A stretch of DNA of 64,000 bases. Origin: Actinomycetes bacterium (lineage in GTDB: Bacteria > Actinomycetota > Acidimicrobiia > Acidimicrobiales > Acidimicrobilacustridaceae). Below are positions 1 to 64,000 of this stretch, in pieces; position 1 is the first letter of the stretch, and each line of letters begins with the position of its first letter. The notes beneath the pieces were generated by a model that was not told the DNA's origin, did no database searches, and saw only the letters and a program-made list of their open reading frames with translations. The DNA is taken from assembly GCA_029782145.1 (NCBI GenBank), contig JAKOVH010000030.1, positions 186,001 through 250,000 of the forward strand. Direction: 5' to 3'. The position numbers were made by a program, and so were the translations under genes.

Positions 1-291
1 CCGTCGGCCAACCGTGACGAGGCCGTGTTCGCCGACCCCATGCGCTTCGACGTCACCCGCTCGCCCAACCCGCACATCGCCTTCGGCTTCGGCACCCACT
101 TCTGCCTGGGCGCGTCGCTGGCTCGGCTCGAGTGCCGGGTGATGTTCGCCGAGCTGCTGCGGCGCCTGCCCGACATCGAGCTGGCCACCGACGAGCCGTT
201 GCGGCGCCGCCCGTCGAACTTCGTGTCGGGCCTGGAGTCGCTGCCCGTCATCTTCACCCCCACCGCACCGGAGGGCCGCACCGATGGCTGA
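1..291 (+). CDS. Cytochrome P450, C-terminal fragment (5' end outside window)
   Basis: The reading frame is open from the first base, so the gene starts upstream of the window. The 96 visible residues contain the P450 heme-binding loop FGFGTHFCLGASLARLE, with the cysteine that ligates heme iron at visible residue 35. The spacing to the C-terminus is normal for soluble bacterial class I P450s. Such enzymes hydroxylate lipophilic substrates using ferredoxin and ferredoxin reductase, neither of which is seen in this window. The stop codon overlaps the start of the next gene by 8 bases, so the two are probably co-translated. The substrate cannot be inferred from this fragment. Confidence 0.95.
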   Translation, partial: PSANRDEAVFADPMRFDVTRSPNPHIAFGFGTHFCLGASLARLECRVMFAELLRRLPDIELATDEPLRRRPSNFVSGLESLPVIFTPTAPEGRTDG

Positions 292-1366
292 CGAGCCTCT
301 CGACATCACCCTGCCCTGGCGCCGAGACCCGGCGGAGGTGGAGGCGGCGCTGCGGCGCTGGGCCCGCGACGTCCGGGGCGAAGGGGCGCAGGTCGCCGAG
401 CTGCGGGTGCCCGACAGCGGCATGGCGAACGACACCGTGCTGTTCCTGCTCGACGACGAGCCGCTGGTCGCCCGGCTCGCCCCCCACCCCGAGGCGCCCT
501 ACCCGACCTTCCCCCGCTTCGACCTGCACTTCCAGCGGCGGGTCCTCGAGCTGGTGCGCGAGCGCACCGAGGTGCCCGTGCCCGAGGTGGTCCACCTCGA
601 GGAGCGCGAGGACTACGTCGGGGTGCCGTTCCTCGTGGTGCGGGCGGTGGAGGGCGACGTCCCGGGCGACAACCCGCCCTACCTGCTCGACCCCGGCGGC
701 TGGTTCCTGCAGGGCACCCCCGAGCAGTGGGCGACGCTCGAGCGCACCACCATCGAGGTGCTGGTGGCCCTGCACCGCATCGCCGCCGCCGACGACGACA
801 CCGCCTTCCTGCACCACGACCTTCCCGGCGACACCGCCCTCGCCCGCCAGCTCGCCCACCAGCGCGAGTACTACGACTGGGCCCGCGACGGGCGCACCAT
901 CCCGGTGCTGGAGCGGGCCCTCGAGCGGCTCGAGGCCACCCTGCCGGACAACTCCAAGGCGGTGCTGAACTGGGGCGACAGCCGGCCCGGCAACATCATC
1001 TACCGCGACTTCGCGCCCGTCGCCGTGCTCGACTGGGAGATGGCCACCGCCGGCCCGCCCGAGGTCGACCTGGCCTGGGTGACGTTCTTCCAGCGGTTCT
1101 TCGCCAGCATGGCCGAGCAGTACGGGCTGCCGCCGGTGCCCGCCATGTTCCACCCCGACGAGACGGTGACCACCTACGAGGCCCTGTCGGGCGAGAAGCT
1201 CGACCGGCTGGCGTGGTACGAGGCCTTCGCCGGCCTGCGCTTCGGCATCATCCTGGCCCGGATCAGCCTGCGCAGCATCGCCTTCGGCGTGCAGGAGGAG
1301 CCGGCCGACCCCGACGACCTGGTGATGTTCGCCCCGCTGCTCGACCGGCTGGTGCAGGAGATCTGA
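284..1366 (+). CDS. APH/ACAD10-like phosphotransferase family protein
   Basis: This 360-residue protein has the aminoglycoside-phosphotransferase kinase fold. The usual catalytic-loop motif HGDxxxxN appears here as NWGDSRPGN (residues 229-237), so Trp stands where His is normal, while the catalytic Asp (D232) and Asn are kept. The metal-binding Asp follows in DWE (D250). In actinobacteria this subfamily sits beside acyl-CoA dehydrogenases and P450s and is thought to phosphorylate hydroxyacyl compounds, as in ACAD10/11, rather than antibiotics. The ATG lies inside the end of the P450 gene and the next gene begins one base after its stop, so it belongs to a four-gene operon. The exact substrate is unknown. 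Confidence 0.85.
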   Translation: MADEPLDITLPWRRDPAEVEAALRRWARDVRGEGAQVAELRVPDSGMANDTVLFLLDDEPLVARLAPHPEAPYPTFPRFDLHFQRRVLELVRERTEVPVPEVVHLEEREDYVGVPFLVVRAVEGDVPGDNPPYLLDPGGWFLQGTPEQWATLERTTIEVLVALHRIAAADDDTAFLHHDLPGDTALARQLAHQREYYDWARDGRTIPVLERALERLEATLPDNSKAVLNWGDSRPGNIIYRDFAPVAVLDWEMATAGPPEVDLAWVTFFQRFFASMAEQYGLPPVPAMFHPDETVTTYEALSGEKLDRLAWYEAFAGLRFGIILARISLRSIAFGVQEEPADPDDLVMFAPLLDRLVQEI

Positions 1367-1367
1367 C

Positions 1368-2366
1368 GTGCGCGCCGCGGCCCTGACCGTCGACCACGGC
1401 TTCGCCGTGGTCGACCTGCCCGAGCCCACGCCCTCGCCCGCCGACCTGGTGCTGCGGGTGGCGGCCTGCGGCATCTGCGGCTCCGACCTGAAGGCCCACG
1501 CCTTCCTGCCCGGCGGCACCGTGCTCGGCCACGAGTACTGCGGTGAGGTCGTCGCCGTGGGCGCCGAGGCCGGTGAGCAGGGCTGGCGGGAGGGCGCCTT
1601 CGTGGCGGCCATGCCGCTCGCCTCGTGCGGGCGCTGCCGGTGGTGCGTCGGCGGCCACCCCAACCACTGCGCCGCCTTCGACCCGCAGGGGGTGGGCGGG
1701 GCGCCGGGCGCCTTCGCCGAGTACGTGCGCGTCCCGGCCGCGTCCGCCGTCCGCCTCGATCCCGTCCTCGGCGACGCCGGCGCTCTCGTCGAGCCGTTGG
1801 CCGTCGGGCTGCACACGGCGCGGGCGGCCGACGTCCGCCCCGGCGACCGGGCGCTCGTGATCGGGGGCGGCAACGTGGGCGCGGCCGTGTCGACGTGGCT
1901 GCGCCGGCTGGGCGCGACCGAGGTGGTGGTCAGCGACCCGTCGGCCACCCGGCGCGACAGCGCCCACCTGTTCGGCGCCACCGACGTGCACGACCCGGCC
2001 GAGGGCCCGCTGCCCGGCGGGTTCGACGTCGCCGTCGAGTGCGTCGGCGCGCCGGGCCTGGTCCAAGCGGCCATCGACGCCGTCGGGCCCCTCGGGCGGG
2101 TGGTGGTCGCCGGGGTGTGCACCGTGCCCGACGAGATCGTGCCGCTCGGCGCCGTCCTCAAGGAGGTGGAGGTTCGCTTCGCCGTCTACTACGGCTTCGA
2201 CGAGTTCGCCGCCTCCGCCGCGCTGCTCGCCGACGGCGGCGTCGACCCGTCGGTGTTCGTCACCCGGCGCGTCGGCCTCGACGGGGTCGGCGACGCCTTC
2301 CGTGCCCTGTTGGCCACCTCGACCGATCGCAAGATCCTCGTCACACCGAACACGGAGGTCCGGTGA
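1368..2366 (+). CDS. Zinc-dependent alcohol dehydrogenase (medium-chain MDR family)
   Basis: This 332-residue NAD(P)-dependent dehydrogenase has the classical zinc MDR layout. The catalytic-zinc motif CGICGSD is followed by GHEYCGEV, then a cysteine-rich structural-zinc lobe (CGRCRWC followed by HPNHC), and a Rossmann domain starting at GGGNVGAA. It resembles the threonine/sorbitol dehydrogenase branch. It would oxidise a secondary or primary alcohol, plausibly the product of the adjacent P450. The GTG start lies one base after the stop of the preceding gene, and the next gene starts one base after its own stop. The family is secure; the substrate is not. Confidence 0.92.
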   Translation: MRAAALTVDHGFAVVDLPEPTPSPADLVLRVAACGICGSDLKAHAFLPGGTVLGHEYCGEVVAVGAEAGEQGWREGAFVAAMPLASCGRCRWCVGGHPNHCAAFDPQGVGGAPGAFAEYVRVPAASAVRLDPVLGDAGALVEPLAVGLHTARAADVRPGDRALVIGGGNVGAAVSTWLRRLGATEVVVSDPSATRRDSAHLFGATDVHDPAEGPLPGGFDVAVECVGAPGLVQAAIDAVGPLGRVVVAGVCTVPDEIVPLGAVLKEVEVRFAVYYGFDEFAASAALLADGGVDPSVFVTRRVGLDGVGDAFRALLATSTDRKILVTPNTEVR

Positions 2367-2367
2367 C

Positions 2368-3483
2368 GTGCTGAGCCCCTTCGACGACTACCCGATCCAC
2401 CCCGGCGCCGACCCCATCGCCCACCCGGCGACGGGCGACCCCAACCACTACGACCGCTACTGGTTCAACGGCCACCAGAAGGACGGCGAGTTCTACTTCG
2501 GCGCCGCCATGGGCCACTACCCGGTGCGTGGCGTCATCGACGCCGCCTTCAGCATCGTGCTCGACGGCGTGGAGCACTCGGTGTTCGCCTCGGGCCGCAT
2601 GCCCCTCGACCGGTCCACCGCCGTGGGCCCGCTGCGCATCGAGGTGCTCGAGCCCATGCGGGTGGTCCGCTACGTGGTCGAGCCCAACGAGCACGGCATC
2701 AGCTGCGACCTCACCTTCCGGGCCACCACGGTGGCGGTCGAGGAGCCCCGCCAGCGCATCGTCTCCCCACAGGGCACGCTCGCCATGGACCACACCCGGC
2801 TCACCCAGTGGGGCGTGTGGGAGGGCACCGTCACCGTCGACGGCACCGAGGTGCGCATCGACCCGTCGCAGGTGCCCGGCACCCGCGACCGCTCGTGGGG
2901 GATGCGCCCCGCCGGCCCGCAGGTGCCGACCAACTGGGAGCCGAAGATGCCCAACGCCTTCTGGCTGTGGGCCCCGCTGCACTTCGAGGACCGCTACACC
3001 CACCTGGCCCTGCACGAGCACCCCGACGGCCGCCGTTGGCTGGAGACGGCGCTGGTGCTCGACCCCATGCCCGCCGGGGCGGCACCGTGGAGCACCGAAG
3101 GGGTGCGGGAGTGCTCCCGCATCCGCCACGAGCTGGTGTGGCAGCCCGGCACCCGGGAGATCGCCAGCGCCACCCTGCGCTTCGAGGACCCGCTCGAGGG
3201 CGAGGTCACCATCGAGCTGGAGAAGAAGTTCACGTTCCGGATGCGGGGCATCGGCTACAGCCACCCCTACTGGACCCACGGCAGCAACCACGGCGAGCTC
3301 GAGACGGGGCGGGAGTCGATCAAGCTCGACGACTTCGACCCGACCGACTTCTTCTCCCTCCACCTGCAGAACCTGGTGGTGGCGCGCATGGGCGACCGCA
3401 CGGGCATCGGCGTGCTCGAGCAGGCCTGCTTCGGGCCCCACGAGCCGTCGGGCCTCACCGGCCTCAACGACGGCCACCCCTAG
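2368..3483 (+). CDS. CrtC-like / lipocalin-type protein of unknown function
   Basis: The product has 371 residues, starting at a GTG that follows the dehydrogenase stop by one base; the frame is open further upstream, but that part overlaps the dehydrogenase gene. It lacks obvious cofactor motifs and is rich in beta-strand-like stretches. A DRSWG motif and many Trp/His residues recall the hydroxyneurosporene synthase (CrtC)/AttH-like fold, which handles isoprenoid or lipid substrates. The gene at 28020-28994 carries the same RDRSWG signature and is probably a distant paralogue. As last gene of the P450/APH/dehydrogenase operon it may act as a hydratase or lipid-binding partner, but this is a guess. 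A strong hairpin follows the stop. Confidence 0.75.
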   Translation: MLSPFDDYPIHPGADPIAHPATGDPNHYDRYWFNGHQKDGEFYFGAAMGHYPVRGVIDAAFSIVLDGVEHSVFASGRMPLDRSTAVGPLRIEVLEPMRVVRYVVEPNEHGISCDLTFRATTVAVEEPRQRIVSPQGTLAMDHTRLTQWGVWEGTVTVDGTEVRIDPSQVPGTRDRSWGMRPAGPQVPTNWEPKMPNAFWLWAPLHFEDRYTHLALHEHPDGRRWLETALVLDPMPAGAAPWSTEGVRECSRIRHELVWQPGTREIASATLRFEDPLEGEVTIELEKKFTFRMRGIGYSHPYWTHGSNHGELETGRESIKLDDFDPTDFFSLHLQNLVVARMGDRTGIGVLEQACFGPHEPSGLTGLNDGHP

Positions 3484-3519
3484 ACGACGCAGTCGTTCCG
3501 CCCTCGGCTGGCGGCTTTG

Positions 3520-3573
3520 CGTTCTGGTGGAGGTTTGGCCCCGGATTCCCCAGGGCAGACCTCCACCAGAACG
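3520..3573. terminator. Family A palindrome, copy 1, between convergent genes
   Basis: The outer arms read GTTCTGGTGGAGGT and ACCTCCACCAGAAC. It lies 37 bases after the stop of the CrtC-like gene and 37 bases before the stop of the convergent SDR gene. The position suggests bidirectional termination, although there is no T-tract. It is one of six copies in the window. Confidence 0.75.
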
Positions 3574-3609
3574 GGGGGAGAGGGGCGGCCGGCTCCGACC
3601 ACCTCGGGC

Positions 3610-4443
3610 TCAGGAGCGCTCCATGCGGTCGAAGGCGGCGTCGATGGCGTCGCGCCGCTGCTGCCAGACCGGGCGATGGCTGCCGTGGGTGAGGCAGTAG
3701 GGCTCGTCCGCCTCGAGGTCGGCCCACAGGTTGCGGATGGCGTGCTCGGCGGTGGCCAGGTCGCCGTCGCCCATGGGCGCGCTCGCCAGCATGGCCTCGA
3801 GGTCCTCCTGGCGCAGCACCGACTCGCCCAGGTCGGCCGGGCGGGCGGCCGCGCTCGACTCGAGGTGGCGGGTCATCATGCCGCCAGGGAACAGCACGGT
3901 CACGCCGATGCCCTCGGCGGCCAGCTCCAGGCGCAGCGTCTCGCCGAAGCCCATCACCGCGAACTTCGTCGTCTGGTAGCCGGCCAGGCGCACCGACGGC
4001 GCCAGCACGCTCGACGACGCCGTCAGCACGATGCGCCGGAAGCCGCCGCGCTCCCGGATCATCGGCAGGAACTCCCGCACGGTGCGCACGCTGCCGCCGA
4101 CGTTGACGTTGAGCAGCCACTGCCAGTCCTGCTCGGTCAGGGCGTCGACCGCGCCGAACTGCTGCACGCCGACGTTGGCGCACAGCACGTCGCACCCGCC
4201 GAGGGTCGCGCGCACGTGCTCGGCGCCGGCCGCGACCGAGGCGGCGTCGCCCACGTCGACCCGGGCCGAGGTGGACGCCACGCCGTGGGCCTCGGCCACC
4301 TCGGTGGCGGTGCGGGCGGCGGCGTCGCCGTCGATGTCGAGGGCGGCGACGGCGAACCCTTTGCCGGCGAAGAGGTTGCACAGGGCGGCGCCGAGGCCGG
4401 AGCCGCCGCCGGTGACGACGGCGACCTGCGGGGAGCTGGTCAT
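3610..4443 (-). CDS. SDR family NAD(P)-dependent oxidoreductase
   Basis: This 277-residue classical short-chain dehydrogenase/reductase has the cofactor motif TGGGSGLG at residues 11-18, catalytic serines around 143-145 and the YQTTK active-site motif with Y156 and K160. It would interconvert an alcohol and a ketone. The start ATG has a clear ribosome-binding site (GGAGGT). It follows the SnoaL-like gene on the same strand after 58 bases, so the two are probably one transcript read from the promoter near 4990. Its 3' end faces the P450 operon across a palindromic terminator. The substrate is unknown. Confidence 0.93.
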
Positions 4444-4501
4444 CGGGTGGGACCTCCGGGGTGCGGGAGCGACGACGGGCGGTCGTGGCCGGTCGGGCGG
4501 A

Positions 4502-4939
4502 TCAGAACGGGTCGACCCGGAGCCGCTCGAGGCGGGTGCGGGCGATGCGCCAGGCGCCGTCCTCGACCCGGTACTCCTCGTGGTAGTGGCCGTAGCCCTT
4601 GAGGCCCCACGTGGTGCCGTCGTCCTTCGGGAACTCGACGTAGTCGAACATGGCCCAGATGCCCCGCGCCGTGCCCTCGCCCGTGATCTCGATCTCGGGC
4701 ATGTGGCCGTGGTGCGTGGTGGTCGTGCCGGTGAGCGCCGTGCTGACGGCGCGCACGATCTCGTCCCGGCCGTGGTTCACCATGTCGGCCTCGGGGATCT
4801 CCATGACGCAGTCGGTGGCGAACACCTGCGCCCACTCGTCCCACTGCTTGGTGTCCATCAGCCGGAAGTAGCGCGCCTTGAGCTGCGTGATCGCCTCGAT
4901 CGCCACGAGCCGGTCGATCTGGGCCTGCAGGTCGGTCAT
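4502..4939 (-). CDS. SnoaL-like / NTF2-fold protein
   Basis: This 145-residue protein has the SnoaL/ketosteroid-isomerase-like cone-barrel pattern: an N-terminal helix pair ([24 protein letters not shown]), then [15 protein letters not shown], and a C-terminal half ending [16 protein letters not shown]. Such proteins are small hydratases, isomerases or ring-modifying enzymes, and many lack an assigned reaction. The ATG at 4939 is preferred over a TTG at 4963 because GGGGGG lies 4-10 bases upstream of it. The regulatory palindrome at 4983-5000 lies about 44 bases upstream. It shares a transcript with the SDR gene downstream. Confidence 0.85.
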
Positions 4940-4982
4940 GTCGTCCCCCCGGTGGTCGTGCAACCTGACGAAACTAGCAAAA

Positions 4983-5000
4983 GGTATAGATCTTTACCGG
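4983..5000. promoter_or_regulatory. Variant copy (site 10) of the ATCTAGAT operator
   Basis: GGTATAGATCTTTACC is a degenerate relative of the palindromes found at nine other promoters here. On the minus strand it reads GGTAAAGATCTATACC and is followed 8 bases later by TAGTTT, a plausible -10 box for the SnoaL-like gene. Confidence 0.5.
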
Positions 5001-5026
5001 CCGGCGGGCCATCGGGCGCGGGTGCG

Positions 5027-5503
5027 TCAGCGGTCGCCGGCGGCCCAGCGCGCCTCGGTGGTCGAGCGGTACTCCTCGGACAGGTCGAGGACCGAGTCGG
5101 GGAGCTCGCCCCCGGCCAGGTCGGCCACGGTCGTGGTCTCCAGCACCCGTCGCAGGCTGGCGCGCACCGCCATCCACACCACGGGCAGCTGCTCGGCGGC
5201 GCCCTTGTACGACATGGCGCTCAGGCTCTGGTCGCGCACCTCGGCCAGCGGGCCGTCGACGGCGCGGAAGATGTCGGCCAGGGTGATCTCGGCGGCGGGC
5301 CGTCCCAGCTCGAAGCCGCCCTCGGGCCCCCGTTGGCTGCGCACGATGCGGACCCGGCGCAGCTCCCGCATGATGTCGCGCAGGAAGGTGAGGGGGATGT
5401 CCTGGGCGGCGGCGATGTGCTCGGCCTTCACCGGGCCCTCGCCGGCCGCGGCCAGCTCGGCCACGGCCCGGATGGCGTAGTCGACCTTCGCGGGGATCCG
5501 CAC
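5027..5503 (-). CDS. Rrf2-family transcriptional regulator without cluster cysteines
   Basis: This 158-residue protein starts at GTG ([16 protein letters not shown]) and has the Rrf2 winged-helix pattern: recognition-helix region [15 protein letters not shown] at about residues 37-50, then the wing [15 protein letters not shown]. There is no cysteine anywhere in the protein, so it cannot bind the Fe-S cluster of IscR/NsrR relatives. In Firmicutes the cysteine-free Rrf2 protein CymR represses cysteine-biosynthesis genes. The divergent position next to cysD-cysNC-cysQ points to the same job here, by inference. The longer reading frame up to 5554 has no better start signal. Confidence 0.88.
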
Positions 5504-5581
5504 CGCCGCAGTCTGCCACCCGCCCCGCCACCCACCCTCACCACCCCTCAGCACCGTCTGCCGCCCACCCCCACAACCCTT

Positions 5582-5627
5582 CGCTGGCTCGATCCATCAC
5601 CTCATGAGGTGATGGATCGAGCCAGCG
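5582..5627. repeat. Perfect 46-bp palindrome between rrf2 and cysD
   Basis: Two 23-bp arms (CGCTGGCTCGATCCATCACC plus TCA, and its exact complement) meet with no loop. It sits between two divergent genes, so unlike the other long palindromes in the window it does not follow a stop codon. It could be a large operator, a cruciform-forming site or a repeated element. Confidence 0.9.
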
Positions 5628-5640
5628 GTGGGTGGGGTAA

Positions 5641-5664
5641 GGTGAGTTTGTCGGGTAACTCACC
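5641..5664. promoter_or_regulatory. Inverted repeat, candidate Rrf2 operator upstream of cysD
   Basis: GGTGAGTT and AACTCACC are separated by 8 bases and end 19 bases before the cysD start codon. A possible -10 box (TAAGGT, 5638-5643) overlaps the left arm, so a bound protein would block initiation. The link to the neighbouring Rrf2 protein is inferred. Confidence 0.6.
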
Positions 5665-5683
5665 TCACAATTCGGGGGGCGCG

Positions 5684-6583
5684 GTGGCGTCACTGACCCA
5701 TCTCCAGCGGCTCGAGGCCGAGAGCATCCAGATCTTCCGCGAGGCCGTCTCGGAGTCCGAGAAGCCGGTGATGCTCTACTCCGTCGGCAAGGACAGCTCG
5801 GTCATGCTGCACCTGGCCATGAAGGCGTTCTACCCGTCGGTGCCGCCGTTCCCGCTGCTGCACGTCGACACCACCTGGAAGTTCCAGGCGATGTACGAGT
5901 TCCGCGACCGCACTGCGCAGAAGCTCGGCATCGAGCTGCTCGTGCACCAGAACCCCGACTGCATCCAGAAGGGCATCAACCCGTTCGACCACGGCTCGGC
6001 GGTGCACACCGACATGTGGAAGACCGAGGGCCTCAAGCAGGCGCTCGAGAAGTGGGGCTTCGACCTGGCCTTCGGCGGCGCCCGCCGCGACGAGGAGAAG
6101 TCCCGGGCCAAGGAGCGGGTCTTCTCCATCCGCTCGGCCCAGCACCGGTGGGACCCGAAGTCGCAGCGGCCCGAGCTGTGGCGGCTCTACAACGCCCGCA
6201 AGCAGCCGGGGGAGAGCGTGCGGGTGTTCCCGCTGTCGAACTGGACCGAGCTCGACGTGTGGCAATACATCCACCGTGAGCAGATCGAGATCGTGCCGCT
6301 CTACTTCGCCGCCCCCCGCCCGGTCGTCGAGCGCGACGGCACGTTGATCATGGTCGACGACGACCGCATGCCCGTCGAGCCCGACGAGATCACCATGCGC
6401 AGCGTGCGGTTCCGCACCCTCGGGTGCTACCCGCTCACCGGCGCCATCGAGTCCGAGGCCGACACCCTCACCGGCATCATCCAGGAGATGCTGCTCACCA
6501 CCAGCTCCGAGCGGCAGGGCCGGGTGATCGACCACGACTCCACCGGCTCGATGGAGAAGAAGAAGCAGGAGGGGTACTTCTAG
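5684..6583 (+). CDS. cysD: Sulfate adenylyltransferase subunit 2 (CysD)
   Basis: This 299-residue protein is the ATP-pyrophosphatase subunit of ATP sulfurylase, which adenylates sulfate to APS together with CysN. The PP-loop SVGKDS is at residues 33-38, followed by typical CysD blocks ([44 protein letters not shown]) and the terminal [10 protein letters not shown]. The length matches the family. GTG at 5684 is chosen because the conserved N-terminus ([17 protein letters not shown]) begins there and GGGGGG lies just upstream; the frame is open much further upstream but without homology. cysNC starts two bases after the stop. Confidence 0.97.
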
Positions 6584-6585
6584 CC

Positions 6586-8511
6586 ATGGCGCACGCCCAG
6601 AACGACCTCCTCGCCACCGACATCGAGGCGTACCTCGAGCAGCACGAGCACAAGTCGATGTTGCGGTTCATCACCTGCGGCAGCGTCGACGACGGCAAGT
6701 CCACGCTCATCGGCCGCCTGCTCTACGACTCCAAGCTGGTGTTCGAGGACCACCTGGCTGCGCTCGAGTCCGACTCCAAGAAGGTCGGCACCCAGGGCGG
6801 TGAGCTCGACTTCGCCCTCCTCGTCGACGGCCTGGCCGCCGAGCGGGAGCAGGGCATCACCATCGACGTCGCCTACCGCTTCTTCTCCACCGAGCGGCGC
6901 AAGTTCATCGTGGCCGACACGCCGGGCCACGAGCAGTACACGCGCAACATGGTGACGGGCGCCTCCACCGCCGAGGTGGCCGTGATCCTGATCGACGCCC
7001 GCAAGGGCGTGCTCACCCAGACCCGGCGGCACTCCTACCTGGTGTCGCTGCTCGGCATCCGCCACGTGCTGCTGGCGATCAACAAGCTCGACCTCGTCGA
7101 CTACTCCGAGGAGGTCTTCCACCGGATCGAGGCGGAGTACCGCGCGTTCGCGGCGGAGATCGGCCTCGAGCACATCGTGTGCGTGCCGCTGTCGGCGCTG
7201 AAGGGCGACAACGTCACCGAGCTGTCGCCCAACACCCCGTGGTACGACGGCCCCACCCTGATCGGCTACCTCGAGACGGTGGAGGTCGAGCGCGACCTCG
7301 ACGAGAAGCCGTTCCGCATGCCCGTGCAGTGGGTGAACCGGCCCGACCTCGACTTCCGGGGCTTCTCGGGCGAGGTTGTGGGCGGCACCGTCCACCCCGG
7401 TGACCGGGTGCGGATCCTGCCCTCCGGCCGAGAGTCCGACGTCACCCGCATCGTCACCGCCGACGGCGACCTCGACGAGGCGGTCACCGGCCAGTCGGTC
7501 ACCATCTGCCTGGCCGACGAGGTCGACGTGTCGCGCGGCGACGTGCTGGCCGCGGCCCAGAGCCCCGCTGGGGTGGCCGACCAGTTCGAGGCCCACATCG
7601 TGTGGATGGCCGAGGAGGAGATGCTCCCGGGCCGGCCCTACCTGCTCAAGCTGGGCACCCGCACGGTGACCGCCACCGTCGCCCAGCCCAAGTACAAGGT
7701 GAACGTCAACACCCTCGAGCACACCGCGGCCCGCACGTTGGAGCTCAACGAGATCGGCGTGTGCAACATCAGCCTCGACCGGCCCGTGCCGTTCGACGCC
7801 TACGTCGACAACCGCGACATGGGCGGGTTCATCCTCATCGACCGGTTCACCAACGCCACGGTGGCCGCCGGCCTGCTGCACTTCGCCCTGCGCCGGGCCG
7901 ACAACGTGCACTGGCAGGCCCTCGAGGTCGACAAGGGCGCCCGCGCCGCGCTGAACGGGCAGCGCCCGGCGCTGCTGTGGTTCACCGGCCTGTCGGGGGC
8001 GGGCAAGTCGACCATCGCCAACATCGTCGAGCAGAAGCTCCACGAGCAGGGCCGCCACACCTACCTGCTCGACGGCGACAACGTCCGCCACGGGCTCAAC
8101 AAGGACCTCGGCTTCACCGACGCCGACCGGGTGGAGAACATCCGGCGGGTGGCCGAGGTGGCCAAGCTCATGGTCGACGCGGGGCTGATCGTGCTGGCGT
8201 CGTTCATCTCTCCCTTCCGCTCCGAGCGCCGCATGGCGCGCGACCTGCTCGACGACGGCGAGTTCGTGGAGGTGTTCGTGGACTCCGGGCTGGATGTGGC
8301 CGAGAGCCGCGACCGCAAGGGGCTCTACGCCAAGGCGCGCCGGGGCGAGCTGGTGAACTTCACCGGCATCGACTCGCCCTACGAGGAGCCCGAGCATCCC
8401 GAGATCCACCTCGACGCCAGCGGCAGCGTGTCGGCCGAGGACGCCGCCGACCAGGTCATCGAGCACCTGCGCCAGGCCGGGTTCATCGCCCCGCTGGCGG
8501 GAGACATCTGA
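6586..8511 (+). CDS. cysNC: Bifunctional sulfate adenylyltransferase GTPase subunit / APS kinase (CysN-CysC fusion)
   Basis: This 641-residue fusion has an N-terminal EF-Tu-like GTPase (residues about 1-430) with G1 GSVDDGKST at 32-40, DTPGHE and NKLD, which drives APS synthesis with CysD. A C-terminal APS kinase (about 445-641) has the P-loop GLSGAGKST at 468-476 and the kinase blocks [15 protein letters not shown] and [10 protein letters not shown], and makes PAPS. Such fusions are common in actinobacteria and some proteobacteria. The ATG is two bases after the cysD stop, and cysQ starts within its stop codon, so the three are one translation-coupled unit. Confidence 0.97.
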
Positions 8512-9245
8512 TGGCCGACCAGCGCACCACACCCGACGACCACGCGGTCGCCGCCCGGCTGGCCGAGGAGGCGGGCCGCCTGCTGCTGGCCATCCGCGAC
8601 CAGGGCGGGGCCGAGGGCGACCGGCAGTCGAACGAGCTGCTGCTCGCCCGGCTGGCCGAGCTGCGCCCCGGCGACGCCGTGCTCTCGGAGGAGAGCGTCG
8701 ACGACAAGGCCCGCCTCGACGCCGAGCGGGTGTGGATCATCGACCCCCTCGACGGCACCCGCGAGTACGGCGAACCACCCCGCGACGACTGGGCCGTGCA
8801 CGTGGCCCTCACCGCGGGCGGCCGGCCCGTCGCCGGCGCCGTGGCCCTCCCCGGCACGAACCGGGTGCTCTCCACCGCCGAGCCGCCCGCCCTCGCACCG
8901 GCCCACGACGGCCCGCCCCGCCTGGCGGTGTCGCGCACCCGGCCTCCGGCGTGCACCGACCTGCTGGTCGAGGCGCTCGGCGCCACCCTCGTGCCCATGG
9001 GCTCTGCCGGCGCCAAGGCCATGGCCGTGGTGCGCGGCGAGGTCGACGTGTACGCCCACTCCGGTGGCCAGTACGAGTGGGACTCGTGCGCCCCGGTGGC
9101 GGTGGCGGCGGCCGCCGGCCTGCACGTGTCGCGCATCGACGGCTCGCCGCTGGCCTACAACCAGCCCGACCCCTACCTGCCCGACCTGCTCATCTGCCGC
9201 CCGGAGCTGGCCGAACCCGTCCTCGGCGCCCTCGCCCGGACCTGA
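8511..9245 (+). CDS. cysQ: 3'(2'),5'-bisphosphate nucleotidase (CysQ-like)
   Basis: This 244-residue protein belongs to the inositol-monophosphatase fold. Metal-binding motifs are present: SEES around residue 62, DPLDGTREYG from D78, and WDSCAPVAVA near the C-terminus. CysQ hydrolyses 3'-phosphoadenosine-5'-phosphate left over from sulfation or sulfite formation, and its place behind cysNC supports that. The ATG shares one base with the cysNC stop (TGATG). No PAPS reductase or sulfite reductase is in the window, so the operon supplies PAPS and recycles PAP but does not complete sulfide formation here. Confidence 0.93.
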   Translation: MADQRTTPDDHAVAARLAEEAGRLLLAIRDQGGAEGDRQSNELLLARLAELRPGDAVLSEESVDDKARLDAERVWIIDPLDGTREYGEPPRDDWAVHVALTAGGRPVAGAVALPGTNRVLSTAEPPALAPAHDGPPRLAVSRTRPPACTDLLVEALGATLVPMGSAGAKAMAVVRGEVDVYAHSGGQYEWDSCAPVAVAAAAGLHVSRIDGSPLAYNQPDPYLPDLLICRPELAEPVLGALART

Positions 9246-9259
9246 CCCCTCCCTGCGAA

Positions 9260-9304
9260 CCTGCCCGCGCAGCGCACGCCAGAGCGTGCGTTTCCGCGGG
9301 CAGG
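9260..9304. terminator. Hairpin between the cysDNCQ operon and a convergent gene
   Basis: Arms CCTGCCCGCG and CGCGGGCAGG enclose a second stem GCGCACGC/GCGTGCG. It lies 15 bases after the cysQ stop and 17 bases before the stop of the convergent amidohydrolase gene, fitting a shared terminator. No T-tract is present. Confidence 0.75.
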
Positions 9305-9320
9305 AAGCGAAGGGCTCGGG

Positions 9321-10508
9321 TCAGGCAGCGGGGAGGCCCAGGAGCTCGAGGCCGTTGTCGCGCATGATCCGGTGCACGTCGTCGGCACCGAAGCCGGTGA
9401 GCTCCTTGGCGAAGTCGGTGGGCTCGGCCAGGCCCTCGCCGTGGGGGAAGTCGGAGCCGAACACGATGCGCTCCACCCCGATCAGCTCGGCCAGCGCCTC
9501 GAGGTCCTCCTCGTAGTACGGGGTGACCCACACGTTGCGGCGGATGGTCTCGAGGCCGTCGTCCTGGAAGGCCCACGGGGTCTGGTTGGCCTGCTTCTTG
9601 AGGCGCTTGGCCAGCAGGGCGACCCAGTCGGAGCCGTTCTCGATGCTGGCCACCCGCAGGCCGGGGAACCGCCAGAACACGCCGTCGACCACCAGCGAGG
9701 CGATGGTGTCGTGGATGGCCCGGTCGGCCACGACGACCTTGCCGAGCACGCTGGCGTTGGGGTTGTAGCCCTCGAAGCGCTCGTCGCCGCCCCACATGGT
9801 GGCGAAGGTGTTGTAGCCGCTGTCGGCCAGGTGGAACGCCACGGGGATGCCGGCCTGCTCGAGGCGGGCCCACACCGGGTCGTGGGAAGGGTGGCCGAGC
9901 GAGCGCGACCGGCCGTCGCCGGCGGGCACCGGCGCCGGCCGGATGTGGACGATTCGCACGCCGCGCTCGATGAGGCTGTCGAGCTCGGCCAGGGCGGCCT
10001 CCGGGTCGGCCAGCGACAGGCACGCGGTGGAGAAGATGCGGTCCTGGTAGGCCCAGCCCCAGTCCTCCTCGATCCAGCGGTTGAAGGCGCTGAGGGTGGC
10101 CATGGTGGCCGGCACGTCGTCCTTGAGCGCCTCTTCGATGCCGCACTCCAGGGTGGGCAGCATCACCACGGCGCTCAGGTGCTGGTCGGCGATGCTGCGC
10201 ACCCGTGCGTCGCGGTCCTGGTACTCGGCCCGCAGCGGCTCGACCTGCATGAGCGAGCGGGGGTCGACCCCTTCGGGCACCTCGCCGCGGAACAGCAGCT
10301 CGATGCAGCCGGGCACGATGATGGGGTCGAACGTGGGGTTCGGCACGAAGTTGCACACCCGCCCGCCGACGAGGATGCGGGTGCGCCGCCCGGCGGTGAC
10401 GACCTGCACGCCGCGCTGGGCGAAGGCCGGGTCGAGGTGCCGGGTGAAGGCGTCGAGCGACTCGTAGTAGTGGTGGTCGAGGTCGACCGCCTCGTAGCCA
10501 AGGTCCAT
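9321..10508 (-). CDS. ACMSD-like amidohydrolase family protein (paralogue 1)
   Basis: This 395-residue TIM-barrel metal hydrolase/decarboxylase resembles aminocarboxymuconate-semialdehyde decarboxylase relatives (Amidohydro_2). Visible blocks are VDLDHHYYESLDAFTRHLDP at the N-terminus, FHLADSGYNTF in the middle, SIENGSDWV, and FGSDFPHGEGLAEPTDF, which carries the late metal-site Asp. Three closely similar copies in this window share the same phrases, and two looser relatives occur at 40679 and 51833. Such proteins often open or decarboxylate ring-derived acids, but the substrate is unknown. The gene diverges from the acyl-CoA ligase operon across an ATCTAGAC palindrome and a promoter-like pair TTGCCG/TACCAT (17-bp spacing) near 10560-10590. 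Confidence 0.9.
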   Translation of the reverse strand: MDLGYEAVDLDHHYYESLDAFTRHLDPAFAQRGVQVVTAGRRTRILVGGRVCNFVPNPTFDPIIVPGCIELLFRGEVPEGVDPRSLMQVEPLRAEYQDRDARVRSIADQHLSAVVMLPTLECGIEEALKDDVPATMATLSAFNRWIEEDWGWAYQDRIFSTACLSLADPEAALAELDSLIERGVRIVHIRPAPVPAGDGRSRSLGHPSHDPVWARLEQAGIPVAFHLADSGYNTFATMWGGDERFEGYNPNASVLGKVVVADRAIHDTIASLVVDGVFWRFPGLRVASIENGSDWVALLAKRLKKQANQTPWAFQDDGLETIRRNVWVTPYYEEDLEALAELIGVERIVFGSDFPHGEGLAEPTDFAKELTGFGADDVHRIMRDNGLELLGLPAA

Positions 10509-10626
10509 GTCCGCTGCCCTCCGGACGTCGGCCCCCCGTGGAGCAGCGACGCTGTCGTGATGGTAAAGCGCCGCTTTCCTCACGGCAACGGTCGAGGGCC
10601 GATTCGGGACCAAGGTCCCATCGATC

Positions 10627-10641
10627 CATCTAGACCTTTCG
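10627..10641. promoter_or_regulatory. ATCTAGAT-type operator, site 1
   Basis: CATCTAGACCTTTCG lies 39 bases upstream of the acyl-CoA ligase ATG at 10680 and about 120 bases upstream of the divergent amidohydrolase. It matches the recurring palindrome and its one-sided GAAA flank (read on the minus strand as CGAAAGGTCTAGATG). Confidence 0.7.
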
Positions 10642-10668
10642 CCCAGAACGCCCCGGGTCGGTCCGGGT

Positions 10669-10674
10669 ACTGTC
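10669..10674 (+). promoter_or_regulatory. Candidate -10 box, possibly giving a leaderless mRNA
   Basis: TACTGT fits the actinobacterial TAnnnT -10 pattern and ends five bases before the ATG at 10680. If used, transcription would begin at or very near the start codon. No ribosome-binding site is visible here, which agrees with leaderless translation. Confidence 0.4.
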
Positions 10675-10679
10675 GGGCC

Positions 10680-12251
10680 ATGCTCCAGTTCCCGTCCAGC
10701 TACGCCGCGACCGCCCCCGACCGTCCCGCCGTGATCGTCGGGCGCGCCGGCCGCACGCTCACCTACGGCGAGCTCGAGGCCCGGTCGAACCAGGTCGCCC
10801 ACGTGCTGCGGGCCCACGGTCTCGGCGTCGGCGACCACCTGGCCATGCTGCTCGAGAACCGCGTCGAGTTCTTCGAGGTGATGTGGGGCGCGCTGCGCTC
10901 GGGGATCTACGTGACGCCCATCAACTGGCACCTCAACGCCGCCGAGGTGGCCTACATCGTCGAGGACTGCGGCGCGTCGCTGCTGTTCGGCTCGGCCGAG
11001 CTGCTGGCCCAGCTGGGCGAGGACGTCAGCCTGCCGGCCGAGCGCCGCATCGCCGTCGGCGGTCCGGTGGCGGGCCTGGCCGACTACGACGAGGTGCTCG
11101 CCGCCCAGCCGGCCGAGCCCATCGCCGACCAGTGCGAGGGCATCTACATGTTCTACTCGTCGGGCACCACGGGCCGGCCCAAGGGCATCAAGCCCCCGCG
11201 GATCGGCGGCGAGATCGGCGAGGTGAGCTCCTTCACCATGCTCATGCAGGGCCTGTACGGCTTCGACGAGAGCTCGGTGTACCTGTCGCCGTCGCCGCTC
11301 TACCACGCCGCCCCCGCGGGCTGGACCACCGGCGCCCACCGCCTCGGCTCCACCACCGTCGTCATGGAGCGCTTCGACCCGGTCGAGACGCTCGAGCTCA
11401 TCGAGCAGCACCGGGTCACCCACGTGCAGTTCGTGCCCACCCACATGGTGCGGTTGCTCAAGCTGCCCGAGGCGGAGCGCAACCGCTTCGACCTGTCGAG
11501 CCTCCGCTACGTCATCCACGCCGCCGCCCCGTGCCCGCCCGACGTGAAGCGGGCGTTCATCGACTGGGTCGGCCCCATCGTGCACGAGTACTACTCGGGC
11601 AGCGAGGGCGCCGGCTTCTGCGCCATCGGACCGGAGGAGTGGCTCGCCCACCCGGGCTCGGTCGGCCGTTCGCTGCTCGGCGCCGTGCACATCACCGACC
11701 CGTCCGGCAAGGAGCTCGGCCCGCGCGAGGAGGGCCAGGTCTTCTTCGAGGCGCCGCACCGCTTCGAGTACCACGGCGACCCAGAGAAGACGGCCGAGGC
11801 CCACGACGAGCGGGGCTGGAGCACCCTCGGCGACATCGGCTGGGTCGACGAGGAGGGCTTCTTGTACCTCACCGACCGGGTGTCGAACATGATCATCTCG
11901 GGCGGCGTGAACATCTACCCCCGCGAGGTGGAGGACGTCCTGGTGACCCACGCCCGGGTGGCCGACGTCGCGGTGATCGGCGTGCCCCACCCCGAGATGG
12001 GCGAGTCGGTGCGGGCCATCGTCGAGCCCGACGGCCCGGTCGACGACGAGTCCGCTTTCGCCGCCGAGCTCATCGCCTTCTGCCGCGACCGGCTCAGCCA
12101 CTACAAGTGCCCCACCTCGGTGGCCCTGGTCGACACCCTGCCGCGCCTGCCCACCGGCAAGATCGCCAAGCGGGTGTTCGACCCCTGGTTGCGCGAGCCG
12201 TTCGCCGACGGCGCCGTCCATCGCAGCACCCGGCGGACGGCGCAGGGCTGA
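10680..12251 (+). CDS. AMP-forming acyl-CoA ligase (FadD-like)
   Basis: This 523-residue ANL-superfamily enzyme would activate a carboxylic acid to its CoA thioester. The P-loop motif YSSGTTGRPKG follows the core start LTYGELEARSNQVA; later come YYSGSEG, GWSTLGDIGW, DRVSNMIISGGVNIYP and the catalytic-lysine motif LPRLPTGKIAKR. The length is normal. It begins an operon with two acyl-CoA dehydrogenases: its stop overlaps the next ATG by one base. An ATCTAGAC operator lies 39 bases upstream of the ATG. The order ligase-dehydrogenase-dehydrogenase indicates activation followed by alpha-beta desaturation of the same substrate. Confidence 0.93.
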   Translation: MLQFPSSYAATAPDRPAVIVGRAGRTLTYGELEARSNQVAHVLRAHGLGVGDHLAMLLENRVEFFEVMWGALRSGIYVTPINWHLNAAEVAYIVEDCGASLLFGSAELLAQLGEDVSLPAERRIAVGGPVAGLADYDEVLAAQPAEPIADQCEGIYMFYSSGTTGRPKGIKPPRIGGEIGEVSSFTMLMQGLYGFDESSVYLSPSPLYHAAPAGWTTGAHRLGSTTVVMERFDPVETLELIEQHRVTHVQFVPTHMVRLLKLPEAERNRFDLSSLRYVIHAAAPCPPDVKRAFIDWVGPIVHEYYSGSEGAGFCAIGPEEWLAHPGSVGRSLLGAVHITDPSGKELGPREEGQVFFEAPHRFEYHGDPEKTAEAHDERGWSTLGDIGWVDEEGFLYLTDRVSNMIISGGVNIYPREVEDVLVTHARVADVAVIGVPHPEMGESVRAIVEPDGPVDDESAFAAELIAFCRDRLSHYKCPTSVALVDTLPRLPTGKIAKRVFDPWLREPFADGAVHRSTRRTAQG

Positions 12252-13396
12252 TGTTCGCCACCACCCCCGACCAGGAGCTGCTCGAGCGCACCACCGCCCG
12301 CTTCCTCGAGGACCGCTACCCGGTCTCCCGCCTGCGGGAGCTGGCCGATCGGACATCGACGTTCGACCCGGCCGTGTGGCGCGAGGGCGCCGCCCTCGGC
12401 TGGACGAGCCTGCTGGTGGCCGAGGGCGCCGGCGGCGGTTCGGTGAGCGGCAACGGCGTGGCCGACCTGCAGGTGGTGGCCTCGCTGTTCGGGCTCCACG
12501 CCGCCCCCGGGCCGCTGCTCGGCACCAACGTGGTGGCCGCCGCCCTGGCCCGGTGGGGCACGCCCGAGCAGCAGGCCGGCCCGCTCGCCGCCCTGCTGGC
12601 GGGGGAGGCAGCCGGCGCGTGGGGGCACGCCACCACCGTCGGAGCGCCCGGCGGCCGTCGCCGGGTGGTGACGGCCACGCCGGCGGCTGACGGCGCCGTC
12701 GTGCTGTCCGGCTCGGTCGCCACCGTCGAGGGCGCGGCCGAGGCCACCCACCTGCTCGTCACCGCCGACGCGCCCGGCGGCCCCAGCCAGCACCTTGTCC
12801 CCCTCGATGCCGCTGGCGTCTCGCTCACAGCACTGCGCGGCGTCGACCTCACCCGGCGCTACGCCCGGGTCGACCTGCACGACGTCGCCCTCCCGGCCGG
12901 GTCGCGGGTGGGCGCCCCCGGGGAGGCCGACGAGCACGACGAGCAGCTCGTCGACCTCCTCGCCGCCGTGCTCACCGCCGAGATGGTGGGTGCCGTGCAG
13001 CGGGCGTTCACCACCACGCTCGAGTGGACCGTCGACCGCTACTCCTTCGGGCGCCCGCTCGGCTCCTACCAGGCCATCAAGCACCGCCTGGCCGACGCCC
13101 GCACCCAGCTCGAGGCGAGCGAGGCGGTGGCGGCCCGGGCGGCCGAGGCGCTCGGCGCGGGGGCGCCCGACGGGCGGGCATGGGCCAGCGCGGCAATGGC
13201 CCACGTGGCGGCCCGGGCCCCCGAGATCGTGCAGGAGTGCGTGCAGCTCCACGGCGGCATCGGCGTCACCTACGAGCTCGACCTGCACCTCTACCTCCGT
13301 CGCGTGGTGGTCGACTCGCAGCTCTACGGCTCGGCCACCGACTTCGCCCGCCGCCTCGGCCGGCTCGTGGCCGACGACGAGGGGAGGGCGGCGTGA
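12251..13396 (+). CDS. Acyl-CoA dehydrogenase, first of a pair
   Basis: This 381-residue FAD flavoprotein has the acyl-CoA dehydrogenase fold: N-terminal helical domain, beta domain, and C-terminal helices with DRYSFGRPLGSYQAIKHRLA and LHGGIGVTYELDLHLYLRR. At the position of the common YEGT catalytic motif it reads LYGSA, so the Glu376-type base is absent. It overlaps the following acyl-CoA dehydrogenase gene (GTGA), and a very similar pair lies at 60074-62499. Adjacent dissimilar acyl-CoA dehydrogenases in steroid degraders often form alpha2beta2 complexes, which may apply here by analogy. Confidence 0.9.
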   Translation: MFATTPDQELLERTTARFLEDRYPVSRLRELADRTSTFDPAVWREGAALGWTSLLVAEGAGGGSVSGNGVADLQVVASLFGLHAAPGPLLGTNVVAAALARWGTPEQQAGPLAALLAGEAAGAWGHATTVGAPGGRRRVVTATPAADGAVVLSGSVATVEGAAEATHLLVTADAPGGPSQHLVPLDAAGVSLTALRGVDLTRRYARVDLHDVALPAGSRVGAPGEADEHDEQLVDLLAAVLTAEMVGAVQRAFTTTLEWTVDRYSFGRPLGSYQAIKHRLADARTQLEASEAVAARAAEALGAGAPDGRAWASAAMAHVAARAPEIVQECVQLHGGIGVTYELDLHLYLRRVVVDSQLYGSATDFARRLGRLVADDEGRAA

Positions 13397-14664
13397 GCGA
13401 CGAGCAGGAGAGCGTCGAGGAGTTCGCGGCCCGGGCCCGCACCTGGCTGGCCGCCAACATGCCCCCGGCCGACCCCACCGCCGGCTACTTCTCCTTCCAC
13501 GAGGACCCCGCCGACTCCCAGGCCCACGCCGACCGCCGCATCGCCGTGTGCCGCGACCTGCAGGCTCGCCTCTTCGACGGCGGCTTCGCCGGCATCTGCG
13601 TGCCGCGCCAGTACGGCGGCCAGGCCCTCACCCCCGCTCACCAGGCCGCCTTCAACCGGGAGCTGCGGGGCTACGACCACCCGCTCGAGATCCAGGTCTC
13701 CACCTTCATCCCGTGCATGGCCGTGCTGCTCGAGCTCGGCACCGAGGACCAGAAGCTGCGGCACATCCCGAAGATGCTGCGAGGCGAGGAGGTGTGGGCC
13801 CAGTTCCTCTCCGAGCCGAGCGGCGGCTCCGACGCAGCCGGCGCCCTCACCACGGCCGTGCGCGACGGCGACCAGTGGGTGCTCAACGGCTCCAAGATCT
13901 GGACCACCGGCGGCTGGTACAGCGACTGGGCGATGTGCCTGGCGCGCACCAACTGGGACGTCGAGAAGCACCGGGGGCTCACTGTGTTCAGCTTCCCGGT
14001 GAGCGCCGAGGGCGTCGACGTCCAGCACATCCAGCTGCTCAACGGCTCCCGCGAGTTCTGCCAGGAGTTCCTCACCGACGTGGTGGTCGACGACCGCGAC
14101 CGCATCGGCGAGGTGGACGAGGGCTGGACCGTCATGGGCAGGTGGCTCTACCACGAGCGCACCGTCGCCGGCGGCTCGCCCTACGTCACCACCGCCGGTG
14201 CCAAGAGCGCGGCGCTGCCCAACGACGGGCCGGCCATCGCCGCGCTGGCCCGGCGCGGGGGCAACCTCGACGACCCCGCGGTGCTCGAGGCGGTGGGGGA
14301 GGCCCGGGCGCTGTCGATGGTGAGCGAGGCCATGGTCGGCTCGGTCAGCCGCAAGATGGCGAGCGGCGCCCTGCCCCAGCACGCGGCGGCCATGCTGCGG
14401 CTGTTCAGCGGCACCGCCACCACCCGGCGCACCACCCTGGCCCTCGACGTCGCCGGCCACGAGGCGGTGGTGTGGGAGCCGGGCGACGAGCAGCTCGCCT
14501 CGGTCGGGCTCGGCTACCTGGTGCGCCAGGCCGCCCAGATCGGTGGCGGCACGGTGGAGATGGCCCGCAACGTCATCAGCGAGCGGCTCCTCGGCATGCC
14601 CCGCGAGCAGCGCAACGACGGCGGCCCGTTCCGCGACGTCCCCCGCGGCCCGGCCGCCGGCTGA
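13393..14664 (+). CDS. Acyl-CoA dehydrogenase, second of a pair
   Basis: This 423-residue acyl-CoA dehydrogenase starts at a GTG overlapping the previous stop by four bases. Recognisable blocks are GFAGICVPRQYGGQ, QFLSEPSGGSD (flavin/substrate loop), LNGSKIWTTGGWYSDWAMCL and the C-terminal IGGGTVEMARNVISERLLGM. The last block replaces the Glu of YEGT with Gly, as is common in FadE26-like subfamilies that use another base or a partner subunit. The protein at 60074-61351 is a close relative in phrase and order. Both genes of the pair would be made in equal amounts through translational coupling. Confidence 0.92.
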   Translation: MSDEQESVEEFAARARTWLAANMPPADPTAGYFSFHEDPADSQAHADRRIAVCRDLQARLFDGGFAGICVPRQYGGQALTPAHQAAFNRELRGYDHPLEIQVSTFIPCMAVLLELGTEDQKLRHIPKMLRGEEVWAQFLSEPSGGSDAAGALTTAVRDGDQWVLNGSKIWTTGGWYSDWAMCLARTNWDVEKHRGLTVFSFPVSAEGVDVQHIQLLNGSREFCQEFLTDVVVDDRDRIGEVDEGWTVMGRWLYHERTVAGGSPYVTTAGAKSAALPNDGPAIAALARRGGNLDDPAVLEAVGEARALSMVSEAMVGSVSRKMASGALPQHAAAMLRLFSGTATTRRTTLALDVAGHEAVVWEPGDEQLASVGLGYLVRQAAQIGGGTVEMARNVISERLLGMPREQRNDGGPFRDVPRGPAAG

Positions 14665-14753
14665 GCAGGTACGTTCTGGCGTGGGCTCCCGGGGCATCGG
14701 CGCCGGAGCGCAGCCAGGACGCCCACAGGGGGGCAGGGGGAGGACGATCCGAC

Positions 14754-16718
14754 ATGGTCGACGTGGCCGGTTCCGGCAGCCCGTTCATCGGCGAGGTCGA
14801 GCCCATCACCGCCTCCGACGACGAGCTGCGGGCCATCCTGCGCGACGCCGAGCTGCCGCCGCTGCTGCCGGCGCTGGCCTACCTGACCGGGGACCTGTCG
14901 CTGCTGCGCGACGACCTGGCGCCCGACGCGCTGCTGCTCGCCATGCCCGGCAGCGACGGCTTCACCGACGATCAGCGCGGCGCCATCCGCGAGCTGGCCC
15001 TGGAGGCGCTGGTCCGCTTCCGTGACGGCGGCTCCCGCCCGGCGCCCGCCCCGAACGACGACGACGTGCTGCGCATCATGGAGTTCGCCGTCAGCGGCTC
15101 GGGCATGGCGCCCTACCTGCCGCTGCTGGAGGAGGAGCTGGCCCACCGGGGCGAGGACCGACGGGGCCCCACCTGGCACAAGGACGACCTGGCGCCCGAC
15201 GTGCCGTTCCGGGTGGTGGTCATCGGCGCCGGCCTGTCGGGGCTGGCCGCCGGGCACCGACTCCAGCAGGCGGGGGTCGACTTCGTGATCGTCGAGAAGA
15301 GCGACGACGTGGGCGGCACCTGGCACGACAACCGCTACCCGGGGTGCCGGGTCGACAACCCGAACCACAACTACAGCTTCTCGTTCGCCCAGCGCCACGA
15401 CTGGCCCTACCACTACTCGCCCCAGCCGGTGCTGCACCGCTACGCCCAGGACTGCGCCGAGGCGTTCGGCCTCATGGATCGCATCCGGTTCCGCACCGAG
15501 GTGCTGTCGGCGGTGTGGTCCGACGACGACCTGCGCTGGACCGTCACCGTGCGGGGCCCCGACGGTGCCGAGGAGCAGCTCGTCGCCGACGCCGTGATCA
15601 GCGCGGTGGGCCAGCTCAACCGCCCCAACTACCCCACGTCCATCCCCGGGTTCGGCTCGTTCGAGGGGCCGGCGTTCCACTCGGCCCGGTGGGACGACAC
15701 GGTCGACCTCGCCGGCAAGCGGGTGGCCGTCATCGGCACCGGGGCCAGCGCCATGCAGTTCGTGCCCGAGATCGCGCCGGTGGTGGGGGAGCTGCTGGTG
15801 TTCCAGCGCACGCCGGCGTGGATGGGGCCCACCCCCGACTACCACGACCCGGTGCCCGAGAACCTGCGGTGGCTCTACCAGCACGTGCCCGGCTACGCCG
15901 AGTGGCACCGCTTCTTCATCTTCTGGCGCATGGGCGACGGCGCCATCGCCGGCGTCGAGGTCGACCCCGAGTGGGACGGCGGCGGCGAGTCGGTGAGCCC
16001 CATCAACGAGTTGATGCGCCAGATGATGGCCGCCTACATCGCCGAGCAGTTCGACGGCCGGCCCGACCTGGCCGAGGCGTGCACCCCGCACTACCCGCCG
16101 GGCGCCAAGCGCATCATCCGCGACAACGGGGTGTGGCCGGCGGCGCTGAGGCGCGACAACGTGCGCCTGCTCGACGGCGGCGGCATCCGGGCCATCACCC
16201 CGAAGGGCATCGTCACCGCGGACGGCACCGAGGAGGTCGTCGACGTCATCGTCTACGGCACCGGCTTCGCCGCGTCGGAGTTCCTCACCCCGATGGTGGT
16301 GGAGGGGCGGGGCGGGATCGACCTGCACGAGCACTGGGGCGGCGACGCCCGGGCGTACCTCGGCGTGACGGTCCCCGGCTTCCCCAACCTGTTCTGCCTC
16401 TACGGACCGAACACCAACATCGTGGTGAACGGCAGCATCGTCTACTTCTCCGAGTGCGGCGTGCGCTACATCCTCGGGCTGATCGGCCTGGCGCTCGGGA
16501 GTGGTGCCCGCGCCGTCGACGTGCGCAAGGACGTCCACGACGAGTTCAACGAGCGGTGCGACCGCGAGAACGACCGCATGTCGTGGGGCGCCGCCCACGT
16601 GAACAGCTGGTACAAGAACCGCCACGGCCGGGTGGCCCAGAACTGGCCCTTCACCCTCCTCGAGTACTGGCAGCGCACCCTCGCGCCGGTCCCCGAGGAG
16701 TACGACCTGCTCGGCTGA
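14754..16718 (+). CDS. Baeyer-Villiger-type flavin monooxygenase with N-terminal extension
   Basis: This 654-residue protein would insert oxygen next to a ketone (making an ester or lactone) using FAD and NADPH. The first Rossmann motif GAGLSGLAAG is at about 158. The type I BVMO fingerprint FxGxxxHxxxW is FEGPAFHSARW starting at F303, followed by a second Rossmann motif GTGASAMQ. About 150 residues precede the flavin domain, as in the 4-hydroxyacetophenone monooxygenase branch. It follows the acyl-CoA dehydrogenase pair after 89 bases. A purine-rich run (GGGGGGCAGGGGGAGGA) upstream supplies a ribosome-binding site. The substrate is probably a cyclic or aryl ketone, by family inference. Confidence 0.93.
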   Translation: MVDVAGSGSPFIGEVEPITASDDELRAILRDAELPPLLPALAYLTGDLSLLRDDLAPDALLLAMPGSDGFTDDQRGAIRELALEALVRFRDGGSRPAPAPNDDDVLRIMEFAVSGSGMAPYLPLLEEELAHRGEDRRGPTWHKDDLAPDVPFRVVVIGAGLSGLAAGHRLQQAGVDFVIVEKSDDVGGTWHDNRYPGCRVDNPNHNYSFSFAQRHDWPYHYSPQPVLHRYAQDCAEAFGLMDRIRFRTEVLSAVWSDDDLRWTVTVRGPDGAEEQLVADAVISAVGQLNRPNYPTSIPGFGSFEGPAFHSARWDDTVDLAGKRVAVIGTGASAMQFVPEIAPVVGELLVFQRTPAWMGPTPDYHDPVPENLRWLYQHVPGYAEWHRFFIFWRMGDGAIAGVEVDPEWDGGGESVSPINELMRQMMAAYIAEQFDGRPDLAEACTPHYPPGAKRIIRDNGVWPAALRRDNVRLLDGGGIRAITPKGIVTADGTEEVVDVIVYGTGFAASEFLTPMVVEGRGGIDLHEHWGGDARAYLGVTVPGFPNLFCLYGPNTNIVVNGSIVYFSECGVRYILGLIGLALGSGARAVDVRKDVHDEFNERCDRENDRMSWGAAHVNSWYKNRHGRVAQNWPFTLLEYWQRTLAPVPEEYDLLG

Positions 16719-16743
16719 GCGGCTCGTCGGCCGAGGGCCCGCG

Positions 16744-17889
16744 TCAGCGAGACAGGATGGTGACCGCCGCCGTGCCGGGCGCGCCGTAGACCTGGGCGTA
16801 GCCCACCTTGGGGTTGCCGGGCACCTGGCGGTCGCCGGCCTGGCCCCGCAGCTGGAGCACCAGCTCGTGCATCTGGCGCAGGCCCGACGCGCCGATGGGC
16901 TCGCCGTTGGCGATGAGCCCGCCGTCGGTGTTGATCGGCAGCGGCCCGCCGATCTCAGTGGCGCCGTCGGCCACCAGCTTCTCCTGCTCGCCGTCGGCGC
17001 AGAAGCCGTTCTCGGCCATGTGGATGACCTCGGCCCCCGAGTCGGTGTCCTGCAGCTGGACCACGTCGACGTCGGAGGGCGCGATGCCGGCCTGCTCGTA
17101 GGCGGCCCTGGAGGCGTACACGGTGGGGGAGACGTCCTCTTCGACCGCGGCCCAGCTGGTGTTGACCTCGTAGGCGCCGTAGTTGCGGGTGCGGATCTGC
17201 GACGCCCGCACGAACACCGGCGTGTCGGTGTAGCGGTGGGCGATGTCGGCCCGGCACATCACCACCGCCGCCGCGCCCTCGTCGGGCGCGCAGAACATGG
17301 CCCCGGTGAGCGGGTAGTTCAGCATCGGCGAGGCGAGGATGTCCTCGGTGGGCACCGGCTTGCGCCGGAACGCCTTGGGGTTGAGCGCGCCGTTGCGGTA
17401 GTTCTTGGCCGCCACCTCGGCCAGGGTCCGCTGGGAGATGCCGTGGTCGTGGCAGTAGCGGTTGATCTTCATGCCGAAGAACTTGGTGGTGACGTACTGG
17501 CCGTTCTCGGCGTACCACATCGGCATGTTCACCAGCGTGGGGTCGACCTTGAACGAGCCCCGGGGGTGCTTGTCGAGCCCGACGGCCACACCGACGTCGC
17601 CCACGCCGGCCCGGATGGCGTTGGCCGTCTGCTGGATGGCGCTGGCCGCGGTGGCGCAGGCGTTGAACACGTTCATGAACGGGATGCCGGTGAGCCCGAG
17701 CAGCCCGGTGAGCGGGTCGGTCTGGGCGACCTCCCAGCTGCCGCCGAAGGCGAAGTGCACGTCGGGCCAGGTGATGCCGGCGTCGGCCAGGGCCAGGTCG
17801 ACGGCCTCGGCGCCCATCTGGAACGCGGTCTTGTCGCCGAACCGGCCGAAGGGGTGCAGCCCCACCCCGATGATCGCCACCTCGGTCAT
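16744..17889 (-). CDS. Thiolase-fold protein (SCP-x/lipid-transfer type)
   Basis: This 381-residue thiolase-superfamily protein has the nucleophile motif NACAT (C78). The usual GHP of the catalytic-histidine loop reads GEPIGASG (E330), and the late CxG motif is replaced by VYGAPG, so two of the standard thiolase catalytic residues are missing. It is followed on the transcript by nothing and preceded by a DUF35 gene only 9 bases away. Thiolase-fold/DUF35 pairs act as retro-aldolases in steroid side-chain degradation (Ltp2-ChsH2) or as acyl transferases. Cleavage of a branched CoA thioester is plausible, but unproven. Confidence 0.88.
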   Translation of the reverse strand: MTEVAIIGVGLHPFGRFGDKTAFQMGAEAVDLALADAGITWPDVHFAFGGSWEVAQTDPLTGLLGLTGIPFMNVFNACATAASAIQQTANAIRAGVGDVGVAVGLDKHPRGSFKVDPTLVNMPMWYAENGQYVTTKFFGMKINRYCHDHGISQRTLAEVAAKNYRNGALNPKAFRRKPVPTEDILASPMLNYPLTGAMFCAPDEGAAAVVMCRADIAHRYTDTPVFVRASQIRTRNYGAYEVNTSWAAVEEDVSPTVYASRAAYEQAGIAPSDVDVVQLQDTDSGAEVIHMAENGFCADGEQEKLVADGATEIGGPLPINTDGGLIANGEPIGASGLRQMHELVLQLRGQAGDRQVPGNPKVGYAQVYGAPGTAAVTILSR

Positions 17890-17898
17890 CGCTGGCTC

Positions 17899-18333
17899 CT
17901 AGTTGCTCGGGGCGCCGTCGGTGACGGGCGCGAAGGCGAAGGTGAGGATCTCGTCGCCCGCCTCGTCGGTGTAGAAGGGCACGACCTGTAGCTCGACCTC
18001 CATGCCGAAGTCGAGCTTGGCCGGGTCGCTCTCGGTGAGGCGGGCCTCGACCCGCACCACGTCGTCGAGCTGCACGAGGCCGACGCCGAAGGGCTCGAAG
18101 CGCTCGCCGGTGGCGTCACCGGCGTAGGGGACGATGGGCGGGAAGCCCTGCGTCGTGAACGACACGAGCGTGCCCCGGCGGGGCAGCAGCAGCTCGGTCA
18201 TGGTGGCGGTGCCGCAGCGGGGACAGCGCTCCTCGGCCGGGAAGGTGGTGGCCCCGCAGTCGTCGCACCGGCTGCCGATCAGCTGCGGTGCCTCCGACGG
18301 CCAGGTGAAGACGTCGGCGATCGCCTTCTGCAT
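17899..18333 (-). CDS. DUF35 OB-fold / zinc-ribbon protein
   Basis: This 144-residue protein has a four-cysteine zinc ribbon (C23, C26, C37, C40 in CDDCG and CPRCG), then an OB-fold region (LVSFTTQGFPPIVPYAG, FGVGLVQLDD, EVELQVVPF). DUF35 proteins bind acyl-CoA and partner with thiolase-fold enzymes or MaoC domains. It is the first gene of a two-gene unit with the thiolase-like gene. An ATCTAGAC operator lies 37-53 bases upstream of the ATG, and GGAGGGAGGAG gives a strong ribosome-binding site. Confidence 0.92.
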   Translation of the reverse strand: MQKAIADVFTWPSEAPQLIGSRCDDCGATTFPAEERCPRCGTATMTELLLPRRGTLVSFTTQGFPPIVPYAGDATGERFEPFGVGLVQLDDVVRVEARLTESDPAKLDFGMEVELQVVPFYTDEAGDEILTFAFAPVTDGAPSN

Positions 18334-18369
18334 GGTGCTCCTCCCTCCGACGGCTCGAGGCCGTTCACC

Positions 18370-18386
18370 GGAAACATCTAGACGTT
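18370..18386. promoter_or_regulatory. ATCTAGAT-type operator, site 2
   Basis: GGAAACATCTAGACGTT lies just upstream of the DUF35/thiolase unit and partly in the short gap after the Rieske gene. On the minus strand TAACGT, a possible -10 box, overlaps it. Confidence 0.7.
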
Positions 18387-18389
18387 ATC

Positions 18390-19379
18390 TCAGTCGTCGG
18401 GAGGCACGTCGTAGAACTGCTGGGACCACTTGCGCAGCGCGGTGTAGCCCTTGGCGTCGACCTTGGAGTAGGCGGGGTGCTCGATCCACTTCTGGGTGCG
18501 CCAGATCAGCAGGTCGTCCTCCACCGAGGAGAGGAACTCCTTCTCCACCCGCTCGCGCAGGTCGGGCGGGGCGGTGGGGGAGTCGTCGCCCGGTAGCCGG
18601 GGCCACCAGATCGTGTAGAACATGTCCGAGCAGCCGGTCTCCACGGGCGTGGTCGAGAACACCACCCGGTGGTTCTGGGCCCCCTCGAAGGCGGTGATGG
18701 CGCCGCCCAGGCCGAACAGCTTGCTGTGGATCTTGAGCCGCATGACCTCGGGGTCGTGGTGGTCGGGCCACCCGGCGATGAAGTACCAGAGGTGCTCGTC
18801 GAACGACCAGTGCAGCAGCTTGGGGCGCACGGTGGCGTGGTGGACGAACTCGAAGTGGGCGCTGTCGGCGGAGTTCTCCAGCACGATCTGGGGGTGCACC
18901 GGCTCCCGCTCGTTCTTGGCGATGAACATGGGGAACGGGTCGTAGTAGGCGCCCGGGTCCTGCTCGAACTCCGGGTAGCTGGCGAAGATGTCGAGCATCT
19001 CCCACGCTGGGGGTTCGGCGTGGGGGTGGTGCCACATGAACACCAGGCCGTGCTGCTCCTGCACCGGCCACACCCTCAGGCTCTTGGAGCGGTTGGGCTT
19101 GTCCTGGTCGGGGATGGCGGCGTTGTAGCCGTCGGGGCCCCACTGCCAGCCGTGGAAGGGGCACTGCACGCAGTCGCCCACCACCTTGCCGCCGTAGCCG
19201 ATGTGGGCGCCGAGGTGCTGGCAGTGCGCCTCGAGGGCGTGGAGCTCGCCGTGCTCGTCGCGCCACACCACCATGTCCTCGCCGAAGTAGTGCAGCGGGC
19301 GCACCTCGCCGACCGGGAACTCGTGCGACCAACCGACCTGCCACCAGCCGGTGACCTTCCAGGTGAACGGGACCTTCAC
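18390..19379 (-). CDS. Rieske non-heme iron oxygenase, KshA-like
   Basis: This 329-residue terminal oxygenase has a Rieske [2Fe-2S] domain with C53/H55 and C73/H76 (HCQHLGAH and CPFHGW) and the mononuclear-iron motif NxxDxxHxxxxH at N169, D172, H175, H180 (NSADSAHFEFVH). This motif and overall length resemble 3-ketosteroid 9-alpha-hydroxylase oxygenase (KshA), though other cyclic substrates are possible. It needs an electron-transfer reductase, and none is encoded nearby. It is probably transcribed alone or with the DUF35 gene downstream, from a promoter carrying an operator-like CATCTACATC sequence at 19405. Confidence 0.9.
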   Translation of the reverse strand: MKVPFTWKVTGWWQVGWSHEFPVGEVRPLHYFGEDMVVWRDEHGELHALEAHCQHLGAHIGYGGKVVGDCVQCPFHGWQWGPDGYNAAIPDQDKPNRSKSLRVWPVQEQHGLVFMWHHPHAEPPAWEMLDIFASYPEFEQDPGAYYDPFPMFIAKNEREPVHPQIVLENSADSAHFEFVHHATVRPKLLHWSFDEHLWYFIAGWPDHHDPEVMRLKIHSKLFGLGGAITAFEGAQNHRVVFSTTPVETGCSDMFYTIWWPRLPGDDSPTAPPDLRERVEKEFLSSVEDDLLIWRTQKWIEHPAYSKVDAKGYTALRKWSQQFYDVPPDD

Positions 19380-19404
19380 GGCGTGCCCTCCCTGCCCTTC
19401 GATT

Positions 19405-19419
19405 CATCTACATCTTTCC
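19405..19419. promoter_or_regulatory. ATCTAGAT-type operator, site 3 (variant)
   Basis: CATCTACATCTTTCC lies 26 bases upstream of the Rieske gene ATG. It differs from the consensus by one core base (ATCTACAT) and keeps the GGAAAG flank on the minus strand. Confidence 0.6.
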
Positions 19420-19450
19420 ACGCGCCGCGGCGGCGGGCCAGCGTCGCCCC

Positions 19451-19499
19451 GTTCTGGTGGAGATCTACGTGCGTATGTGGTCGTAGATCTCCACCAGAA
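19451..19499. terminator. Family A palindrome, copy 2
   Basis: Left arm GTTCTGGTGGAGATCTACG and right arm CGTAGATCTCCACCAGAAG differ at one outer base. It begins 21 bases after the stop of the amidohydrolase gene that ends at 19520, so it probably ends that transcript before the Rieske promoter. Confidence 0.75.
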
Positions 19500-19519
19500 G
19501 CGGGAGAAGGGGAAGGGGA

Positions 19520-20731
19520 TCAGGCGCCGATCGGCGCTCCGACGGGCAGGCCGAGGAGCTCGGCGCTGTTCGCACGCATGATGAGGTCGATGGCGGCCTG
19601 GTCGAAGCCGTGGTCGTTCGCCAGCTCACCGGTGTAGGCGGCGGGATCGGCCAGGCCCTCGCCGTGGGGCCAGTCGGAGCCGAACAGGATGCGCTCGACG
19701 CCGATGGCGCCGGCCAGGCGGGCCAGGTCGTCCTCGTAGTAGGGCGCCACCCAGACGTGGCGGCGCAGCGTGTCGAGCGGGGGCTCGGCGAACACCCACG
19801 GCCGCTGGTTGGCCGTCTTCTTCAGGTCCTTCAACAGGGTGAACACCCAGTCGGAGCCGTTCTCGATGCTCATCACCTTCAGCGTCGGGTGCCGGGTGAA
19901 CACGCCGTGGACGATCAGGCTCGCCATGGTGTCGTGGATGGCCCGGTCGGAGATGAGCACATGTTGGAGCGGATCGTGGTCGATGAACGGCTCGAAGGCG
20001 TCGGAGCCGCCCCACGCCGCGTTCACCGTGGCGTGGTAGCCGCTGTCGCCGAGGTGGAACGCCACGGGGATGCCGGCCTCGGCGATGCGGGCCCACACCG
20101 GGTCGTGCGCCGGGTCGCCGAGCGAGCGGCCCTTTGGCCCGCCGGTGGGCACCGGCGCCGGGCGCACGTGCACCACCCGGGCGCCGTGCTCGAGCACCCG
20201 CTCCACCTCGGCCACCGCGGCGGCCGGGTCGGCGAGGGAGATCATCGGCGCGGCGAGGATGCGGTCGTGGAACGAGTAGCCCCAGTCGTCCTCGAGCCAC
20301 CGGTTGAAGGCGGTGAGGCTGGCCATGGTGGCGGGCACGTCGAAGCGCAGCGCCTGCTCCACCCCGCAGCCCAGGGTGGGGAACAGCACGATGGCGTCGA
20401 GGCCCTGCTCGTCCATCTTGGCCAGTCGGGCGTCGCGGCCGCGGTAGCAGTCGTCGATGGGGGCGACCTGCTGGAGGCTGCGGGGGTCGACGCCCTCGGG
20501 GATCTCGCCCCGGAACATGAGGTCGGTGCAACCGGGCACGATCACCGGGTCGAAGGTGGGGTTGGGGATGAAGCGGTTGAGCTTGCCGCCCATCACCATC
20601 TCGACCCGCTTGCCGTCGCGCAGCACCCGCACGCCGCGGTCGCGGAAGGCAGGGTCGAGGTGCCGGGTGAACGCGTCGAGCGATTCGTAGTAGTGGTTGT
20701 CGGCGTCGATCGGTCGCACGTGCTCCGACAT
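19520..20731 (-). CDS. ACMSD-like amidohydrolase family protein (paralogue 2)
   Basis: This 403-residue protein is collinear with the amidohydrolases at 9321 and 38836: DADNHYYESLDAFTRHLDP at residues 9-27, FIPNPTFDPVIVPGC, AFHLGDSGY, SIENGSDWVF, and FGSDWPHGEGLADP. It would be a metal-dependent TIM-barrel hydrolase or decarboxylase. The N-terminal DxH motif is a single His (DNH) rather than the DxHxH of classical amidohydrolases. The gene diverges from the molybdopterin oxidoreductase across an ATCTAGAT operator only 23 bases from its start codon. Substrate unknown. Confidence 0.9.
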   Translation of the reverse strand: MSEHVRPIDADNHYYESLDAFTRHLDPAFRDRGVRVLRDGKRVEMVMGGKLNRFIPNPTFDPVIVPGCTDLMFRGEIPEGVDPRSLQQVAPIDDCYRGRDARLAKMDEQGLDAIVLFPTLGCGVEQALRFDVPATMASLTAFNRWLEDDWGYSFHDRILAAPMISLADPAAAVAEVERVLEHGARVVHVRPAPVPTGGPKGRSLGDPAHDPVWARIAEAGIPVAFHLGDSGYHATVNAAWGGSDAFEPFIDHDPLQHVLISDRAIHDTMASLIVHGVFTRHPTLKVMSIENGSDWVFTLLKDLKKTANQRPWVFAEPPLDTLRRHVWVAPYYEDDLARLAGAIGVERILFGSDWPHGEGLADPAAYTGELANDHGFDQAAIDLIMRANSAELLGLPVGAPIGA

Positions 20732-20753
20732 GGCGGCCCTCCTGGCATCGACC

Positions 20754-20770
20754 GGAAAGAGATCTAGATG
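20754..20770. promoter_or_regulatory. ATCTAGAT-type operator, site 4, in a divergent promoter
   Basis: GGAAAGAGATCTAGATG contains the exact 8-base core, with two extra bases between core and GGAAA. It lies 23 bases from the amidohydrolase start and 51 from the oxidoreductase start, so one bound dimer could control both. Confidence 0.75.
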
Positions 20771-20820
20771 ATTCTACCGGAGCGGTGTCCGCACCGCCGG
20801 AGGAGAAGGGGGCCGAAGCG

Positions 20821-22929
20821 ATGACGGGCACCAAGAGGATCTCCACGTTCTGCCGCATCTGCGAGCCGCTGTGCCCGCTCGTCGCCGAGGTCGATGGCGA
20901 GGGCTGGGTGGTCGCCCTCCATCCCGACCGTGACCACCCCGTGTCGGGCGGCTTCGCCTGCCACAAGGGCACCGGCTTCCACCAGGTGCACCACGACCCG
21001 AACCGGCTCGACCACCCCCTCCGGCGCACCAACCCCAAGACCGAGCCGCAGGGGCGCTTCGAGCGGGTGTCGTGGGACGACGCCATGGCCGAGATCGGCG
21101 AGCGCCTGCGCCGCATCCGCGCCGAGCACGGGCCCGAGGCCGTGGGCCTCTACTGGGGGAACCCGCTGGCCTACACCTCGAGCGGCATCCCGACCGTCTA
21201 CCTGTTCTGGGAGAAGATGGGCTCCTCCCGGCTGTTCGGCGGCCTCACCCAGGACCTGTCGAACAAGTACGCCGCCATGGACGCCATGATCGGCGTGGAG
21301 CTGATGTTCCCGGTGCCCGACGTCTACCGCACGTCGCACCTGCTGCTGCTCGGCAGCGACCCCAGCGGCAGCCACCTCACCGCCGCCTCGGTGCCCAACG
21401 CCCTCGACGCCGTGCGGGGCATCGGGGAGCGAGGCGGCACCGTCACGTTCGTCAACCCCCGGCGCGTCCGCGCCGTGGAGCTGGGCCTCGGCGAGCACCT
21501 GGCCATCCGCCCCGACACCGACCTCTACCTGCTCGCCGCGCTGCTCACCGAGCTCGACCGCCTCGGCGCCTGGGACGCCGACGTGTTGGCCCGCCACGGG
21601 CGGAACGTGGAGGGGCTGCGGGCGTTCATCGAGCCCTTCGACGCCGACTCGGTCGCCTCGGTCACCGGCCTCGACCCCGAGGCCATCCGCCGCGAGGCCC
21701 GGGCCTTCGCCGAGGCGCCCGCCGCCGTCGCCCACATGGGCACCGGCGGCAACATGGGCCGCCAGGGCACGCTCGTCTACTGGTTGCTGCAGATGGTCAA
21801 CCTGGTCACCGGCAACCTGGGTCGGCCCGGCGGTGGGCTGCTGCGGGGCCGGCCGCCCACCGAGCGCTTCGACGAGCTGCCCGAGCGCTTCTTCGACTCG
21901 CCCGTCGGGCCGGTGCGCCACACCTGGGGCCACGTGCCGGGCAACCTCCTGGCCGACTACGTCACCGCGCCCACCGAGCCGCTGCGGGCGCTCATCGTCG
22001 CCGGCGGCAACCCGGTGATGGCCATCCCCGGCGAGGAGCGGCTCCGCGAGGCCTTCCCGCAGCTCAAGCTGGTCGTCACCATGGACCTCTACCGCAGCGC
22101 CACCGCCGAGCTGTCCGACTTCGTGCTGCCCATGAGCGACTGGCTGGAGCGGGCCGACTACCGCGGCGGGGGCCTGGCCACCGTGCCCTACGCCATGTAC
22201 TCCGAGGCCGTGGTGCCGCCCGTGGGGGAGCGCCGTGAGGAGTGGTGGGCGCTCGCCCGCATCGAGCAGGAGCTGGGCCTGCCCTCCGCCCTGGATGGCG
22301 ACGGCACCGACTTCCCCGGGATGATCCACCAGTTCATGGCGTCCGAGGCGGGCACCGACCTCGACGAGCTGCGGTCTCTCCCGTCGAACACCAAGGTGCT
22401 GCCGCCGTACGAGTCGATCCCGCTGGAGGAGGCCATCGCCTACACCGACGGACGGGTCGACTGCTGCCCGCCGTCGTTCGCCCCGCTGCTCGACCGGGCC
22501 CGCGACCTCTTCGCCGAGCTGCAGGCCGAGCCGCCCGACCAGCTCAAGCTCGTCCAGTTCCGCAACCGACGCCAGCACAACACGTGGGGCCGGCGCATGA
22601 TGCCGAAGCTGCGCGAGGGCGAACACGCCCGCAACCCGCTGCTCATCAGCCCGGCCGACGCCGCCGCCCGGAGGCTGGCCGAGGGCGACTCCGTGGCCGT
22701 GTGCTCGCCGTGGGGCCGGGTCGAGACGGTGGTGGGCCTCGACGACACCCTGCGCCCCGGCGTGGTGGCGCTCAGCCACGGCTACGGCGAGCGCACCGCC
22801 GACGACCCCGAGGGCCTCGAGGTCGGCGTGAACGTCAACCGGCTGCTGCCCTCCGGCCCCGGCAGCTACGAGACCTACTCGAGCATGGCGTTCATGGTCG
22901 GCATCCCCGTCGAGGTCACCCCGACCTGA
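20821..22929 (+). CDS. Molybdopterin-dependent oxidoreductase (DMSO reductase superfamily)
   Basis: This 702-residue protein has an N-terminal [4Fe-4S] motif with C11, C14, C18 and C47, then the bis-MGD-binding domains (GNPLAYTSSG, LLGSDPSGSH, FVNPRR, HMGTGGNMGRQG, IVAGGNPVMA) and a C-terminal molybdopterin domain (NPLLISPADAAARRLAEGDS). At the usual molybdenum-ligand position the local sequence is SNKYAAM (147-153), with no Ser/Cys/Sec/Asp by eye. No twin-arginine signal is seen, so it is probably cytoplasmic. ATG at 20821 is preferred (GGGGG 8 bases upstream); a GTG at 20785 is an alternative. Reaction unknown. Confidence 0.88.
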   Translation: MTGTKRISTFCRICEPLCPLVAEVDGEGWVVALHPDRDHPVSGGFACHKGTGFHQVHHDPNRLDHPLRRTNPKTEPQGRFERVSWDDAMAEIGERLRRIRAEHGPEAVGLYWGNPLAYTSSGIPTVYLFWEKMGSSRLFGGLTQDLSNKYAAMDAMIGVELMFPVPDVYRTSHLLLLGSDPSGSHLTAASVPNALDAVRGIGERGGTVTFVNPRRVRAVELGLGEHLAIRPDTDLYLLAALLTELDRLGAWDADVLARHGRNVEGLRAFIEPFDADSVASVTGLDPEAIRREARAFAEAPAAVAHMGTGGNMGRQGTLVYWLLQMVNLVTGNLGRPGGGLLRGRPPTERFDELPERFFDSPVGPVRHTWGHVPGNLLADYVTAPTEPLRALIVAGGNPVMAIPGEERLREAFPQLKLVVTMDLYRSATAELSDFVLPMSDWLERADYRGGGLATVPYAMYSEAVVPPVGERREEWWALARIEQELGLPSALDGDGTDFPGMIHQFMASEAGTDLDELRSLPSNTKVLPPYESIPLEEAIAYTDGRVDCCPPSFAPLLDRARDLFAELQAEPPDQLKLVQFRNRRQHNTWGRRMMPKLREGEHARNPLLISPADAAARRLAEGDSVAVCSPWGRVETVVGLDDTLRPGVVALSHGYGERTADDPEGLEVGVNVNRLLPSGPGSYETYSSMAFMVGIPVEVTPT

Positions 22930-22947
22930 CCTGCGCCCCTCACCCCC

Positions 22948-22998
22948 GTTCTGGTGGAGGTCTGGCCCCCGATTCGGGGGCCGAACCTCCACCAGAAC
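22948..22998. terminator. Family A palindrome, copy 3, between convergent genes
   Basis: It reads from GTTCTGGTGGAGG to CCTCCACCAGAAC with inner arms GGCCCCCGA and TTCGGGGGCC. It lies 19 bases after the oxidoreductase stop and 72 bases before the stop of the convergent solute-binding protein gene. Its core is nearly identical to copy 6 at 58753. Confidence 0.75.
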
Positions 22999-23069
22999 AC
23001 GAACGGCGGGGTGCGAAGGCGAGGGGCTGGGGGCCGGGGGGAGTGCGTCGGGCGCTCTCCTGCGGCCCG

Positions 23070-24347
23070 TCAGTCCTGGCCGAAGGCCTCGTAGGGCAGG
23101 ATCGGCTTGCCCTGTGCGTCGAGGGTGACCTTCAGGGCGCCCTTGGTGCACACCGCCGGGGTCTGCGGGGCTGCCTGGCCGTTGCACTGGAACGTGAGGC
23201 CGGCGCCGGTGACAAGCGGCGTCGGCTGCATGCCGTGGATCGTGGTGCGCACCGTGGCGGGGGTGATGTCGCCGCTGATGCCGGCGAGCGCCTGGATCGC
23301 CGAGTAGGTGGTGATGAACGTGGTCAGGCCCTCGCTGGTGTCACCGAAGGTCGGCGCGTACTTCTCGACGATGGCGTTCCACAGCTGGATGCCGCTGTTC
23401 GACTCGTCGCCGATCGGCGTGGGCGACGCCATGATGTAGCCGTCGATGTTGCTGGCCACGGCCTCCTTGACGGCATCGGTGTTGCACTGGTTCAGCCCCG
23501 TGATCGGGCCGTCGAAGCTGTTCGTCTTCAGCCCGTTGATGGCGGCGATGCACAGGCCCGGGTCGCCGATGATGTGCAGCACCGTCGGCCCGCCGGTCAC
23601 CACGTCGTTGACCTGCTGGCTGATGTCGGGCGAGCCGAGGGGGATCTTCACGGTCTTCAGCTCGATGCCGGCGTCCTCGAACTGGGTCTTGCCGAACCCG
23701 TCGTAGAAGGTGGTGGCGGCGGGCACGTCGACCACGAAGACGGTGACCTTGTCGATCCCCTTCTCCTTGGCCACGTCGATGGGCAGGGCGCTCAGGCCGG
23801 CGGTGAGGCTGGCGATCATGAACGAGCTGTCGGCGTCCTCGGTGATGGCCGGGTCGGTGACGCCGTAGACGAACAGCGGGATCTTGTTGGCCGCCGTCAC
23901 GGTGTGCACGGCGCTCGGCTGCTGGTTCTCCGGCATGACCACCATGACCACGCCGGCCTGCACCATCTGGTTGCCGCACTCGGTGGCCTTGCCGGGGTCG
24001 CCCTGCGTCTCGCAGGTGACGAGCTCGATGGGCCGTCCGCCGATGCCGCCCTTGTACTCGTTGAGGTACTTCACCGTGGCCTGGGCGGCGGGCGCGTGCA
24101 TGGTGTTGTCGAGGGTGGGGGTGCGGCCGTCGCTGACGAAGCCGACCTTCACCGGCTCACCTGTGGCCGGGTTCGGAGTGCCGAGCACGTCGCCACCGCC
24201 GGTGCCGGTCGGCGTGGTGCCCGACGGCGATCCGGAGTCGTCGTCGGAGCCGCAGGCCGTGACGAGCAGCAGCGCGGCGGCGATGATCGCTGCCGCGAGC
24301 CGCCCGCGGCGGCGGGTGGTCCTCGATCCGGACGGGCCTCGTTGCAT
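23070..24347 (-). CDS. ABC transporter substrate-binding lipoprotein (LivK-like)
   Basis: This 425-residue protein begins with a basic region (TTRRRGR), a hydrophobic segment and a lipobox VTAC (lipid-modified Cys 32), followed by a Gly/Ser/Thr-rich linker. The rest is a periplasmic-binding fold of the Leu/Ile/Val type (PVKVGFVSDG, GGIGGRPIELVTCE, MVQAGVVMVVMPENQ, DGYIMASPTPIG). It would capture a substrate outside the membrane for the divergent permease/ATPase genes. ATG at 24347 is chosen because GGGGGG lies 5-10 bases upstream; an ATG 12 bases earlier is possible. The Liv name reflects family, not proven substrate; in catabolic clusters such systems often import aromatic or lipid-derived acids. 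Confidence 0.93.
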   Translation of the reverse strand: MQRGPSGSRTTRRRGRLAAAIIAAALLLVTACGSDDDSGSPSGTTPTGTGGGDVLGTPNPATGEPVKVGFVSDGRTPTLDNTMHAPAAQATVKYLNEYKGGIGGRPIELVTCETQGDPGKATECGNQMVQAGVVMVVMPENQQPSAVHTVTAANKIPLFVYGVTDPAITEDADSSFMIASLTAGLSALPIDVAKEKGIDKVTVFVVDVPAATTFYDGFGKTQFEDAGIELKTVKIPLGSPDISQQVNDVVTGGPTVLHIIGDPGLCIAAINGLKTNSFDGPITGLNQCNTDAVKEAVASNIDGYIMASPTPIGDESNSGIQLWNAIVEKYAPTFGDTSEGLTTFITTYSAIQALAGISGDITPATVRTTIHGMQPTPLVTGAGLTFQCNGQAAPQTPAVCTKGALKVTLDAQGKPILPYEAFGQD

Positions 24348-24419
24348 GTGTCCCCCCATGGGTCGTGGCGGCGTGCGTCGGGCCGTCCGTACGGCCCGCA
24401 CCGCACTCGGCATGCTATA

Positions 24420-24434
24420 CCTCTACATGTTTGC
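24420..24434. promoter_or_regulatory. ATCTAGAT-type operator, site 5 (variant), in ABC divergent promoter
   Basis: CCTCTACATGTTTGC is a degenerate copy between the substrate-binding gene (start 73 bases away) and the permease fusion (65 bases away). TATACC or TAGCAT nearby could be -10 boxes on the two strands. Confidence 0.5.
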
Positions 24435-24498
24435 GAGGGGCGTGAGGGCCCGTCGCGCGGGGGACAGGCGCCCGAGGGAGGGCGGAGGGGGACGACCC

Positions 24499-27288
24499 TT
24501 GGACCACGTCGGATCGCTCCTGCTGGGGCTCGGCAACGGCGCCGTGTTCGCCGCCCTGGCGCTGGCCTTGGTGCTCACCTACCGCAGCTCGGGGGTCATC
24601 AACTTCGCCACCGGCGCCATCGCCATGTTCTCGGCGTACACCTATGCGTCGCTGCGCAAGGGCGAGATGCTGCTGTTCCTCCCCGGCCTGCCCAAGTCCG
24701 TCGACATCGGCGGGAAGATGGGCTTCGTCCCGGCCGCGGCCATCGCGCTGGTGGTCACCGCCCTGCTCGGCGCCCTGCTCTACGCGGTGGTGTTCCGCCC
24801 GCTGCGCAACGCCCCGCCGCTGGCGCGCGCCGTGGCCTCGCTCGGCGTCATGATCGTGATCCAGAGCCTGGTGGCGATCTCCGTCGGCACCGCCCCGGTG
24901 GCGGTGAAGGCCATCTTCCCGGCCCGCCGCTGGGAGCTCGGCTCGCTGGTGGTGCTCTCCGACCGCTTCTACCTGGCGCTCACCATCGTGGCCGTCACCG
25001 TGGTGCTGTCCCTGGTCTTCCGCTTCACCCGCTTCGGACTCGCCACCCGCGCCACGGCCGAGTCGCAGACCGGCGCCTACGTGAGCGGGGTGTCGCCCGA
25101 CCGGGTCGCCCTGCTCAACTGGATGATCAGCGCGGCGGTGGCCGGCCTGGCCGGCATCCTCATCGCCCCGATCAGCCCGCTCACGCCCATCACCTACACC
25201 CTGTTCGTCATCCCGGCGCTGGCCGCTGCGCTGGTGGGCAGCTTCCAGTACCTGGTGCCCACCGTGCTCGCCGGCCTCGCCATCGGCATGCTGCAGGCCG
25301 AGGCGGTGAAGCTGGCGTCGACCTACTCGTGGATGCCCCGCAGCGGCGCCTCCGAGCTGGTGCCGCTGATGGTCATCCTGGTGGTCCTCACCGTGACCGG
25401 CCAGGCCATGCCGGCCCGGGGCGGGCTGGTGCGCACCCCACTCGGGCGGGCGCCCCGGCCCCGCTCCATCGCCTTCCCGGCGCTCGTCGGCCTGGCCGTC
25501 GGCGTGCTCGCCCTGCTGGTCACCTCCGGCGTGTGGCGCAACGCGGTGATCGGCACGTTCATCGCCGCCATCATCGGCCTGTCGTTCGTGGTGGTCACCG
25601 GGTACGCCGGGCAGGTGTCGCTCGCCCAGCTCGCCCTCGCGGGGGCAGGGGCCTACACCCTGAGCTTCCTCACCGTCAGCTGGGGCATCCCGTTCCCGAT
25701 CGCGCCGATCCTGGCCGCCCTGTTCGCCACGGTGATCGGCGTGGTGGTCGGCCTGCCCGCGCTGCGGTTGCGGGGCCTCACCCTCGGCGTCGTGACGTTG
25801 GCGTTCGCCTACGCCATCGAGGCGGTGTGGTTCCGCAACACCCAGATCGTCGACGCCAAGGGCGCGTCGGTGGAGCCGCCCACCCTGTTCGGGCTCGACC
25901 TCGGCCCGGGCCTCGGCAAGGCGTTCCCCCGGGTGAGCTTCGGCCTGGTCTGCCTGGTCACTCTCGTGCTCGTCGGCTCCGGCGTGGCCCTGCTGCGGCG
26001 CAGCTCGCTGGGCTCGGCCATGCTCGCCGTGCGGGCCAACGAGCGCTCGGCGGCCGGGCTCGGCGTCGACGTCACCCGGGTGAAGGTCCTCAGCTTCGCC
26101 ATCGCCTCGTTCATCGCCGGCCTCGGCGGGTGCCTGCTCGCCTACAGCCGGGGCACCGTCACCTTCGAGTCGTTCCTGGCGGTGGCGGGGCTCACCCTGC
26201 TCTCCACCGCGTACCTCGCCGGCGTCACCTCGGTGTGGGGTGGCGTCCTCGCCGGCATCCTCGCCGCCGGCGGCATCGTGTTCTTCGCCTTCGACAAGTG
26301 GGTCGACCTCGGCGACTGGTTCACCGTGCTCACCGGCGTCGGCGTCATCATCACCCTCATCACCAATCCCGAGGGCCTCGCCGCCGGCGGGCACGCGCTG
26401 GCCGCCCGCCTGCCGCTGCCGCTGTTCCGGCGGGAGCGACCCGCCGAGCCCGAAGCCGCCGCTGTCACCCCGCCGCCCACCACCGCCGCGGCGTCCAGCG
26501 GGGGCGTGGCGCTCGAGGTGCGCGAGCTGTCGGTGCGCTACGGCGGCGTGGTGGCGGTCGACCGGGTGTCGCTCGACGTGCGCCCCGGGACCGTGGTCGG
26601 GCTCATCGGTCCCAACGGCGCCGGCAAGACCAGCGTGATCGACGCCATCACCGGCTTCGCTCGCAGCGACGGCGTCGTGTCCATCAGTGGCGACGGCCTC
26701 GGGAGCATGGCGCCGCACCGGCGGGTGAAGCGGGGCCTGGTGCGCACCTTCCAGGCCCTCGAGCTCTACGACGACCTCAGCGTGGAGGAGAACGTGAGCG
26801 TCGCCGCCTTCGCCGCCACCCTCACCGAGCGGGCCGACACGGTCGCCCGGGCCCTCGACCTGGTCGGCATCGCCGAGCTGCGCGACCGGCCGGCCGGTGA
26901 CCTCAGCCAGGGCCAGCGCCAGCTGGTCTCCATCGCCCGGGCCATGGCGGCCCAGCCCTCCGTGCTCCTGCTCGACGAGCCCGCCGCCGGGCTCGACTCC
27001 ACCGAGAGCCAGTGGCTGGGGGAGCGCATCCGGGCCATCGCCGACACCGGCACGGGCGTGCTGCTCGTCGACCACGACGTGGCCCTCGTGCTGGGCCTGT
27101 GCGATCACCTGTACGTGCTCGACTTCGGCCGGCTCATCGCCGAGGGCGACCCGGCCGCCATCCGCGCCGACCGGGCGGTGGCCGAGGCCTATCTCGGCAC
27201 CGTGCGCGACGACGATGGAGGGGCGCCCGTCGCCGAGCCGGCGATGGGCAGCAACCCCGGCCTCGTCGGCACGGAGGTGCAGGAGTGA
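24499..27288 (+). CDS. Fused ABC importer: LivH permease + LivM permease + LivG ATPase
   Basis: This 929-residue polypeptide joins three subunits normally made separately. Residues about 1-300 form a LivH-type permease, about 320-640 a LivM-type permease (VVVTGYAGQVSLAQLALAGA is the LivM signature), and about 669-929 a LivG-type ATPase with Walker A GPNGAGKTS (about 704), ABC signature LSQGQRQ (about 802) and Walker B VLLLDEP. The linker before the ATPase is Pro/Ala-rich. TTG at 24499 is chosen because the first membrane segment starts at once and GGAGGGGGA precedes it. It overlaps livF by four bases. The nucleotide-binding half still needs LivF as partner. Confidence 0.93.
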   Translation: MDHVGSLLLGLGNGAVFAALALALVLTYRSSGVINFATGAIAMFSAYTYASLRKGEMLLFLPGLPKSVDIGGKMGFVPAAAIALVVTALLGALLYAVVFRPLRNAPPLARAVASLGVMIVIQSLVAISVGTAPVAVKAIFPARRWELGSLVVLSDRFYLALTIVAVTVVLSLVFRFTRFGLATRATAESQTGAYVSGVSPDRVALLNWMISAAVAGLAGILIAPISPLTPITYTLFVIPALAAALVGSFQYLVPTVLAGLAIGMLQAEAVKLASTYSWMPRSGASELVPLMVILVVLTVTGQAMPARGGLVRTPLGRAPRPRSIAFPALVGLAVGVLALLVTSGVWRNAVIGTFIAAIIGLSFVVVTGYAGQVSLAQLALAGAGAYTLSFLTVSWGIPFPIAPILAALFATVIGVVVGLPALRLRGLTLGVVTLAFAYAIEAVWFRNTQIVDAKGASVEPPTLFGLDLGPGLGKAFPRVSFGLVCLVTLVLVGSGVALLRRSSLGSAMLAVRANERSAAGLGVDVTRVKVLSFAIASFIAGLGGCLLAYSRGTVTFESFLAVAGLTLLSTAYLAGVTSVWGGVLAGILAAGGIVFFAFDKWVDLGDWFTVLTGVGVIITLITNPEGLAAGGHALAARLPLPLFRRERPAEPEAAAVTPPPTTAAASSGGVALEVRELSVRYGGVVAVDRVSLDVRPGTVVGLIGPNGAGKTSVIDAITGFARSDGVVSISGDGLGSMAPHRRVKRGLVRTFQALELYDDLSVEENVSVAAFAATLTERADTVARALDLVGIAELRDRPAGDLSQGQRQLVSIARAMAAQPSVLLLDEPAAGLDSTESQWLGERIRAIADTGTGVLLVDHDVALVLGLCDHLYVLDFGRLIAEGDPAAIRADRAVAEAYLGTVRDDDGGAPVAEPAMGSNPGLVGTEVQE

Positions 27289-28010
27289 GCCCCCGGCTGG
27301 TCTGCACGTCGCTCACCGGGGGGAGGGGCGCCACCACCGCCTTCCGCGACGTCGACCTCTCCGTCGACGCCGGGGAGGTGCTCACCCTGCTCGGGCCCAA
27401 CGGTGCCGGCAAGACCACGCTGCTGCTCACGCTGTCGGGGCTGCTGCCGGCCCAGGCCGGCTCGGTGTCGGTCGACTGCGTGACGTTGAAGACGGGGCGA
27501 CCGGCGGCCGCCAACGGGGCCGGGCTCATCCTCGTGCCCGACGACCGCAGCCTGTTCATCACGCTCACCGTCGAGGAGAACCTGCGGGTCGCCGCCCGCA
27601 AAGACGGGCCGGTGCCGCGCGACATGCTCGACGTGTTCCCCGCCCTCGAGAAGCGCTGGGACCTGAAGGCCGGCTCGCTCTCCGGAGGCGAGCAGCAGAT
27701 GCTGGCCATGGCCCGCGCCCTCATCCAGGAGCCCAAGGTGCTGCTCGTCGACGAGATGAGCATGGGGCTGGCGCCGCTGGTGGTGGAGGCCCTGTTCGAG
27801 GCCGTGCGCCGCATCGCCGCCGACCACGGCTGCGCGGTGGTCATCGTCGAGCAGCACGTCAACGTCGCCCTCGGCGTGGCCGACCGGGCGGCGGTGCTCA
27901 GCCACGGGGCGCTCGTGCTCGACCGCGACGCCGCCGAGCTGCGGAACCGCCCCGACGTGCTCGAGCAGGCCTACTTCGGCAGCGCGGCCGCCTCGCCGCA
28001 CGGCAGCTGA
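27285..28010 (+). CDS. livF: Branched-chain amino acid-type ABC transporter ATPase (LivF-like)
   Basis: This 241-residue ATPase has Walker A GPNGAGKTT, signature SLSGGEQQMLAMARAL and Walker B VLLVDEMSMGL, the last typical of LivF, where Met/Ser follow the Glu. It would pair with the LivG domain of the upstream fusion to power import. The GTG start overlaps the fusion's stop (GTGA). The protein is slightly short of the usual 235-245, so complete. The convergent CrtC-like gene ends only 10 bases downstream, with no hairpin between them. Confidence 0.95.
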   Translation: MSPRLVCTSLTGGRGATTAFRDVDLSVDAGEVLTLLGPNGAGKTTLLLTLSGLLPAQAGSVSVDCVTLKTGRPAAANGAGLILVPDDRSLFITLTVEENLRVAARKDGPVPRDMLDVFPALEKRWDLKAGSLSGGEQQMLAMARALIQEPKVLLVDEMSMGLAPLVVEALFEAVRRIAADHGCAVVIVEQHVNVALGVADRAAVLSHGALVLDRDAAELRNRPDVLEQAYFGSAAASPHGS

Positions 28011-28019
28011 GGCGACGGG

Positions 28020-28994
28020 CTACCCGAGGCCGTACCGGCTGGTCTCGAACCAGCCCCGGCACGGCTCGTCCCAGCCCGACACCCGGGCCTCCACCAGGGT
28101 GCGCCAGTAGAGCCAGTGCTCGGGCACCTCGCAGGTGTGGGCCATGTCGAAGGCCACGGCGGGGGCGATCGGCGTCATGTCGACCTCGAGCCGGGTGCCG
28201 CTCCCTCCCTGCAGCACCAGGTGGGCGGCCCCGATGGTGTGGGCGTCGTCGACGTACTCGACGGCCGAGCCTTCCACGGCGGCCAGGTGCTCGACCGGCC
28301 CGTCGCCGACCCGCACGAACCCGCCACCCCGACCGGGGAACGTCTGGCCCACGAAGTAGAGCTGGCGATCAGGGCCCTGCAGGTCGCCGAGGGTGAACGC
28401 CACCCGCCAGTCCCGTGGCCCCCACGAGCGGTCGCGGTGGGCGCCGGCCCGCACCCGGTGCTCCTCGCCGTCGACCACGACGGTGCCCTCGGCCAGCAGC
28501 GGCTGCTCCAGGCGGCCGGTGGGGAAGGTGCTCCTGCCCTCGTCGTGGCCGCTGCCGGTGCCGACCGGGTCGCCGGTGGCCCGGCAGGTGAGGTCGATCG
28601 AGAACGGCACCCATCCGCCCGACTCGGTCCCCGAGCGCTCGAGGCCGGTGCCGGCGAAGGTGAAGCGGGCGCCGGCCAGCGGTGGATCCGGCTGCCAGGC
28701 ACAGGCCAGGTCCCACCGGTCGTAGGCCATGCCGTCTGCCAGGTCGAAGTCGTCGAACGCCAGGCGCGACTCCTCCACGCCGAGCCACCGGCCGTCGACG
28801 TGGACGAACGCCCACAGCATCGCCCGGCCCTGGTTGGGCAGGAGGCCGACCCTGAAGAAGCCGGCCGGGCCGCCGTCGAGGTCGATGAACGAGAAGAACC
28901 ACGACTCGTTCCACGACGCCACGTCAAGGTCGACGCGGTGGAACTGCTCGTCGCGCTCGGACAGCTCGGGCGCTCCGTCGGACATCGGGCTCAT
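28020..28994 (-). CDS. CrtC-like / lipocalin-type protein of unknown function (paralogue 2)
   Basis: This 324-residue protein contains HRDRSWGPRDWRVAF, matching the DRSWG motif of the protein at 2368-3483, and long stretches of beta-strand-like sequence. It has no nucleotide- or metal-binding motif that I can identify. The family includes hydroxyneurosporene synthase-like and AttH-like proteins. Its ATG overlaps the stop of the APH-like gene upstream (ATGA), and the same pairing of an APH-like gene with a CrtC-like gene occurs at 284-3483. This repeated association suggests the two act on one substrate, but the reaction is unknown. Confidence 0.78.
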   Translation of the reverse strand: MSPMSDGAPELSERDEQFHRVDLDVASWNESWFFSFIDLDGGPAGFFRVGLLPNQGRAMLWAFVHVDGRWLGVEESRLAFDDFDLADGMAYDRWDLACAWQPDPPLAGARFTFAGTGLERSGTESGGWVPFSIDLTCRATGDPVGTGSGHDEGRSTFPTGRLEQPLLAEGTVVVDGEEHRVRAGAHRDRSWGPRDWRVAFTLGDLQGPDRQLYFVGQTFPGRGGGFVRVGDGPVEHLAAVEGSAVEYVDDAHTIGAAHLVLQGGSGTRLEVDMTPIAPAVAFDMAHTCEVPEHWLYWRTLVEARVSGWDEPCRGWFETSRYGLG

Positions 28995-30004
28995 CGGGCA
29001 GCCTCCACCATCTGCTCCCATGCGGTCACGATCGGGTTGTCGTGGTCGACGCTCTCGGCCGGCAGGCCCAGCTGCACCATGAACCGGGTGGCGGTGATGG
29101 CCAGGATCATGGCGCCGAACGCCTTCCAGTACGCCCGGTCGGGTGCCGGCACGGTGCGGCCGGTCGCCTGCTCCCAGCGGGCCCAGGTCTCGTCCTCCGG
29201 CGGGATGCCGGCGAGCGGGTGCTCGGTGCCGGCCGCGCTGTGCCCGTCGAGGAAGAGGCTGTAGCCGACGTCGGCCGCCGGGTCGCCCAGGTAGGCGATC
29301 TCGAAGTCGACGAGGGCCACCACGTCGGTGCCGTCGACGAGAGCGTTCACCAGTCGGGCGTCGCCCATGCACACCGTCGGTTCGTCGCCGGCGCCGGCCG
29401 GCAGGTTGGCGTCGAGCCAGTCGAGCATGGCGAGCTGGCGGGGTGCCGCCTCGGGTGCGAGCACGTCGAGCAGCGAGGCTCGCCAGTAGCCGAGCACCCC
29501 GGCCATGCCCTCGCCGCCGATGGGCGCGTCGGGCACCCGAGCCGGGTCGACCCGGTGGAGAGCGGCGAGCGCGTCCTGGAACGACTCCCACACCGCCCGG
29601 TGCACCTCGGGCGGCGACTCCTGCAGGAACAGGTCGGTGTGGTAGCTGCCCGGCGGCTGGTCGGCCGGGGCCCACCCCTCGACGAGCTCCATCACGAAGC
29701 ACGGCCGGCCGATCGACCGGCTGCCATCGTCGAGGGCGACGATGCCGGGCACCGGCCCGCCCTGCTCGCCGACGGCGCGCAGGATCCGCGCCTCCCGCAG
29801 CGCGTCGCGTTGGTAGACGGGGCTGACCTCGCCCGGCGCCTTCAGCACCAGCGGCCCTGTCGGCCGGTCGGCGGTGAGGTCGAGGCGCCAGGCGCCGCTG
29901 GAGTGGCCGTTGGCCAGACGGGTGATCTCCACCGAAGAGACGGCGGCGGGCAGCTCGGCGTCGAGCCAATCGGTGAGTCGCCTCTCGGCGTCGTCGGGAA
30001 GCAT
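28991..30004 (-). CDS. APH/ACAD10-like phosphotransferase family protein (paralogue 2)
   Basis: This 337-residue kinase-fold protein carries an early lysine region (GPLVLKAPGE), the catalytic loop CMGDARLVN, where Met replaces the usual His of HGDxxxxN, and the metal-binding motif VDFEIAYLGDP. It is related to the protein at 284-1366, which has Trp at the same site. In actinobacteria such proteins accompany acyl-CoA metabolism and may phosphorylate hydroxyacyl substrates. GAGGAG upstream gives a good ribosome-binding site for ATG at 30004. It is co-translated with the CrtC-like gene. Confidence 0.87.
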   Translation of the reverse strand: MLPDDAERRLTDWLDAELPAAVSSVEITRLANGHSSGAWRLDLTADRPTGPLVLKAPGEVSPVYQRDALREARILRAVGEQGGPVPGIVALDDGSRSIGRPCFVMELVEGWAPADQPPGSYHTDLFLQESPPEVHRAVWESFQDALAALHRVDPARVPDAPIGGEGMAGVLGYWRASLLDVLAPEAAPRQLAMLDWLDANLPAGAGDEPTVCMGDARLVNALVDGTDVVALVDFEIAYLGDPAADVGYSLFLDGHSAAGTEHPLAGIPPEDETWARWEQATGRTVPAPDRAYWKAFGAMILAITATRFMVQLGLPAESVDHDNPIVTAWEQMVEAAR

Positions 30005-30045
30005 CAGGTGCGGCTCCTCGGCAGGAGACTTCCGCCCCGGCTGCC

Positions 30046-30095
30046 GTTCTTGTGCCCGTTTCTGTCCCCAGGGGGACAGAAACGGGCACAAGAAC
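30046..30095. terminator. 50-bp palindrome with 24-bp perfect arms
   Basis: Arms GTTCTTGTGCCCGTTTCTGT plus CCC(C) and their exact complement are separated by two bases. It lies 41 bases after the stop of the DapB-like gene ending at 30136, so it probably ends that transcript. The outer GTTCT...AGAAC resembles family A, but the interior is unrelated. Confidence 0.75.
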
Positions 30096-30135
30096 GGGGT
30101 CTGGGCGCGGTCGGGGGTGGGGCGGGCGGGGCGGG

Positions 30136-31182
30136 TCAGAGGCGGACGACGCCGCGGGGGAGGGGGAGCGGTGCGTTGGTGTAGGTGACGATGCCGGGCG
30201 GGGCGGCCACCACGGTGGGGATGGCGTGGATGGCGGGCATGGCGGTGGCGATCATGCCGAGCACCATGAACTCGCCGAAGGTCGAGGCCTGGAAGTCCGG
30301 CGGCGGCAGCAGGTCGACCTTGGCCTTGATGGTGGGCCGGCCGGCGATCTCGACGTGGTAGCCGGGCTCGATCTCGAGGAACGGCTCCAGCGCCAGGGTC
30401 TTGCGCCAGCGGATGCGCAGCTCCACGATCGAGCGCCCGGCGACCTTGCCGTGCCAGCTGGCGGCGATGCCGGCCACGCACCCCTCGCCGATCTCCCACG
30501 AGCCGAGGTCGACGTGCTCGGTGGCGGCGAAGTACTCGGCCTCGCACACGACCTCGTCGAACTCGACACCCAGGGCGTCGCCGATGAGGTGCACCACGTC
30601 CTGGAACACCGCCGTGCCTCTGGCGGTCATCTGCGGCAGCTCGGGGTCGTCGATCGGGCGGGCGAAGCCCACCGGCAGCTCGGTGTCGGGGGAGTCGTAG
30701 CCGGCGATGTCGGCCGCCTCGGTGACGGTGATCTTGTCGACGCGGTCGCTGGCGCCGGCCAGCACGATGGCCAGCAGGTCGGCGAAGCCGGGGTTGATGC
30801 CCGAGCCGAACACCGAGGCGCCGCCCCGCTCGCACGCATCGAGGATGCGCTGGCGCCCCTCGCCCAGGGAGTGCCCGGTGATGAACGCCGCCGTGCTCAC
30901 GATGTTCACGCTCGCCTCGAGGATCCGCACCATCTCGTCGACGTCGATCCACATCGGGTTGTAGATCACGCAGTCGGGGCGCAGGGCGAGCAGCTCGTCG
31001 ACGTCGTTGGTGACCGTGACGCCGACGGGTGCCAGGCCGCAGAGCTCGCCCACGTCCTTGCCCGGCTTCGAAGGGGACCAGGCGTAGCAGCCCACCAGCT
31101 CCAGGTCGGGATGGGCCACGACGGCCTCCACCGACTGCTTCCCCACGTTGCCCGTCGTCCACTGCACGACCCGGTAGGCCAT
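30136..31182 (-). CDS. DapB-like NAD(P)-dependent dehydrogenase (diaminopentanoate dehydrogenase type)
   Basis: This 348-residue protein starts with a Rossmann motif in MAYRVVQWTTGNVGKQSVEA and continues with dihydrodipicolinate-reductase-like sequence (HPDLELVGCYAWSPSKPGKD, ELLALRPDCVIYNP, SGINPGFADLLAIVLAG). Relatives include 2,4-diaminopentanoate dehydrogenase, but most actinobacterial members lack a known substrate. A divergent paralogue starts at 31388, and the two share an intergenic region with a palindrome and a CTCTAGAG operator. GGGAGGGAGGAC precedes the ATG. A long hairpin follows the gene. Confidence 0.85.
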   Translation of the reverse strand: MAYRVVQWTTGNVGKQSVEAVVAHPDLELVGCYAWSPSKPGKDVGELCGLAPVGVTVTNDVDELLALRPDCVIYNPMWIDVDEMVRILEASVNIVSTAAFITGHSLGEGRQRILDACERGGASVFGSGINPGFADLLAIVLAGASDRVDKITVTEAADIAGYDSPDTELPVGFARPIDDPELPQMTARGTAVFQDVVHLIGDALGVEFDEVVCEAEYFAATEHVDLGSWEIGEGCVAGIAASWHGKVAGRSIVELRIRWRKTLALEPFLEIEPGYHVEIAGRPTIKAKVDLLPPPDFQASTFGEFMVLGMIATAMPAIHAIPTVVAAPPGIVTYTNAPLPLPRGVVRL

Positions 31183-31228
31183 CGTCGTCCTCCCTCCCGC
31201 GGCACGGTGGCCACGTCCCCCGGTGCGG

Positions 31229-31279
31229 CCAAGGTGGTTCCGATCGTTCCGGTTTCCGCAACGACGGGAACCACCTTGG
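31229..31279. repeat. Family B palindrome, copy 1, in a divergent promoter region
   Basis: CCAAGGTGGTTCC and GGAACCACCTTGG frame an imperfect interior that begins GATCGTTCCGGTT. The same 19-base phrase GGTTCCGATCGTTCCGGTT recurs at 35264. It lies between two divergent genes rather than after a stop codon. Confidence 0.8.
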
Positions 31280-31290
31280 GTGGTCCAAAG

Positions 31291-31305
31291 CCTCTAGAGG
31301 TTTCG
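31291..31305. promoter_or_regulatory. ATCTAGAT-type operator, site 6 (CTCTAGAG variant)
   Basis: CCTCTAGAGGTTTCG has a 10-bp perfect palindrome CCTCTAGAGG and the GAAA flank on the minus strand. It is 83 bases from the forward DapB-like gene and 109 from the reverse one. Confidence 0.6.
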
Positions 31306-31387
31306 GCCGCACCCTGACGAGGGGGACAGTACTGTGAAGCGAGCCGTCCGGCGCCACCGGGCGGCAGGCGACACCGGGGGAGTGGGG

Positions 31388-32464
31388 ATGCTCAGAGTCG
31401 TGCAGTGGGCGACCGGCCCGGTCGGGCGCCACGCCATGGCGGCGGTGATCGACCGCCCCGACCTCGAGCTGGTCGGGGTGCGGGTGTACAGCGACGCCAA
31501 GGCCGGGAAGGACGCAGGCGAGCTGCTCGGCGTCGACCCGATCGGGGTGGTCGCCACCGCGGAGCGCGACGACATCCTCGACCTGGCCGCCGACTGCGTG
31601 CTCTACATGGCCCAGGGCGACGCCGACCCCGGGCCGGCCATCGACGACATCTGCGCCCTGCTGACCTCGGGCAAGAACGTGGTGTCCACCGCGGTCACGC
31701 CGCTCATCGACCCACGGACGATGGGTCCCGGCGTGGTGCAGCGCCTCGAGAACGCCTGCGCCGAGGGCGGCGCCACGTTCCACGCCACCGGCATCGAGCC
31801 GGGGTGGGCGTCGAACGTGCTGCCCCTCGCCATGTCGGGCATCTTCCGCTACGTCGAGTCGCTCACCGTGCAGGAGCTGCTCGACTACGCCACCTACGAC
31901 AACGCCTTCATGCTGTTCGACGTCATGGGGTTCGGACGGGTCCCCGACGACACCTCGGTGCTCGGTGCCGACCCGGCGATCCTGGCCGGTGTGTTCCGGG
32001 CGTCGCCGATGATGCTGGCCGACGCCATGGGCGGGACCATCGAGGAGTTCACCTACGACCGGCAGGTGTGGTTGGCCGACGAAGGGTTCGAGGTGGCCGC
32101 CGGCCGCATCGAGGTCGGCACGGTGGCGGCGCTGCGCTTCTCGGCCACCGGGGTGGTCGACGGCCGTCCGGCGCTCACCGTCGAGCACGTCACCCGTCTG
32201 CGCCCCGACGACGCGCCCGAGTGGCCCCGCGGCCGGGGATGGAAGGTCACCGTGGAGGGTCTTCCGTCGATGGTGCTCGAGTCGAGGATCGCCGTGAACG
32301 GCGAGGACGAGAACGACCAGGGCTGCCTCGGCACCGCCATGGTGGCGGTCAACGCCATCGAGGCGGTGTGCGCCGCCGAGCCCGGCATCCGCACCTACCT
32401 CGACTTGCCGCCGATCGTGGGCCGCGGGGTGCTGCGACGCCCCTCCACCCTCGTCCGCTCCTGA
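31388..32464 (+). CDS. DapB-like NAD(P)-dependent dehydrogenase (paralogue)
   Basis: This 358-residue protein mirrors the one at 30136-31182: MLRVVQWATGPVGRHAMAAV at the N-terminus, then DRPDLELVGVRVYSDAKAGKD and GIEPGWASNVLPLAMSG. It is a Rossmann-fold oxidoreductase of the diaminopentanoate-dehydrogenase-like group. ATG at 31388 is preferred to an ATG at 31334 because GGGGGAGTGGGG is immediately upstream and the Rossmann strand starts there. It probably stands alone, followed by the histone-like gene after 132 bases. Confidence 0.85.
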   Translation: MLRVVQWATGPVGRHAMAAVIDRPDLELVGVRVYSDAKAGKDAGELLGVDPIGVVATAERDDILDLAADCVLYMAQGDADPGPAIDDICALLTSGKNVVSTAVTPLIDPRTMGPGVVQRLENACAEGGATFHATGIEPGWASNVLPLAMSGIFRYVESLTVQELLDYATYDNAFMLFDVMGFGRVPDDTSVLGADPAILAGVFRASPMMLADAMGGTIEEFTYDRQVWLADEGFEVAAGRIEVGTVAALRFSATGVVDGRPALTVEHVTRLRPDDAPEWPRGRGWKVTVEGLPSMVLESRIAVNGEDENDQGCLGTAMVAVNAIEAVCAAEPGIRTYLDLPPIVGRGVLRRPSTLVRS

Positions 32465-32596
32465 CCCTCACCTCCCGAAGCGAGTCGACCCGGACTTCTC
32501 GGGCGGCCCGGACTGGCCGGACGAGGCCGAGGTGAGCCGAGCGTGGTAGCCAGGGGCCGACGAGGTGGTACGCCGCCGCACCGATCGGAGGACGTC

Positions 32597-33103
32597 GTGG
32601 ACAAGCAGCTGAAGGCGATGATGAACGAGTCGGAGCAGCAGCTGCTCCGGGAGGTGCTCGACGGCGACCTGTCCCGCCTGGACGAGGACGAGCTCGTCGA
32701 CCTCCACACGCGCGTGCGCCGCGCCCGCACCAAGTACTCGAAGCTGTACCGGCGCCGGGCCGCCGCCCGGGTGGCGAAGGACAAGAGCCGAGGCAAGGCG
32801 TCGGCCGCCAACGCGCGCACGGCCCGCAAGGCCGAGGTGTTCGAGGACGCCCTCGCCACGGTCTCCCGCCAGCTCGCCCGGGCCGCCAAGGCCAGCGCCG
32901 AGCAGCTCAAGGCCGAGCGACTCGCCGCCGCCCGGGGCCAGGCCAAGCCGGCCCAGAAGGCGGGCAAGAAGGCGCGCTCGGCCTCCAAGGCCCTGCCCGC
33001 GGCGAAGCGCAAGCGCCGCACCGGCGCCACCAAGCGGGCCAGTGCCCAGGCGCGCGCCGCCACCCGCCGCAGCCAGGCGAAGCGGGCCGCCAAGAAGGGC
33101 TGA
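32597..33103 (+). CDS. Histone H1-like basic protein
   Basis: This 168-residue protein has an acidic, helical N-terminal half (DKQLKAMMNESEQQLLREVL, DLSRLDEDELVDLHTR) and a C-terminal half made almost entirely of Ala, Lys, Arg, Ser and Gln (for example AKPAQKAGKKARSASKALPA), like eukaryotic H1 tails and the bacterial Hc1/HupS-type tails. It probably binds DNA without sequence preference or anchors to nucleic acids. GTG at 32597 has GGAGG seven bases upstream. It is followed by the 62-bp repeat array. No enzymatic motif is present. Confidence 0.75.
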   Translation: MDKQLKAMMNESEQQLLREVLDGDLSRLDEDELVDLHTRVRRARTKYSKLYRRRAAARVAKDKSRGKASAANARTARKAEVFEDALATVSRQLARAAKASAEQLKAERLAAARGQAKPAQKAGKKARSASKALPAAKRKRRTGATKRASAQARAATRRSQAKRAAKKG

Positions 33104-33122
33104 TCCGTCGGTCTCGCGACCG

Positions 33123-33294
33123 CTCCCGAGGCAGATCAGCTGTTTGGAGCGGTCGATCTGCCTCGGGAGGCGACCCGGGTTCGGGTTCGGAGGCAGATTT
33201 GCTGTCGGGAGCGGTCGATCTGCCTCAGGAGCCAGGCCGGGTTCGGGTTCGGAGGCAGATCAGCTGTCGGGAGCGGTCGATCTGCCTCGGGAGC
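33123..33294. repeat. Three tandem 62-bp palindromic repeats (family D)
   Basis: AGGCAGAT recurs at 33129, 33191 and 33253, giving a 62-base period. Each unit is itself a hairpin: GAGGCAGATC...GATCTGCCTC with a GGAGCGGT interior, and the spacers share GGGTTCGGGTTCGG. It starts 20 bases after the histone-like gene stop and ends 37 bases before the stop of the convergent crotonase gene, so the array may act as a multiple terminator. Confidence 0.9.
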
Positions 33295-33330
33295 CGGACG
33301 CTGTCCGGGCGGCGGCCCCGAGCCCGAGCG

Positions 33331-34152
33331 TCAGCGCAGCCGCCACTCGGGGCGCCAGCCGGACTCGAAGCGGGCCTGGCCCTCCTTGAAGGCGGCGGCG
33401 TCGGTGCCGATGCGGGTGTAGAGCAGGGCCAGCTCGATGGCCTGGGCGCGCTGCACCTCGAGGCCCATCCACAGCGCCCGCATGGTGCCCTGCACGGCGA
33501 GGGCCGGGTTGCGGGCGATCACCCCGGCGGCCCACTCCGCCCGCTCCATCAGCTCGTCGCGCGGCACGACCTCGCTCACCATGCCGATCTCGTGGGCCCG
33601 CTGGGCCGACATGCGCTCCTCGGCGCCGAGCAGCGAGAGGCGCATGATCTCCTGGAACGGCATCTTCTTCAGCATCTGGATGGGCTCGAAGGCGGCCGTC
33701 ATCCCGTAGGTCACGTGCGGGTCGAAGAAGGTGGCGTCGTCGGAGGCGATGATGAACTCCACCTCGCCGAGCAGGTAGAAGGCGCCGCCGCACGCCATGC
33801 CCTGCACCGCGGCCACCACCGGCTTCCAGCAGTCGCGCATCTTGGGGCCGATGTCGCGCCCGGGGTCGTCGTACATCCACGGCGTCGGGTAGCCGGGGTA
33901 ATCCCCGGCGGCGATGGCGTCGGTGGCCTCCTCGGAGATGGACTCGTCGCGGTCGATGCCGGTGCAGAACGAGTGGCCCTCGCCCGACAGGATCACGCAG
34001 CGGACGGCCTTGTCGTAGCGGACCTCCCGCCAGACCTGGCGCAGGTCCTCCTGCATCTGCATGTTGATGGCGTTGCGGACCTGGGGCCGGTTGAGCGACA
34101 CCCGGGCGATGCCGTCGTCGCCCTTCTCGAAGAGCACCGTTTCGTACGTCAC
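33331..34152 (-). CDS. Crotonase-fold protein (enoyl-CoA hydratase/isomerase family), atypical active site
   Basis: This 273-residue crotonase binds CoA thioesters. The oxyanion-hole segment GMACGGAFYLLGEVE and the second segment FFDPHVTYGMTAAFEP replace both glutamates used by hydratases (by eye, Glu144 and Glu164 positions hold Tyr/Leu and His). It is close to the protein at 45383-46171 (HVTYG, EP). It may therefore be an isomerase, hydrolase or ring-opening enzyme. GTG at 34152 is chosen because the family-like sequence begins there; a GTG at 34191 would add 13 residues. Confidence 0.85.
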   Translation of the reverse strand: MTYETVLFEKGDDGIARVSLNRPQVRNAINMQMQEDLRQVWREVRYDKAVRCVILSGEGHSFCTGIDRDESISEEATDAIAAGDYPGYPTPWMYDDPGRDIGPKMRDCWKPVVAAVQGMACGGAFYLLGEVEFIIASDDATFFDPHVTYGMTAAFEPIQMLKKMPFQEIMRLSLLGAEERMSAQRAHEIGMVSEVVPRDELMERAEWAAGVIARNPALAVQGTMRALWMGLEVQRAQAIELALLYTRIGTDAAAFKEGQARFESGWRPEWRLR

Positions 34153-34267
34153 CGGGCCATTCTCGGCGACCCCCGCGACGGGCCGCCACACGCGGGATCG
34201 GTCCGCTCGCCGCCCGCACGGGCCGGGTGGGATCGAGCCGGCGGGCGCCGACCCGGTTGCCGCCCGG

Positions 34268-35161
34268 CTACGGCTCGGGGACCTCGAAGTGCTCGTCGCG
34301 GAGCCGGAAGGCTTCCTTGGTGCCGTGCTGCGCCCGGGTCTTGACGAAGTTGAACTCGCCCTCGTCGAACTGGAGGTTGGTGCCGTAGGCGTGGACGAGG
34401 TAGCTCACGACCTCCTCGCCCTGGTAGGCCTGCAGCTGCTCGACGAGGCGGAAGGCCTCCTTGGCCATCACGATGCCGTCGGCCGGCATGCGCGAGACCT
34501 TCTCGGCCCACCACGACGCCCGCGTGGCGACGTCGGCGTCGTCGACGACCTCGGTGAACACGCCGGCCTGCTCGAGCTCGGCGGCCCGCACGATGTCGCC
34601 GGTGAGCAGCAGGCGCCGAGCGAGCACAGGGCCGAGGCGGTGGAAGAACATGTGCAGCGACCCCAGTGCGGGGCCGAGGAGGCGGGTGCCGGGCATGCCG
34701 ACCCTGGTGTCGCGCCCGACCACGGCGATGTCGGCCATGAGGGCGAGCTCGAAGCCGCCGCCGAGGGCGTAGCCCTGCACCTCGGCCACGGTGGCCTTCG
34801 GGTAGCCGAGGAAGTCGTGGTAGAAGGTGAACGTCCGCCGGTCGACCGAGAGCCGCCGGCGCTGGCTCGGCCGGCGCCGCTTGGCCGGGCTCTCACCCTC
34901 GCCGTCGCCGGAGCCGCCCTCGTACCAGGCGTAGGCGTTGCCCATGTCGGCGCCGGTGGAGAACACACCGCCCTCGCCCCGCAGGTGCACGACCTTGATG
35001 GCGTCGTCGACCGCGAGCTCGTCGAGGTACTCCTGGAACTGCCGGCGCATCGGCGGGTCGTAGGTGTTGCGCCGCTCCGGGTTGTTGATCGTGATGCGGG
35101 CGATGCCCTTGGCCTCGTCACGATCGAGCAGCACTCGAGGGTCGGTCACAGGATGCCTCAT
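34268..35161 (-). CDS. Enoyl-CoA hydratase/isomerase family protein
   Basis: This 297-residue crotonase has the oxyanion hole VQGYALGGGFELALMADI with the first glutamate kept (E of FELAL), and PGTRLLG in place of the second. A basic insert (KRRRPSQRRRLS) sits near residue 93-104, unusual for the family. The C-terminal domain is present, ending HEHF-like EVPEP. An exact ATCTAGAT operator lies 34 bases upstream of the ATG, with a -10-like TAAAGT between. The other crotonase gene follows after 115 bases. Confidence 0.9.
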   Translation of the reverse strand: MRHPVTDPRVLLDRDEAKGIARITINNPERRNTYDPPMRRQFQEYLDELAVDDAIKVVHLRGEGGVFSTGADMGNAYAWYEGGSGDGEGESPAKRRRPSQRRRLSVDRRTFTFYHDFLGYPKATVAEVQGYALGGGFELALMADIAVVGRDTRVGMPGTRLLGPALGSLHMFFHRLGPVLARRLLLTGDIVRAAELEQAGVFTEVVDDADVATRASWWAEKVSRMPADGIVMAKEAFRLVEQLQAYQGEEVVSYLVHAYGTNLQFDEGEFNFVKTRAQHGTKEAFRLRDEHFEVPEP

Positions 35162-35182
35162 CGGGTCGCGCGAACGACAGGC

Positions 35183-35188
35183 ACTTTA
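35183..35188 (-). promoter_or_regulatory. Candidate -10 box for the crotonase gene
   Basis: On the minus strand TAAAGT is 16 bases downstream of GGAAAC (35205-35210), with the ATCTAGAT core filling the spacer. The ligase promoter at 37939-37966 has the same geometry. Confidence 0.5.
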
Positions 35189-35194
35189 CCGTTT

Positions 35195-35210
35195 ACATCT
35201 AGATGTTTCC
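35195..35210. promoter_or_regulatory. ATCTAGAT-type operator, site 7 (best palindrome)
   Basis: ACATCTAGATGTTTCC has a 12-bp perfect palindrome ACATCTAGATGT. It lies 34 bases upstream of the crotonase ATG at 35161 and sits between a possible -35 (GGAAAC) and a possible -10 (TAAAGT), where a bound repressor would block polymerase. Confidence 0.8.
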
Positions 35211-35260
35211 ACCGGCGGCGAGCCTGCGGACCAGGCCCGACGCACGATGAGGCCCCGCAA

Positions 35261-35303
35261 GCTGGTTCCGATCGTTCCGGTTCCCGGAACGATCGGAACC
35301 AGC
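35261..35303. terminator. Family B palindrome, copy 2, after the GntR gene
   Basis: Arms GCTGGTTCCGATCGTTCCGG and their exact complement (20 bp) enclose a 3-base loop. It starts 32 bases after the GntR stop, on the transcript's downstream side. It shares GGTTCCGATCGTTCCGGTT with the copy at 31229. Confidence 0.8.
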
Positions 35304-35334
35304 TCGGGTCGGGCGGGCAGGGAGTGGGCCGGTG

Positions 35335-36096
35335 TCAATCGTGGTGGAGCAGGTCGACGACCGTCGAGGAGTCCTGGCCGAGCATCACCCGGCCCACCAC
35401 CGCCATGTGGGAGCGCCAGAAGTCCTCGGCCGCGGCGCCGTCGCCACCCTCGAGCAGCTCGAGCAGCCGGCGCTGCGAGCGGATGCCGCGCCGGCGGGTG
35501 GCGAGCGACTGGTCGGGAGACTCCGAGCGGCTGACGGCGGCGACGGCGCGGGCCACGATCTCGTTGAGCATCTCGGCCACGATGGTGAGGGTCTGGTTGC
35601 CGCCCAGGGCGACGAGGCGCTCGTGGAACTCGGCGTTGGCCCGACCGAAGGAGTCGGGGTCGTCGACGCACGCCTCCTGGGCGTCGATCAGGCCGCGCAG
35701 CTCGGTGACCATGGCCTTGCGTCGGCGGCTGGTGGCGATGGCCTTGGCCGCCAGCGGCTCGAGCTGCGAGCGGGCCTCGAACACGTCGGCCAGCGACACG
35801 TTGCGGGCCTGCAGCACGATGGCGGCGCTGCGGGCGGTCATGCGCTCGTCGGGCTCGCGCACGACAACCCCGCCGTGCACGCCGCGCACGACGGTGATGA
35901 GGCCCTCGGCCTCGAGGATGCGCAGCGCCTCGCGCAGCGACGGGCGCGACACGCCGAAGCGCTCGACCAGCTCCGGCTCGTGGCCGAGCGACTCCCCCTC
36001 GGAGAGCTCTCCGGAGATGATCGCCGAACGCAGCTCGTCGGCGATGAGCTGGGGCTTCTCCTTGGTGCGTGACCCGCTGCGCTTCTCTGCGACCAC
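35335..36096 (-). CDS. FadR/FCD-type GntR transcriptional regulator
   Basis: This 253-residue protein has an N-terminal winged helix (about residues 15-80: VERFGVSRPSLREALRILEAEGLI is the recognition helix and wing region) and a C-terminal FCD ligand-binding domain with metal-type histidines (NAEFHERLVAL, SHMAVV). Such proteins respond to acyl-CoA or small acids. GTG at 36096 is used. It is probably monocistronic and ends at a 20-bp hairpin. It is one of two local regulators that might read the ATCTAGAT operator, though GntR sites usually look like TGGTnnnACCA, which does not resemble it. Confidence 0.92.
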   Translation of the reverse strand: MVAEKRSGSRTKEKPQLIADELRSAIISGELSEGESLGHEPELVERFGVSRPSLREALRILEAEGLITVVRGVHGGVVVREPDERMTARSAAIVLQARNVSLADVFEARSQLEPLAAKAIATSRRRKAMVTELRGLIDAQEACVDDPDSFGRANAEFHERLVALGGNQTLTIVAEMLNEIVARAVAAVSRSESPDQSLATRRRGIRSQRRLLELLEGGDGAAAEDFWRSHMAVVGRVMLGQDSSTVVDLLHHD

Positions 36097-36191
36097 CCGC
36101 CACCTTCTTCCAGTGTCGGGCCGTCGTCGGCCCGGAGGCCGAGACTAGCGGTCGGCCCCTCTCGCTCCCGGTGTCCGCCGGGCCGGTCCGC

Positions 36192-37901
36192 TCACCAGAG
36201 CGTGACCATCCCGGGCTCGCTGCGCAGCGAGCCGCGGATGGCCTTCTTGTCGATCTTGCCGGTGGCCGTCTCGGGTAGCTCCCCCACCACCACGAGCGCC
36301 TCGGGGGCCTTGAAGGCGGCCAGGCGCTCCAGCGCGAACCGGCGCAGGCCGGGGAGGTCGACCTCCATGCCCTGTCGGAGGACGACGACGGCGCACACCC
36401 GCTCGCCCATCTCCTCCTCGGGCACGCCGACCACGCTGACCGAGGCGACCGCCGGGTGCTCGAACAGCACCGCCTCCACCTCGGCGCAGTAGACGTTCTC
36501 GCCGCCGCGGATCACCACGTCCTTCAGGCGGTCGACGACCCGTAGGAAGCCCTCGTCGTCGAGGTAGCCCAGGTCGCCGCTGTGGAACCAGCCGTCGACG
36601 AACGCCGCGGCGGTGGCGACCGGGTCGTTCCAGTAGCCCTTGCACACCTGGGGCGAGCGCACGCAGATCTCGCCGACCTCGCCGGTGCCGAGCACGCTGC
36701 CGTCGGGGCCCACCACCTCGATGTCGGCGGTGAGGTTGGCCCGGCCCACGCTGTCGGGGTGGGCCAGGAACTCGGCGCCCACGTTGGTGGCGATGGCCGA
36801 GGTGGTCTCGGTGAGGCCGTAGCCGTTGAGCAGCTGGATGCGCTCGCCGAACTCCTCCACCGCCCGCAGCGGCAGGTCCGGTGGCACCGCGGCGCCGCCC
36901 ATGGGGAAGCCCTGGATGGGAAGGTCGAGGGCGCCGGCGCCGGACCGGTCGAGCACCTGGCGCACGATGGTGGGCACGCCGCCGAACTGGGTGATCTGCT
37001 CGGTCTGGGCCAGCCGCAGCGACTCCTCGAGCTCCCACTTGTGCATGACCACGAGCTTCACCCCGCCCATGGGAGCACTGAAGATCGCCGTCATCCCGCC
37101 GATGTGGAACAGGGGACCGACCGACAGCGATGCCGGCTGCCGCGGCGGTGCGGGCGGGCGCTGGCTGATGAGGGCTTCGCGGAGGTTGGCGAAGGCCATG
37201 TTCCAGATGTTGGCGGTCATGCCCCGGTTGGTGAGCAGGGCGCCCTTGGGGCGGCCGGTGGTGCCCGAGGTGTAGAGCATGGCGATCACGTCGTCGCGCC
37301 CGGGCCGCACCACGGCGTCGTCGGCGAGGGGCGAGCCGGTGACCAGCTCCTCGAACGGCACGTCGCCGTCGGCGCCGCGCACGCCGACCACGGTGAGCCC
37401 GTCGGGTCGGGGCTGGTCGGCCAGCTGGTCGATGCGCTCGCCGTCGAGCACCGCCACCTTCGCCGCCGCGTCGTCGAGGGCGTAGGCCAGCTCGGGCCCG
37501 ACCCACCAGGAGTTCATGGGGGTGGCGATGGCCCCGCACAGCGCCGCGGCCCACACCACGACCGGGTACTCGGGCAGGTTGCGCATGCACAGGGCCACCC
37601 GGTCGCCGCGCTGCACGCCGAAGGTGCCCTGCAGCTCGCCCGCCAGGCTCAGCGCCCGGCCGCGGACCTCGGCGAAGGTGTGGCGCTCGTCCTGGTAGAC
37701 GACGTGCACCAGCTCGGCGTGGTTGGGGCCCATGTCGAAGATGTCGAGCACGGTCCGAGGGGAGCGCACGAAGTCGCGCAGGGCGATGCCGTCGACCTCG
37801 ACCGGCTCGACCTCGAACATGCCGCCCTCGCCGATCAGCGGCGCCAGGCGCGTGTCGTCGCGGTAGACCGCGGCGATCTCGGTCGCGTCCTCGATGGTCA
37901 T
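36192..37901 (-). CDS. AMP-forming acyl-CoA ligase (FadD-like)
   Basis: This 569-residue ANL enzyme activates a carboxylic acid to a CoA ester. Motifs are YTSGTTGRPKGALL, GYGLTETTSA, GWFHSGDLGYLDDEG, DRLKDVVIRGGENVYC and the catalytic-lysine motif LPETATGKIDKKAIRG. ATG at 37901 follows GAGGGGACA, a fair ribosome-binding site. An exact ATCTAGAT operator is 50 bases upstream with a TACGAT -10 box. It appears monocistronic, with the FadR-type gene next on the same strand. Confidence 0.94.
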   Translation of the reverse strand: MTIEDATEIAAVYRDDTRLAPLIGEGGMFEVEPVEVDGIALRDFVRSPRTVLDIFDMGPNHAELVHVVYQDERHTFAEVRGRALSLAGELQGTFGVQRGDRVALCMRNLPEYPVVVWAAALCGAIATPMNSWWVGPELAYALDDAAAKVAVLDGERIDQLADQPRPDGLTVVGVRGADGDVPFEELVTGSPLADDAVVRPGRDDVIAMLYTSGTTGRPKGALLTNRGMTANIWNMAFANLREALISQRPPAPPRQPASLSVGPLFHIGGMTAIFSAPMGGVKLVVMHKWELEESLRLAQTEQITQFGGVPTIVRQVLDRSGAGALDLPIQGFPMGGAAVPPDLPLRAVEEFGERIQLLNGYGLTETTSAIATNVGAEFLAHPDSVGRANLTADIEVVGPDGSVLGTGEVGEICVRSPQVCKGYWNDPVATAAAFVDGWFHSGDLGYLDDEGFLRVVDRLKDVVIRGGENVYCAEVEAVLFEHPAVASVSVVGVPEEEMGERVCAVVVLRQGMEVDLPGLRRFALERLAAFKAPEALVVVGELPETATGKIDKKAIRGSLRSEPGMVTLW

Positions 37902-37938
37902 CGGTCGTGTCCCCTCACACGTCACGGTCGACCGTGGG

Positions 37939-37944
37939 ATCGTA
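37939..37944 (-). promoter_or_regulatory. Candidate -10 box (TACGAT) for the acyl-CoA ligase
   Basis: TACGAT on the minus strand matches the actinobacterial -10 consensus TAnnnT and lies 16 bases after GGAAAG (37961-37966). The operator core fills the spacer. The start codon is 38 bases downstream. Confidence 0.6.
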
Positions 37945-37950
37945 CCCGAG

Positions 37951-37966
37951 AGATCTAGATCTTTCC
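37951..37966. promoter_or_regulatory. ATCTAGAT-type operator, site 8
   Basis: AGATCTAGATCTTTCC contains a 12-bp perfect palindrome AGATCTAGATCT. It is 50 bases upstream of the acyl-CoA ligase ATG and overlaps the predicted promoter spacer. Confidence 0.8.
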
Positions 37967-38024
37967 GGCCCCGGCGCGCGAGCGGAGCCACCGACGGTGT
38001 GAGGTGGGCCAGGCCGGGTGGAGC

Positions 38025-38834
38025 TCAGGGATGGGGGCGGGCAGTGGCGTACAGGCACACCTTGCCGGTGGCGGTGTCGGTGAGCTCGACGGTGTGGACG
38101 TCGCCCGCCGCGGTGGCCACGGCCCGGGCCGGGCCCTCCATCACGGGGCGCAGGTAGCGCACGGTGAAGCTCGACAGCGGTGTCGGCGCAGGCAGCAGCG
38201 AGGTGACCGCCTCCTCCATGGCCAGCGACGCCAGCCCGCCCTGCATGGCGCCGACGGCGTTCAACGCGTCGGCGCGCCGGGGCATCTCGGCCACGCCGGG
38301 GGCCACGACCCGGCACGCCAGGCGCTCGGCCAGCGGCAGCGCCAGGGCAGGGCCCACCACCTCGGGCACCGGGAAGCCGTCGGGGAACACGTGGGTGGGG
38401 TCGGGCGCCGGCACGAAGCTGGCGATCGCCACGGCCACCGGCCCGCTCCCGGCGGCGTCGGAGAAGCGGCACCCCGACACCACCACCGACCGGCCCGCCC
38501 GCACGACGAACGTGTCGGCCTCCACCACCATGCCGGGCGGCGCCGCCCGCACGACCTGCACCTCCAGGTCGAGGGTGAGCGGGATGCGGGGCTCCATGGC
38601 GAAGCCGGCGGCGGTGCCGGCCAGCACGTCGGCCCACGTCAGCACCACCGACGTGCGCAGCGCGGCCGTGCCGGGGACGCACAGCTCCTCGACCACCGTC
38701 GCCCGGCCCCGCAACACGTCGCCCTCGGCACGCACCTCGAGGCCCAGCTCGGCCACCACGTGGGCCTCGTCGTCCCAGTCGACCGCCGTCGTCCGGGGAG
38801 CCAGAGGCCCAGGGTGGTCGGTTCCGGTCGTCAC
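38025..38834 (-). CDS. Double-hotdog acyl-CoA thioesterase-like protein
   Basis: This 269-residue protein looks like two hotdog folds in tandem. The first has TRTTAVDW-like entry and LCVPGTAALRTSVVLTWADV, the second DALNAVGAMQGGLASLAMEEA, which matches the helix of PaaI-type thioesterases. It would hydrolyse an acyl-CoA. GTG at 38834 follows the amidohydrolase stop by one base, so the two genes are co-translated. The 3' end is followed by a region with an operator for the next gene. Substrate unknown. Confidence 0.8.
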   Translation of the reverse strand: MTTGTDHPGPLAPRTTAVDWDDEAHVVAELGLEVRAEGDVLRGRATVVEELCVPGTAALRTSVVLTWADVLAGTAAGFAMEPRIPLTLDLEVQVVRAAPPGMVVEADTFVVRAGRSVVVSGCRFSDAAGSGPVAVAIASFVPAPDPTHVFPDGFPVPEVVGPALALPLAERLACRVVAPGVAEMPRRADALNAVGAMQGGLASLAMEEAVTSLLPAPTPLSSFTVRYLRPVMEGPARAVATAAGDVHTVELTDTATGKVCLYATARPHP

Positions 38835-38835
38835 G

Positions 38836-40020
38836 TCAGCGGGCGGTGCCCAGCAGGTCGAGGGCGTTGTCGCGCATGATGCGGCGCACCTCACCGGCGT
38901 CGAAGGCGTGGAGCTCCTTGGTGAAGTCGGTCGGCTCGGCCAGGCCCTCGCCGTGGGGCCAGTCGGAGCCGAACAGGATGCGTTCGACGCCGATCAGCTC
39001 GGCCAGGGCCCGGATGTCCTCCTCGTAGTACGGCGTGACCCACACGCACCGGCGGATGGTGTCGAGCGGGTCCTCCTCGAACGACCACGGCGTCTGGTTG
39101 GCCTGCTTCTTCAGCCGCTTCACCAGCAGCGCCACCCAGTCCGAGCCGTTCTCGATGCTGGCGACCCGCAGCTCGGGGAACCGGTGGAAGACGCCGTCGA
39201 CCAGCATCGAGGCCATGGTGTCGTGGATGGCCCGGTCGGACACCAGGATCTTGCTGAGGATGTTGGTCCGGCCGTAGGCCATGAACTCCGCGGTGCCGCC
39301 CCACATGGCGCTGAAGGCGTTGTAGCCGCTGTCGCCCAGGTGGAACGCCACCGGGGTGCCGGTCTCGACCAGGCGGGCCCAGAACGGGTCGTGGGCCGGG
39401 TGGCCGAACGAGCGCGAGGTGCCGTGCTCGCCGGGCACCGGTGCCGGGCGCAGGTGCACGATGCGGGCGCCCATCGCCAGCACCCGGTCGAGCTCGGCCA
39501 CGGCCGCCTCGGGGTCGGCCAGCGACAGCATCGGCGCGCTCACGATGCGGCCGTCGGGCCGGGCGAAGCCCCAGTCCTCGTCGAGCCAGGAGTTGAAGGC
39601 GCTGAGGGTGGCCATGGTGGCGCCGACGTCGTGCTTGAGGGCCTCCTCCACGCCGCAGCCCATGGTGGGGAACATCCACGCCGAGCCGAGGTGCTGGCGC
39701 TCCACCACCTCCACGCGGGCGGCCCGGTCCTGGTACTCGGCCCGCAGCGGCTCGACCTGCATGAGCGACCGGGGGTCGACGCCGTCGGGCACCTGGCCGC
39801 GGAACATCAGGTCGATGCACCCGGGGACGATGATGGGGTCGAAGGTGGGGTTCGGAATGAACCGGTTGATGCGGCCGCCCATCAGCATGTAGGAGCGCTT
39901 GCCCTTGGTGAGCACCTGCACGCCGCGCTCGGCAAGAGCGGGGTCGAGGTGCCGGGTGAAGGCGTCGAGCGGCTCGTAGTAGTGGTTGTCGGCGTCGATC
40001 GGCTCGTAGTCCAGGTCCAT
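38836..40020 (-). CDS. ACMSD-like amidohydrolase family protein (paralogue 3)
   Basis: This 394-residue TIM-barrel protein is near-collinear with those at 9321 and 19520: DADNHYYEPLDAFTRHLDPA, FIPNPTFDPIIVPGC, RGQVPDGVDPRSLMQVEPL, FHLGDSGYNAFSAMWGG, SIENGSDWVALLVKRLKKQA and FGSDWPHGEGLAEPTDF. It is expected to be a metal-dependent hydrolase or decarboxylase. It is co-translated with the thioesterase gene (one base apart), so its product or substrate may be a CoA ester. It diverges from the cupin operon, with no ATCTAGAT operator in that gap. Confidence 0.9.
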   Translation of the reverse strand: MDLDYEPIDADNHYYEPLDAFTRHLDPALAERGVQVLTKGKRSYMLMGGRINRFIPNPTFDPIIVPGCIDLMFRGQVPDGVDPRSLMQVEPLRAEYQDRAARVEVVERQHLGSAWMFPTMGCGVEEALKHDVGATMATLSAFNSWLDEDWGFARPDGRIVSAPMLSLADPEAAVAELDRVLAMGARIVHLRPAPVPGEHGTSRSFGHPAHDPFWARLVETGTPVAFHLGDSGYNAFSAMWGGTAEFMAYGRTNILSKILVSDRAIHDTMASMLVDGVFHRFPELRVASIENGSDWVALLVKRLKKQANQTPWSFEEDPLDTIRRCVWVTPYYEEDIRALAELIGVERILFGSDWPHGEGLAEPTDFTKELHAFDAGEVRRIMRDNALDLLGTAR

Positions 40021-40099
40021 GGTCCCCTCGTCCCTCGTTCCCCTGTGCGCTTCCTCTGTGCGCCGGCACCGATCCGCGCCCAGGTCCCGTGGGTGCGAG

Positions 40100-40143
40100 G
40101 TGAAGTGCGGCTTTACTTCGGTGTACGGTATCGCTGTACCGCC
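40100..40143. promoter_or_regulatory. Possible promoter/operator region of the cupin operon
   Basis: GAAGTGCGGCTTTACTTC (a short inverted repeat) precedes TACGGT, a possible -10 box, and GTACGGTATCGCTGTAC is a near-palindrome that could be an operator. The pattern GAGG..AAG.GCGGC.TTTAC also occurs upstream of the amidohydrolase at 10508. Confidence 0.4.
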
Positions 40144-40175
40144 CGGAGCACCACCGACCCGGCCAGGGGGACCCG

Positions 40176-40682
40176 ATGAGTGACGGCAACGGAAAGCGGG
40201 GCATGCGCATCTTCCGCAAGGACGACGCGCCGCTGCTCCTCGAGACCGGCATGATGTCGATGCCGACCATGGAGCCCGACGCCAGCGAGCAGCTGGTCGA
40301 GTGGGCCACCAACGGCGGCCAGGTGGTGAAGGTGCTCTTCGGCGACCCGGAGGGCAGCGGCATGAGCCTGGTGTGGTCGTGGTTCGGCCCCGCCTTCACC
40401 CTGCCCCGCCATTCCCACAGCGGCGACTGCCTCTACTTCGTGCACCGGGGCGAGGTGCACATGGGCAACACCGTGCTCGGCGCCGGCGACGGGTTCTTCC
40501 TGCCCGCCGACGCTCCCTACGCCTACTCCGCCGGGCCCGAGGGCGTGGAGGTGCTCGAGTTCCGCGGCGTGTGCTCGTTCGACATGCAGATCACCGAGAG
40601 CCTGGCCCGGTGGGACCACATCGTCGAGGTGTCCCGCGCCAACGCCGAGCGCTGGGCCAGCGAGCAGGAGGCGCACGCATGA
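40176..40682 (+). CDS. Cupin-domain protein
   Basis: This 168-residue protein has one cupin barrel: LPRHSHSGDCLYFVHRGEVHMG supplies metal ligands H79, H81 and H90 (the usual E is replaced by a Cys/Asp stretch). Cupins bind Fe, Mn or Ni and act as dioxygenases, isomerases or binding proteins. It leads a three-gene unit with an amidohydrolase and a TetR regulator, overlapping the next gene by four bases. Function in this operon is unknown. Confidence 0.85.
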   Translation: MSDGNGKRGMRIFRKDDAPLLLETGMMSMPTMEPDASEQLVEWATNGGQVVKVLFGDPEGSGMSLVWSWFGPAFTLPRHSHSGDCLYFVHRGEVHMGNTVLGAGDGFFLPADAPYAYSAGPEGVEVLEFRGVCSFDMQITESLARWDHIVEVSRANAERWASEQEAHA

Positions 40683-41881
40683 GCCAGCTCGACTTCCCCG
40701 TCTTCGACGCCGACAACCACCTCTACGAGACCGAGGACGCCTTCACCCGCCATCTGCCGGAGTCGCACAAGAGCCTCTTCCGGTTCGTCGAGCTCAACGG
40801 GCGCAAGAAGATCGTCGTCCGCAACGTCATCACGGAGTACATCCCCAACCCCACCTTCGAGGTGGTGGCCAAGCCCGGCGCCCACATGGCGTTCTACGCG
40901 AGCGACAACCCCGAGGGGAAGACGCTGCGCGAGCTCACCGGCGAGCCCATGCGCTCCATCCCGGCCTTCCGCAACCCGGCCGACCGCCTGGCGCTGCTCG
41001 ACGAGCAGGGCGTGCACGCCTGCCTCATGTTCCCCACCCTGGCCAGCCTCATCGAGGAGCGGCTGAAGGACGACCCGGCCGCCACCGTCGTGGCCATCCG
41101 CGCCTTCAACGAGTGGCTCCACGACGACTGGACCTACGACTACCAGGGGCGCGTCTTCGCCACGCCGATCGTCAACCCCTGCATCGTGGAGGAGGGCATC
41201 GCCGAGCTCGAGCGGGTGCTCGAGCGGGGCGCCCGGGCCGTCCTGGTGCGGCCCGCCCCGGTGGCCGGGCTGCGCGGCTCGCGCTCGCCGTTCCTGCCCG
41301 AGTTCGACCCGTTCTGGGCCCGGGTGGAGGAGGCCGGTGTGCTGGTGGCCCTGCACGCCTCCGACACCGGCTACCAGGACTACCTCAACACCTGGGAGGG
41401 CTCGAGCCAGGAGTTCGTGGCGTTCAAGCCCAAGACCTTCCCCTATGTCGCCGACGGAGGCCGCTCCATCCAGGACACGCTGGCCTCGGCCATCTGCCAC
41501 GGCATGCTCGACCGCTTCCCGGGCGTGAAGCTCATGAGCGTCGAGAACGGCGGCCACTGGGTGCACGTGCTGGCCCACAACCTCGAGCAGACGTGGAAGA
41601 AGATGCCCAAGGAGTTCCCCACCCACCCCCTCGAGGTGCTGCGCCGCAACGTGTGGATCAACCCGTTCTGGGAGGAGTCGATCTCCGGGCTGGTCGAGCT
41701 GATGGGCCCCGACCGGGTGTGCTTCGGGTCCGACTACCCGCACCCGGAGGGCCTGGCCGAGCCGCTGCAGTTCGCCGACATGGCCGCCGACCTGACGCCC
41801 GACGTGCTGCGCAAGGTCATGTCGTCCAACCTCGCCGGCCTGCTCGGGGTGAGCGGCTCGGTGGGCGCGGCGGCACCATGA
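40679..41881 (+). CDS. ACMSD-like amidohydrolase family protein (paralogue 4, divergent)
   Basis: This 400-residue protein has the same core plan as paralogues 1-3 but differs widely: FDADNHLYETEDAFTRHLPE, EYIPNPTFEVVAKPG, MFPTLASLIEERL, ALHASDTGYQDY and FGSDYPHPEGLAEP. It is a metal-dependent TIM-barrel hydrolase/decarboxylase. It overlaps the cupin stop and the TetR start (both ATGA), so the trio is co-translated. The TetR gene in the same operon may regulate it. Confidence 0.9.
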   Translation: MSQLDFPVFDADNHLYETEDAFTRHLPESHKSLFRFVELNGRKKIVVRNVITEYIPNPTFEVVAKPGAHMAFYASDNPEGKTLRELTGEPMRSIPAFRNPADRLALLDEQGVHACLMFPTLASLIEERLKDDPAATVVAIRAFNEWLHDDWTYDYQGRVFATPIVNPCIVEEGIAELERVLERGARAVLVRPAPVAGLRGSRSPFLPEFDPFWARVEEAGVLVALHASDTGYQDYLNTWEGSSQEFVAFKPKTFPYVADGGRSIQDTLASAICHGMLDRFPGVKLMSVENGGHWVHVLAHNLEQTWKKMPKEFPTHPLEVLRRNVWINPFWEESISGLVELMGPDRVCFGSDYPHPEGLAEPLQFADMAADLTPDVLRKVMSSNLAGLLGVSGSVGAAAP

Positions 41882-42654
41882 GCTCGGCCGCCGGCACGGC
41901 GGGGCCGGCCGACGGCGCCGACTGGCAGCGGCGCGTCGTGGGCCGCTCGCTCACCGACGCCCGCCGCCGCTCGATCGACCGCGGTGAGCGCTTCGTGCGG
42001 GCGGCGGCCAAGGTGCTCGAGCGGACCAACGGCGAGTCGCTCACCGTGCAGCAGGTGGCCGACGAGGCCGGCCAGTCCCTGCGCACGCTCTACCAGTACT
42101 TCGAGAGCAAGGACGACCTCCTCCTCGCCGTGTACGAGGAGGCCATGGGCACCTACGCCCGCATCGTGCGGGCCGCCATCGAGCCCCTCGACGACCCCGT
42201 CGAGCGGCTGGCCGGCTCGCTGGTGGCCTCGGCCCGCCTGCCGGGCATGCACCAGAAGTCCGGCGTCGACCGGGGGCTGTCCCGGCTGCGCCTCCAGCTG
42301 GGCCAGGCCGACCCCGGGCTCATCGCCCGCTCGCAGGAGCCCATCACGGCCGTGTTCCGCGAGCTGGTGACCGCCGCCGCCGAGGCGGGCGGTTCCGGGG
42401 TGATGGACGCCGAGCCGGGCACCTACTTCGTGCTCGCGCTGCGCACCTCGTTCAGCCTGTCGTCCACCCTCGGCACCGAGTTCAGCGTCGAGCTGCCCGG
42501 TCCCGTCGAGCTGGCGCAGTTCTGCCTGGGTGGCCTCGGCATCGACCGGCCTCGCTCCTGGTACGACGACGTCGACGCTCGCCTCGACCTGTCGGGCGAC
42601 GATGGCCGCTCGATCCTGCGGCGCCTGGCCCGCGGCGCCAAGGCCGGCCGTTGA
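41878..42654 (+). CDS. TetR/AcrR family transcriptional regulator
   Basis: This 258-residue protein has the TetR helix-turn-helix at about residues 56-80 (LTVQQVADEAGQSLRTLYQYF followed by ESKDDLLLAV), then a helical ligand-binding domain. An N-terminal extension of about 30 residues precedes the HTH helix. It overlaps the amidohydrolase stop by four bases. Being just upstream of an exact ATCTAGAT operator (42721) and the nine-gene operon, it is a candidate for the regulator of that operator family; this is inferred only from position and TetR habits. Confidence 0.93.
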   Translation: MSSAAGTAGPADGADWQRRVVGRSLTDARRRSIDRGERFVRAAAKVLERTNGESLTVQQVADEAGQSLRTLYQYFESKDDLLLAVYEEAMGTYARIVRAAIEPLDDPVERLAGSLVASARLPGMHQKSGVDRGLSRLRLQLGQADPGLIARSQEPITAVFRELVTAAAEAGGSGVMDAEPGTYFVLALRTSFSLSSTLGTEFSVELPGPVELAQFCLGGLGIDRPRSWYDDVDARLDLSGDDGRSILRRLARGAKAGR

Positions 42655-42720
42655 CGCGGACGGTGCGGCGAGGGCACGGGCCCGGTGGAACGGTCCGCCG
42701 ACCACGCCGTAGGCTCCATT

Positions 42721-42737
42721 ACATCTAGATGTTTCGG
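42721..42737. promoter_or_regulatory. ATCTAGAT-type operator, site 9
   Basis: ACATCTAGATGTTTCGG contains the same 12-bp palindrome as site 7. It lies 30 bases upstream of the first gene of the nine-gene operon and downstream of the TetR gene. Confidence 0.8.
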
Positions 42738-42766
42738 CCGCTCCGGAGAGCGGTGGGGGAGAGTCG

Positions 42767-43747
42767 ATGCACTTCCGCTTGGACGACGACCAGCTGGCGA
42801 TGCGTGATGCCGTCCGGGCGTTCTGCGCCGACCGGTTCGACCTCGCCGCCGTCGCCACCCGAGAGGATCGGCCCGCCGACGACAGCGCGTGGGCGGGGCT
42901 GGCCGCGCTCGGCGTGCTCGGCATGCTCGAAGACGGCTCCGGGGTCGGGCTGGTCGAGGCCGCCGTGGTGTTCGAGGAGCTGGGCGCCCACCTGGCCAGC
43001 GGCCCGGTGCTGTGGACCGTCGTGGCGGCGCCGCTCGTCCCCGCTGCCGGCGCCGGCTCGGTGCGGGTCACGGGCGTCGAGGCTCCGGTGGGGGGCGACG
43101 GTCCGCTGGCCGTCGTGGTGCCCCACGGCGCCGAGAGCCGGGTGCTGCTCGTGCTGCGCGGCGACCGGGCCGAACGGGTCGACCTCGCCGCCGCCGGGGC
43201 CGAGCCGGCCGCGCCGATGGACCCGCTCACGCCGATGGCCACGCTCGGATCGCTGCCGGCCGGCGAGGCGGTGGCCGAGGGCCCGGCCGTCGAGCGGCTG
43301 CGCCTCGCCGGCACGATCCTCGCCGCGGCGCAGCTGGTGGGCGGCGCCCAGGCCGTGCTCGACGTCGCCCGCGACTACGCCATGGGGCGCGAGCAGTTCG
43401 GCGTGCCCATCGGCTCGTTCCAGGCGGTGAAGCACATCCTCGCCGACGCCTACGTGCGGGTGGAGATGGCCCGGGCCGCCACCTACGCGGCGGCGGCCCT
43501 CGCCGCCGGGCGGGGCGAGGGCGACGCCGGGCTGGCCGCCAGCACCGCCAAGCACCTCGCCGGCGAGGCCGGCATCGCCAACGCCCGGGCCGCGGTGCAG
43601 GTGCTCGGCGGCATGGGCTTCACGTGGGACATGCTCCCTCACTACTTCCTCAAGCGGGCGTGGGTGCTCGACCGCAGCTTCGGCACCGGTTCGGCGCACG
43701 CCGCCCGGCTCGGCGACGCCGTCGGCGTGGAGGTGGCGTCGGCGTGA
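42767..43747 (+). CDS. Acyl-CoA dehydrogenase family protein, short form
   Basis: This 326-residue flavoprotein-like protein is shorter than the usual 380-400. The C-terminal part is typical (GREQFGVPIGSFQAVKHILAD, LGGMGFTWDMLPHYFLKR), but the beta domain is compact. In GFTWD the Asp replaces the Glu seen in paralogues (GVTFE, GVTYE). It may be one half of a heteromeric dehydrogenase, as the second acyl-CoA dehydrogenase (47697) of the same operon is full length. It heads the nine-gene operon and overlaps the next gene (GTGA). Confidence 0.85.
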   Translation: MHFRLDDDQLAMRDAVRAFCADRFDLAAVATREDRPADDSAWAGLAALGVLGMLEDGSGVGLVEAAVVFEELGAHLASGPVLWTVVAAPLVPAAGAGSVRVTGVEAPVGGDGPLAVVVPHGAESRVLLVLRGDRAERVDLAAAGAEPAAPMDPLTPMATLGSLPAGEAVAEGPAVERLRLAGTILAAAQLVGGAQAVLDVARDYAMGREQFGVPIGSFQAVKHILADAYVRVEMARAATYAAAALAAGRGEGDAGLAASTAKHLAGEAGIANARAAVQVLGGMGFTWDMLPHYFLKRAWVLDRSFGTGSAHAARLGDAVGVEVASA

Positions 43748-44559
43748 GCGCTCCGAGCGGGCAGAGTGCCGACGGTGTGCTGATCGACGCGGCCGACGGC
43801 GTGCTGCGCATCCGCCTCGACCGGCCCGAGCGCAAGAACGCCCTGCCGCCGGCCGGCGTCGTGCGCATCGTGCGCGCCCTCGAGGACGCCTCGACCGACG
43901 AGTCGCTGCGGGCGGTGCTGCTGAGCAGCACCAGCGGCGACTTCTGCACCGGCGCCGACTGGGTCTCCACCAACGTGGCGGGTGGCCCCAAGCCCCGCAC
44001 CGGCAGCATCCAGCGGCGCACGCCGGTGCAGGCCCACCGGCTCATCGAGGTCATCACCGAGGTGCAGCTGCCCGTGGTGGCCGCCGTGCGGGGCTGGGCC
44101 GCGGGGCTCGGCTGCCAGCTCGCGCTCGCCGCCGACTTCACCGTGGCCGCCGACGACGCCCGCCTCTGGGAGCCGTTCCTGCAGCGGGGCTTCACCCCGG
44201 ACAGCGGCGCCACCTGGCTGCTGCCCCGCCTCGTCGGGGTCGCCCGGGCCAAGGAGCTGCTGCTGCTCGGCCGCACGCTCACCGGGGCCGAGGCCGCCGA
44301 ATGGGCGCTCATCCACCGGGCCGTGCCCGACGCCGAGCTCGACGCCACCGTCGACGAGCTCGTCGCCCGCCTCGCCTCGGGCCCCACGGTGGCCATCGGG
44401 CTGACCAAGCGGCTGGTGCACCGCGCCCTCGACAGCTCGTTGGCCGACGCCCTCGAGGCCGAGGCCAACGGCCTGGAGCTGTCGTCGCGCGCCGCCGACT
44501 TCAAAGAGGGCCTCGCCGCGTTCCGCGAGGGCCGACCGCCCGGGTTCACGGGCCGCTAG
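43744..44559 (+). CDS. Enoyl-CoA hydratase/isomerase family protein
   Basis: This 271-residue crotonase has an entry DRPERKNALPP, a first oxyanion-hole loop CTGADW, and GWAAGLGCQLALAADFTVAADDARLWEPFLQRGFTPDSGATWLL. Gln replaces the first catalytic Glu and WEPFLQRG carries an E at the second. It probably acts on a CoA ester of the substrate handled by the operon. GTG start overlaps the dehydrogenase stop; the next crotonase starts 23 bases after its stop with GGAGA upstream. Confidence 0.9.
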   Translation: MSAPSGQSADGVLIDAADGVLRIRLDRPERKNALPPAGVVRIVRALEDASTDESLRAVLLSSTSGDFCTGADWVSTNVAGGPKPRTGSIQRRTPVQAHRLIEVITEVQLPVVAAVRGWAAGLGCQLALAADFTVAADDARLWEPFLQRGFTPDSGATWLLPRLVGVARAKELLLLGRTLTGAEAAEWALIHRAVPDAELDATVDELVARLASGPTVAIGLTKRLVHRALDSSLADALEAEANGLELSSRAADFKEGLAAFREGRPPGFTGR

Positions 44560-44582
44560 GGCCACGACCAGGAGACCCGCCC

Positions 44583-45386
44583 ATGGACTTCGACTTCATC
44601 ACCTACGAGGTGGCCGACCGCACGGCCACCATCACGCTCGACCGGCCCGAGGCCCTCAACGCCCTCAGCCCCGAGATGATCCGCGAGCTGCGCACCGCCT
44701 ACGACGCGGCCGAGGCCGACGACGACGTGTGGACCCTGCTCGTCACCGCCAACGGCCGGGCCTTCTGCACCGGCGCCGACGTGGGTGAGATCCCCGAGGA
44801 CGGCCGGGTCGTCTACGAGGAGCCCTACCTGTCGACCTTCCCGCAGTGGGAGGCGCCCCAGGAGGGCACCCCGCCGTTCCGCACCATGACGAAGCCGATC
44901 GTCGTGGCGGTGCAGGGCATCTGCTGCGGTGCCGGGCTCGACTGGGTCACCACCGGCGACATCGTCATCTGCTCCGACCAGGCCACCTTCTTCGACCCCC
45001 ACGTCAGCATCGGCCTGGTGTCGGCCCGTGAGGTCGTCCGCCTGGCCCGGGCGCTGCCGACCCACATCGCCATGCGCATGGCCCTCATGGGCAAGCACGA
45101 GCGCATGCCGGCCCAGCGGGCCTACGAGCTCGGCCTGGTGTCGGAGGTCGTCGAGCACGACCGGCTCCTCGAGCGGGCCCGGGAGATCGCCGCCACGGTG
45201 AACCGCAACGCGCCGCTGGCCGTGCGCGGCACCCGGCTCGCCATCCGCCGGGGCCTCGACCTGCCCATGTACGAGGCCGAGGTGCTGGCCGAGGCCATGC
45301 GGGAGCGCGTGGTGCGCACCGACGACGCCAAGGAGGGCCCGACCGCCTTCATGGAGAAGCGCGAGCCGCGGTGGACGTGCCGATGA
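44583..45386 (+). CDS. Crotonase-fold protein with atypical active site
   Basis: This 267-residue crotonase has CTGADVGEI and QGICCGAGLDWVTTGDIVICSDQATFFDPHVSIGL. Asp stands where the first catalytic Glu is expected and His where the second is (by eye). The same FFD(P/S)HV phrase recurs in the crotonases at 33331 and 45383. It may have lyase or ring-cleavage chemistry rather than hydration. ATG at 44583 follows GGAGA by five bases and its stop overlaps the next gene (ATGA). Confidence 0.88.
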   Translation: MDFDFITYEVADRTATITLDRPEALNALSPEMIRELRTAYDAAEADDDVWTLLVTANGRAFCTGADVGEIPEDGRVVYEEPYLSTFPQWEAPQEGTPPFRTMTKPIVVAVQGICCGAGLDWVTTGDIVICSDQATFFDPHVSIGLVSAREVVRLARALPTHIAMRMALMGKHERMPAQRAYELGLVSEVVEHDRLLERAREIAATVNRNAPLAVRGTRLAIRRGLDLPMYEAEVLAEAMRERVVRTDDAKEGPTAFMEKREPRWTCR

Positions 45387-46171
45387 GCGAGGGCCCGCAG
45401 TTCGAGACGATCGTCTACGAGACCTCCGCCGACAAGGTCGCCACCATCACGCTGAACCGGCCCGAGGTGCTCAACGCCTTCGACCGCCAGATGTGCGAGG
45501 AGATGCGGGCCGCCTGGAAGCTGGTGAAGGACGACCCCGACGTGCACGCGGTGGTGCTGCGGGCCGCGGGGGAGCGGGCCTTCTCCGCCGGGCTCGACAC
45601 CAAGAAGAGCTACGGCCAGCCCGACGACATCTGGAACCACGAGGACCCCGGCGAGCTGCTCAGCCCCAAGTGGCAGCAGTGCTGGAAGCCGGTGGTGTGC
45701 GCGGTGCACGGCATCTGCACGGCCGGCGCGTTCTACTTCGTCAACGAGGCCGACATCGTCATCTGCTCGCCCGACGCCACCTTCTTCGACTCCCACGTCA
45801 CCTACGGGCTCGTCTCGGCGCTGGAGCCGGTGGGCCTCATGCGCAAGGTCGGCCTGGCCGAGACGCTGCGCATCGCCCTGTCGGGCAACGACGAGCGGGT
45901 CACCGCCGAGACGGCCCTGCGCATCAGCCTGGTCACCGAGATCGTCGAGCGCGACCGGCTGTGGGACCGGGCCCACGAGATCGCCGCCGGCATCGCCCGC
46001 AAGCCCAGCTCGGCCACCCAGGGCACGGTGCGGGCCATCTGGGAGTCGCTCGACCGGCCGTATCGCGCCGCCATGCAGCAGGGCCTGATCTACACGCGCG
46101 TCGGCAACCCCATCGGCCAGGCCGAGGTGGCCGAGAAGGGCCCCGACCGGCCCGAGCCGAGGTCCCGGTGA
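45383..46171 (+). CDS. Crotonase-fold protein with atypical active site
   Basis: This 262-residue crotonase has SAGLDTKKSYGQPDD, GICTAGAFYFVNEADIVIC and FFDSHVTYGLVSALEPVGLM. Both hydratase glutamates are again replaced, as in the protein at 33331, which is its nearest local relative by phrase. ATG at 45383 is preferred over an upstream GTG because it forms an ATGA overlap. The stop overlaps the ligase GTG. Confidence 0.88.
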   Translation: MSEGPQFETIVYETSADKVATITLNRPEVLNAFDRQMCEEMRAAWKLVKDDPDVHAVVLRAAGERAFSAGLDTKKSYGQPDDIWNHEDPGELLSPKWQQCWKPVVCAVHGICTAGAFYFVNEADIVICSPDATFFDSHVTYGLVSALEPVGLMRKVGLAETLRIALSGNDERVTAETALRISLVTEIVERDRLWDRAHEIAAGIARKPSSATQGTVRAIWESLDRPYRAAMQQGLIYTRVGNPIGQAEVAEKGPDRPEPRSR

Positions 46172-47697
46172 CCGACGCCGAGCCCGCGGCGCCGGCCGAG
46201 GCCCCGCCCGCCGATGCCGCCGAGCCCGACGAGCTGCCCGAGCTGAGCCGGCGCATCGCCGCCGTGCTCGCCCTCGACCCGGCCGCGCCGGCGGTGGAGT
46301 TCGAGGGCCGGTGGCGCACCTGGGGCGAGCTCCGGGCCGCCGCCGACGCCGTCGCCGCCCACGTCGTGCCGGGCGCCCGGGTCGGGCTCATGCTGCGGAA
46401 CCGCCCCGCCCAGCTCGGTCTGCTGCTCGGCCTGCTGCGCGCCGGCGCCTGCGTGGTGGCCATCAACCCGGGCCGGGGCTACGAGCGGGTGAAGGCCGAC
46501 CTCGCCGCCCTCGACGTTCCCGTGCTGGCCGGCAGCCCCGACGACCTGGCCACGTTCGGCCCGAGCAGCGCCGCCCTGCTGCGTCTGGCGAGCGCCGAGC
46601 TGGGCACCGTCACCGCCCAGGGCACCGCGCCCGACCTGGCCGGCCAGCTCAACCCGGGTGTGGCGGTGGAGATGCTCACCAGCGGCACCACCGGCCCACC
46701 CAAGCGGGTGCCGCTCTCCTACGACACCTTCGTGCAGGTGCTGATCGGGGCCAAGCACTACGAGAGGAACGCCGCCAACGAGGTGCGGCTGCGCTCGGGC
46801 GTCGCCATCGTCAACGCCCCGCTCGTGCACGTCGGCGGCCTGTTCCGGGTGCTGCAGTGCGTCAACGACGGCCGCTCGTTCTGCCTGCTCGAGCGCTTCA
46901 CCGTCGAGGGCTGGGTCGACGCCGTGCGCCGCCACCGGCCCAAGACGGTGAGCCTGGTGCCCGCCGCCCTGCGCATGGTGCTCGAGGCCGACCTCGACCC
47001 CGCCGACCTGGCCAGCATCCGCTCGGTCATCTCCGGCACCGCACCGCTGTCGCCCGACGACGCCGACGCCTTCTTCCGGGCCTACGGCGTCCCCGTGCTC
47101 ATCTCCTACGGGGCCACTGAGTTCGGCGGCGGGGTCGCGGGCTGGAACCTGGCCGACCACCAGCGCTTCTGGGCCACCAAGCGGGGGAGCGTGGGCCGGG
47201 CCCACGCCGGGTGCGAGCTGCGCGTGGTCGACGCCGGCACCGGCGAGGTGCTGGGCCCCGACGAGGAGGGCCTGCTCGAGGTGAAGGCCGGCCACATCGG
47301 CGACGGGCGGAGCTGGCAGCGCACCACCGACCTGGCCCGCATCGACGCCGACGGCTTCCTCTACGTGGTCGGCCGGGCCGACCAGGCCATCATCCGGGGC
47401 GGCTTCAAGGTCATCCCCGACACTGTGCGCGAGGCGCTCGAGAGCGACCCGCGCGTGCGCGGCGCGGCGGTGGTGGGCCGCGACGACGCCCGCCTCGGCG
47501 AGGTGCCGGTGGCCGCCGTCGAGCTGCGCGCCGGCGCCGACCCGGCAACCGCCGACGAGCTGCTCGACGCCGCCGCCGTCCGCCTGGCCCGCTACGAGCT
47601 GCCCGTCGAGCTGCGCGTGGTCGAGACCCTGCCGCGCACCCCTTCGGGCAAGGTCGACCTGCCCGCCGTGCGAGAGCTGCTGACCGGGGAGCACTGA
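46168..47697 (+). CDS. AMP-forming acyl-CoA ligase family protein
   Basis: This 509-residue ANL enzyme has an acidic, Ala/Pro-rich N-terminal tail (about 25 residues), the P-loop variant [39 protein letters not shown] and LPRTPSGKVDLPAVRE with the catalytic Lys. The replacement of KG by KR after GPP and missing WYRTGD phrase (here WQRTTDLARID) are mild departures. It would activate a carboxylic acid as CoA ester. GTG start overlaps the preceding stop, and its stop overlaps the next ATG (TGATG). Confidence 0.92.
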   Translation: MTDAEPAAPAEAPPADAAEPDELPELSRRIAAVLALDPAAPAVEFEGRWRTWGELRAAADAVAAHVVPGARVGLMLRNRPAQLGLLLGLLRAGACVVAINPGRGYERVKADLAALDVPVLAGSPDDLATFGPSSAALLRLASAELGTVTAQGTAPDLAGQLNPGVAVEMLTSGTTGPPKRVPLSYDTFVQVLIGAKHYERNAANEVRLRSGVAIVNAPLVHVGGLFRVLQCVNDGRSFCLLERFTVEGWVDAVRRHRPKTVSLVPAALRMVLEADLDPADLASIRSVISGTAPLSPDDADAFFRAYGVPVLISYGATEFGGGVAGWNLADHQRFWATKRGSVGRAHAGCELRVVDAGTGEVLGPDEEGLLEVKAGHIGDGRSWQRTTDLARIDADGFLYVVGRADQAIIRGGFKVIPDTVREALESDPRVRGAAVVGRDDARLGEVPVAAVELRAGADPATADELLDAAAVRLARYELPVELRVVETLPRTPSGKVDLPAVRELLTGEH

Positions 47698-48899
47698 TGG
47701 ACCTGACCTACAGCGCCGACGACGAGGCCTTCCGTGCCGAGGTGCGGGCCTGGCTCGAGGTGGAGGTGCCGAAGCACGGGCCGCCGCCCCCACCTGGCGA
47801 CTGGCCGGCCCGCCGCGCCTACGACACCGCGTGGCAGCGCAAGCTCCACGACGCCGGCTACGCCGGGCTGCACTGGCCCGCCGAGTTCGGGGGCAGGGGC
47901 CTGCCCGTCACCCAGCAGCTGGTGTACCTCGAGGAGTACGCCCGGGCCGACGCGCCCTACATCAGCGTGAACTTCGTGGGCCTCATGCACGCCGGGCCCA
48001 CCCTCATCGCCGAGGGCACCGACGAGCAGCGGGCGTTCCACCTGCCCAAGATCCTCAAGGGCGAGAGCATCTGGGCCCAGGGCTTCTCCGAGCCCGAGGC
48101 CGGCTCCGACCTGGCGTCGCTGCGCACCCGGGCGGTGCGCGAGGGCGACGAGTACGTCGTCAACGGCCAGAAGATCTGGAGCACACGCGCCCACGTCGCC
48201 GACTACTGCGAGCTGCTGGTGCGCACCGATCCCGACGCCCCCAAGCACAAGGGCATCAGCTGGCTGATCCTCGACATGCACCAGCCCGGCGTCGAGGTGC
48301 GGCCCATGAAGACGATCGACGGCGAGAGCCACTTCTGCGAGGTGTTCTTCACCGACGCCCGGGTGCCGGTCACGAACCTGGTCGGCGCCGAGAACGACGG
48401 CTGGCGGGTCACCAACGTCACCCTGCGCTTCGAGCGGGGCACCGCCTTCGCCCAGCACATCATCAACCTGCGCACCCAGCTGCGGCGCCTGGTGCGCATG
48501 GCCCAGCAGATCCCGGCCTCGGAGGGCGCCGGCACGGCGTGGGACGACCCGACGCTGCGCACGAAGGTCGGCCACCTCCAGGCCAGCGTCGACGCCCTGT
48601 GGCGCATGACCCAGAAGGGCATCGCCGACGCCGAGGCCACCGGCATGCCGTCGCCGTCGGGCTCGGCGGTGAAGCTGCGCTTCAGCGAGCTGAGCCAGGA
48701 GCTGAGCGAGCTGGCCGTGGCCGTGCTGGGCGACCTCGCCCTCGCCGGCGTGCGCATCGACGGCATCGACGGCATCGACGGCGTGGAGGTGGCCCGCGAG
48801 TACCTGTGGTCGCTGCAGTACACGATCGCCGCGGGCACCTCCCAGATCCAGCGCAACCTGATCGCCGAGCGCATCCTCGGCCTGCCGAGGTCCCGGTAG
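47697..48899 (+). CDS. Acyl-CoA dehydrogenase
   Basis: This 400-residue FAD enzyme would introduce the alpha-beta double bond in acyl-CoA. Recognisable are HWPAEFGGRGLP, WAQGFSEPEAGSDLA, VNGQKIWSTRAH and the C-terminal IAAGTSQIQRNLIAERILGLPR. A short repeat GIDGIDGIDG-like phrase (DGIDGIDGVE) occurs near residue 357. In the YEGT position Ala replaces Glu, as in FadE subfamilies that use a Glu in the middle domain. Upstream overlap with the ligase (TGATG) and downstream CoA-transferase place it in the nine-gene operon. Confidence 0.93.
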   Translation: MDLTYSADDEAFRAEVRAWLEVEVPKHGPPPPPGDWPARRAYDTAWQRKLHDAGYAGLHWPAEFGGRGLPVTQQLVYLEEYARADAPYISVNFVGLMHAGPTLIAEGTDEQRAFHLPKILKGESIWAQGFSEPEAGSDLASLRTRAVREGDEYVVNGQKIWSTRAHVADYCELLVRTDPDAPKHKGISWLILDMHQPGVEVRPMKTIDGESHFCEVFFTDARVPVTNLVGAENDGWRVTNVTLRFERGTAFAQHIINLRTQLRRLVRMAQQIPASEGAGTAWDDPTLRTKVGHLQASVDALWRMTQKGIADAEATGMPSPSGSAVKLRFSELSQELSELAVAVLGDLALAGVRIDGIDGIDGVEVAREYLWSLQYTIAAGTSQIQRNLIAERILGLPRSR

Positions 48900-48915
48900 C
48901 GAGGGGAGGGGCGGC

Positions 48916-50100
48916 GTGCAGCAGGTGCTCGAAGGGGTGCGGGTGCTCGACTACGGGCGGTTCATCGCCGCCCCGTGGTGCAGCGCCATCCTGGCCGACA
49001 TGGGCGCCGACGTGATCCGCGTCGAGAAGCGCGAGGGCGGCGAGGACCGCTGGGTGCAGGCCGTCACCGACGGCGGCGAGGGCGGCACCTTCCTGCAGTG
49101 CAACCGCAACAAGCGCTCGCTCACCCTCGACTCCACCACCCCCGAGGGCGCCGAGGTCACCCGGCGCCTCGTCGAGGGCGCCGACGTCGTCATCGCCAAC
49201 ATGCCGGCCGCCGCCATGCGGGCCAGCGGGCTCGACTACGACACGCTGCGGGCGATCAAGCCCGACATCGTCCTGGCCAGCGCCACGGCCTACGGCGAGG
49301 GCGGCCCCTACAGCGACCGGGTCGGCTTCGACGGCACCGGCCAGGTGATGTCCGGCGCGGTGTGGCGCCAGGGCCTGCCCGACCAGCCCATCCGCACCGC
49401 CGTGCCCTACGCCGACTTCGGCACGGCCATGACCCTCGCCATCGGCGTGATGATGGCGCTCTACCACCGCCAGCGCACCGGCGAGGGCCAGCACGTCGAG
49501 GGCGCCCTGCTGCCCACCGCGCTCATGATGTCCAACGCCTTCCTCATCGAGCGCGACCTGCTCGGCGTGGAGAAGCCGCGCATGGGCAACCGGGGCACGT
49601 CGGTGGCGCCGTGCGACCTCTACCGGGTGAGCGACGGGTGGGTGCTCGTGCAGATCGCCGGGCCACCGATGTTCAAGCGGTGGTGCCGGCTGGTGGGCCG
49701 CGAGGAGCTCTTCGACGACCCCCGCTTCGCCGACGACGACCTGCGCTGGGAGCACGGCGACGAGCTCAACGACATCATGCAGGCCTGGTGCGACGGCAAG
49801 ACCAAGGCCGAGGCCATGGCCCTGCTGGAGGCGGCCAAGCTGCCCGCCGCGCCGCTGCTGTCGCCCCAGGAGGTGCTCGACGACCCCCACGTCGAGGCCA
49901 TGGGCTACCTCGAGCGGGTGCCGTTCCCCGGCGCCTCCAAGCCGGTGCCCATCCTGGAGACGCCGTTTCGGATGTCGGCCACGCCCGGCACGATCCGCAC
50001 CCGGGCCCCGCTGCTCGGCGAGCACACCGACGAGATCCTGGCCGAGGTCGGCTACGGCGCCGACGAGGTGGCCGACCTGCGGGCCCGGGGGATCGTGTGA
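48916..50100 (+). CDS. CaiB/BaiF family CoA-transferase (type III)
   Basis: This 394-residue type III CoA-transferase would move CoA between acids. VLEGVRVLDYGRFIAAPWCS is the N-terminal signature and the catalytic Asp is in VPYADFGTA (D167), close to Asp169 of formyl-CoA transferase. It has the interlocked-dimer length of the family. The GTG at 48916 has GAGGGGAGGGGC upstream as ribosome-binding site and its stop overlaps the next gene's GTG. Confidence 0.93.
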   Translation: MQQVLEGVRVLDYGRFIAAPWCSAILADMGADVIRVEKREGGEDRWVQAVTDGGEGGTFLQCNRNKRSLTLDSTTPEGAEVTRRLVEGADVVIANMPAAAMRASGLDYDTLRAIKPDIVLASATAYGEGGPYSDRVGFDGTGQVMSGAVWRQGLPDQPIRTAVPYADFGTAMTLAIGVMMALYHRQRTGEGQHVEGALLPTALMMSNAFLIERDLLGVEKPRMGNRGTSVAPCDLYRVSDGWVLVQIAGPPMFKRWCRLVGREELFDDPRFADDDLRWEHGDELNDIMQAWCDGKTKAEAMALLEAAKLPAAPLLSPQEVLDDPHVEAMGYLERVPFPGASKPVPILETPFRMSATPGTIRTRAPLLGEHTDEILAEVGYGADEVADLRARGIV

Positions 50101-51836
50101 CGCCAGCGTCGCAGGTGCTGCCGGAGCCGCTCACCCTTCCCGCGCTGGTGCGGCGCAACGCCGCCGAGCACGGCGCCAAGGCGCTGATCGTCACCGACGA
50201 GGCCTCGATCAGCCACGCCGAGCTCGACACCGACAGCCGGGCCGTCGCCGCCCGGCTGGTGGCCGCCGGCGTGGGACGGGGCTCCCGGGTCGGGCTGCTG
50301 GCGCCCAACGGCATCGGCTGGGCCGTCACCGCGGTGGCCGCCTGGCGGGTCGGTGCCGTGGTGGTGCCGCTGAGCACCCTGCTGCGGCCACCCGAGCTGG
50401 CGGCCCAGCTGCAGATCGCCGGTGTGAGCCACCTCCTGCTGACGGGGAGCTTCCGGGGGCGCTCGTACCCCGACGACCTCGACGCGGCCGCGCCCGGCGT
50501 CGTCGCCCTCACCGCCGTCGGCGACCGCCACCCGGCGCTGCCCGACCTGCAGCGGGTGTGGCTCCTCGACGAGCTGCCGAGCGCGGCGGTCGCGCCCGAG
50601 CTGGTCGACGCCCTCGAGCAGGCCGTGCGCCCCGCCGACGACCTGTGCGTGCTGTTCACCTCGGGCAGCCGCGGCGCGCCCAAGGGCACGGTGCACACCC
50701 ACGACAGCGCCCTGCACGCGGTGGCCGACAGCCTGCCCGTGCGCTGCCTCGGCGCCGACGACCGCCTCTACATCCCCATGCCGTTCTTCTGGACCGGTGG
50801 GCTCTCCATGGGCCTGCTCTCCACCCTGGTGGCCGGCGCCACCCTGCTCACCGAGGCGGTGCCCGGGCCCGAGCGCACCCTCGCCCTGCTGGAGCGGGAG
50901 CAGGTCACCCTTTTCCGTGGCTGGCCCGACCAGGCCGCCGCCCTCGCCGCCCACCCGCGCTTCGCCGCCACCGACCTGTCGCAGCTGAAGGCCGGCAGCC
51001 TGGCCGCCGTGCTGCCGCCCGGGCTGCGCCCCGCGCCCGGGGCCCGCTCGAACCTGTTCGGCATGACCGAGACCTTCGGCACCTACGCCGGTGACCGCCT
51101 CGACACCGACCTGCCTCCCGGCAAGCAGGGGAGCTGCGGCCGGCCCTTCCCCGGTGTCGAAGTGCAGGTGGTCGATCCCGAGAGCGGGTCGCTGGTGGCG
51201 GCCGGTGCCACCGGCGAGATCTGCGTGCGGGGCCGCAACGTGATGCGGGCCATCTGCGGGCGCACCCGCGACGAGACCTTCATCGCCGACGGCTGGTACC
51301 GCACCGGCGACCTCGGCCGCCTCGACGCCGACGGCTACCTGTGGTTCGAGGGCCGGGTCGACGACATGTTCAAGGTCAAGGGCGCCACGGTGTACCCGGC
51401 CGAGGTCGAGGCCGCTCTGCGGTCGCTGCCCGGCGTGCAGCAGGCCCACGTCACCGACGTCCGCCCCCTCCCTCCCACCTCTCCCGACGACTCTCCCGGC
51501 TCTCCCGCCTCTCCCGACCCCCGTTCTGGTGGAGATCTCCAGTCACATGCGCCAGTAGATCTCCACCAGAACGGGGACGGGGTCGAAGCGGCGGCCGGGG
51601 TGGAGGTCGGGGCGCTGGTGGTGTCGACCCGGCCGGCCGAGGAGCTGCGCGCCGAGGTGCGCGAGCGGCTGAGCGCGTTCAAGGTGCCCACCCGCTGGGT
51701 GGTGACCGACACCGCCGACGACGTGCCGCTCACGGCGACGTCGAAGGTCGACAAGGCGGCGCTGCAGGAGCTGCTGCGCCGACACGGACAGCGGGCCGGC
51801 CAGGCCCGCACGCACACAGGGGAGCAACGGGCATGA
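50097..51836 (+). CDS. AMP-forming acyl-CoA ligase carrying an in-frame palindromic insert
   Basis: This 579-residue ANL enzyme has FTSGSRGAPKGTVH, GMTETFGTY, WYRTGDLGRLD, DDMFKVKGATVYPAEVE and the C-terminal catalytic-lysine part LTATSKVDKAALQELL, so the enzyme looks intact. Between AHVTDV (about residue 454) and VEVGALVVS (about 502) there is an extra stretch of about 46 residues rich in Ser, Pro, Asp and Gly. It is encoded by 9-bp repeats plus a family A palindrome (51523-51572), in frame and without stop. GTG at 50097 overlaps the preceding stop. Confidence 0.9.
   Translation: MTPASQVLPEPLTLPALVRRNAAEHGAKALIVTDEASISHAELDTDSRAVAARLVAAGVGRGSRVGLLAPNGIGWAVTAVAAWRVGAVVVPLSTLLRPPELAAQLQIAGVSHLLLTGSFRGRSYPDDLDAAAPGVVALTAVGDRHPALPDLQRVWLLDELPSAAVAPELVDALEQAVRPADDLCVLFTSGSRGAPKGTVHTHDSALHAVADSLPVRCLGADDRLYIPMPFFWTGGLSMGLLSTLVAGATLLTEAVPGPERTLALLEREQVTLFRGWPDQAAALAAHPRFAATDLSQLKAGSLAAVLPPGLRPAPGARSNLFGMTETFGTYAGDRLDTDLPPGKQGSCGRPFPGVEVQVVDPESGSLVAAGATGEICVRGRNVMRAICGRTRDETFIADGWYRTGDLGRLDADGYLWFEGRVDDMFKVKGATVYPAEVEAALRSLPGVQQAHVTDVRPLPPTSPDDSPGSPASPDPRSGGDLQSHAPVDLHQNGDGVEAAAGVEVGALVVSTRPAEELRAEVRERLSAFKVPTRWVVTDTADDVPLTATSKVDKAALQELLRRHGQRAGQARTHTGEQRA
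51481..51519. repeat. 9-bp tandem CTCTCCCGn repeats inside the ligase gene
   Basis: CTCTCCCGG, CTCTCCCGC and CTCTCCCGA follow one another, with a related longer unit before them. They encode SP(G/A/D) steps immediately before the palindrome, giving a proline-rich stretch in the protein. Confidence 0.85.
51523..51572. repeat. Family A palindrome, copy 4, inside a coding sequence
   Basis: Perfect 16-bp arms GTTCTGGTGGAGATCT and AGATCTCCACCAGAAC lie within the acyl-CoA ligase gene. The reading frame passes through without stop, giving an SGGD...DLHQNG peptide. All other family A copies are intergenic. Confidence 0.92.
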
Positions 51837-52663
51837 CACGAGCGATCGACGGCCTGGTGAACGTCGACTTCGGCGACCGGCCGATGCCGGACTGGATGGT
51901 CCGCGTGAAGGACGACTACTTCGGGGGGAAGTTCTCCTTCGAGAGCCCCAGCCTGGAGCAGTTGCTCGAGGAGATGGACGCCCACGGGGTGGAGAAGGCC
52001 ATCCTCATCACCCAGATCAGCGCCACCGGGGGCCGGCCCTTCGAGTTCGTCGAGGCCCGGCCCGACCGCTTCGCCCTCGGCATCGGCGGGTTCGACCTGC
52101 TGCGGCCGATGGAGAACATCCGCAACATCGAGGCGTTCCTGAAGAACCACCCGGTGGCCTACGCCACGGTGGGCCCGAGCTTCTGGGGCGACGGCATGTA
52201 CCCCCCGACCGACCCGGTGTACTTCCCGCTCTACACCAAGTGCTGCGAGTGGGAGCTGCCGCTGTGCATGAACGCCGGCATCCCCGGGCCGCCCATCCCG
52301 GCCGAGCCGCAGAACCCCATCCACCTCGACCGGGTGTGCCAGCGGTTCCCGGAGCTGAAGCTGTCGATGATCCACGGGGCCGAGCCGTGGTGGGACATCG
52401 CCTTCCGGATCATCATGAAGTACAAGAACGTGCGGCTCATGACCTCGGCGTGGTCCCCGAAGCGCCTGCCCGAGTCGCTGCTGCACTTCATGAAGACCCG
52501 GGGGAGGGGCCGGATCATGTTCGCCTCCGACTACCCGGTGCTGCCCATCTCCCGCGTGCTGCCCGAGGCGCTGGCCCTCGACCTGCCCGACGACGTGCGC
52601 GACGAGTGGCTCTACCGCACCGCCGACGAGTTCTTCTTCTCCCACCGGTGGGTCACGGGCTGA
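51833..52663 (+). CDS. Amidohydrolase family protein (Amidohydro_2)
   Basis: This 276-residue TIM-barrel protein is shorter than the four other amidohydrolases in the window. It lacks the N-terminal DxH pair; DFGDRP stands near the start. Later parts are typical: GIGGFDLLRP, LSMIHGAEPWWDIAF (metal-site His) and FASDYPVLPISRV (metal-site Asp). Its reaction on a CoA-derived or free acid product is unknown. It closes the nine-gene operon, with an ATG overlapping the ligase stop and a palindromic terminator five bases after its own stop. Confidence 0.88.
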   Translation: MTRAIDGLVNVDFGDRPMPDWMVRVKDDYFGGKFSFESPSLEQLLEEMDAHGVEKAILITQISATGGRPFEFVEARPDRFALGIGGFDLLRPMENIRNIEAFLKNHPVAYATVGPSFWGDGMYPPTDPVYFPLYTKCCEWELPLCMNAGIPGPPIPAEPQNPIHLDRVCQRFPELKLSMIHGAEPWWDIAFRIIMKYKNVRLMTSAWSPKRLPESLLHFMKTRGRGRIMFASDYPVLPISRVLPEALALDLPDDVRDEWLYRTADEFFFSHRWVTG

Positions 52664-52667
52664 GCCC

Positions 52668-52718
52668 GTACTGGTGGAGGATTCACCCCCGATCCCGGGG
52701 GCGAACCTCCACCAGAAC
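52668..52718. terminator. Family A palindrome, copy 5, at the end of the nine-gene operon
   Basis: Arms CTGGTGGAGG and CCTCCACCAG with inner CCCCCGATCCCGGGGG. It begins five bases after the amidohydrolase stop. The next gene starts 31 bases beyond it. Confidence 0.75.
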
Positions 52719-52748
52719 GGGATGGATGCCGCAGCAAGGAGCGCAATC

Positions 52749-53327
52749 GTGAGACCCCTCCGCTACTCGATCAACGTCACCCTCGACGGATGCTGCGACC
52801 ACCGGGTGAGCCACCGGCTGATGCCCCCGGGCGAGGAGCTGCACCGCTACCACGCCGCCAACCTGGAACGAGCCGATGCGCTGCTCTTCGGCCGGGTGAC
52901 CTACGAGATGATGGAGGAGGCCTGGCGGCTGCCGGCCTCGGGGACCTGGCCCGAGTGGATGGCCGACTGGATGGTCCCGTTCGCCCGCACGATCGACGGG
53001 GCGAAGAAGTACGTCGTGTCGAGCACCCTGGACCACGTCGACTGGAACGCCGAGCTCCTGCAGGGCGACCTGGAGACCGCCGTGAGGCAGCTCAAGGACG
53101 AGCCCGGCGAAGGCCTCTACGTCGGAGGTGTGACCCTGCCGCTGGCCTTGGCCGACCTGGGCCTGATCGACGAGTACGAGTTCGTCGTGCATCCCGTCGT
53201 GGCGGGCCACGGGCCGACCTTGTTCGCCGGCTTGCACGAGCAGCTCGACCTCGAGCTCGTGGGGCGCCACGAGCTCGGCACGGGGGCCATCGCACTCCGC
53301 TACCAGCCGAGCCGCGTCCCGGGCTGA
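52749..53327 (+). CDS. RibD C-terminal domain / dihydrofolate-reductase-like protein
   Basis: This 192-residue protein has the DHFR fold: MRPLRYSINVTLDGCCDHRV at the N-terminus, LLFGRVTYEMMEEAW, KKYVVSSTLDHVDWNAELL, YVGGVTLPLALADLGLIDEYEF and HPVVAGHGPTLF. Such proteins are NADPH-dependent reductases related to riboflavin synthesis enzyme RibD, often of unknown substrate. GTG at 52749 is chosen because AAGGAG lies eight bases upstream; an ATG at 52722 would add nine residues from the end of the palindrome region. Confidence 0.9.
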   Translation: MRPLRYSINVTLDGCCDHRVSHRLMPPGEELHRYHAANLERADALLFGRVTYEMMEEAWRLPASGTWPEWMADWMVPFARTIDGAKKYVVSSTLDHVDWNAELLQGDLETAVRQLKDEPGEGLYVGGVTLPLALADLGLIDEYEFVVHPVVAGHGPTLFAGLHEQLDLELVGRHELGTGAIALRYQPSRVPG

Positions 53328-53348
53328 AGCACAGAGCAGTGGGATTCG

Positions 53349-53660
53349 CTACGGCGTCCAGTCGGCGACGACGGTCAGGTCGGTGAACTCCGGAGGACCG
53401 TCGAAGATCTCGGCCATCGTCGCCCGCGCCACGCGCAGGCCCTCGGCGCGACGCGGATCGCTCTCACGCTCGCGGGCCTTCTGCTCGCTCTCGAAGACGA
53501 CCAACATGTGCACCCGGCTCGGGTCGTTCTGGTCCTGCATGGCCGACGAGCGCAGCAGGCCCGACCCTGGCTGCTCGGTCGCCTTCAGCTCCTCGACCAG
53601 GCGGGGAAGGTCGCCTTCCCTCCCCGGCTTCAGTCGCACCGTGATCAGCTGCGCCCACAT
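53349..53660 (-). CDS. ABM-fold (antibiotic biosynthesis monooxygenase-like) protein
   Basis: This 103-residue protein fits the dimeric alpha-beta barrel: QLITVRLKPGREGDLPRLVEEL is the first strand and helix, HMLVVFESEQKARERE the second strand/helix, ending with a strand TDLTVVADW. Members range from quinone-forming monooxygenases to heme-degrading enzymes and stress proteins. It converges with the RibD-like gene, 21 bases apart, with no hairpin between. Function unassigned. Confidence 0.82.
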   Translation of the reverse strand: MWAQLITVRLKPGREGDLPRLVEELKATEQPGSGLLRSSAMQDQNDPSRVHMLVVFESEQKARERESDPRRAEGLRVARATMAEIFDGPPEFTDLTVVADWTP

Positions 53661-53810
53661 CGCGTGACTCCCCTCCCCGGCCAGTGCCCGAACCGTACAG
53701 CGCGAGGCGGCGCCCGGCCCCGAAGCGCTCGCTCGGACCGCCCCTCGACGTTCCGCTCGCGCTGCCGGCTCGATGTCGATCGGGCCGGTTCCCGGCCCAG
53801 GCGGACGACG

Positions 53811-55763
53811 TCAGGGCGCCGCCGGGCCGGCGGGGCGGGTGGGGCCGGCGGGGCGGGCGGCCCGCTGCACGAACGGGTCGAGGGCGGTGGGGTCGGCGAG
53901 CGAGCCGAGGCTGGCGACCTCGTCGGGTGGTGTGCCGAGCAGGATGCGCTTGACCGGCACCTCCAGCTTCTTGCCGGAGTGGGTGCGGGGGATGGCCGGC
54001 ACGGCGACGATCTCGTCGGGGGAGTGGCGGGGTGAGAGGGCCGAGCGCAGGTCGGCGCGTATGCGCGCCGCCAGCTCGTCGTCGAGCTCGACACCCGGGT
54101 CGAGGGCGACGAACAGCAGCAGCCGGCCGGGGCCGCCGTCGGGGTCCTCGAGGTGCACGGCCAGGCTGTCGCGCACGCCGGGCACGGCGTCGACCACGGT
54201 GTAGAGCTCGCTCGTGCCGAGGCGCACCCCGCCCCGGTTGAGGGTCGCGTCGGAGCGGCCGGTGATGGTGCACGAGCCCCGGTCGGTGATGGTGATCCAG
54301 TCGCCGTGGCACCACACGCCCGGGAAGCGGGAGAAGTAGGCGTCGCGGTAGCGGCGGCCGTCGTCGTCGCCCCAGAAGCGCAGCGGCATGCTCGGCATGG
54401 GGGCGGTGACCACCAGCTCCCCCTGCTCGCCCACCACCGAGCGGCCGTGCTCGTCGAACGCCTCCACGCTGGCGCCGAGCTCCCGGCAGCTGATCTCGCC
54501 GGCGACCACCGGCACCAGCGGGCTTCCGCCCACGAAGGCGGTGCACACGTCGGTGCCGCCGCTGATCGAGGTGAGCCAGACGTCGGGCAGCTGCTCGTAC
54601 ACCCACTCGAAGCCCTCGGCCGGCAGCGGCGCGCCGGTGGAGCCCACCGAGCGCAGGGCCGACAGGTCGCCCTGGTCGGCCAGCTGCAGTCCGGCAGCGC
54701 GGCACGACAGCAGGAACGGGGCGCTGGCGCCGAAGACGGTGACGTCGAGCTCGGCGGCCATCCGCCACAGGGTGCCGAGGTCGGGCCAGCCCGGGTCGCC
54801 GTCGAACAGCACGATGGTGGCGCCCAGGCACAGCGCGGAGACGAGGAAGTTCCACATCATCCAGCCGGTGGTGGTGAACCAGGTGAAGCGGTCGCAGGGG
54901 CCGAGGTCCTGGTGCAGGCCGAGGGCCTTGAGGTGCTCGAGCAGGATGCCGCCGTGGCCGTGGACGATGGCCTTGGGCGGTCCGGTGGTGCCCGAGGAGA
55001 ACAGCACGTACAGCGGGTGGTCGAACGGGACCGGCTCGAAGGCCAGCTCGCCGGGATCGGCCAGCAGGTCGTCCCACCCGGTGTCGACGTCGACCACGGC
55101 GGTGAGCGAGGGCAGGGCCTCGACGATGGCGTCGACCTCGGTGTGGCGGTCGACGTCCTTGGCGCCGTAGCGGTAGCCGCGGGTGACGAGCAGCACGACG
55201 GGGTCGAGCTGGCCGAACCGGTCGACCACGCTGCGGGTGCCGAACTCGGGCGGGCAGGAGGCCCACACCGCCCCCAGGCTGGCGGTGGCCAGGAAGGCCA
55301 CGACGGCCTCGGGCCCGTTCGGTAGATAGCCGGCTACCCGATCGCCGGATCGGACGCCAAGGCGGGCCAGGCCGGCGCGGCAGCGGGCGACCTGGTCGCG
55401 CAGCTCGTCCCATGTGAGCCGGCGGTCACCGGTGGACTGGGACCGGGCGATGACGGCAACGTCGTCGCCCGTGGTGGCGAGGGCGCGCTCGGCGTAGTTG
55501 AGCCGGGCACCGGTGAACCAGCGGGCGCCGGGCATCGCCGGGTGCTCGAGCACGGCGTCGTACGGGTGCGAGGACTGCACGTCGAAGAACGACCAGATCG
55601 ACGACCAGAAGCCAGGCAGGTCGTCGACCGACCAGCGCCACAGCTCCTCGTAGCCGTCGAACCGCAGCCCCCGCTCCCGCCGGAGCCACTCGAGGTAGCG
55701 GCCCACGACCGAGCGCTCGCCCATGTCGGCGGCCGGCGTCCAGAGCGTGCGGGGCGGGGTCAC
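53811..55763 (-). CDS. aacS: Acetoacetyl-CoA synthetase (acetoacetate-CoA ligase)
   Basis: This 650-residue ANL enzyme matches the AacS layout: a long N-terminal domain ([38 protein letters not shown]), [49 protein letters not shown] and the lysine motif [15 protein letters not shown]. It makes acetoacetyl-CoA from acetoacetate and ATP. GTG overlaps the CitE-like stop. Its place behind MaoC and CitE-like genes agrees with salvage of acetoacetate from leucine or ketone-body type catabolism. Confidence 0.94.
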
Positions 55764-56572
55764 CGGTCGGTGGCGCCAGTCAGGATCGCCCGGGCGCGGG
55801 CGGCCACGACCTCGTCGACCATCTGGCCCTCGAAGGCGATCGTGCCGCCCCCGGCCTCGTCGAAGGCGGCCAGCAGCCGCGCGGCCCAGTCGAGCTCCTC
55901 GGGGGAGGGGAGGAACGCCTCGTTGGCGGGGCCCACCTGGCTGGGGTGGATGCACAGCTTGCCGGCGTAGCCGAGCGCCCGAGCCTCCCGCGCCTCGGTG
56001 ACGAAGCGGTCGTGGTCGCCGAAGTCGATGGTGACCATGTCGAAGGCGGGCACCCCGGCCACCCGGGCCGCCATGGCGACCTGCGCCCGGGCCACGGCCA
56101 CCTCGGCGTTGCCCGGCGTGCGCACACCGCCGAGGTCGGCCACGTAGTCCTCGGCGCCGAAGTAGCAGGCCGACACCGCGCCGGTGAGCAGCGTCCGGGC
56201 GTCGAGCGCGCCCCGCACCGTCTCGAACCCGGCCAGCACCGGACGGCCGTCGAGGGCCCGTTCGAGCCGCTCGACCTGCTCGGGATCCTCCAGCTTGGGC
56301 ACCACCACCCCCGCCAGCCCGTCGGGCAGCGAGGCGACGTCGTCGTCGAACCACCCGGTGCCGGGCGGGTTCACCCGCACGCACACCGGCACGACGCCGG
56401 CGAGGGCGGCCACCCCCTCGGCGAGCGCGGCGCGGGCGTCGGCCTTGGCGGCCGGCGGCACGGCGTCCTCGAGGTCGAGGACCACCGCGTCGGGCGAGGT
56501 GCGTGGGGCCTTGGCCGCCATGTCGGGCCGGGTGGCGGGCACGAACAGCAGGCTGCGCCAGCGGGCGATCAC
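55760..56572 (-). CDS. HpcH/HpaI aldolase / citrate lyase beta-like protein (CitE-like)
   Basis: This 270-residue TIM-barrel Mg2+ lyase has [17 protein letters not shown], the metal-binding [37 protein letters not shown] and [14 protein letters not shown]. Relatives cleave or hydrate malyl- or methylmalyl-type CoA thioesters. It overlaps both neighbours (GTGA each side) between MaoC and AacS genes. The Mycobacterium CitE-like Rv2498c sits beside a MaoC gene in a leucine-degradation cluster, a similar arrangement. Confidence 0.92.
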
Positions 56573-57039
56573 GCCGGCCTCCGGTTCATGAGGGCCGAGC
56601 GGCGGCAGCGGGCGACCAGCTCGTCGCGCTGGTTGAACGCCCGGTGCTCGAACACGACGATGCCCTGGTTGGGACGCGAGGACGACTCCCGGGCCGAGAC
56701 CACCTCGGTCTGGGCGTGGATGGTGTCGCCGTGGAAGACCGGCGTGGGGAAGGCGATCTCCTCGAAGCCGAGGTTGGCCACGGTGGTGCCGTGGGTGGTC
56801 TCGTACACCGACAGGCCGATCAGCAGCGACAGCGTGAACAGGCTGTTGACCAGCCGCTCGCCGAACTCGGTGGTCTCGGCGAAGGCGGCGTCGAGGTGCA
56901 GCGCTGCCGGGTTCATCGTCATCACCGAGAACAAGGTGTTGTCGGCCTCGGTCACGGTGCGGGTGATGGCGTGGTCGATCACCAGCCCCGGCGTCAGGTC
57001 CTCGAACCAGCGGCCCATCACCGGCCGGTGTGCGCTCAT
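56569..57039 (-). CDS. MaoC-like dehydratase
   Basis: This 156-residue hotdog protein has the MaoC hydratase profile: [26 protein letters not shown]-like entry, [31 protein letters not shown] and [23 protein letters not shown]. It would hydrate an enoyl-CoA, such as a mesaconyl- or methylglutaconyl-type ester. ATG at 57039 is preferred to an alternative at 57057 because AGGATGGG precedes it. The stop overlaps the CitE-like start, so the hydratase and lyase are coupled. Confidence 0.92.
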
Positions 57040-57078
57040 GTGCCCATCCTCTCTCACCGACCGTGCGGCCGCGCCGCC

Positions 57079-57867
57079 TCAGCGCCCCTGCCACTCGGGC
57101 GGCCGGCGCTCGGCGAAGGCGCGGGCGCCCTCCTTGGCGTCGTCGGAGCCGAACACCTCGAGCACCAAGGCGTCCTGGCGGGCCCAGAGCTCGTCGTCGG
57201 TGAGCCCGGGCGTCTCCCGCAGGACCTGCTTGACCGCCTGCACCCCGAGGGGGGCGCTGCGGGCCACGGCGGTGGCCAGCTCCATGGCGGCGGCGAGGGC
57301 CCCGCCCGGATCGGTGACCGCGGCCAGCAGGCCGTGCCGATCGGCCTCCTCGGCCGTCACCGGCTCGCCGGTGAGGACCATGCGGTTCACGAGCGACAGC
57401 GGCAGGGTGCGCGGTAGCCGCAGCAGGGCCCCGCCACCGGGGAACAGCCCGTGGCGCACTTCGGGCGAGGCGAAGGTGGCGTCGCTCGCCGCCACCAGCA
57501 GGTCGGCGAGCAGGGCCAGCTCCAACCCGCCGCCGAGGGCGCCGCCCTCCACGGCGGCCACCAGCGGCTTGCGGCAGCCGTGGTGGAACAGGCGGGTGGC
57601 GCCCTTGGGCATGCCGTGGCGGGCGAAGTGGCGCAGGTCGAGACCGGCGCAGAACGTGTCGCCGGCGCCCGTGAGCAGCCCCACGCGCAGGTCGTCGTCG
57701 GTGTCGAGGCGCTCGAAGGCGGCCAGCAGGCCCCGGGAGACGTCGGAGTCGATGGCGTTGCGGACCTCGGGCCGGTTGAGGGTGATCACCAGCACCGGCC
57801 CCTCGGCCGCCGTCAGCACGGCCCCTTCGGTACCGGTCGGCGCCTCCTCTGAGCCCTCTGCTCCCAT
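57079..57867 (-). CDS. Enoyl-CoA hydratase
   Basis: This 262-residue crotonase keeps both catalytic glutamates: GGALGGGLELALLAD (first Glu) and ASPEVRHGLFPGGGALLRLP (second Glu), with FCAGLDLRHF as CoA-binding loop. It would hydrate 2-enoyl-CoA. ATG at 57867 is six bases after the SDR stop, so it belongs to the SDR-crotonase-MaoC-CitE-AacS unit. Of the crotonases in this window it looks most like a true hydratase. Confidence 0.93.
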   Translation of the reverse strand: MGAEGSEEAPTGTEGAVLTAAEGPVLVITLNRPEVRNAIDSDVSRGLLAAFERLDTDDDLRVGLLTGAGDTFCAGLDLRHFARHGMPKGATRLFHHGCRKPLVAAVEGGALGGGLELALLADLLVAASDATFASPEVRHGLFPGGGALLRLPRTLPLSLVNRMVLTGEPVTAEEADRHGLLAAVTDPGGALAAAMELATAVARSAPLGVQAVKQVLRETPGLTDDELWARQDALVLEVFGSDDAKEGARAFAERRPPEWQGR

Positions 57868-57873
57868 GCGGTG

Positions 57874-58701
57874 CTACGCCCGGCCGAGCATGAAGTTCAC
57901 GATGGGCGTGGCGGCCGGCCACTGCTCGGTGACGCCGGCGGAGAAGTAGCCCATGTCGGTCACCAGGGTGACGCCGTTGAGGGCCTTGGCCGCGTCGCTG
58001 CACAGGAACACCAGCACGTTGGCCTGCTCCATCGGGGTGGAGGCCTCGACGCCCACGTCGGAGCGGAAGTCGGAGCCGAAGCCCAGCCACATCTCGGGGT
58101 TGGCCTGGGCCAGCGGCGTGTCGGTGGGACCGGGGGCGATGGCGTTGATGCGGATGCCCTTCTTGAGGAAGTGGTACGCCTTCGACGCCACGTAGGTGCA
58201 GATCGCCTGCTTGGTCGACATGTAGTCGGCCCCGCCGTTCTGGGCCACCCACTCGACGGCCGCGTCGAAGTCGGGCGTGGCGAGGTACTCCATGTTGCGG
58301 GCCAGGTTCGCCTCCCAGCCCAGCCCCGCCGCCGAGGAGATCATGGCGATGGCGCCGCCGGCGCCGAGGGTGCCCTCGCCGACCATGCGCTCGATCAGGT
58401 GGCGGTGGCCGATGAAGTTGATCTTCTCGATGTTGGGCGTGTCCTGGTCGACGCCGGCGCAGGAGAGGATGGCGTGCACCGGGCCGCCGCACTCGTCGAT
58501 GGCCGCGTCGATCGAGGCCTGCTCGGCCAGGTTGACGTGGATGCCCGTGGCGCCCTCGAGGTCGACCGGCGCGTAGTCCATGACCACGACCTCGGCGCCG
58601 GCGTCGAGCAGCAGCTCGGCCGCCGCCCGGCCCATGCCGGTGGCGCCGCCGACCACGAGGGCCCGCTTGCCGTCGAACCGGAACGCATCGAACAGTGACA
58701 T
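57874..58701 (-). CDS. SDR family oxidoreductase, 3-alpha-HSD/carbonyl-reductase-like
   Basis: This 275-residue SDR has the cofactor motif GGATGMG (about residue 18-24), catalytic S122/S123, Y160 and K164 (YMSTK). The 37-residue gap between Ser and Tyr, longer than the usual about 13, resembles 3-alpha-hydroxysteroid dehydrogenase/carbonyl reductase of Comamonas (S114, Y155). It would oxidise or reduce a hydroxyl on a steroid-like or other hydroxylated substrate. ATG at 58701 has GGAGGAG nearby. It heads the five-gene unit. Confidence 0.9.
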   Translation of the reverse strand: MSLFDAFRFDGKRALVVGGATGMGRAAAELLLDAGAEVVVMDYAPVDLEGATGIHVNLAEQASIDAAIDECGGPVHAILSCAGVDQDTPNIEKINFIGHRHLIERMVGEGTLGAGGAIAMISSAAGLGWEANLARNMEYLATPDFDAAVEWVAQNGGADYMSTKQAICTYVASKAYHFLKKGIRINAIAPGPTDTPLAQANPEMWLGFGSDFRSDVGVEASTPMEQANVLVFLCSDAAKALNGVTLVTDMGYFSAGVTEQWPAATPIVNFMLGRA

Positions 58702-58752
58702 GGCTCCTCCTGGAGGTCGTGATCGCTGGTGGTGTGCTGCGGAGATCTTCTC

Positions 58753-58803
58753 GTTCTGGTGGAGGTTCGGCCCCCGATTCGGGGGCCGAACCTCCACCAG
58801 AAC
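58753..58803. terminator. Family A palindrome, copy 6 (perfect 51-bp)
   Basis: Perfect 25-bp arms (GTTCTGGTGGAGGTTCGGCC plus CCCGA) flank a single central base. It starts 40 bases after the CoA-transferase stop on the minus strand and 52 bases upstream of the SDR start, so it separates two same-direction operons. Confidence 0.85.
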
Positions 58804-58842
58804 GCTTGAGGGAGAGTGGTTTAGGGCGGGGCGGGGTGCGGG

Positions 58843-60060
58843 TCAGGCGACGACGCCGCGGACCTTGAGATCGAGGATCGCGTCCCAGTCGAGGCCGAGG
58901 CCGGCGAGGATCTCGTCGCCGTGCTCGTTCATCTCCGGGGCCCGGCCCACCGGCGGCGGCTCCTCGTCGTACTGCATGGGCACGGTGACGAGCTGGAACG
59001 GCACGCCCGCCGCGTTGCGGCACTCCTGCAGGTAGCCGTTGGCGACAGTCTGCGGGTCGGCGGCCGCCTCGAGCGTGTGCTGGGTCACGGTCCACTGGCC
59101 GTCGAAGGGCTCGAGCCGTCGGCGCCACTCCTCGAGCGGCGCCGAGGCGAAGAGCTGCTCGAGCAGGGCCGCCGCCTCCATGCTGTGCTCCATGAGCGAG
59201 GCGTGGTCGGCGAAGCGGGGGTCGTCGGCCCACTCCGGGTGGCCCACCACCCGGCACAGGCTCGGCCAGTACTTGCCCGCCTGCAGGCACGTGAACCACA
59301 GCAGCCGGCCGTCGGCGGTCTCGTAGCTGTTGGACAGCGGGTTCTTGCGGGTCTCGGTGGCGGCCGGCGGGGTCCAGGGCTCGCGGACCACGAGCGACAG
59401 GGCCAGGGCCTGGCCCATCGCCCACAGGCCCGAGCCGAGCAGCGACACGTCGACCACCGGTGCCTCGCCCGTGCGCTCGCGGTGCAGCAGGCCGCCCATG
59501 ATGGCCCCGGCGATGGTGATGGCCCCGATGGAGTCACCGAAGCCCGGTCCGGGCGGGCCGGGCACCAGGTCGTACTCGGGCCGCCACGTGCCCACGGCCG
59601 CCCCGGTGCGGGCCCAGAACGACAGCACGTCGTAGGACCCCTTGTCGGCGTCGGGGCCCCGCTCGCCCTGGCCCGAGCCGCGCACGTAGACGATCTGCGG
59701 GTTGTGGGCCCGGATGTCGTCGAGGTCGATCTGCAGCTTGGCGCGCACGCCGGCCAGCTTGTTGGTGAGGAAGACGTCAGAGGTGGCGGCCAGCCGGTAG
59801 AGGATGTCGCGCCCCTCGGGCGACGTGAGGTCGAGCCCCAGGCTCTTCTTGTGCCGGTTGGAGTGCTCCATCAGCGGGTGCACGTCGTCGGGCACGTCGG
59901 AGGTGCCGCTGGAGGCGAGGCCGCGCATGGCGTCGCCCCGCTCGACGTGCTCGATCTTGATCACCTCGGCGCCGAGGTCGGCCAACGCGGCCGACGCCGC
60001 CGGCACGAAGGTCTGCTCGGCCACCTCGAGGATGCGGAAGCCCTGCATCACCTGGGTCAT
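58843..60060 (-). CDS. CaiB/BaiF family CoA-transferase (type III)
   Basis: This 405-residue type III CoA-transferase starts VMQGFRILEVAEQTFVPAASAAL; the catalytic-region Asp is likely in GPGFGDSIGA (D176). It differs strongly from the enzyme at 48916. It is downstream of the two acyl-CoA dehydrogenases on the same strand with a 13-base gap and is probably co-transcribed, so it may load or unload CoA on their substrate. It ends before a family A palindrome. Confidence 0.93.
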   Translation of the reverse strand: MTQVMQGFRILEVAEQTFVPAASAALADLGAEVIKIEHVERGDAMRGLASSGTSDVPDDVHPLMEHSNRHKKSLGLDLTSPEGRDILYRLAATSDVFLTNKLAGVRAKLQIDLDDIRAHNPQIVYVRGSGQGERGPDADKGSYDVLSFWARTGAAVGTWRPEYDLVPGPPGPGFGDSIGAITIAGAIMGGLLHRERTGEAPVVDVSLLGSGLWAMGQALALSLVVREPWTPPAATETRKNPLSNSYETADGRLLWFTCLQAGKYWPSLCRVVGHPEWADDPRFADHASLMEHSMEAAALLEQLFASAPLEEWRRRLEPFDGQWTVTQHTLEAAADPQTVANGYLQECRNAAGVPFQLVTVPMQYDEEPPPVGRAPEMNEHGDEILAGLGLDWDAILDLKVRGVVA

Positions 60061-60073
60061 CGGAGTCCTCCGT

Positions 60074-61351
60074 TCACGACGCGCTGCGCGGGACGTCGCG
60101 GAACGGCACGTCTCGGTCGAGGGTGCGCTCGCGGGGCATGCCGAGCACCCGTTCGCTCACCACGTTGCGGGCCATCTCGGTCGTGCCGCCGCCGATGCAC
60201 GAGATCTGGCGCATGAGGTAGTCGGTGCCAACGTCGACCAGCGGGCCGTCGTCGTCGCCCCAGACCACCCCGTCGGCGCCGCTCACCTCGTAGGCGATGG
60301 CGGTGGTGCGGGCCTGGGCCAGGCCGGTGTAGAGGCGGCCGATGGCGGCGGCCTGGTCGGACAGGGCGCCGCTGGTCATGCCGTCCTTGATCCGTTCCTG
60401 CAGGGCGTCGCCCACCAGCTGCAGCACCCGCGCCTCGCCCACGAGGTCGCGCACCTGCGGGTCGTCGAGGTGCCCGGCCTCCCGCGCGGCCAGCAGGATG
60501 GTGCGCGTGCCGACCCCGGCGTGGCCCTGGCCGGGCGGGGCGGTGACGTAGGGCGAGTTGTAGAGCATGCGCTCGTGGAACATCCACCGGGTGCCGACGG
60601 TCCAGCCGTCGTCGACCTCGCCGATGCGGTCGGTGTCGGGCACCCGCACGTCGGTGAGGAACTCCTGGCAGAAGTCCCGGAAGCCGTTGAGCAGGGCGAT
60701 GCGCTGCACCTCCACCCCCTCTCGGCGGAGCGGGAGGATGAACACCGTGAGGCCCCGGTGCTTGGGCACGTCCCAGTTCGTGCGGGCCAGGCACAGGGCC
60801 CAGTCGGACCACCACGCCCCGGTGGTCCAGACCTTGGAGCCGTTGAGCACCCACTCGTCGCCGTCGCGCACGGCGGTGGTGAGGGCGGCGGCCACGTCGG
60901 AGCCGCCGCTCGGCTCGGACAGGAACTGCATCCAGATCTCCTCGCCCGTGAGGATCCTCGGGATGTGGGTGCGCTTCTGCTCCTCGGTGCCGAAGTCGAG
61001 CAGCACCGCCAGGCACGGCGACATGGTGGGCGACTGCATGCGCGCCGCGAACTCGTAGCCGAGCAGCTCCTCGTTGAGGGCCCGCTGGTGGGCCGGGGTC
61101 AGGCCCTGGCCGCCGTACTCGCGTGGCACGCAGATGCCGGCCAGGCCGGCGTCGAAGAACATGCGCTGGAGCTTGCGGTCGTGCTCGACCTCGGCCAGCT
61201 CCTCCTCGTCGGTCATGTCGTTGCGCAGGATGCCGACGACCTCGCCCGGCTCGATGCGGCGCAGGTTGTCGCGCACGAAGGCCCGGGCCCGCTGGCGGAA
61301 GGCGTCGACGCCCTCGACCTCGTCGGCCTCGTCGATCTGGGCGGCGCTCAT
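60074..61351 (-). CDS. Acyl-CoA dehydrogenase, second of a pair
   Basis: This 425-residue flavoprotein is nearly phrase-identical in plan to the protein at 13393-14664: AGICVPREYGGQGLTPAHQ, QFLSEPSGGSDVAAALTTAV, NGSKVWTTGAWWSDWALCL and IGGGTTEMARNVVSERVLGM. The YEGT Glu is Gly. It overlaps the preceding dehydrogenase (ATGA) and is followed by the CoA-transferase gene 13 bases on. With its partner it is a likely heteromer. Confidence 0.93.
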   Translation of the reverse strand: MSAAQIDEADEVEGVDAFRQRARAFVRDNLRRIEPGEVVGILRNDMTDEEELAEVEHDRKLQRMFFDAGLAGICVPREYGGQGLTPAHQRALNEELLGYEFAARMQSPTMSPCLAVLLDFGTEEQKRTHIPRILTGEEIWMQFLSEPSGGSDVAAALTTAVRDGDEWVLNGSKVWTTGAWWSDWALCLARTNWDVPKHRGLTVFILPLRREGVEVQRIALLNGFRDFCQEFLTDVRVPDTDRIGEVDDGWTVGTRWMFHERMLYNSPYVTAPPGQGHAGVGTRTILLAAREAGHLDDPQVRDLVGEARVLQLVGDALQERIKDGMTSGALSDQAAAIGRLYTGLAQARTTAIAYEVSGADGVVWGDDDGPLVDVGTDYLMRQISCIGGGTTEMARNVVSERVLGMPRERTLDRDVPFRDVPRSAS

Positions 61352-62499
61352 GCCGCGTCCTCCTCGTGGGTGGCGCCCCGCTCCACGAAGGTGGCGACGC
61401 GCTGGCGATGCTCGGCCGGGGTGCCGTGCAGCGTGCGGTTCAGCGTCTGGCGCCGAAGGAACAGGTGGATGTCGTGCTCGAAGGTGACCCCGATGCCGCC
61501 GTGGAGCTGCACGCACTCGTGCAGCAGCTCGTCGCCCCGGTCGCCGACGTAGGCCTTGGCCACGCTGGCCAGCTCGGCCGCCTGCGGCGAGCGGGCCGAC
61601 ACGGCCGCCACGGCGGCGTCGGTGATGGCGTGGCTGGCCTCGAGCCAGGTCTTCATGTCGGCGAAGCGGTGCTTGAGCGCCTGGTAGGACGAGAGCGGTC
61701 GGCCGAACGAGTAGCGGTCGGAGGCGTACTCCACCGTCATGTCGAAGCCGGACTGCAGGGCCCCGACCGACTCGCAGCAGGCCAGCACCAGGGCGAGCTG
61801 GAGCTGGCGCTCGACCTGCTCGGCGGCGCCCCCGACCTCGCCGACCGCGGCCGAGGCCGGCACCCGCACCGCGTCGAAGCGCACCTCGGCGAAGCGGCGG
61901 GTGAGGTCGACGCCCCGGAGGGGCCGCACCGACACGCCGGGGGCGTCGGTGGGGACCAGCACCTGGGTGAGGCCGTCGCCGGTGCGGCCGGTGACGAGCA
62001 GGTGGCCGGCCCGGTCGGCCGACTCGACCGGCCGCTTCACGCCGTCGAGCACCAGCTCGTCGCCGTCGGCGCGCACGGTGAGGGCCACGTCGCCGAGCCG
62101 GTCGTGGGGCCGCCGCTCGGTCGACGCCCAGGTGGCCAGCGCGGAGCCGTCGAGCAGCCCGGCCAGGACCTCGGCGTGGGCGTCGCCCCCGGCGCTGCCG
62201 AGGGCGGATGCCACCACGTTGGCCGAGACCAGCGGCCCGGGCGCGGCGTGGCGGCCGACCTCGAAGGCCACCAGCGCCAGGTCGGCCAGGCCGTCGCCGC
62301 TGATGGAGCCGCCGCCGTGGGCCTCGTCGACCAGCAGCGAGGTCCAGCCCAGCTCGGCGCCCTGGCGCCAGTAGTCGTCGTCATAGCCCGCCCCGCCCTC
62401 GCTCAGGCGGCGGAGCTCGGCCACGGGCACCCGGTCGGAGAGGAACCGGGCAGTGGTCTCACGGAAGAACTCCTGGTCGGAGCTCATGTCGAACTGCAT
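61348..62499 (-). CDS. Acyl-CoA dehydrogenase, first of a pair
   Basis: This 383-residue protein corresponds to that at 12251-13396 (GWTSLLVDEAHGGGS, DLTRRFAEVRFDAVRVPA, DRYSFGRPLSSYQALKHRFAD, LHGGIGVTFEHDIHLFLRR). The order of the pair is the same as at 12251-14664, so the two loci are probably duplicates. The last motif LHGTPAE replaces the YEGT. ATG at 62499 has GGAGG upstream at 12 bases; an internal ATG at 62487 is possible. It is the first gene of its operon; no ATCTAGAT operator is seen here. Confidence 0.92.
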   Translation of the reverse strand: MQFDMSSDQEFFRETTARFLSDRVPVAELRRLSEGGAGYDDDYWRQGAELGWTSLLVDEAHGGGSISGDGLADLALVAFEVGRHAAPGPLVSANVVASALGSAGGDAHAEVLAGLLDGSALATWASTERRPHDRLGDVALTVRADGDELVLDGVKRPVESADRAGHLLVTGRTGDGLTQVLVPTDAPGVSVRPLRGVDLTRRFAEVRFDAVRVPASAAVGEVGGAAEQVERQLQLALVLACCESVGALQSGFDMTVEYASDRYSFGRPLSSYQALKHRFADMKTWLEASHAITDAAVAAVSARSPQAAELASVAKAYVGDRGDELLHECVQLHGGIGVTFEHDIHLFLRRQTLNRTLHGTPAEHRQRVATFVERGATHEEDAA

Positions 62500-62526
62500 G
62501 GGTGGTGCGAACCTCCGGGGGGTGGT

Positions 62527-62560
62527 GGTGGCGGGGCGCCGCGGGCGGCGCCCCGCCACC
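62527..62560. terminator. Strong GC hairpin after the aldehyde dehydrogenase gene
   Basis: Perfect 14-bp arms GGTGGCGGGGCGCC and GGCGCCCCGCCACC with a 6-base loop. It lies about 70 bases after the stop of the aldehyde dehydrogenase on the minus strand and upstream of the acyl-CoA dehydrogenase start. Confidence 0.85.
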
Positions 62561-62632
62561 GGTGGCCGACCCAAGGGGGAGATGGGCCCGCCGGTCGAAC
62601 GGCGCCGCTCGGCGCCGCGGGGTGCGGTCGGA

Positions 62633-64000
62633 TCAGCCGGCCGGCCAGGCCAGCGACTGGATCTCGAGGTACTGCGCGAAGCCGGCTTCGCCGTTCTGGC
62701 GGCCGATGCCGCTGTCCTTGAACCCGCCGAAGGGCACGTCGGGCGAGTAGTAGGAGCCGCCGTTGACCCCCACGGTGCCGGTGCGGATGCGCTTGGCCAC
62801 GCCCAGGGCCCGCTCCAGCGAGCCCGAGGTGACCATGCCGCTCAGCCCGTAGGTGCTGTCGTTGGCGATGCGGACGGCGTCGTCGTCGTCGTCGAAGGCG
62901 ATGATCGACAGGACCGGGCCGAAGATCTCCTCGCGGGCGATGGTCATCGAGTTGTCGACGCCGGTGAACACCGTCGGCTCCACGAAGTACCCGGTGGGCA
63001 GGTGCGCGGGCCGCCCGCCGCCGAGGGCGAGGGTGGCGCCCTCCTCCACGCCCTTGGCGATGTAGCGCTCCACCCGGTCCCGCTGGGTGGCCGAGACGAG
63101 CGGGCCCATCATGTTGCCGGGGTCCTGCGGATCGCCGTAGGGGGCGTGGGCGAGGTACTGCAGCACCAGCTCGACGCCCTCGTCGTAGCGGGAGCGGGGC
63201 AGGAGCATGCGGGTGGGGATGGCGCAGCCCTGGCCGGCGTGGGCGCACACGGCGATGCCGACCATGGCGGCCGAGGGCAGGTCGGCGTCGTCGAGGATGA
63301 TGGCCGCCGACTTCCCGCCCAGCTCGAGGAACAGCCGCTTCATGGTGGCGGCGCCCTTCTCCATGATCCGCTTGCCCACCGACGTGGAGCCGGTGAAGGA
63401 GATGCAGTCGACGAGGGGGGAGAGGGTGAGCTCCTCGCCGACGAGGTGGTCGGACGACGTGACCACGTTGACCACGCCGGCGGGGATGTCGGTGCGCTCG
63501 GCGATGACCTTGCCGATCAGCGTGGCGTGGAACGGTGTGTCGGGCGCCGGCTTGAGCACCATGGTGTTGCCGGTGGCCAGCGCCTGGGCCACCTTCACGA
63601 TCGAGACCTCGAACGGGAAGTTCCACGGTGTGATGGCGCCCACCACGCCCACCGGCACCCGGCGCACCAGGCGCCGGGTGGCGGCCCCCGACATGGCGTC
63701 GGTGACGTCGGGCAGCTGGGTCTCCCACTCGAAGCGGTCGATCTCGGCGATGGGCCAGGTGAGGGCGTGGGCGAGGGGCAGGGCCATCTGCGGGCCGGTC
63801 TCGCAGAGCATGCGGGGCGCGCCCGCCTCGGCGATGAGCTGCTCGCGCAGCTCGTCGCGCTCGGCCTCCAGGCCCTCCTGCAGCTGTTGCAGGCAGTGCT
63901 GGCGGAAGGCGTGGTTCGTCGCCCAGTCGGTGTCGTCGAACGCCCGCCGGGCGGCCACGATGGCGCGCTGCATGTCGGCCGCCGAGGCGTCGGCGACCTC
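62633..64000 (-). CDS. Aldehyde dehydrogenase, N-terminus beyond window
   Basis: The frame is open to the right edge of the window, so the first residues are missing; an internal ATG at 63973 is not the likely start. Motifs are typical of NAD(P)-dependent aldehyde dehydrogenases: TPWNFPFEVSIVKVAQALA, FTGSTSVGKRI, LELGGKSA (catalytic-base Glu), GQGCAIPTR (nucleophile Cys) and EEIFGPVLSI. It would oxidise an aldehyde to the acid that ligases in this window could activate. About 455 residues are visible. Confidence 0.95.
   Translation of the reverse strand, partial: EVADASAADMQRAIVAARRAFDDTDWATNHAFRQHCLQQLQEGLEAERDELREQLIAEAGAPRMLCETGPQMALPLAHALTWPIAEIDRFEWETQLPDVTDAMSGAATRRLVRRVPVGVVGAITPWNFPFEVSIVKVAQALATGNTMVLKPAPDTPFHATLIGKVIAERTDIPAGVVNVVTSSDHLVGEELTLSPLVDCISFTGSTSVGKRIMEKGAATMKRLFLELGGKSAAIILDDADLPSAAMVGIAVCAHAGQGCAIPTRMLLPRSRYDEGVELVLQYLAHAPYGDPQDPGNMMGPLVSATQRDRVERYIAKGVEEGATLALGGGRPAHLPTGYFVEPTVFTGVDNSMTIAREEIFGPVLSIIAFDDDDDAVRIANDSTYGLSGMVTSGSLERALGVAKRIRTGTVGVNGGSYYSPDVPFGGFKDSGIGRQNGEAGFAQYLEIQSLAWPAG

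Follow-up and report, generated by a model that had tools for sequence, protein, structure and literature searches.

The locus and its repeated palindrome

The window, a stretch of 64,000 nucleotides from contig JAKOVH010000030.1 of an Actinomycetes bacterium, contains a gene cluster that looks like one for acyl-CoA, perhaps steroid-like, catabolism. The genes on which the argument turns are the following:

34268-35161, minus strand: crotonase-fold enoyl-CoA hydratase (Pfam ECH_1 1.6e-34), behind the site at 35193
35335-36096, minus strand: FCD-type GntR regulator, proposed to read the operator (Pfam GntR 4e-16, FCD 5e-18), between the two promoters
36192-37901, minus strand: acyl-CoA ligase (Pfam AMP-binding 2e-73 and gene calls), behind the site at 37949
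41878-42654, plus strand: TetR regulator (TetR1), rival candidate (Pfam TetR_N 1.1e-10)

The crotonase has two candidate starts, ATG 35161 (used by an earlier sequence-only reading) and GTG 35134 (the coding-bias call); the ligase precedes gntR by 95 nt on their common strand, and a shared transcript of the two is possible. As the sequence-only reading had stated, the minus strand upstream of the crotonase and of the ligase reads GGAAAS, 16 bases and TANNNT, with ATCTAGAT inside the spacer: GGAAAC-ATCTAGATGTAAACGG-TAAAGT at 35210..35183 and GGAAAG-ATCTAGATCTCTCGGG-TACGAT at 37966..37939. With relaxed spacing (GGAAAN{16,19}TANNNT) the window has 2 matches, these two promoters, where 0.09 are expected, and GGAAASN{16}TANNNT has 3 matches genome-wide, two of them the same pair (reversed control 1); both counts are post hoc because the pattern was derived from these sites. 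Stronger support comes from the core than from the geometry: ATCTAGAT occurs in 4 copies in the window against 0.06 expected, and in 5 copies in the 4.24-Mb genome, all inside C2:168932-228730 (60 kb), while the reversed control has 0.

The promoter pair belongs to a larger set, about 13 copies of a likely repressor-binding site over ordinary promoters. A symmetric 16-bp model (approximately WWAS-ATCTAGAT-STWW) finds 13 sites in the 60-kb region, clearly more than background, and 10 of these fall in the window; built from the 13 sites, the model approximates WWASATCTAGATSTWW. By position weight matrix (PWM) these sites score 22-31 bits, with the next best at 7.0 and a shuffle maximum of 13.1; when withheld from the model, each keeps a score of 18.6-30.1, and elsewhere in 124 kb scores reach at most 7.8. 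The centres of 12 of the 13 sites are intergenic, in a stretch whose intergenic DNA is about 5% by our own gene calls. The putative operators in the window, with the candidate promoter boxes of the pair, are:

4980-4995, minus strand: operator upstream of SnoaL-like gene 4502-4963, TAGTTT at +19 (PWM 26.8)
10624-10639, no strand assigned: operator between divergent amidohydrolase 9321-10508 and CoA ligase 10680-12251 (PWM 23.3)
18372-18387, minus strand: operator upstream of ChsH2-like OB-fold protein 17899-18333 (PWM 28.6)
19402-19417, minus strand: operator upstream of KshA-like Rieske oxygenase 18390-19379 (PWM 26.5)
20758-20773, no strand assigned: operator between divergent amidohydrolase (19520-20731, minus) and molybdopterin oxidoreductase (20821-22929, plus) (PWM 26.8)
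24417-24432, no strand assigned: operator between divergent periplasmic-binding protein 23070-24152 and ABC transporter 24499-27288 (PWM 26.5)
31288-31303, no strand assigned: operator between divergent DAP_DH_C-domain genes 30136-31182 and 31388-32464 (PWM 22.3, held-out 18.6)
35183-35188, minus strand: candidate -10 box TAAAGT, +20 from operator start (geometry and TANNNT register counts)
35193-35208, minus strand: operator of the crotonase promoter, AAACATCTAGATGTAA on the minus strand (PWM 30.8, held-out 30.1, best non-site 7.3)
35206-35211, minus strand: candidate -35 box TGGAAA, sharing bases with the operator arm and spaced 17 nt from the -10 (sequence; T at -3 statistic)
37939-37944, minus strand: candidate -10 box TACGAT, +20 from operator start (geometry and register counts)
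37949-37964, minus strand: operator of the ligase(-gntR) promoter, AAAGATCTAGATCTCT (PWM 27.9, held-out 26.4)
37962-37967, minus strand: candidate -35 box CGGAAA, overlapping the operator arm (sequence and register statistics)
42719-42734, plus strand: operator upstream of acyl-CoA dehydrogenase 42767 (PWM 30.8)

Recurrence in related genomes

Related clusters occur in uncultured Acidimicrobiia, in Frankia and in the kin of Frankia. Scanned with the own-genome model, the related regions give 78 non-overlapping matches above 13 bits in 442 kb, 75 of them intergenic, against 1.3 in shuffles. When the three regions picked by the motif (G430 C379, G429 C7, G428 C234) are left out, 46 matches remain in 317 kb (shuffles 0.5), the extents of some further regions also having been set by motif matches; the regions picked by GntR alone hold 19 matches in 262 kb (shuffles 1.5), all intergenic. 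Control loci have 0 matches above 13 bits in 111 kb, and at a low threshold of 9 bits 6 matches versus 2.9 in shuffles. L071 and L080 agree in length and sites with G156 C127 and G110 C223 and are apparently identical to these contigs; they were kept in these counts and dropped from the site-gene pair analyses below. Near gntR, no match above 9 bits is present in L072 and L077, and L076 has a single match of 11.9 bits; G067 has one match versus 1.15 expected.

Sites also recur in front of the same genes: 5 of 6 related loci have one before the crotonase orthologue, and sites precede the periplasmic-binding protein in 4/4 related rows, the DAP_DH_C gene 31388 homologue in 4/4 related loci and the ABC transporter in 1/2 rows. 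The single homologue found of the ChsH2-like protein (G147) is preceded by a site scoring 23.4; among the rows compared for acyl-CoA dehydrogenase 42767, G429 (19.5) and G147 (25.1) have a site and G431 has none. For the ligase homologue, one of three related rows has a site (two of the three rows come from one contig), and the related regions yield no homologue row for the KshA-like oxygenase. Of 16 gntR copies, 6 have a site in the roughly 400 bp before them; our own gntR is among the remaining 10, unless it is transcribed from the ligase promoter.

Among 36 relatives from the own family, 3 have one motif match each (at most 1 mismatch), 8 have a control match, and none has a GntR above 40% identity; given these single matches and the absence of such a GntR, the system looks patchily distributed. 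Class-wide, the pattern matches in 80/395 genomes, a weak result because many of the matching genomes are small and the reversed control is equally frequent there. GntR at E <=1e-50 is found in 7/395 genomes; four of these have the pattern (own genome 6, G140 3, G147 2, G156 2), three do not (G327, G067, G110), and the reversed control is 0 in all seven.

Promoter registers and candidate regulators

Site-gene pairs in the own genome and relatives number 155 (97 sites). A site was counted if it scored over 13 bits, did not lie deep within a gene, had a start no more than 400 nt away and came with complete flanks; removal of 14 pairs whose flanks are at least 60% identical to another leaves 141. 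In these, TANNNT occurs 13 times at +20 and 8 times at +30 from the operator start, registers one helical turn apart, against a background of 0.30 per position and at most 5 per position in 1000 flank shuffles. In the own genome 3/19 pairs have the +20 register and none the +30; across all 155, 103 pairs have no TANNNT register, and in a third group of 9 the -10 lies just upstream and the operator covers the start. The hexamer that precedes the -10 by 17 nt is, in the +20 register, often TTGAAA/TGGAAA-like (these two are commonest, 3/22 each; mean match to TTGACA 3.0/6), and T at -3 is found in 16/22 pairs versus 22/106 in neither register (p 5e-6). A housekeeping SigA-type promoter has TANNNT at a constant position, preceded at 17 nt by a TTGACA-like hexamer, and this arrangement holds here as a property of the group; TANNNT is the preferred SigA -10 reported for Mycobacterium smegmatis in the available portion of PMC6448022. 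The -10 boxes proposed by the sequence-only reading hold up, TANNNT standing at fixed distances from the operator in own and related loci, and are probably real. The pattern fits a housekeeping promoter with its -35 box and spacer under an operator, as in repression; an operator position over -35, spacer or start is compatible with a repressor operator. A further TANNNT peak is seen at +15, partly inside the operator.

The sequence-only reading had offered two options, a repressed promoter class or a dedicated sigma factor whose -35 element is GGAAA, and the analysis favours the former. ECF -35 elements often contain GGAA, the GGAAA-16-TANNNT arrangement is common to two co-functional promoters, and the AAA arm points upstream in nearly all +20-register pairs, which would suit an ECF-like sigma factor. 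However, GGAAA is the outer arm, or edge, of the putative palindromic operator: relative to the target gene, it points upstream at 35193, 37949 and 19402, and downstream at 18372, as does CGAAA at 42719; it thus faces either way relative to genes and is not a stand-alone sigma element. GGAAA stands at the upstream edge in 12 and at the downstream edge in 9 of the 155 pairs, the -10 has the housekeeping form (available text of PMC6448022), and the genome contains a single further match to the full geometry; the genome-wide promoter class with a directional GGAAA -35 that an ECF-sigma promoter calls for was not found. A dedicated GGAAA sigma factor was therefore rejected, on an arm without fixed direction and a geometry nearly absent elsewhere, as highly improbable. 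That the regulator instead activates, recruiting polymerase from the same site, is improbable: the two registers are 10 bp apart, as with activators, so the same DNA face is kept, but the operator would centre at about -24.5 and -34.5 from the start, between or on -35 and -10, and it covers the start in the third group; such positions would block polymerase.

As to which protein reads the site, the best candidate on sequence grounds is the GntR gene between the two promoters. Its N-terminal winged helix (PF00392) scores 58.9 bits against a cut-off of 27 and its C-terminal FCD helical domain (PF07729) 66.1 against 24.3; relatives are found at 61-77% in the compared genomes. Five regulators are recognised in the region (GntR, TetR1, TetR2, MarR, Rrf2), the domain scan taking in part of the genes flanking the window. 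GntR is the sole one found in all 14 compared genomes; since those genomes were chosen for having it, its presence there is by selection, and the one unbiased observation is that the others are absent. It is unlikely that the operator is read by TetR1 or by the second TetR (TetR2, C2:180324-180968), with GntR a neighbour that has another target. Such palindromes are common among TetR operators, both tetR genes directly precede a site (42719; window -5045), and TetR1 orthologues occur at 47-67% in 5 of the 14 genomes (G327, G426, G427, G429, G430). Yet TetR1 has no match above 37% identity in the other nine, including G431, G428, G147 and G140 with their many strong sites, and neither of its two copies in the compared regions (own, G429) has a site in the preceding 400 bp. 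None of the 14 has a TetR2 match better than 37%. In the largest genomes, three for TetR1 and five for TetR2, these comparisons scored 150 candidate places. The related regions contain no match to MarR or Rrf2 at 1e-10, and all four were rejected as site readers on these missing matches.

Proposed regulation and known systems

We consider it likely, though well short of certain, that the repeated element is the operator of the FCD-type (FadR-subfamily) GntR repressor 35335-36096, which would control about a dozen promoters of a catabolic regulon across 60 kb. The crotonase and ligase promoters would be of the housekeeping SigA type, with TANNNT as the -10 and T/C-GGAAA, a variant of TTGACA, as the -35 hexamer. 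Here the palindrome would cover this hexamer together with most of the 17-nt spacer, so that a bound dimer would block RNA polymerase; a pathway intermediate, possibly a CoA thioester or carboxylate, is proposed to release GntR. If the sites are repressor operators on ordinary promoters, no special RNA-polymerase factor is needed. Evenly balanced, in our judgement, is the narrower proposal of a branch of FadR-subfamily GntR repressors, common to Acidimicrobiia and to Frankia relatives, that no longer makes the Arg35-to-G contact, reads a TCTAGA-centred palindrome without GT/AC, and covers promoters in two registers. One arm of the palindrome would contain the -35-like hexamer T(T/G)GAAA and the other half a second one, TAGACA, at a distance of 10 bp; a single operator could then overlie a housekeeping promoter in two alternative, helically phased registers and, at divergent pairs, serve both sides.

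With this reading, a large uncharacterised steroid-like/acyl-CoA catabolic cluster would gain a defined regulon, a candidate regulator and an operator sequence usable for finding more pathway genes; it would also offer a case for a change of DNA specificity among GntR regulators and for an operator doubling as a -35 box in two registers. In the open-licence PMC literature no paper was found on ATCTAGAT with GntR or as an operator, or on an FCD GntR operator system in steroid catabolism.

KstR and KstR2 of mycobacteria and rhodococci are repressors with many sites over a large steroid catabolic regulon. They resemble the system proposed here in placing many sites over a large steroid/acyl-CoA catabolic cluster; however, they are TetR-family proteins with other operators, whereas the regulator conserved with the motif here is a GntR. 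FadR-subfamily (FCD) regulators such as PdhR, LldR, NanR and FadR combine a GntR winged helix with an FCD domain, as here, and the recognition region SRPSLREAL resembles those of PdhR and NanR. At HTH position 28, where FadR has Arg-35 (Arg is most frequent and prefers G/C), our GntR has Pro, as do 17/19 orthologue rows covering the HTH; Ala is found in G327 and Gly in G067. BioR, another FadR-subfamily member, has biotin as its regulon; both its operator sequence and its regulon differ from those proposed here. In the available portion of PMC4494728, FadR-subfamily operators are palindromes with TKGT/ACMA boxes, one site often serving a divergent pair, as here; the 13-site model by inspection has no GT/AC, its TCTAGA core standing in place of GT...AC. 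The same portion of PMC4494728 gives the BioR operator, TTATMKATAA, as a published exception without GT/AC, in which it is like the putative operator here.

The shared core and the putative operator set

The elements concerned lie on contig C2 of this genome, of which the window is C2:186001-250000:

35193, minus strand: putative operator at the crotonase promoter
37949, minus strand: putative operator at the acyl-CoA ligase promoter
35335-36096, minus strand: gene of an FCD-type GntR regulator
41878-42654, plus strand: gene of TetR1
C2:180324-180968: gene of TetR2

The sequence-only reading had described the two promoters as GGAAAS, 16 bases and TAnnnT, and a sequence check found both minus-strand stretches to read so. 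With the spacing relaxed to 16-19 bases the GGAAA/TANNNT geometry has two matches in the window, where 0.09 would be expected; at exact spacing, one further match exists in the genome. The informative part of the element is the core ATCTAGAT, which occurs four times in the window against 0.06 expected and five times genome-wide, all inside C2:168932-228730, the reversed control giving 0.

A symmetric model of the 16-bp palindromic operator, seeded with seven near matches and built on 124 kb of the contig, detects 13 sites there at 22-31 bits, compared with 7.0 for the next-best place and at most 13.1 in shuffles. Under leave-one-out every site scores 18.6-30.1, and all other places in the 124 kb score at most 7.8. 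The sites span C2:168928 to C2:228734, with 10 of the 13 in the window; by our own gene calls intergenic DNA makes up about 5% of the stretch, and the site centre is intergenic in 12, while the remaining one reaches into the 3' end of a tetR gene immediately ahead of the next gene. An extended pattern allowing up to three mismatches matches the whole genome 28 times, 15 of them in this region; the 13 outside it are about level with the reversed control (16).

Applied to related regions, the own-genome model gives 78 non-overlapping matches scoring above 13 bits over 442 kb, with 75 in intergenic DNA (shuffles 1.3); 46 in 317 kb when three motif-picked regions are left out (shuffles 0.5); 19 in 262 kb of regions picked by GntR, all intergenic (shuffles 1.5); and none in 111 kb of control loci. 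At 9 bits the same sets yield 87, 52, 25 and 6 matches, against shuffles of 6.0, 4.5, 4.3 and 2.9. A site precedes crotonase homologues in 5/6 related loci, the homologue of the gene at 31388 in 4/4, and homologues of the gene at -14382, left of the window, in 5/6 related rows; for the genes at 38836 and 45371 a site stands before the homologue in 3/8 and 2/9 related rows, respectively, but before neither in this genome. L072 and L077 gave no operator match above 9 bits near gntR, L076 and G067 one each.

Promoter registers and the GGAAA arm

Removal of similar cases from 155 site-gene pairs (own genome and related loci) left 141, in which TANNNT lies at +20 from the operator start 13 times and at +30 eight times, against a background of 0.30 per position; allowing one base either side, the counts are 22 and 13, and in 1000 flank shuffles the count never exceeded 5 at any offset. 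The +20 register has T at -3 in 16/22 pairs versus 22/106 pairs in neither register (p 5e-6) and G at -2 in 14/22 versus 18/106; the hexamer lying 17 nt before its -10 is most often TTGAAA or TGGAAA (3/22 each). For the +30 register the corresponding hexamer (TAGACA and relatives) falls inside the operator's second half, and C is found at 11 in 6/13 versus 12/106 (p 0.005). TANNNT stands immediately before the operator in a smaller group (9/155), and 103/155 pairs have none of these registers; in this genome the crotonase and ligase promoters and that of the SnoaL-like gene (operator 4980) are of the +20 kind, the remaining 16/19 pairs being without any register. Related loci have an extra TANNNT peak at +15, seen in 10 of the 141 pairs; there the box, frequently TAGCAT, runs into the end of the operator.

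The preferred -10 of SigA from M. smegmatis is reported to be TANNNT (PMC6448022). The promoters are likely of the housekeeping type, with a putative operator that would cover the -35 and spacer, and the repressed-promoter reading is favoured. The earlier suggestion had offered this beside a dedicated sigma factor with GGAAA as its -35. GGAAA is the outer arm of the palindrome; relative to the gene behind the site, it faces upstream at 35193, at 37949 and at 19402 (before a KshA-like gene) but downstream at 18372 (before a ChsH2-like OB-fold gene), and at 42719 the arm reads CGAAA and faces downstream. Across the 155 pairs GGAAA forms the upstream edge in 12 and the downstream edge in 9. Among pairs in tandem settings, 17 have the A-rich arm upstream and 8 have it downstream, with 8 ties. 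The sigma-factor reading is not favoured, since the arm faces both ways and the -10 has the SigA-preferred form.

Genes behind the sites and candidate regulators

Among the genes adjoining the sites are those for crotonases, CoA ligases, acyl-CoA dehydrogenases, amidohydrolases and SDRs, as well as a KshA-like Rieske oxygenase, a ChsH2-like OB protein and a branched-chain-type ABC transporter; the cluster looks like one for steroid- or terpenoid-like catabolism, but none of the NCBIfam models listed for it reaches its curated cut-off. The one cluster carries five amidohydrolase (PF04909) genes (9321-10508, 19520-20731, 38836-40020, 40679-41881 and 51833-52663), three of which have homologues of at least 55% in at least four related regions.

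The FCD-GntR gene is located between the two promoters. Its relatives at 62-77% occur at 11 loci from Acidimicrobiia and other actinobacterial MAGs, Frankia, Parafrankia and Pseudofrankia; among 395 genomes, six other class members have it at 62-73%, two of these appearing to be contigs of L071 and L080. In 6/16 gntR copies a predicted site is present upstream, at a distance of up to about 400 bp (genomes G431, twice, G426 and G428 C234; loci L075 and L080; scores 13.3-24.1), which is a hint of autoregulation; in this genome gntR may be carried on the ligase transcript, from the promoter bearing 37949. Between the gntR end and the crotonase promoter, a hairpin (23-bp stem, 3-base loop; 35258-35306; -47.6 kcal/mol, z -8.75), with no T run after it, may insulate that promoter from the ligase-gntR transcript. 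Frankia-type genomes have two GntR copies at 61-69% within one motif-bearing region:

L126-L130: G431, contig C80
L131-L132: G426, contig C260
L135-L137: G427, contig C148

As to the rival candidates, 5/14 genomes have a TetR1 orthologue (47-67%), and the remaining nine have nothing above 37%; TetR2 has nothing above 37% in the 14, and MarR and Rrf2 have no match within the fetched related regions. The order tetR, putative operator, acyl-CoA dehydrogenase gene, with the operator directly after tetR, is seen twice, at 42719 and C2:180955.

GntR and the FadR subfamily

When the C-terminal half of GntR is aligned with LldR, one His, a metal ligand of FCD domains, is replaced by Gln, both here and in all 20 orthologue rows; the metal site may therefore differ, as perhaps may the class of ligand. 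Alignment with NanR, PdhR and LldR sets the position of FadR Arg-35, which is Pro in 17/19 rows covering it, the other two having Ala (G327) and Gly (G067).

According to PMC4494728, Arg at this place (HTH position 28) prefers G/C, and the FadR-subfamily consensus contains TKGT/ACMA boxes; the predicted operator here is without them. We infer that the box-less operator and the proline are linked changes; together they are also a main reason for caution on GntR as the operator's reader. The same paper gives BioR as a published exception in the FadR subfamily, its operator likewise being without GT/AC.
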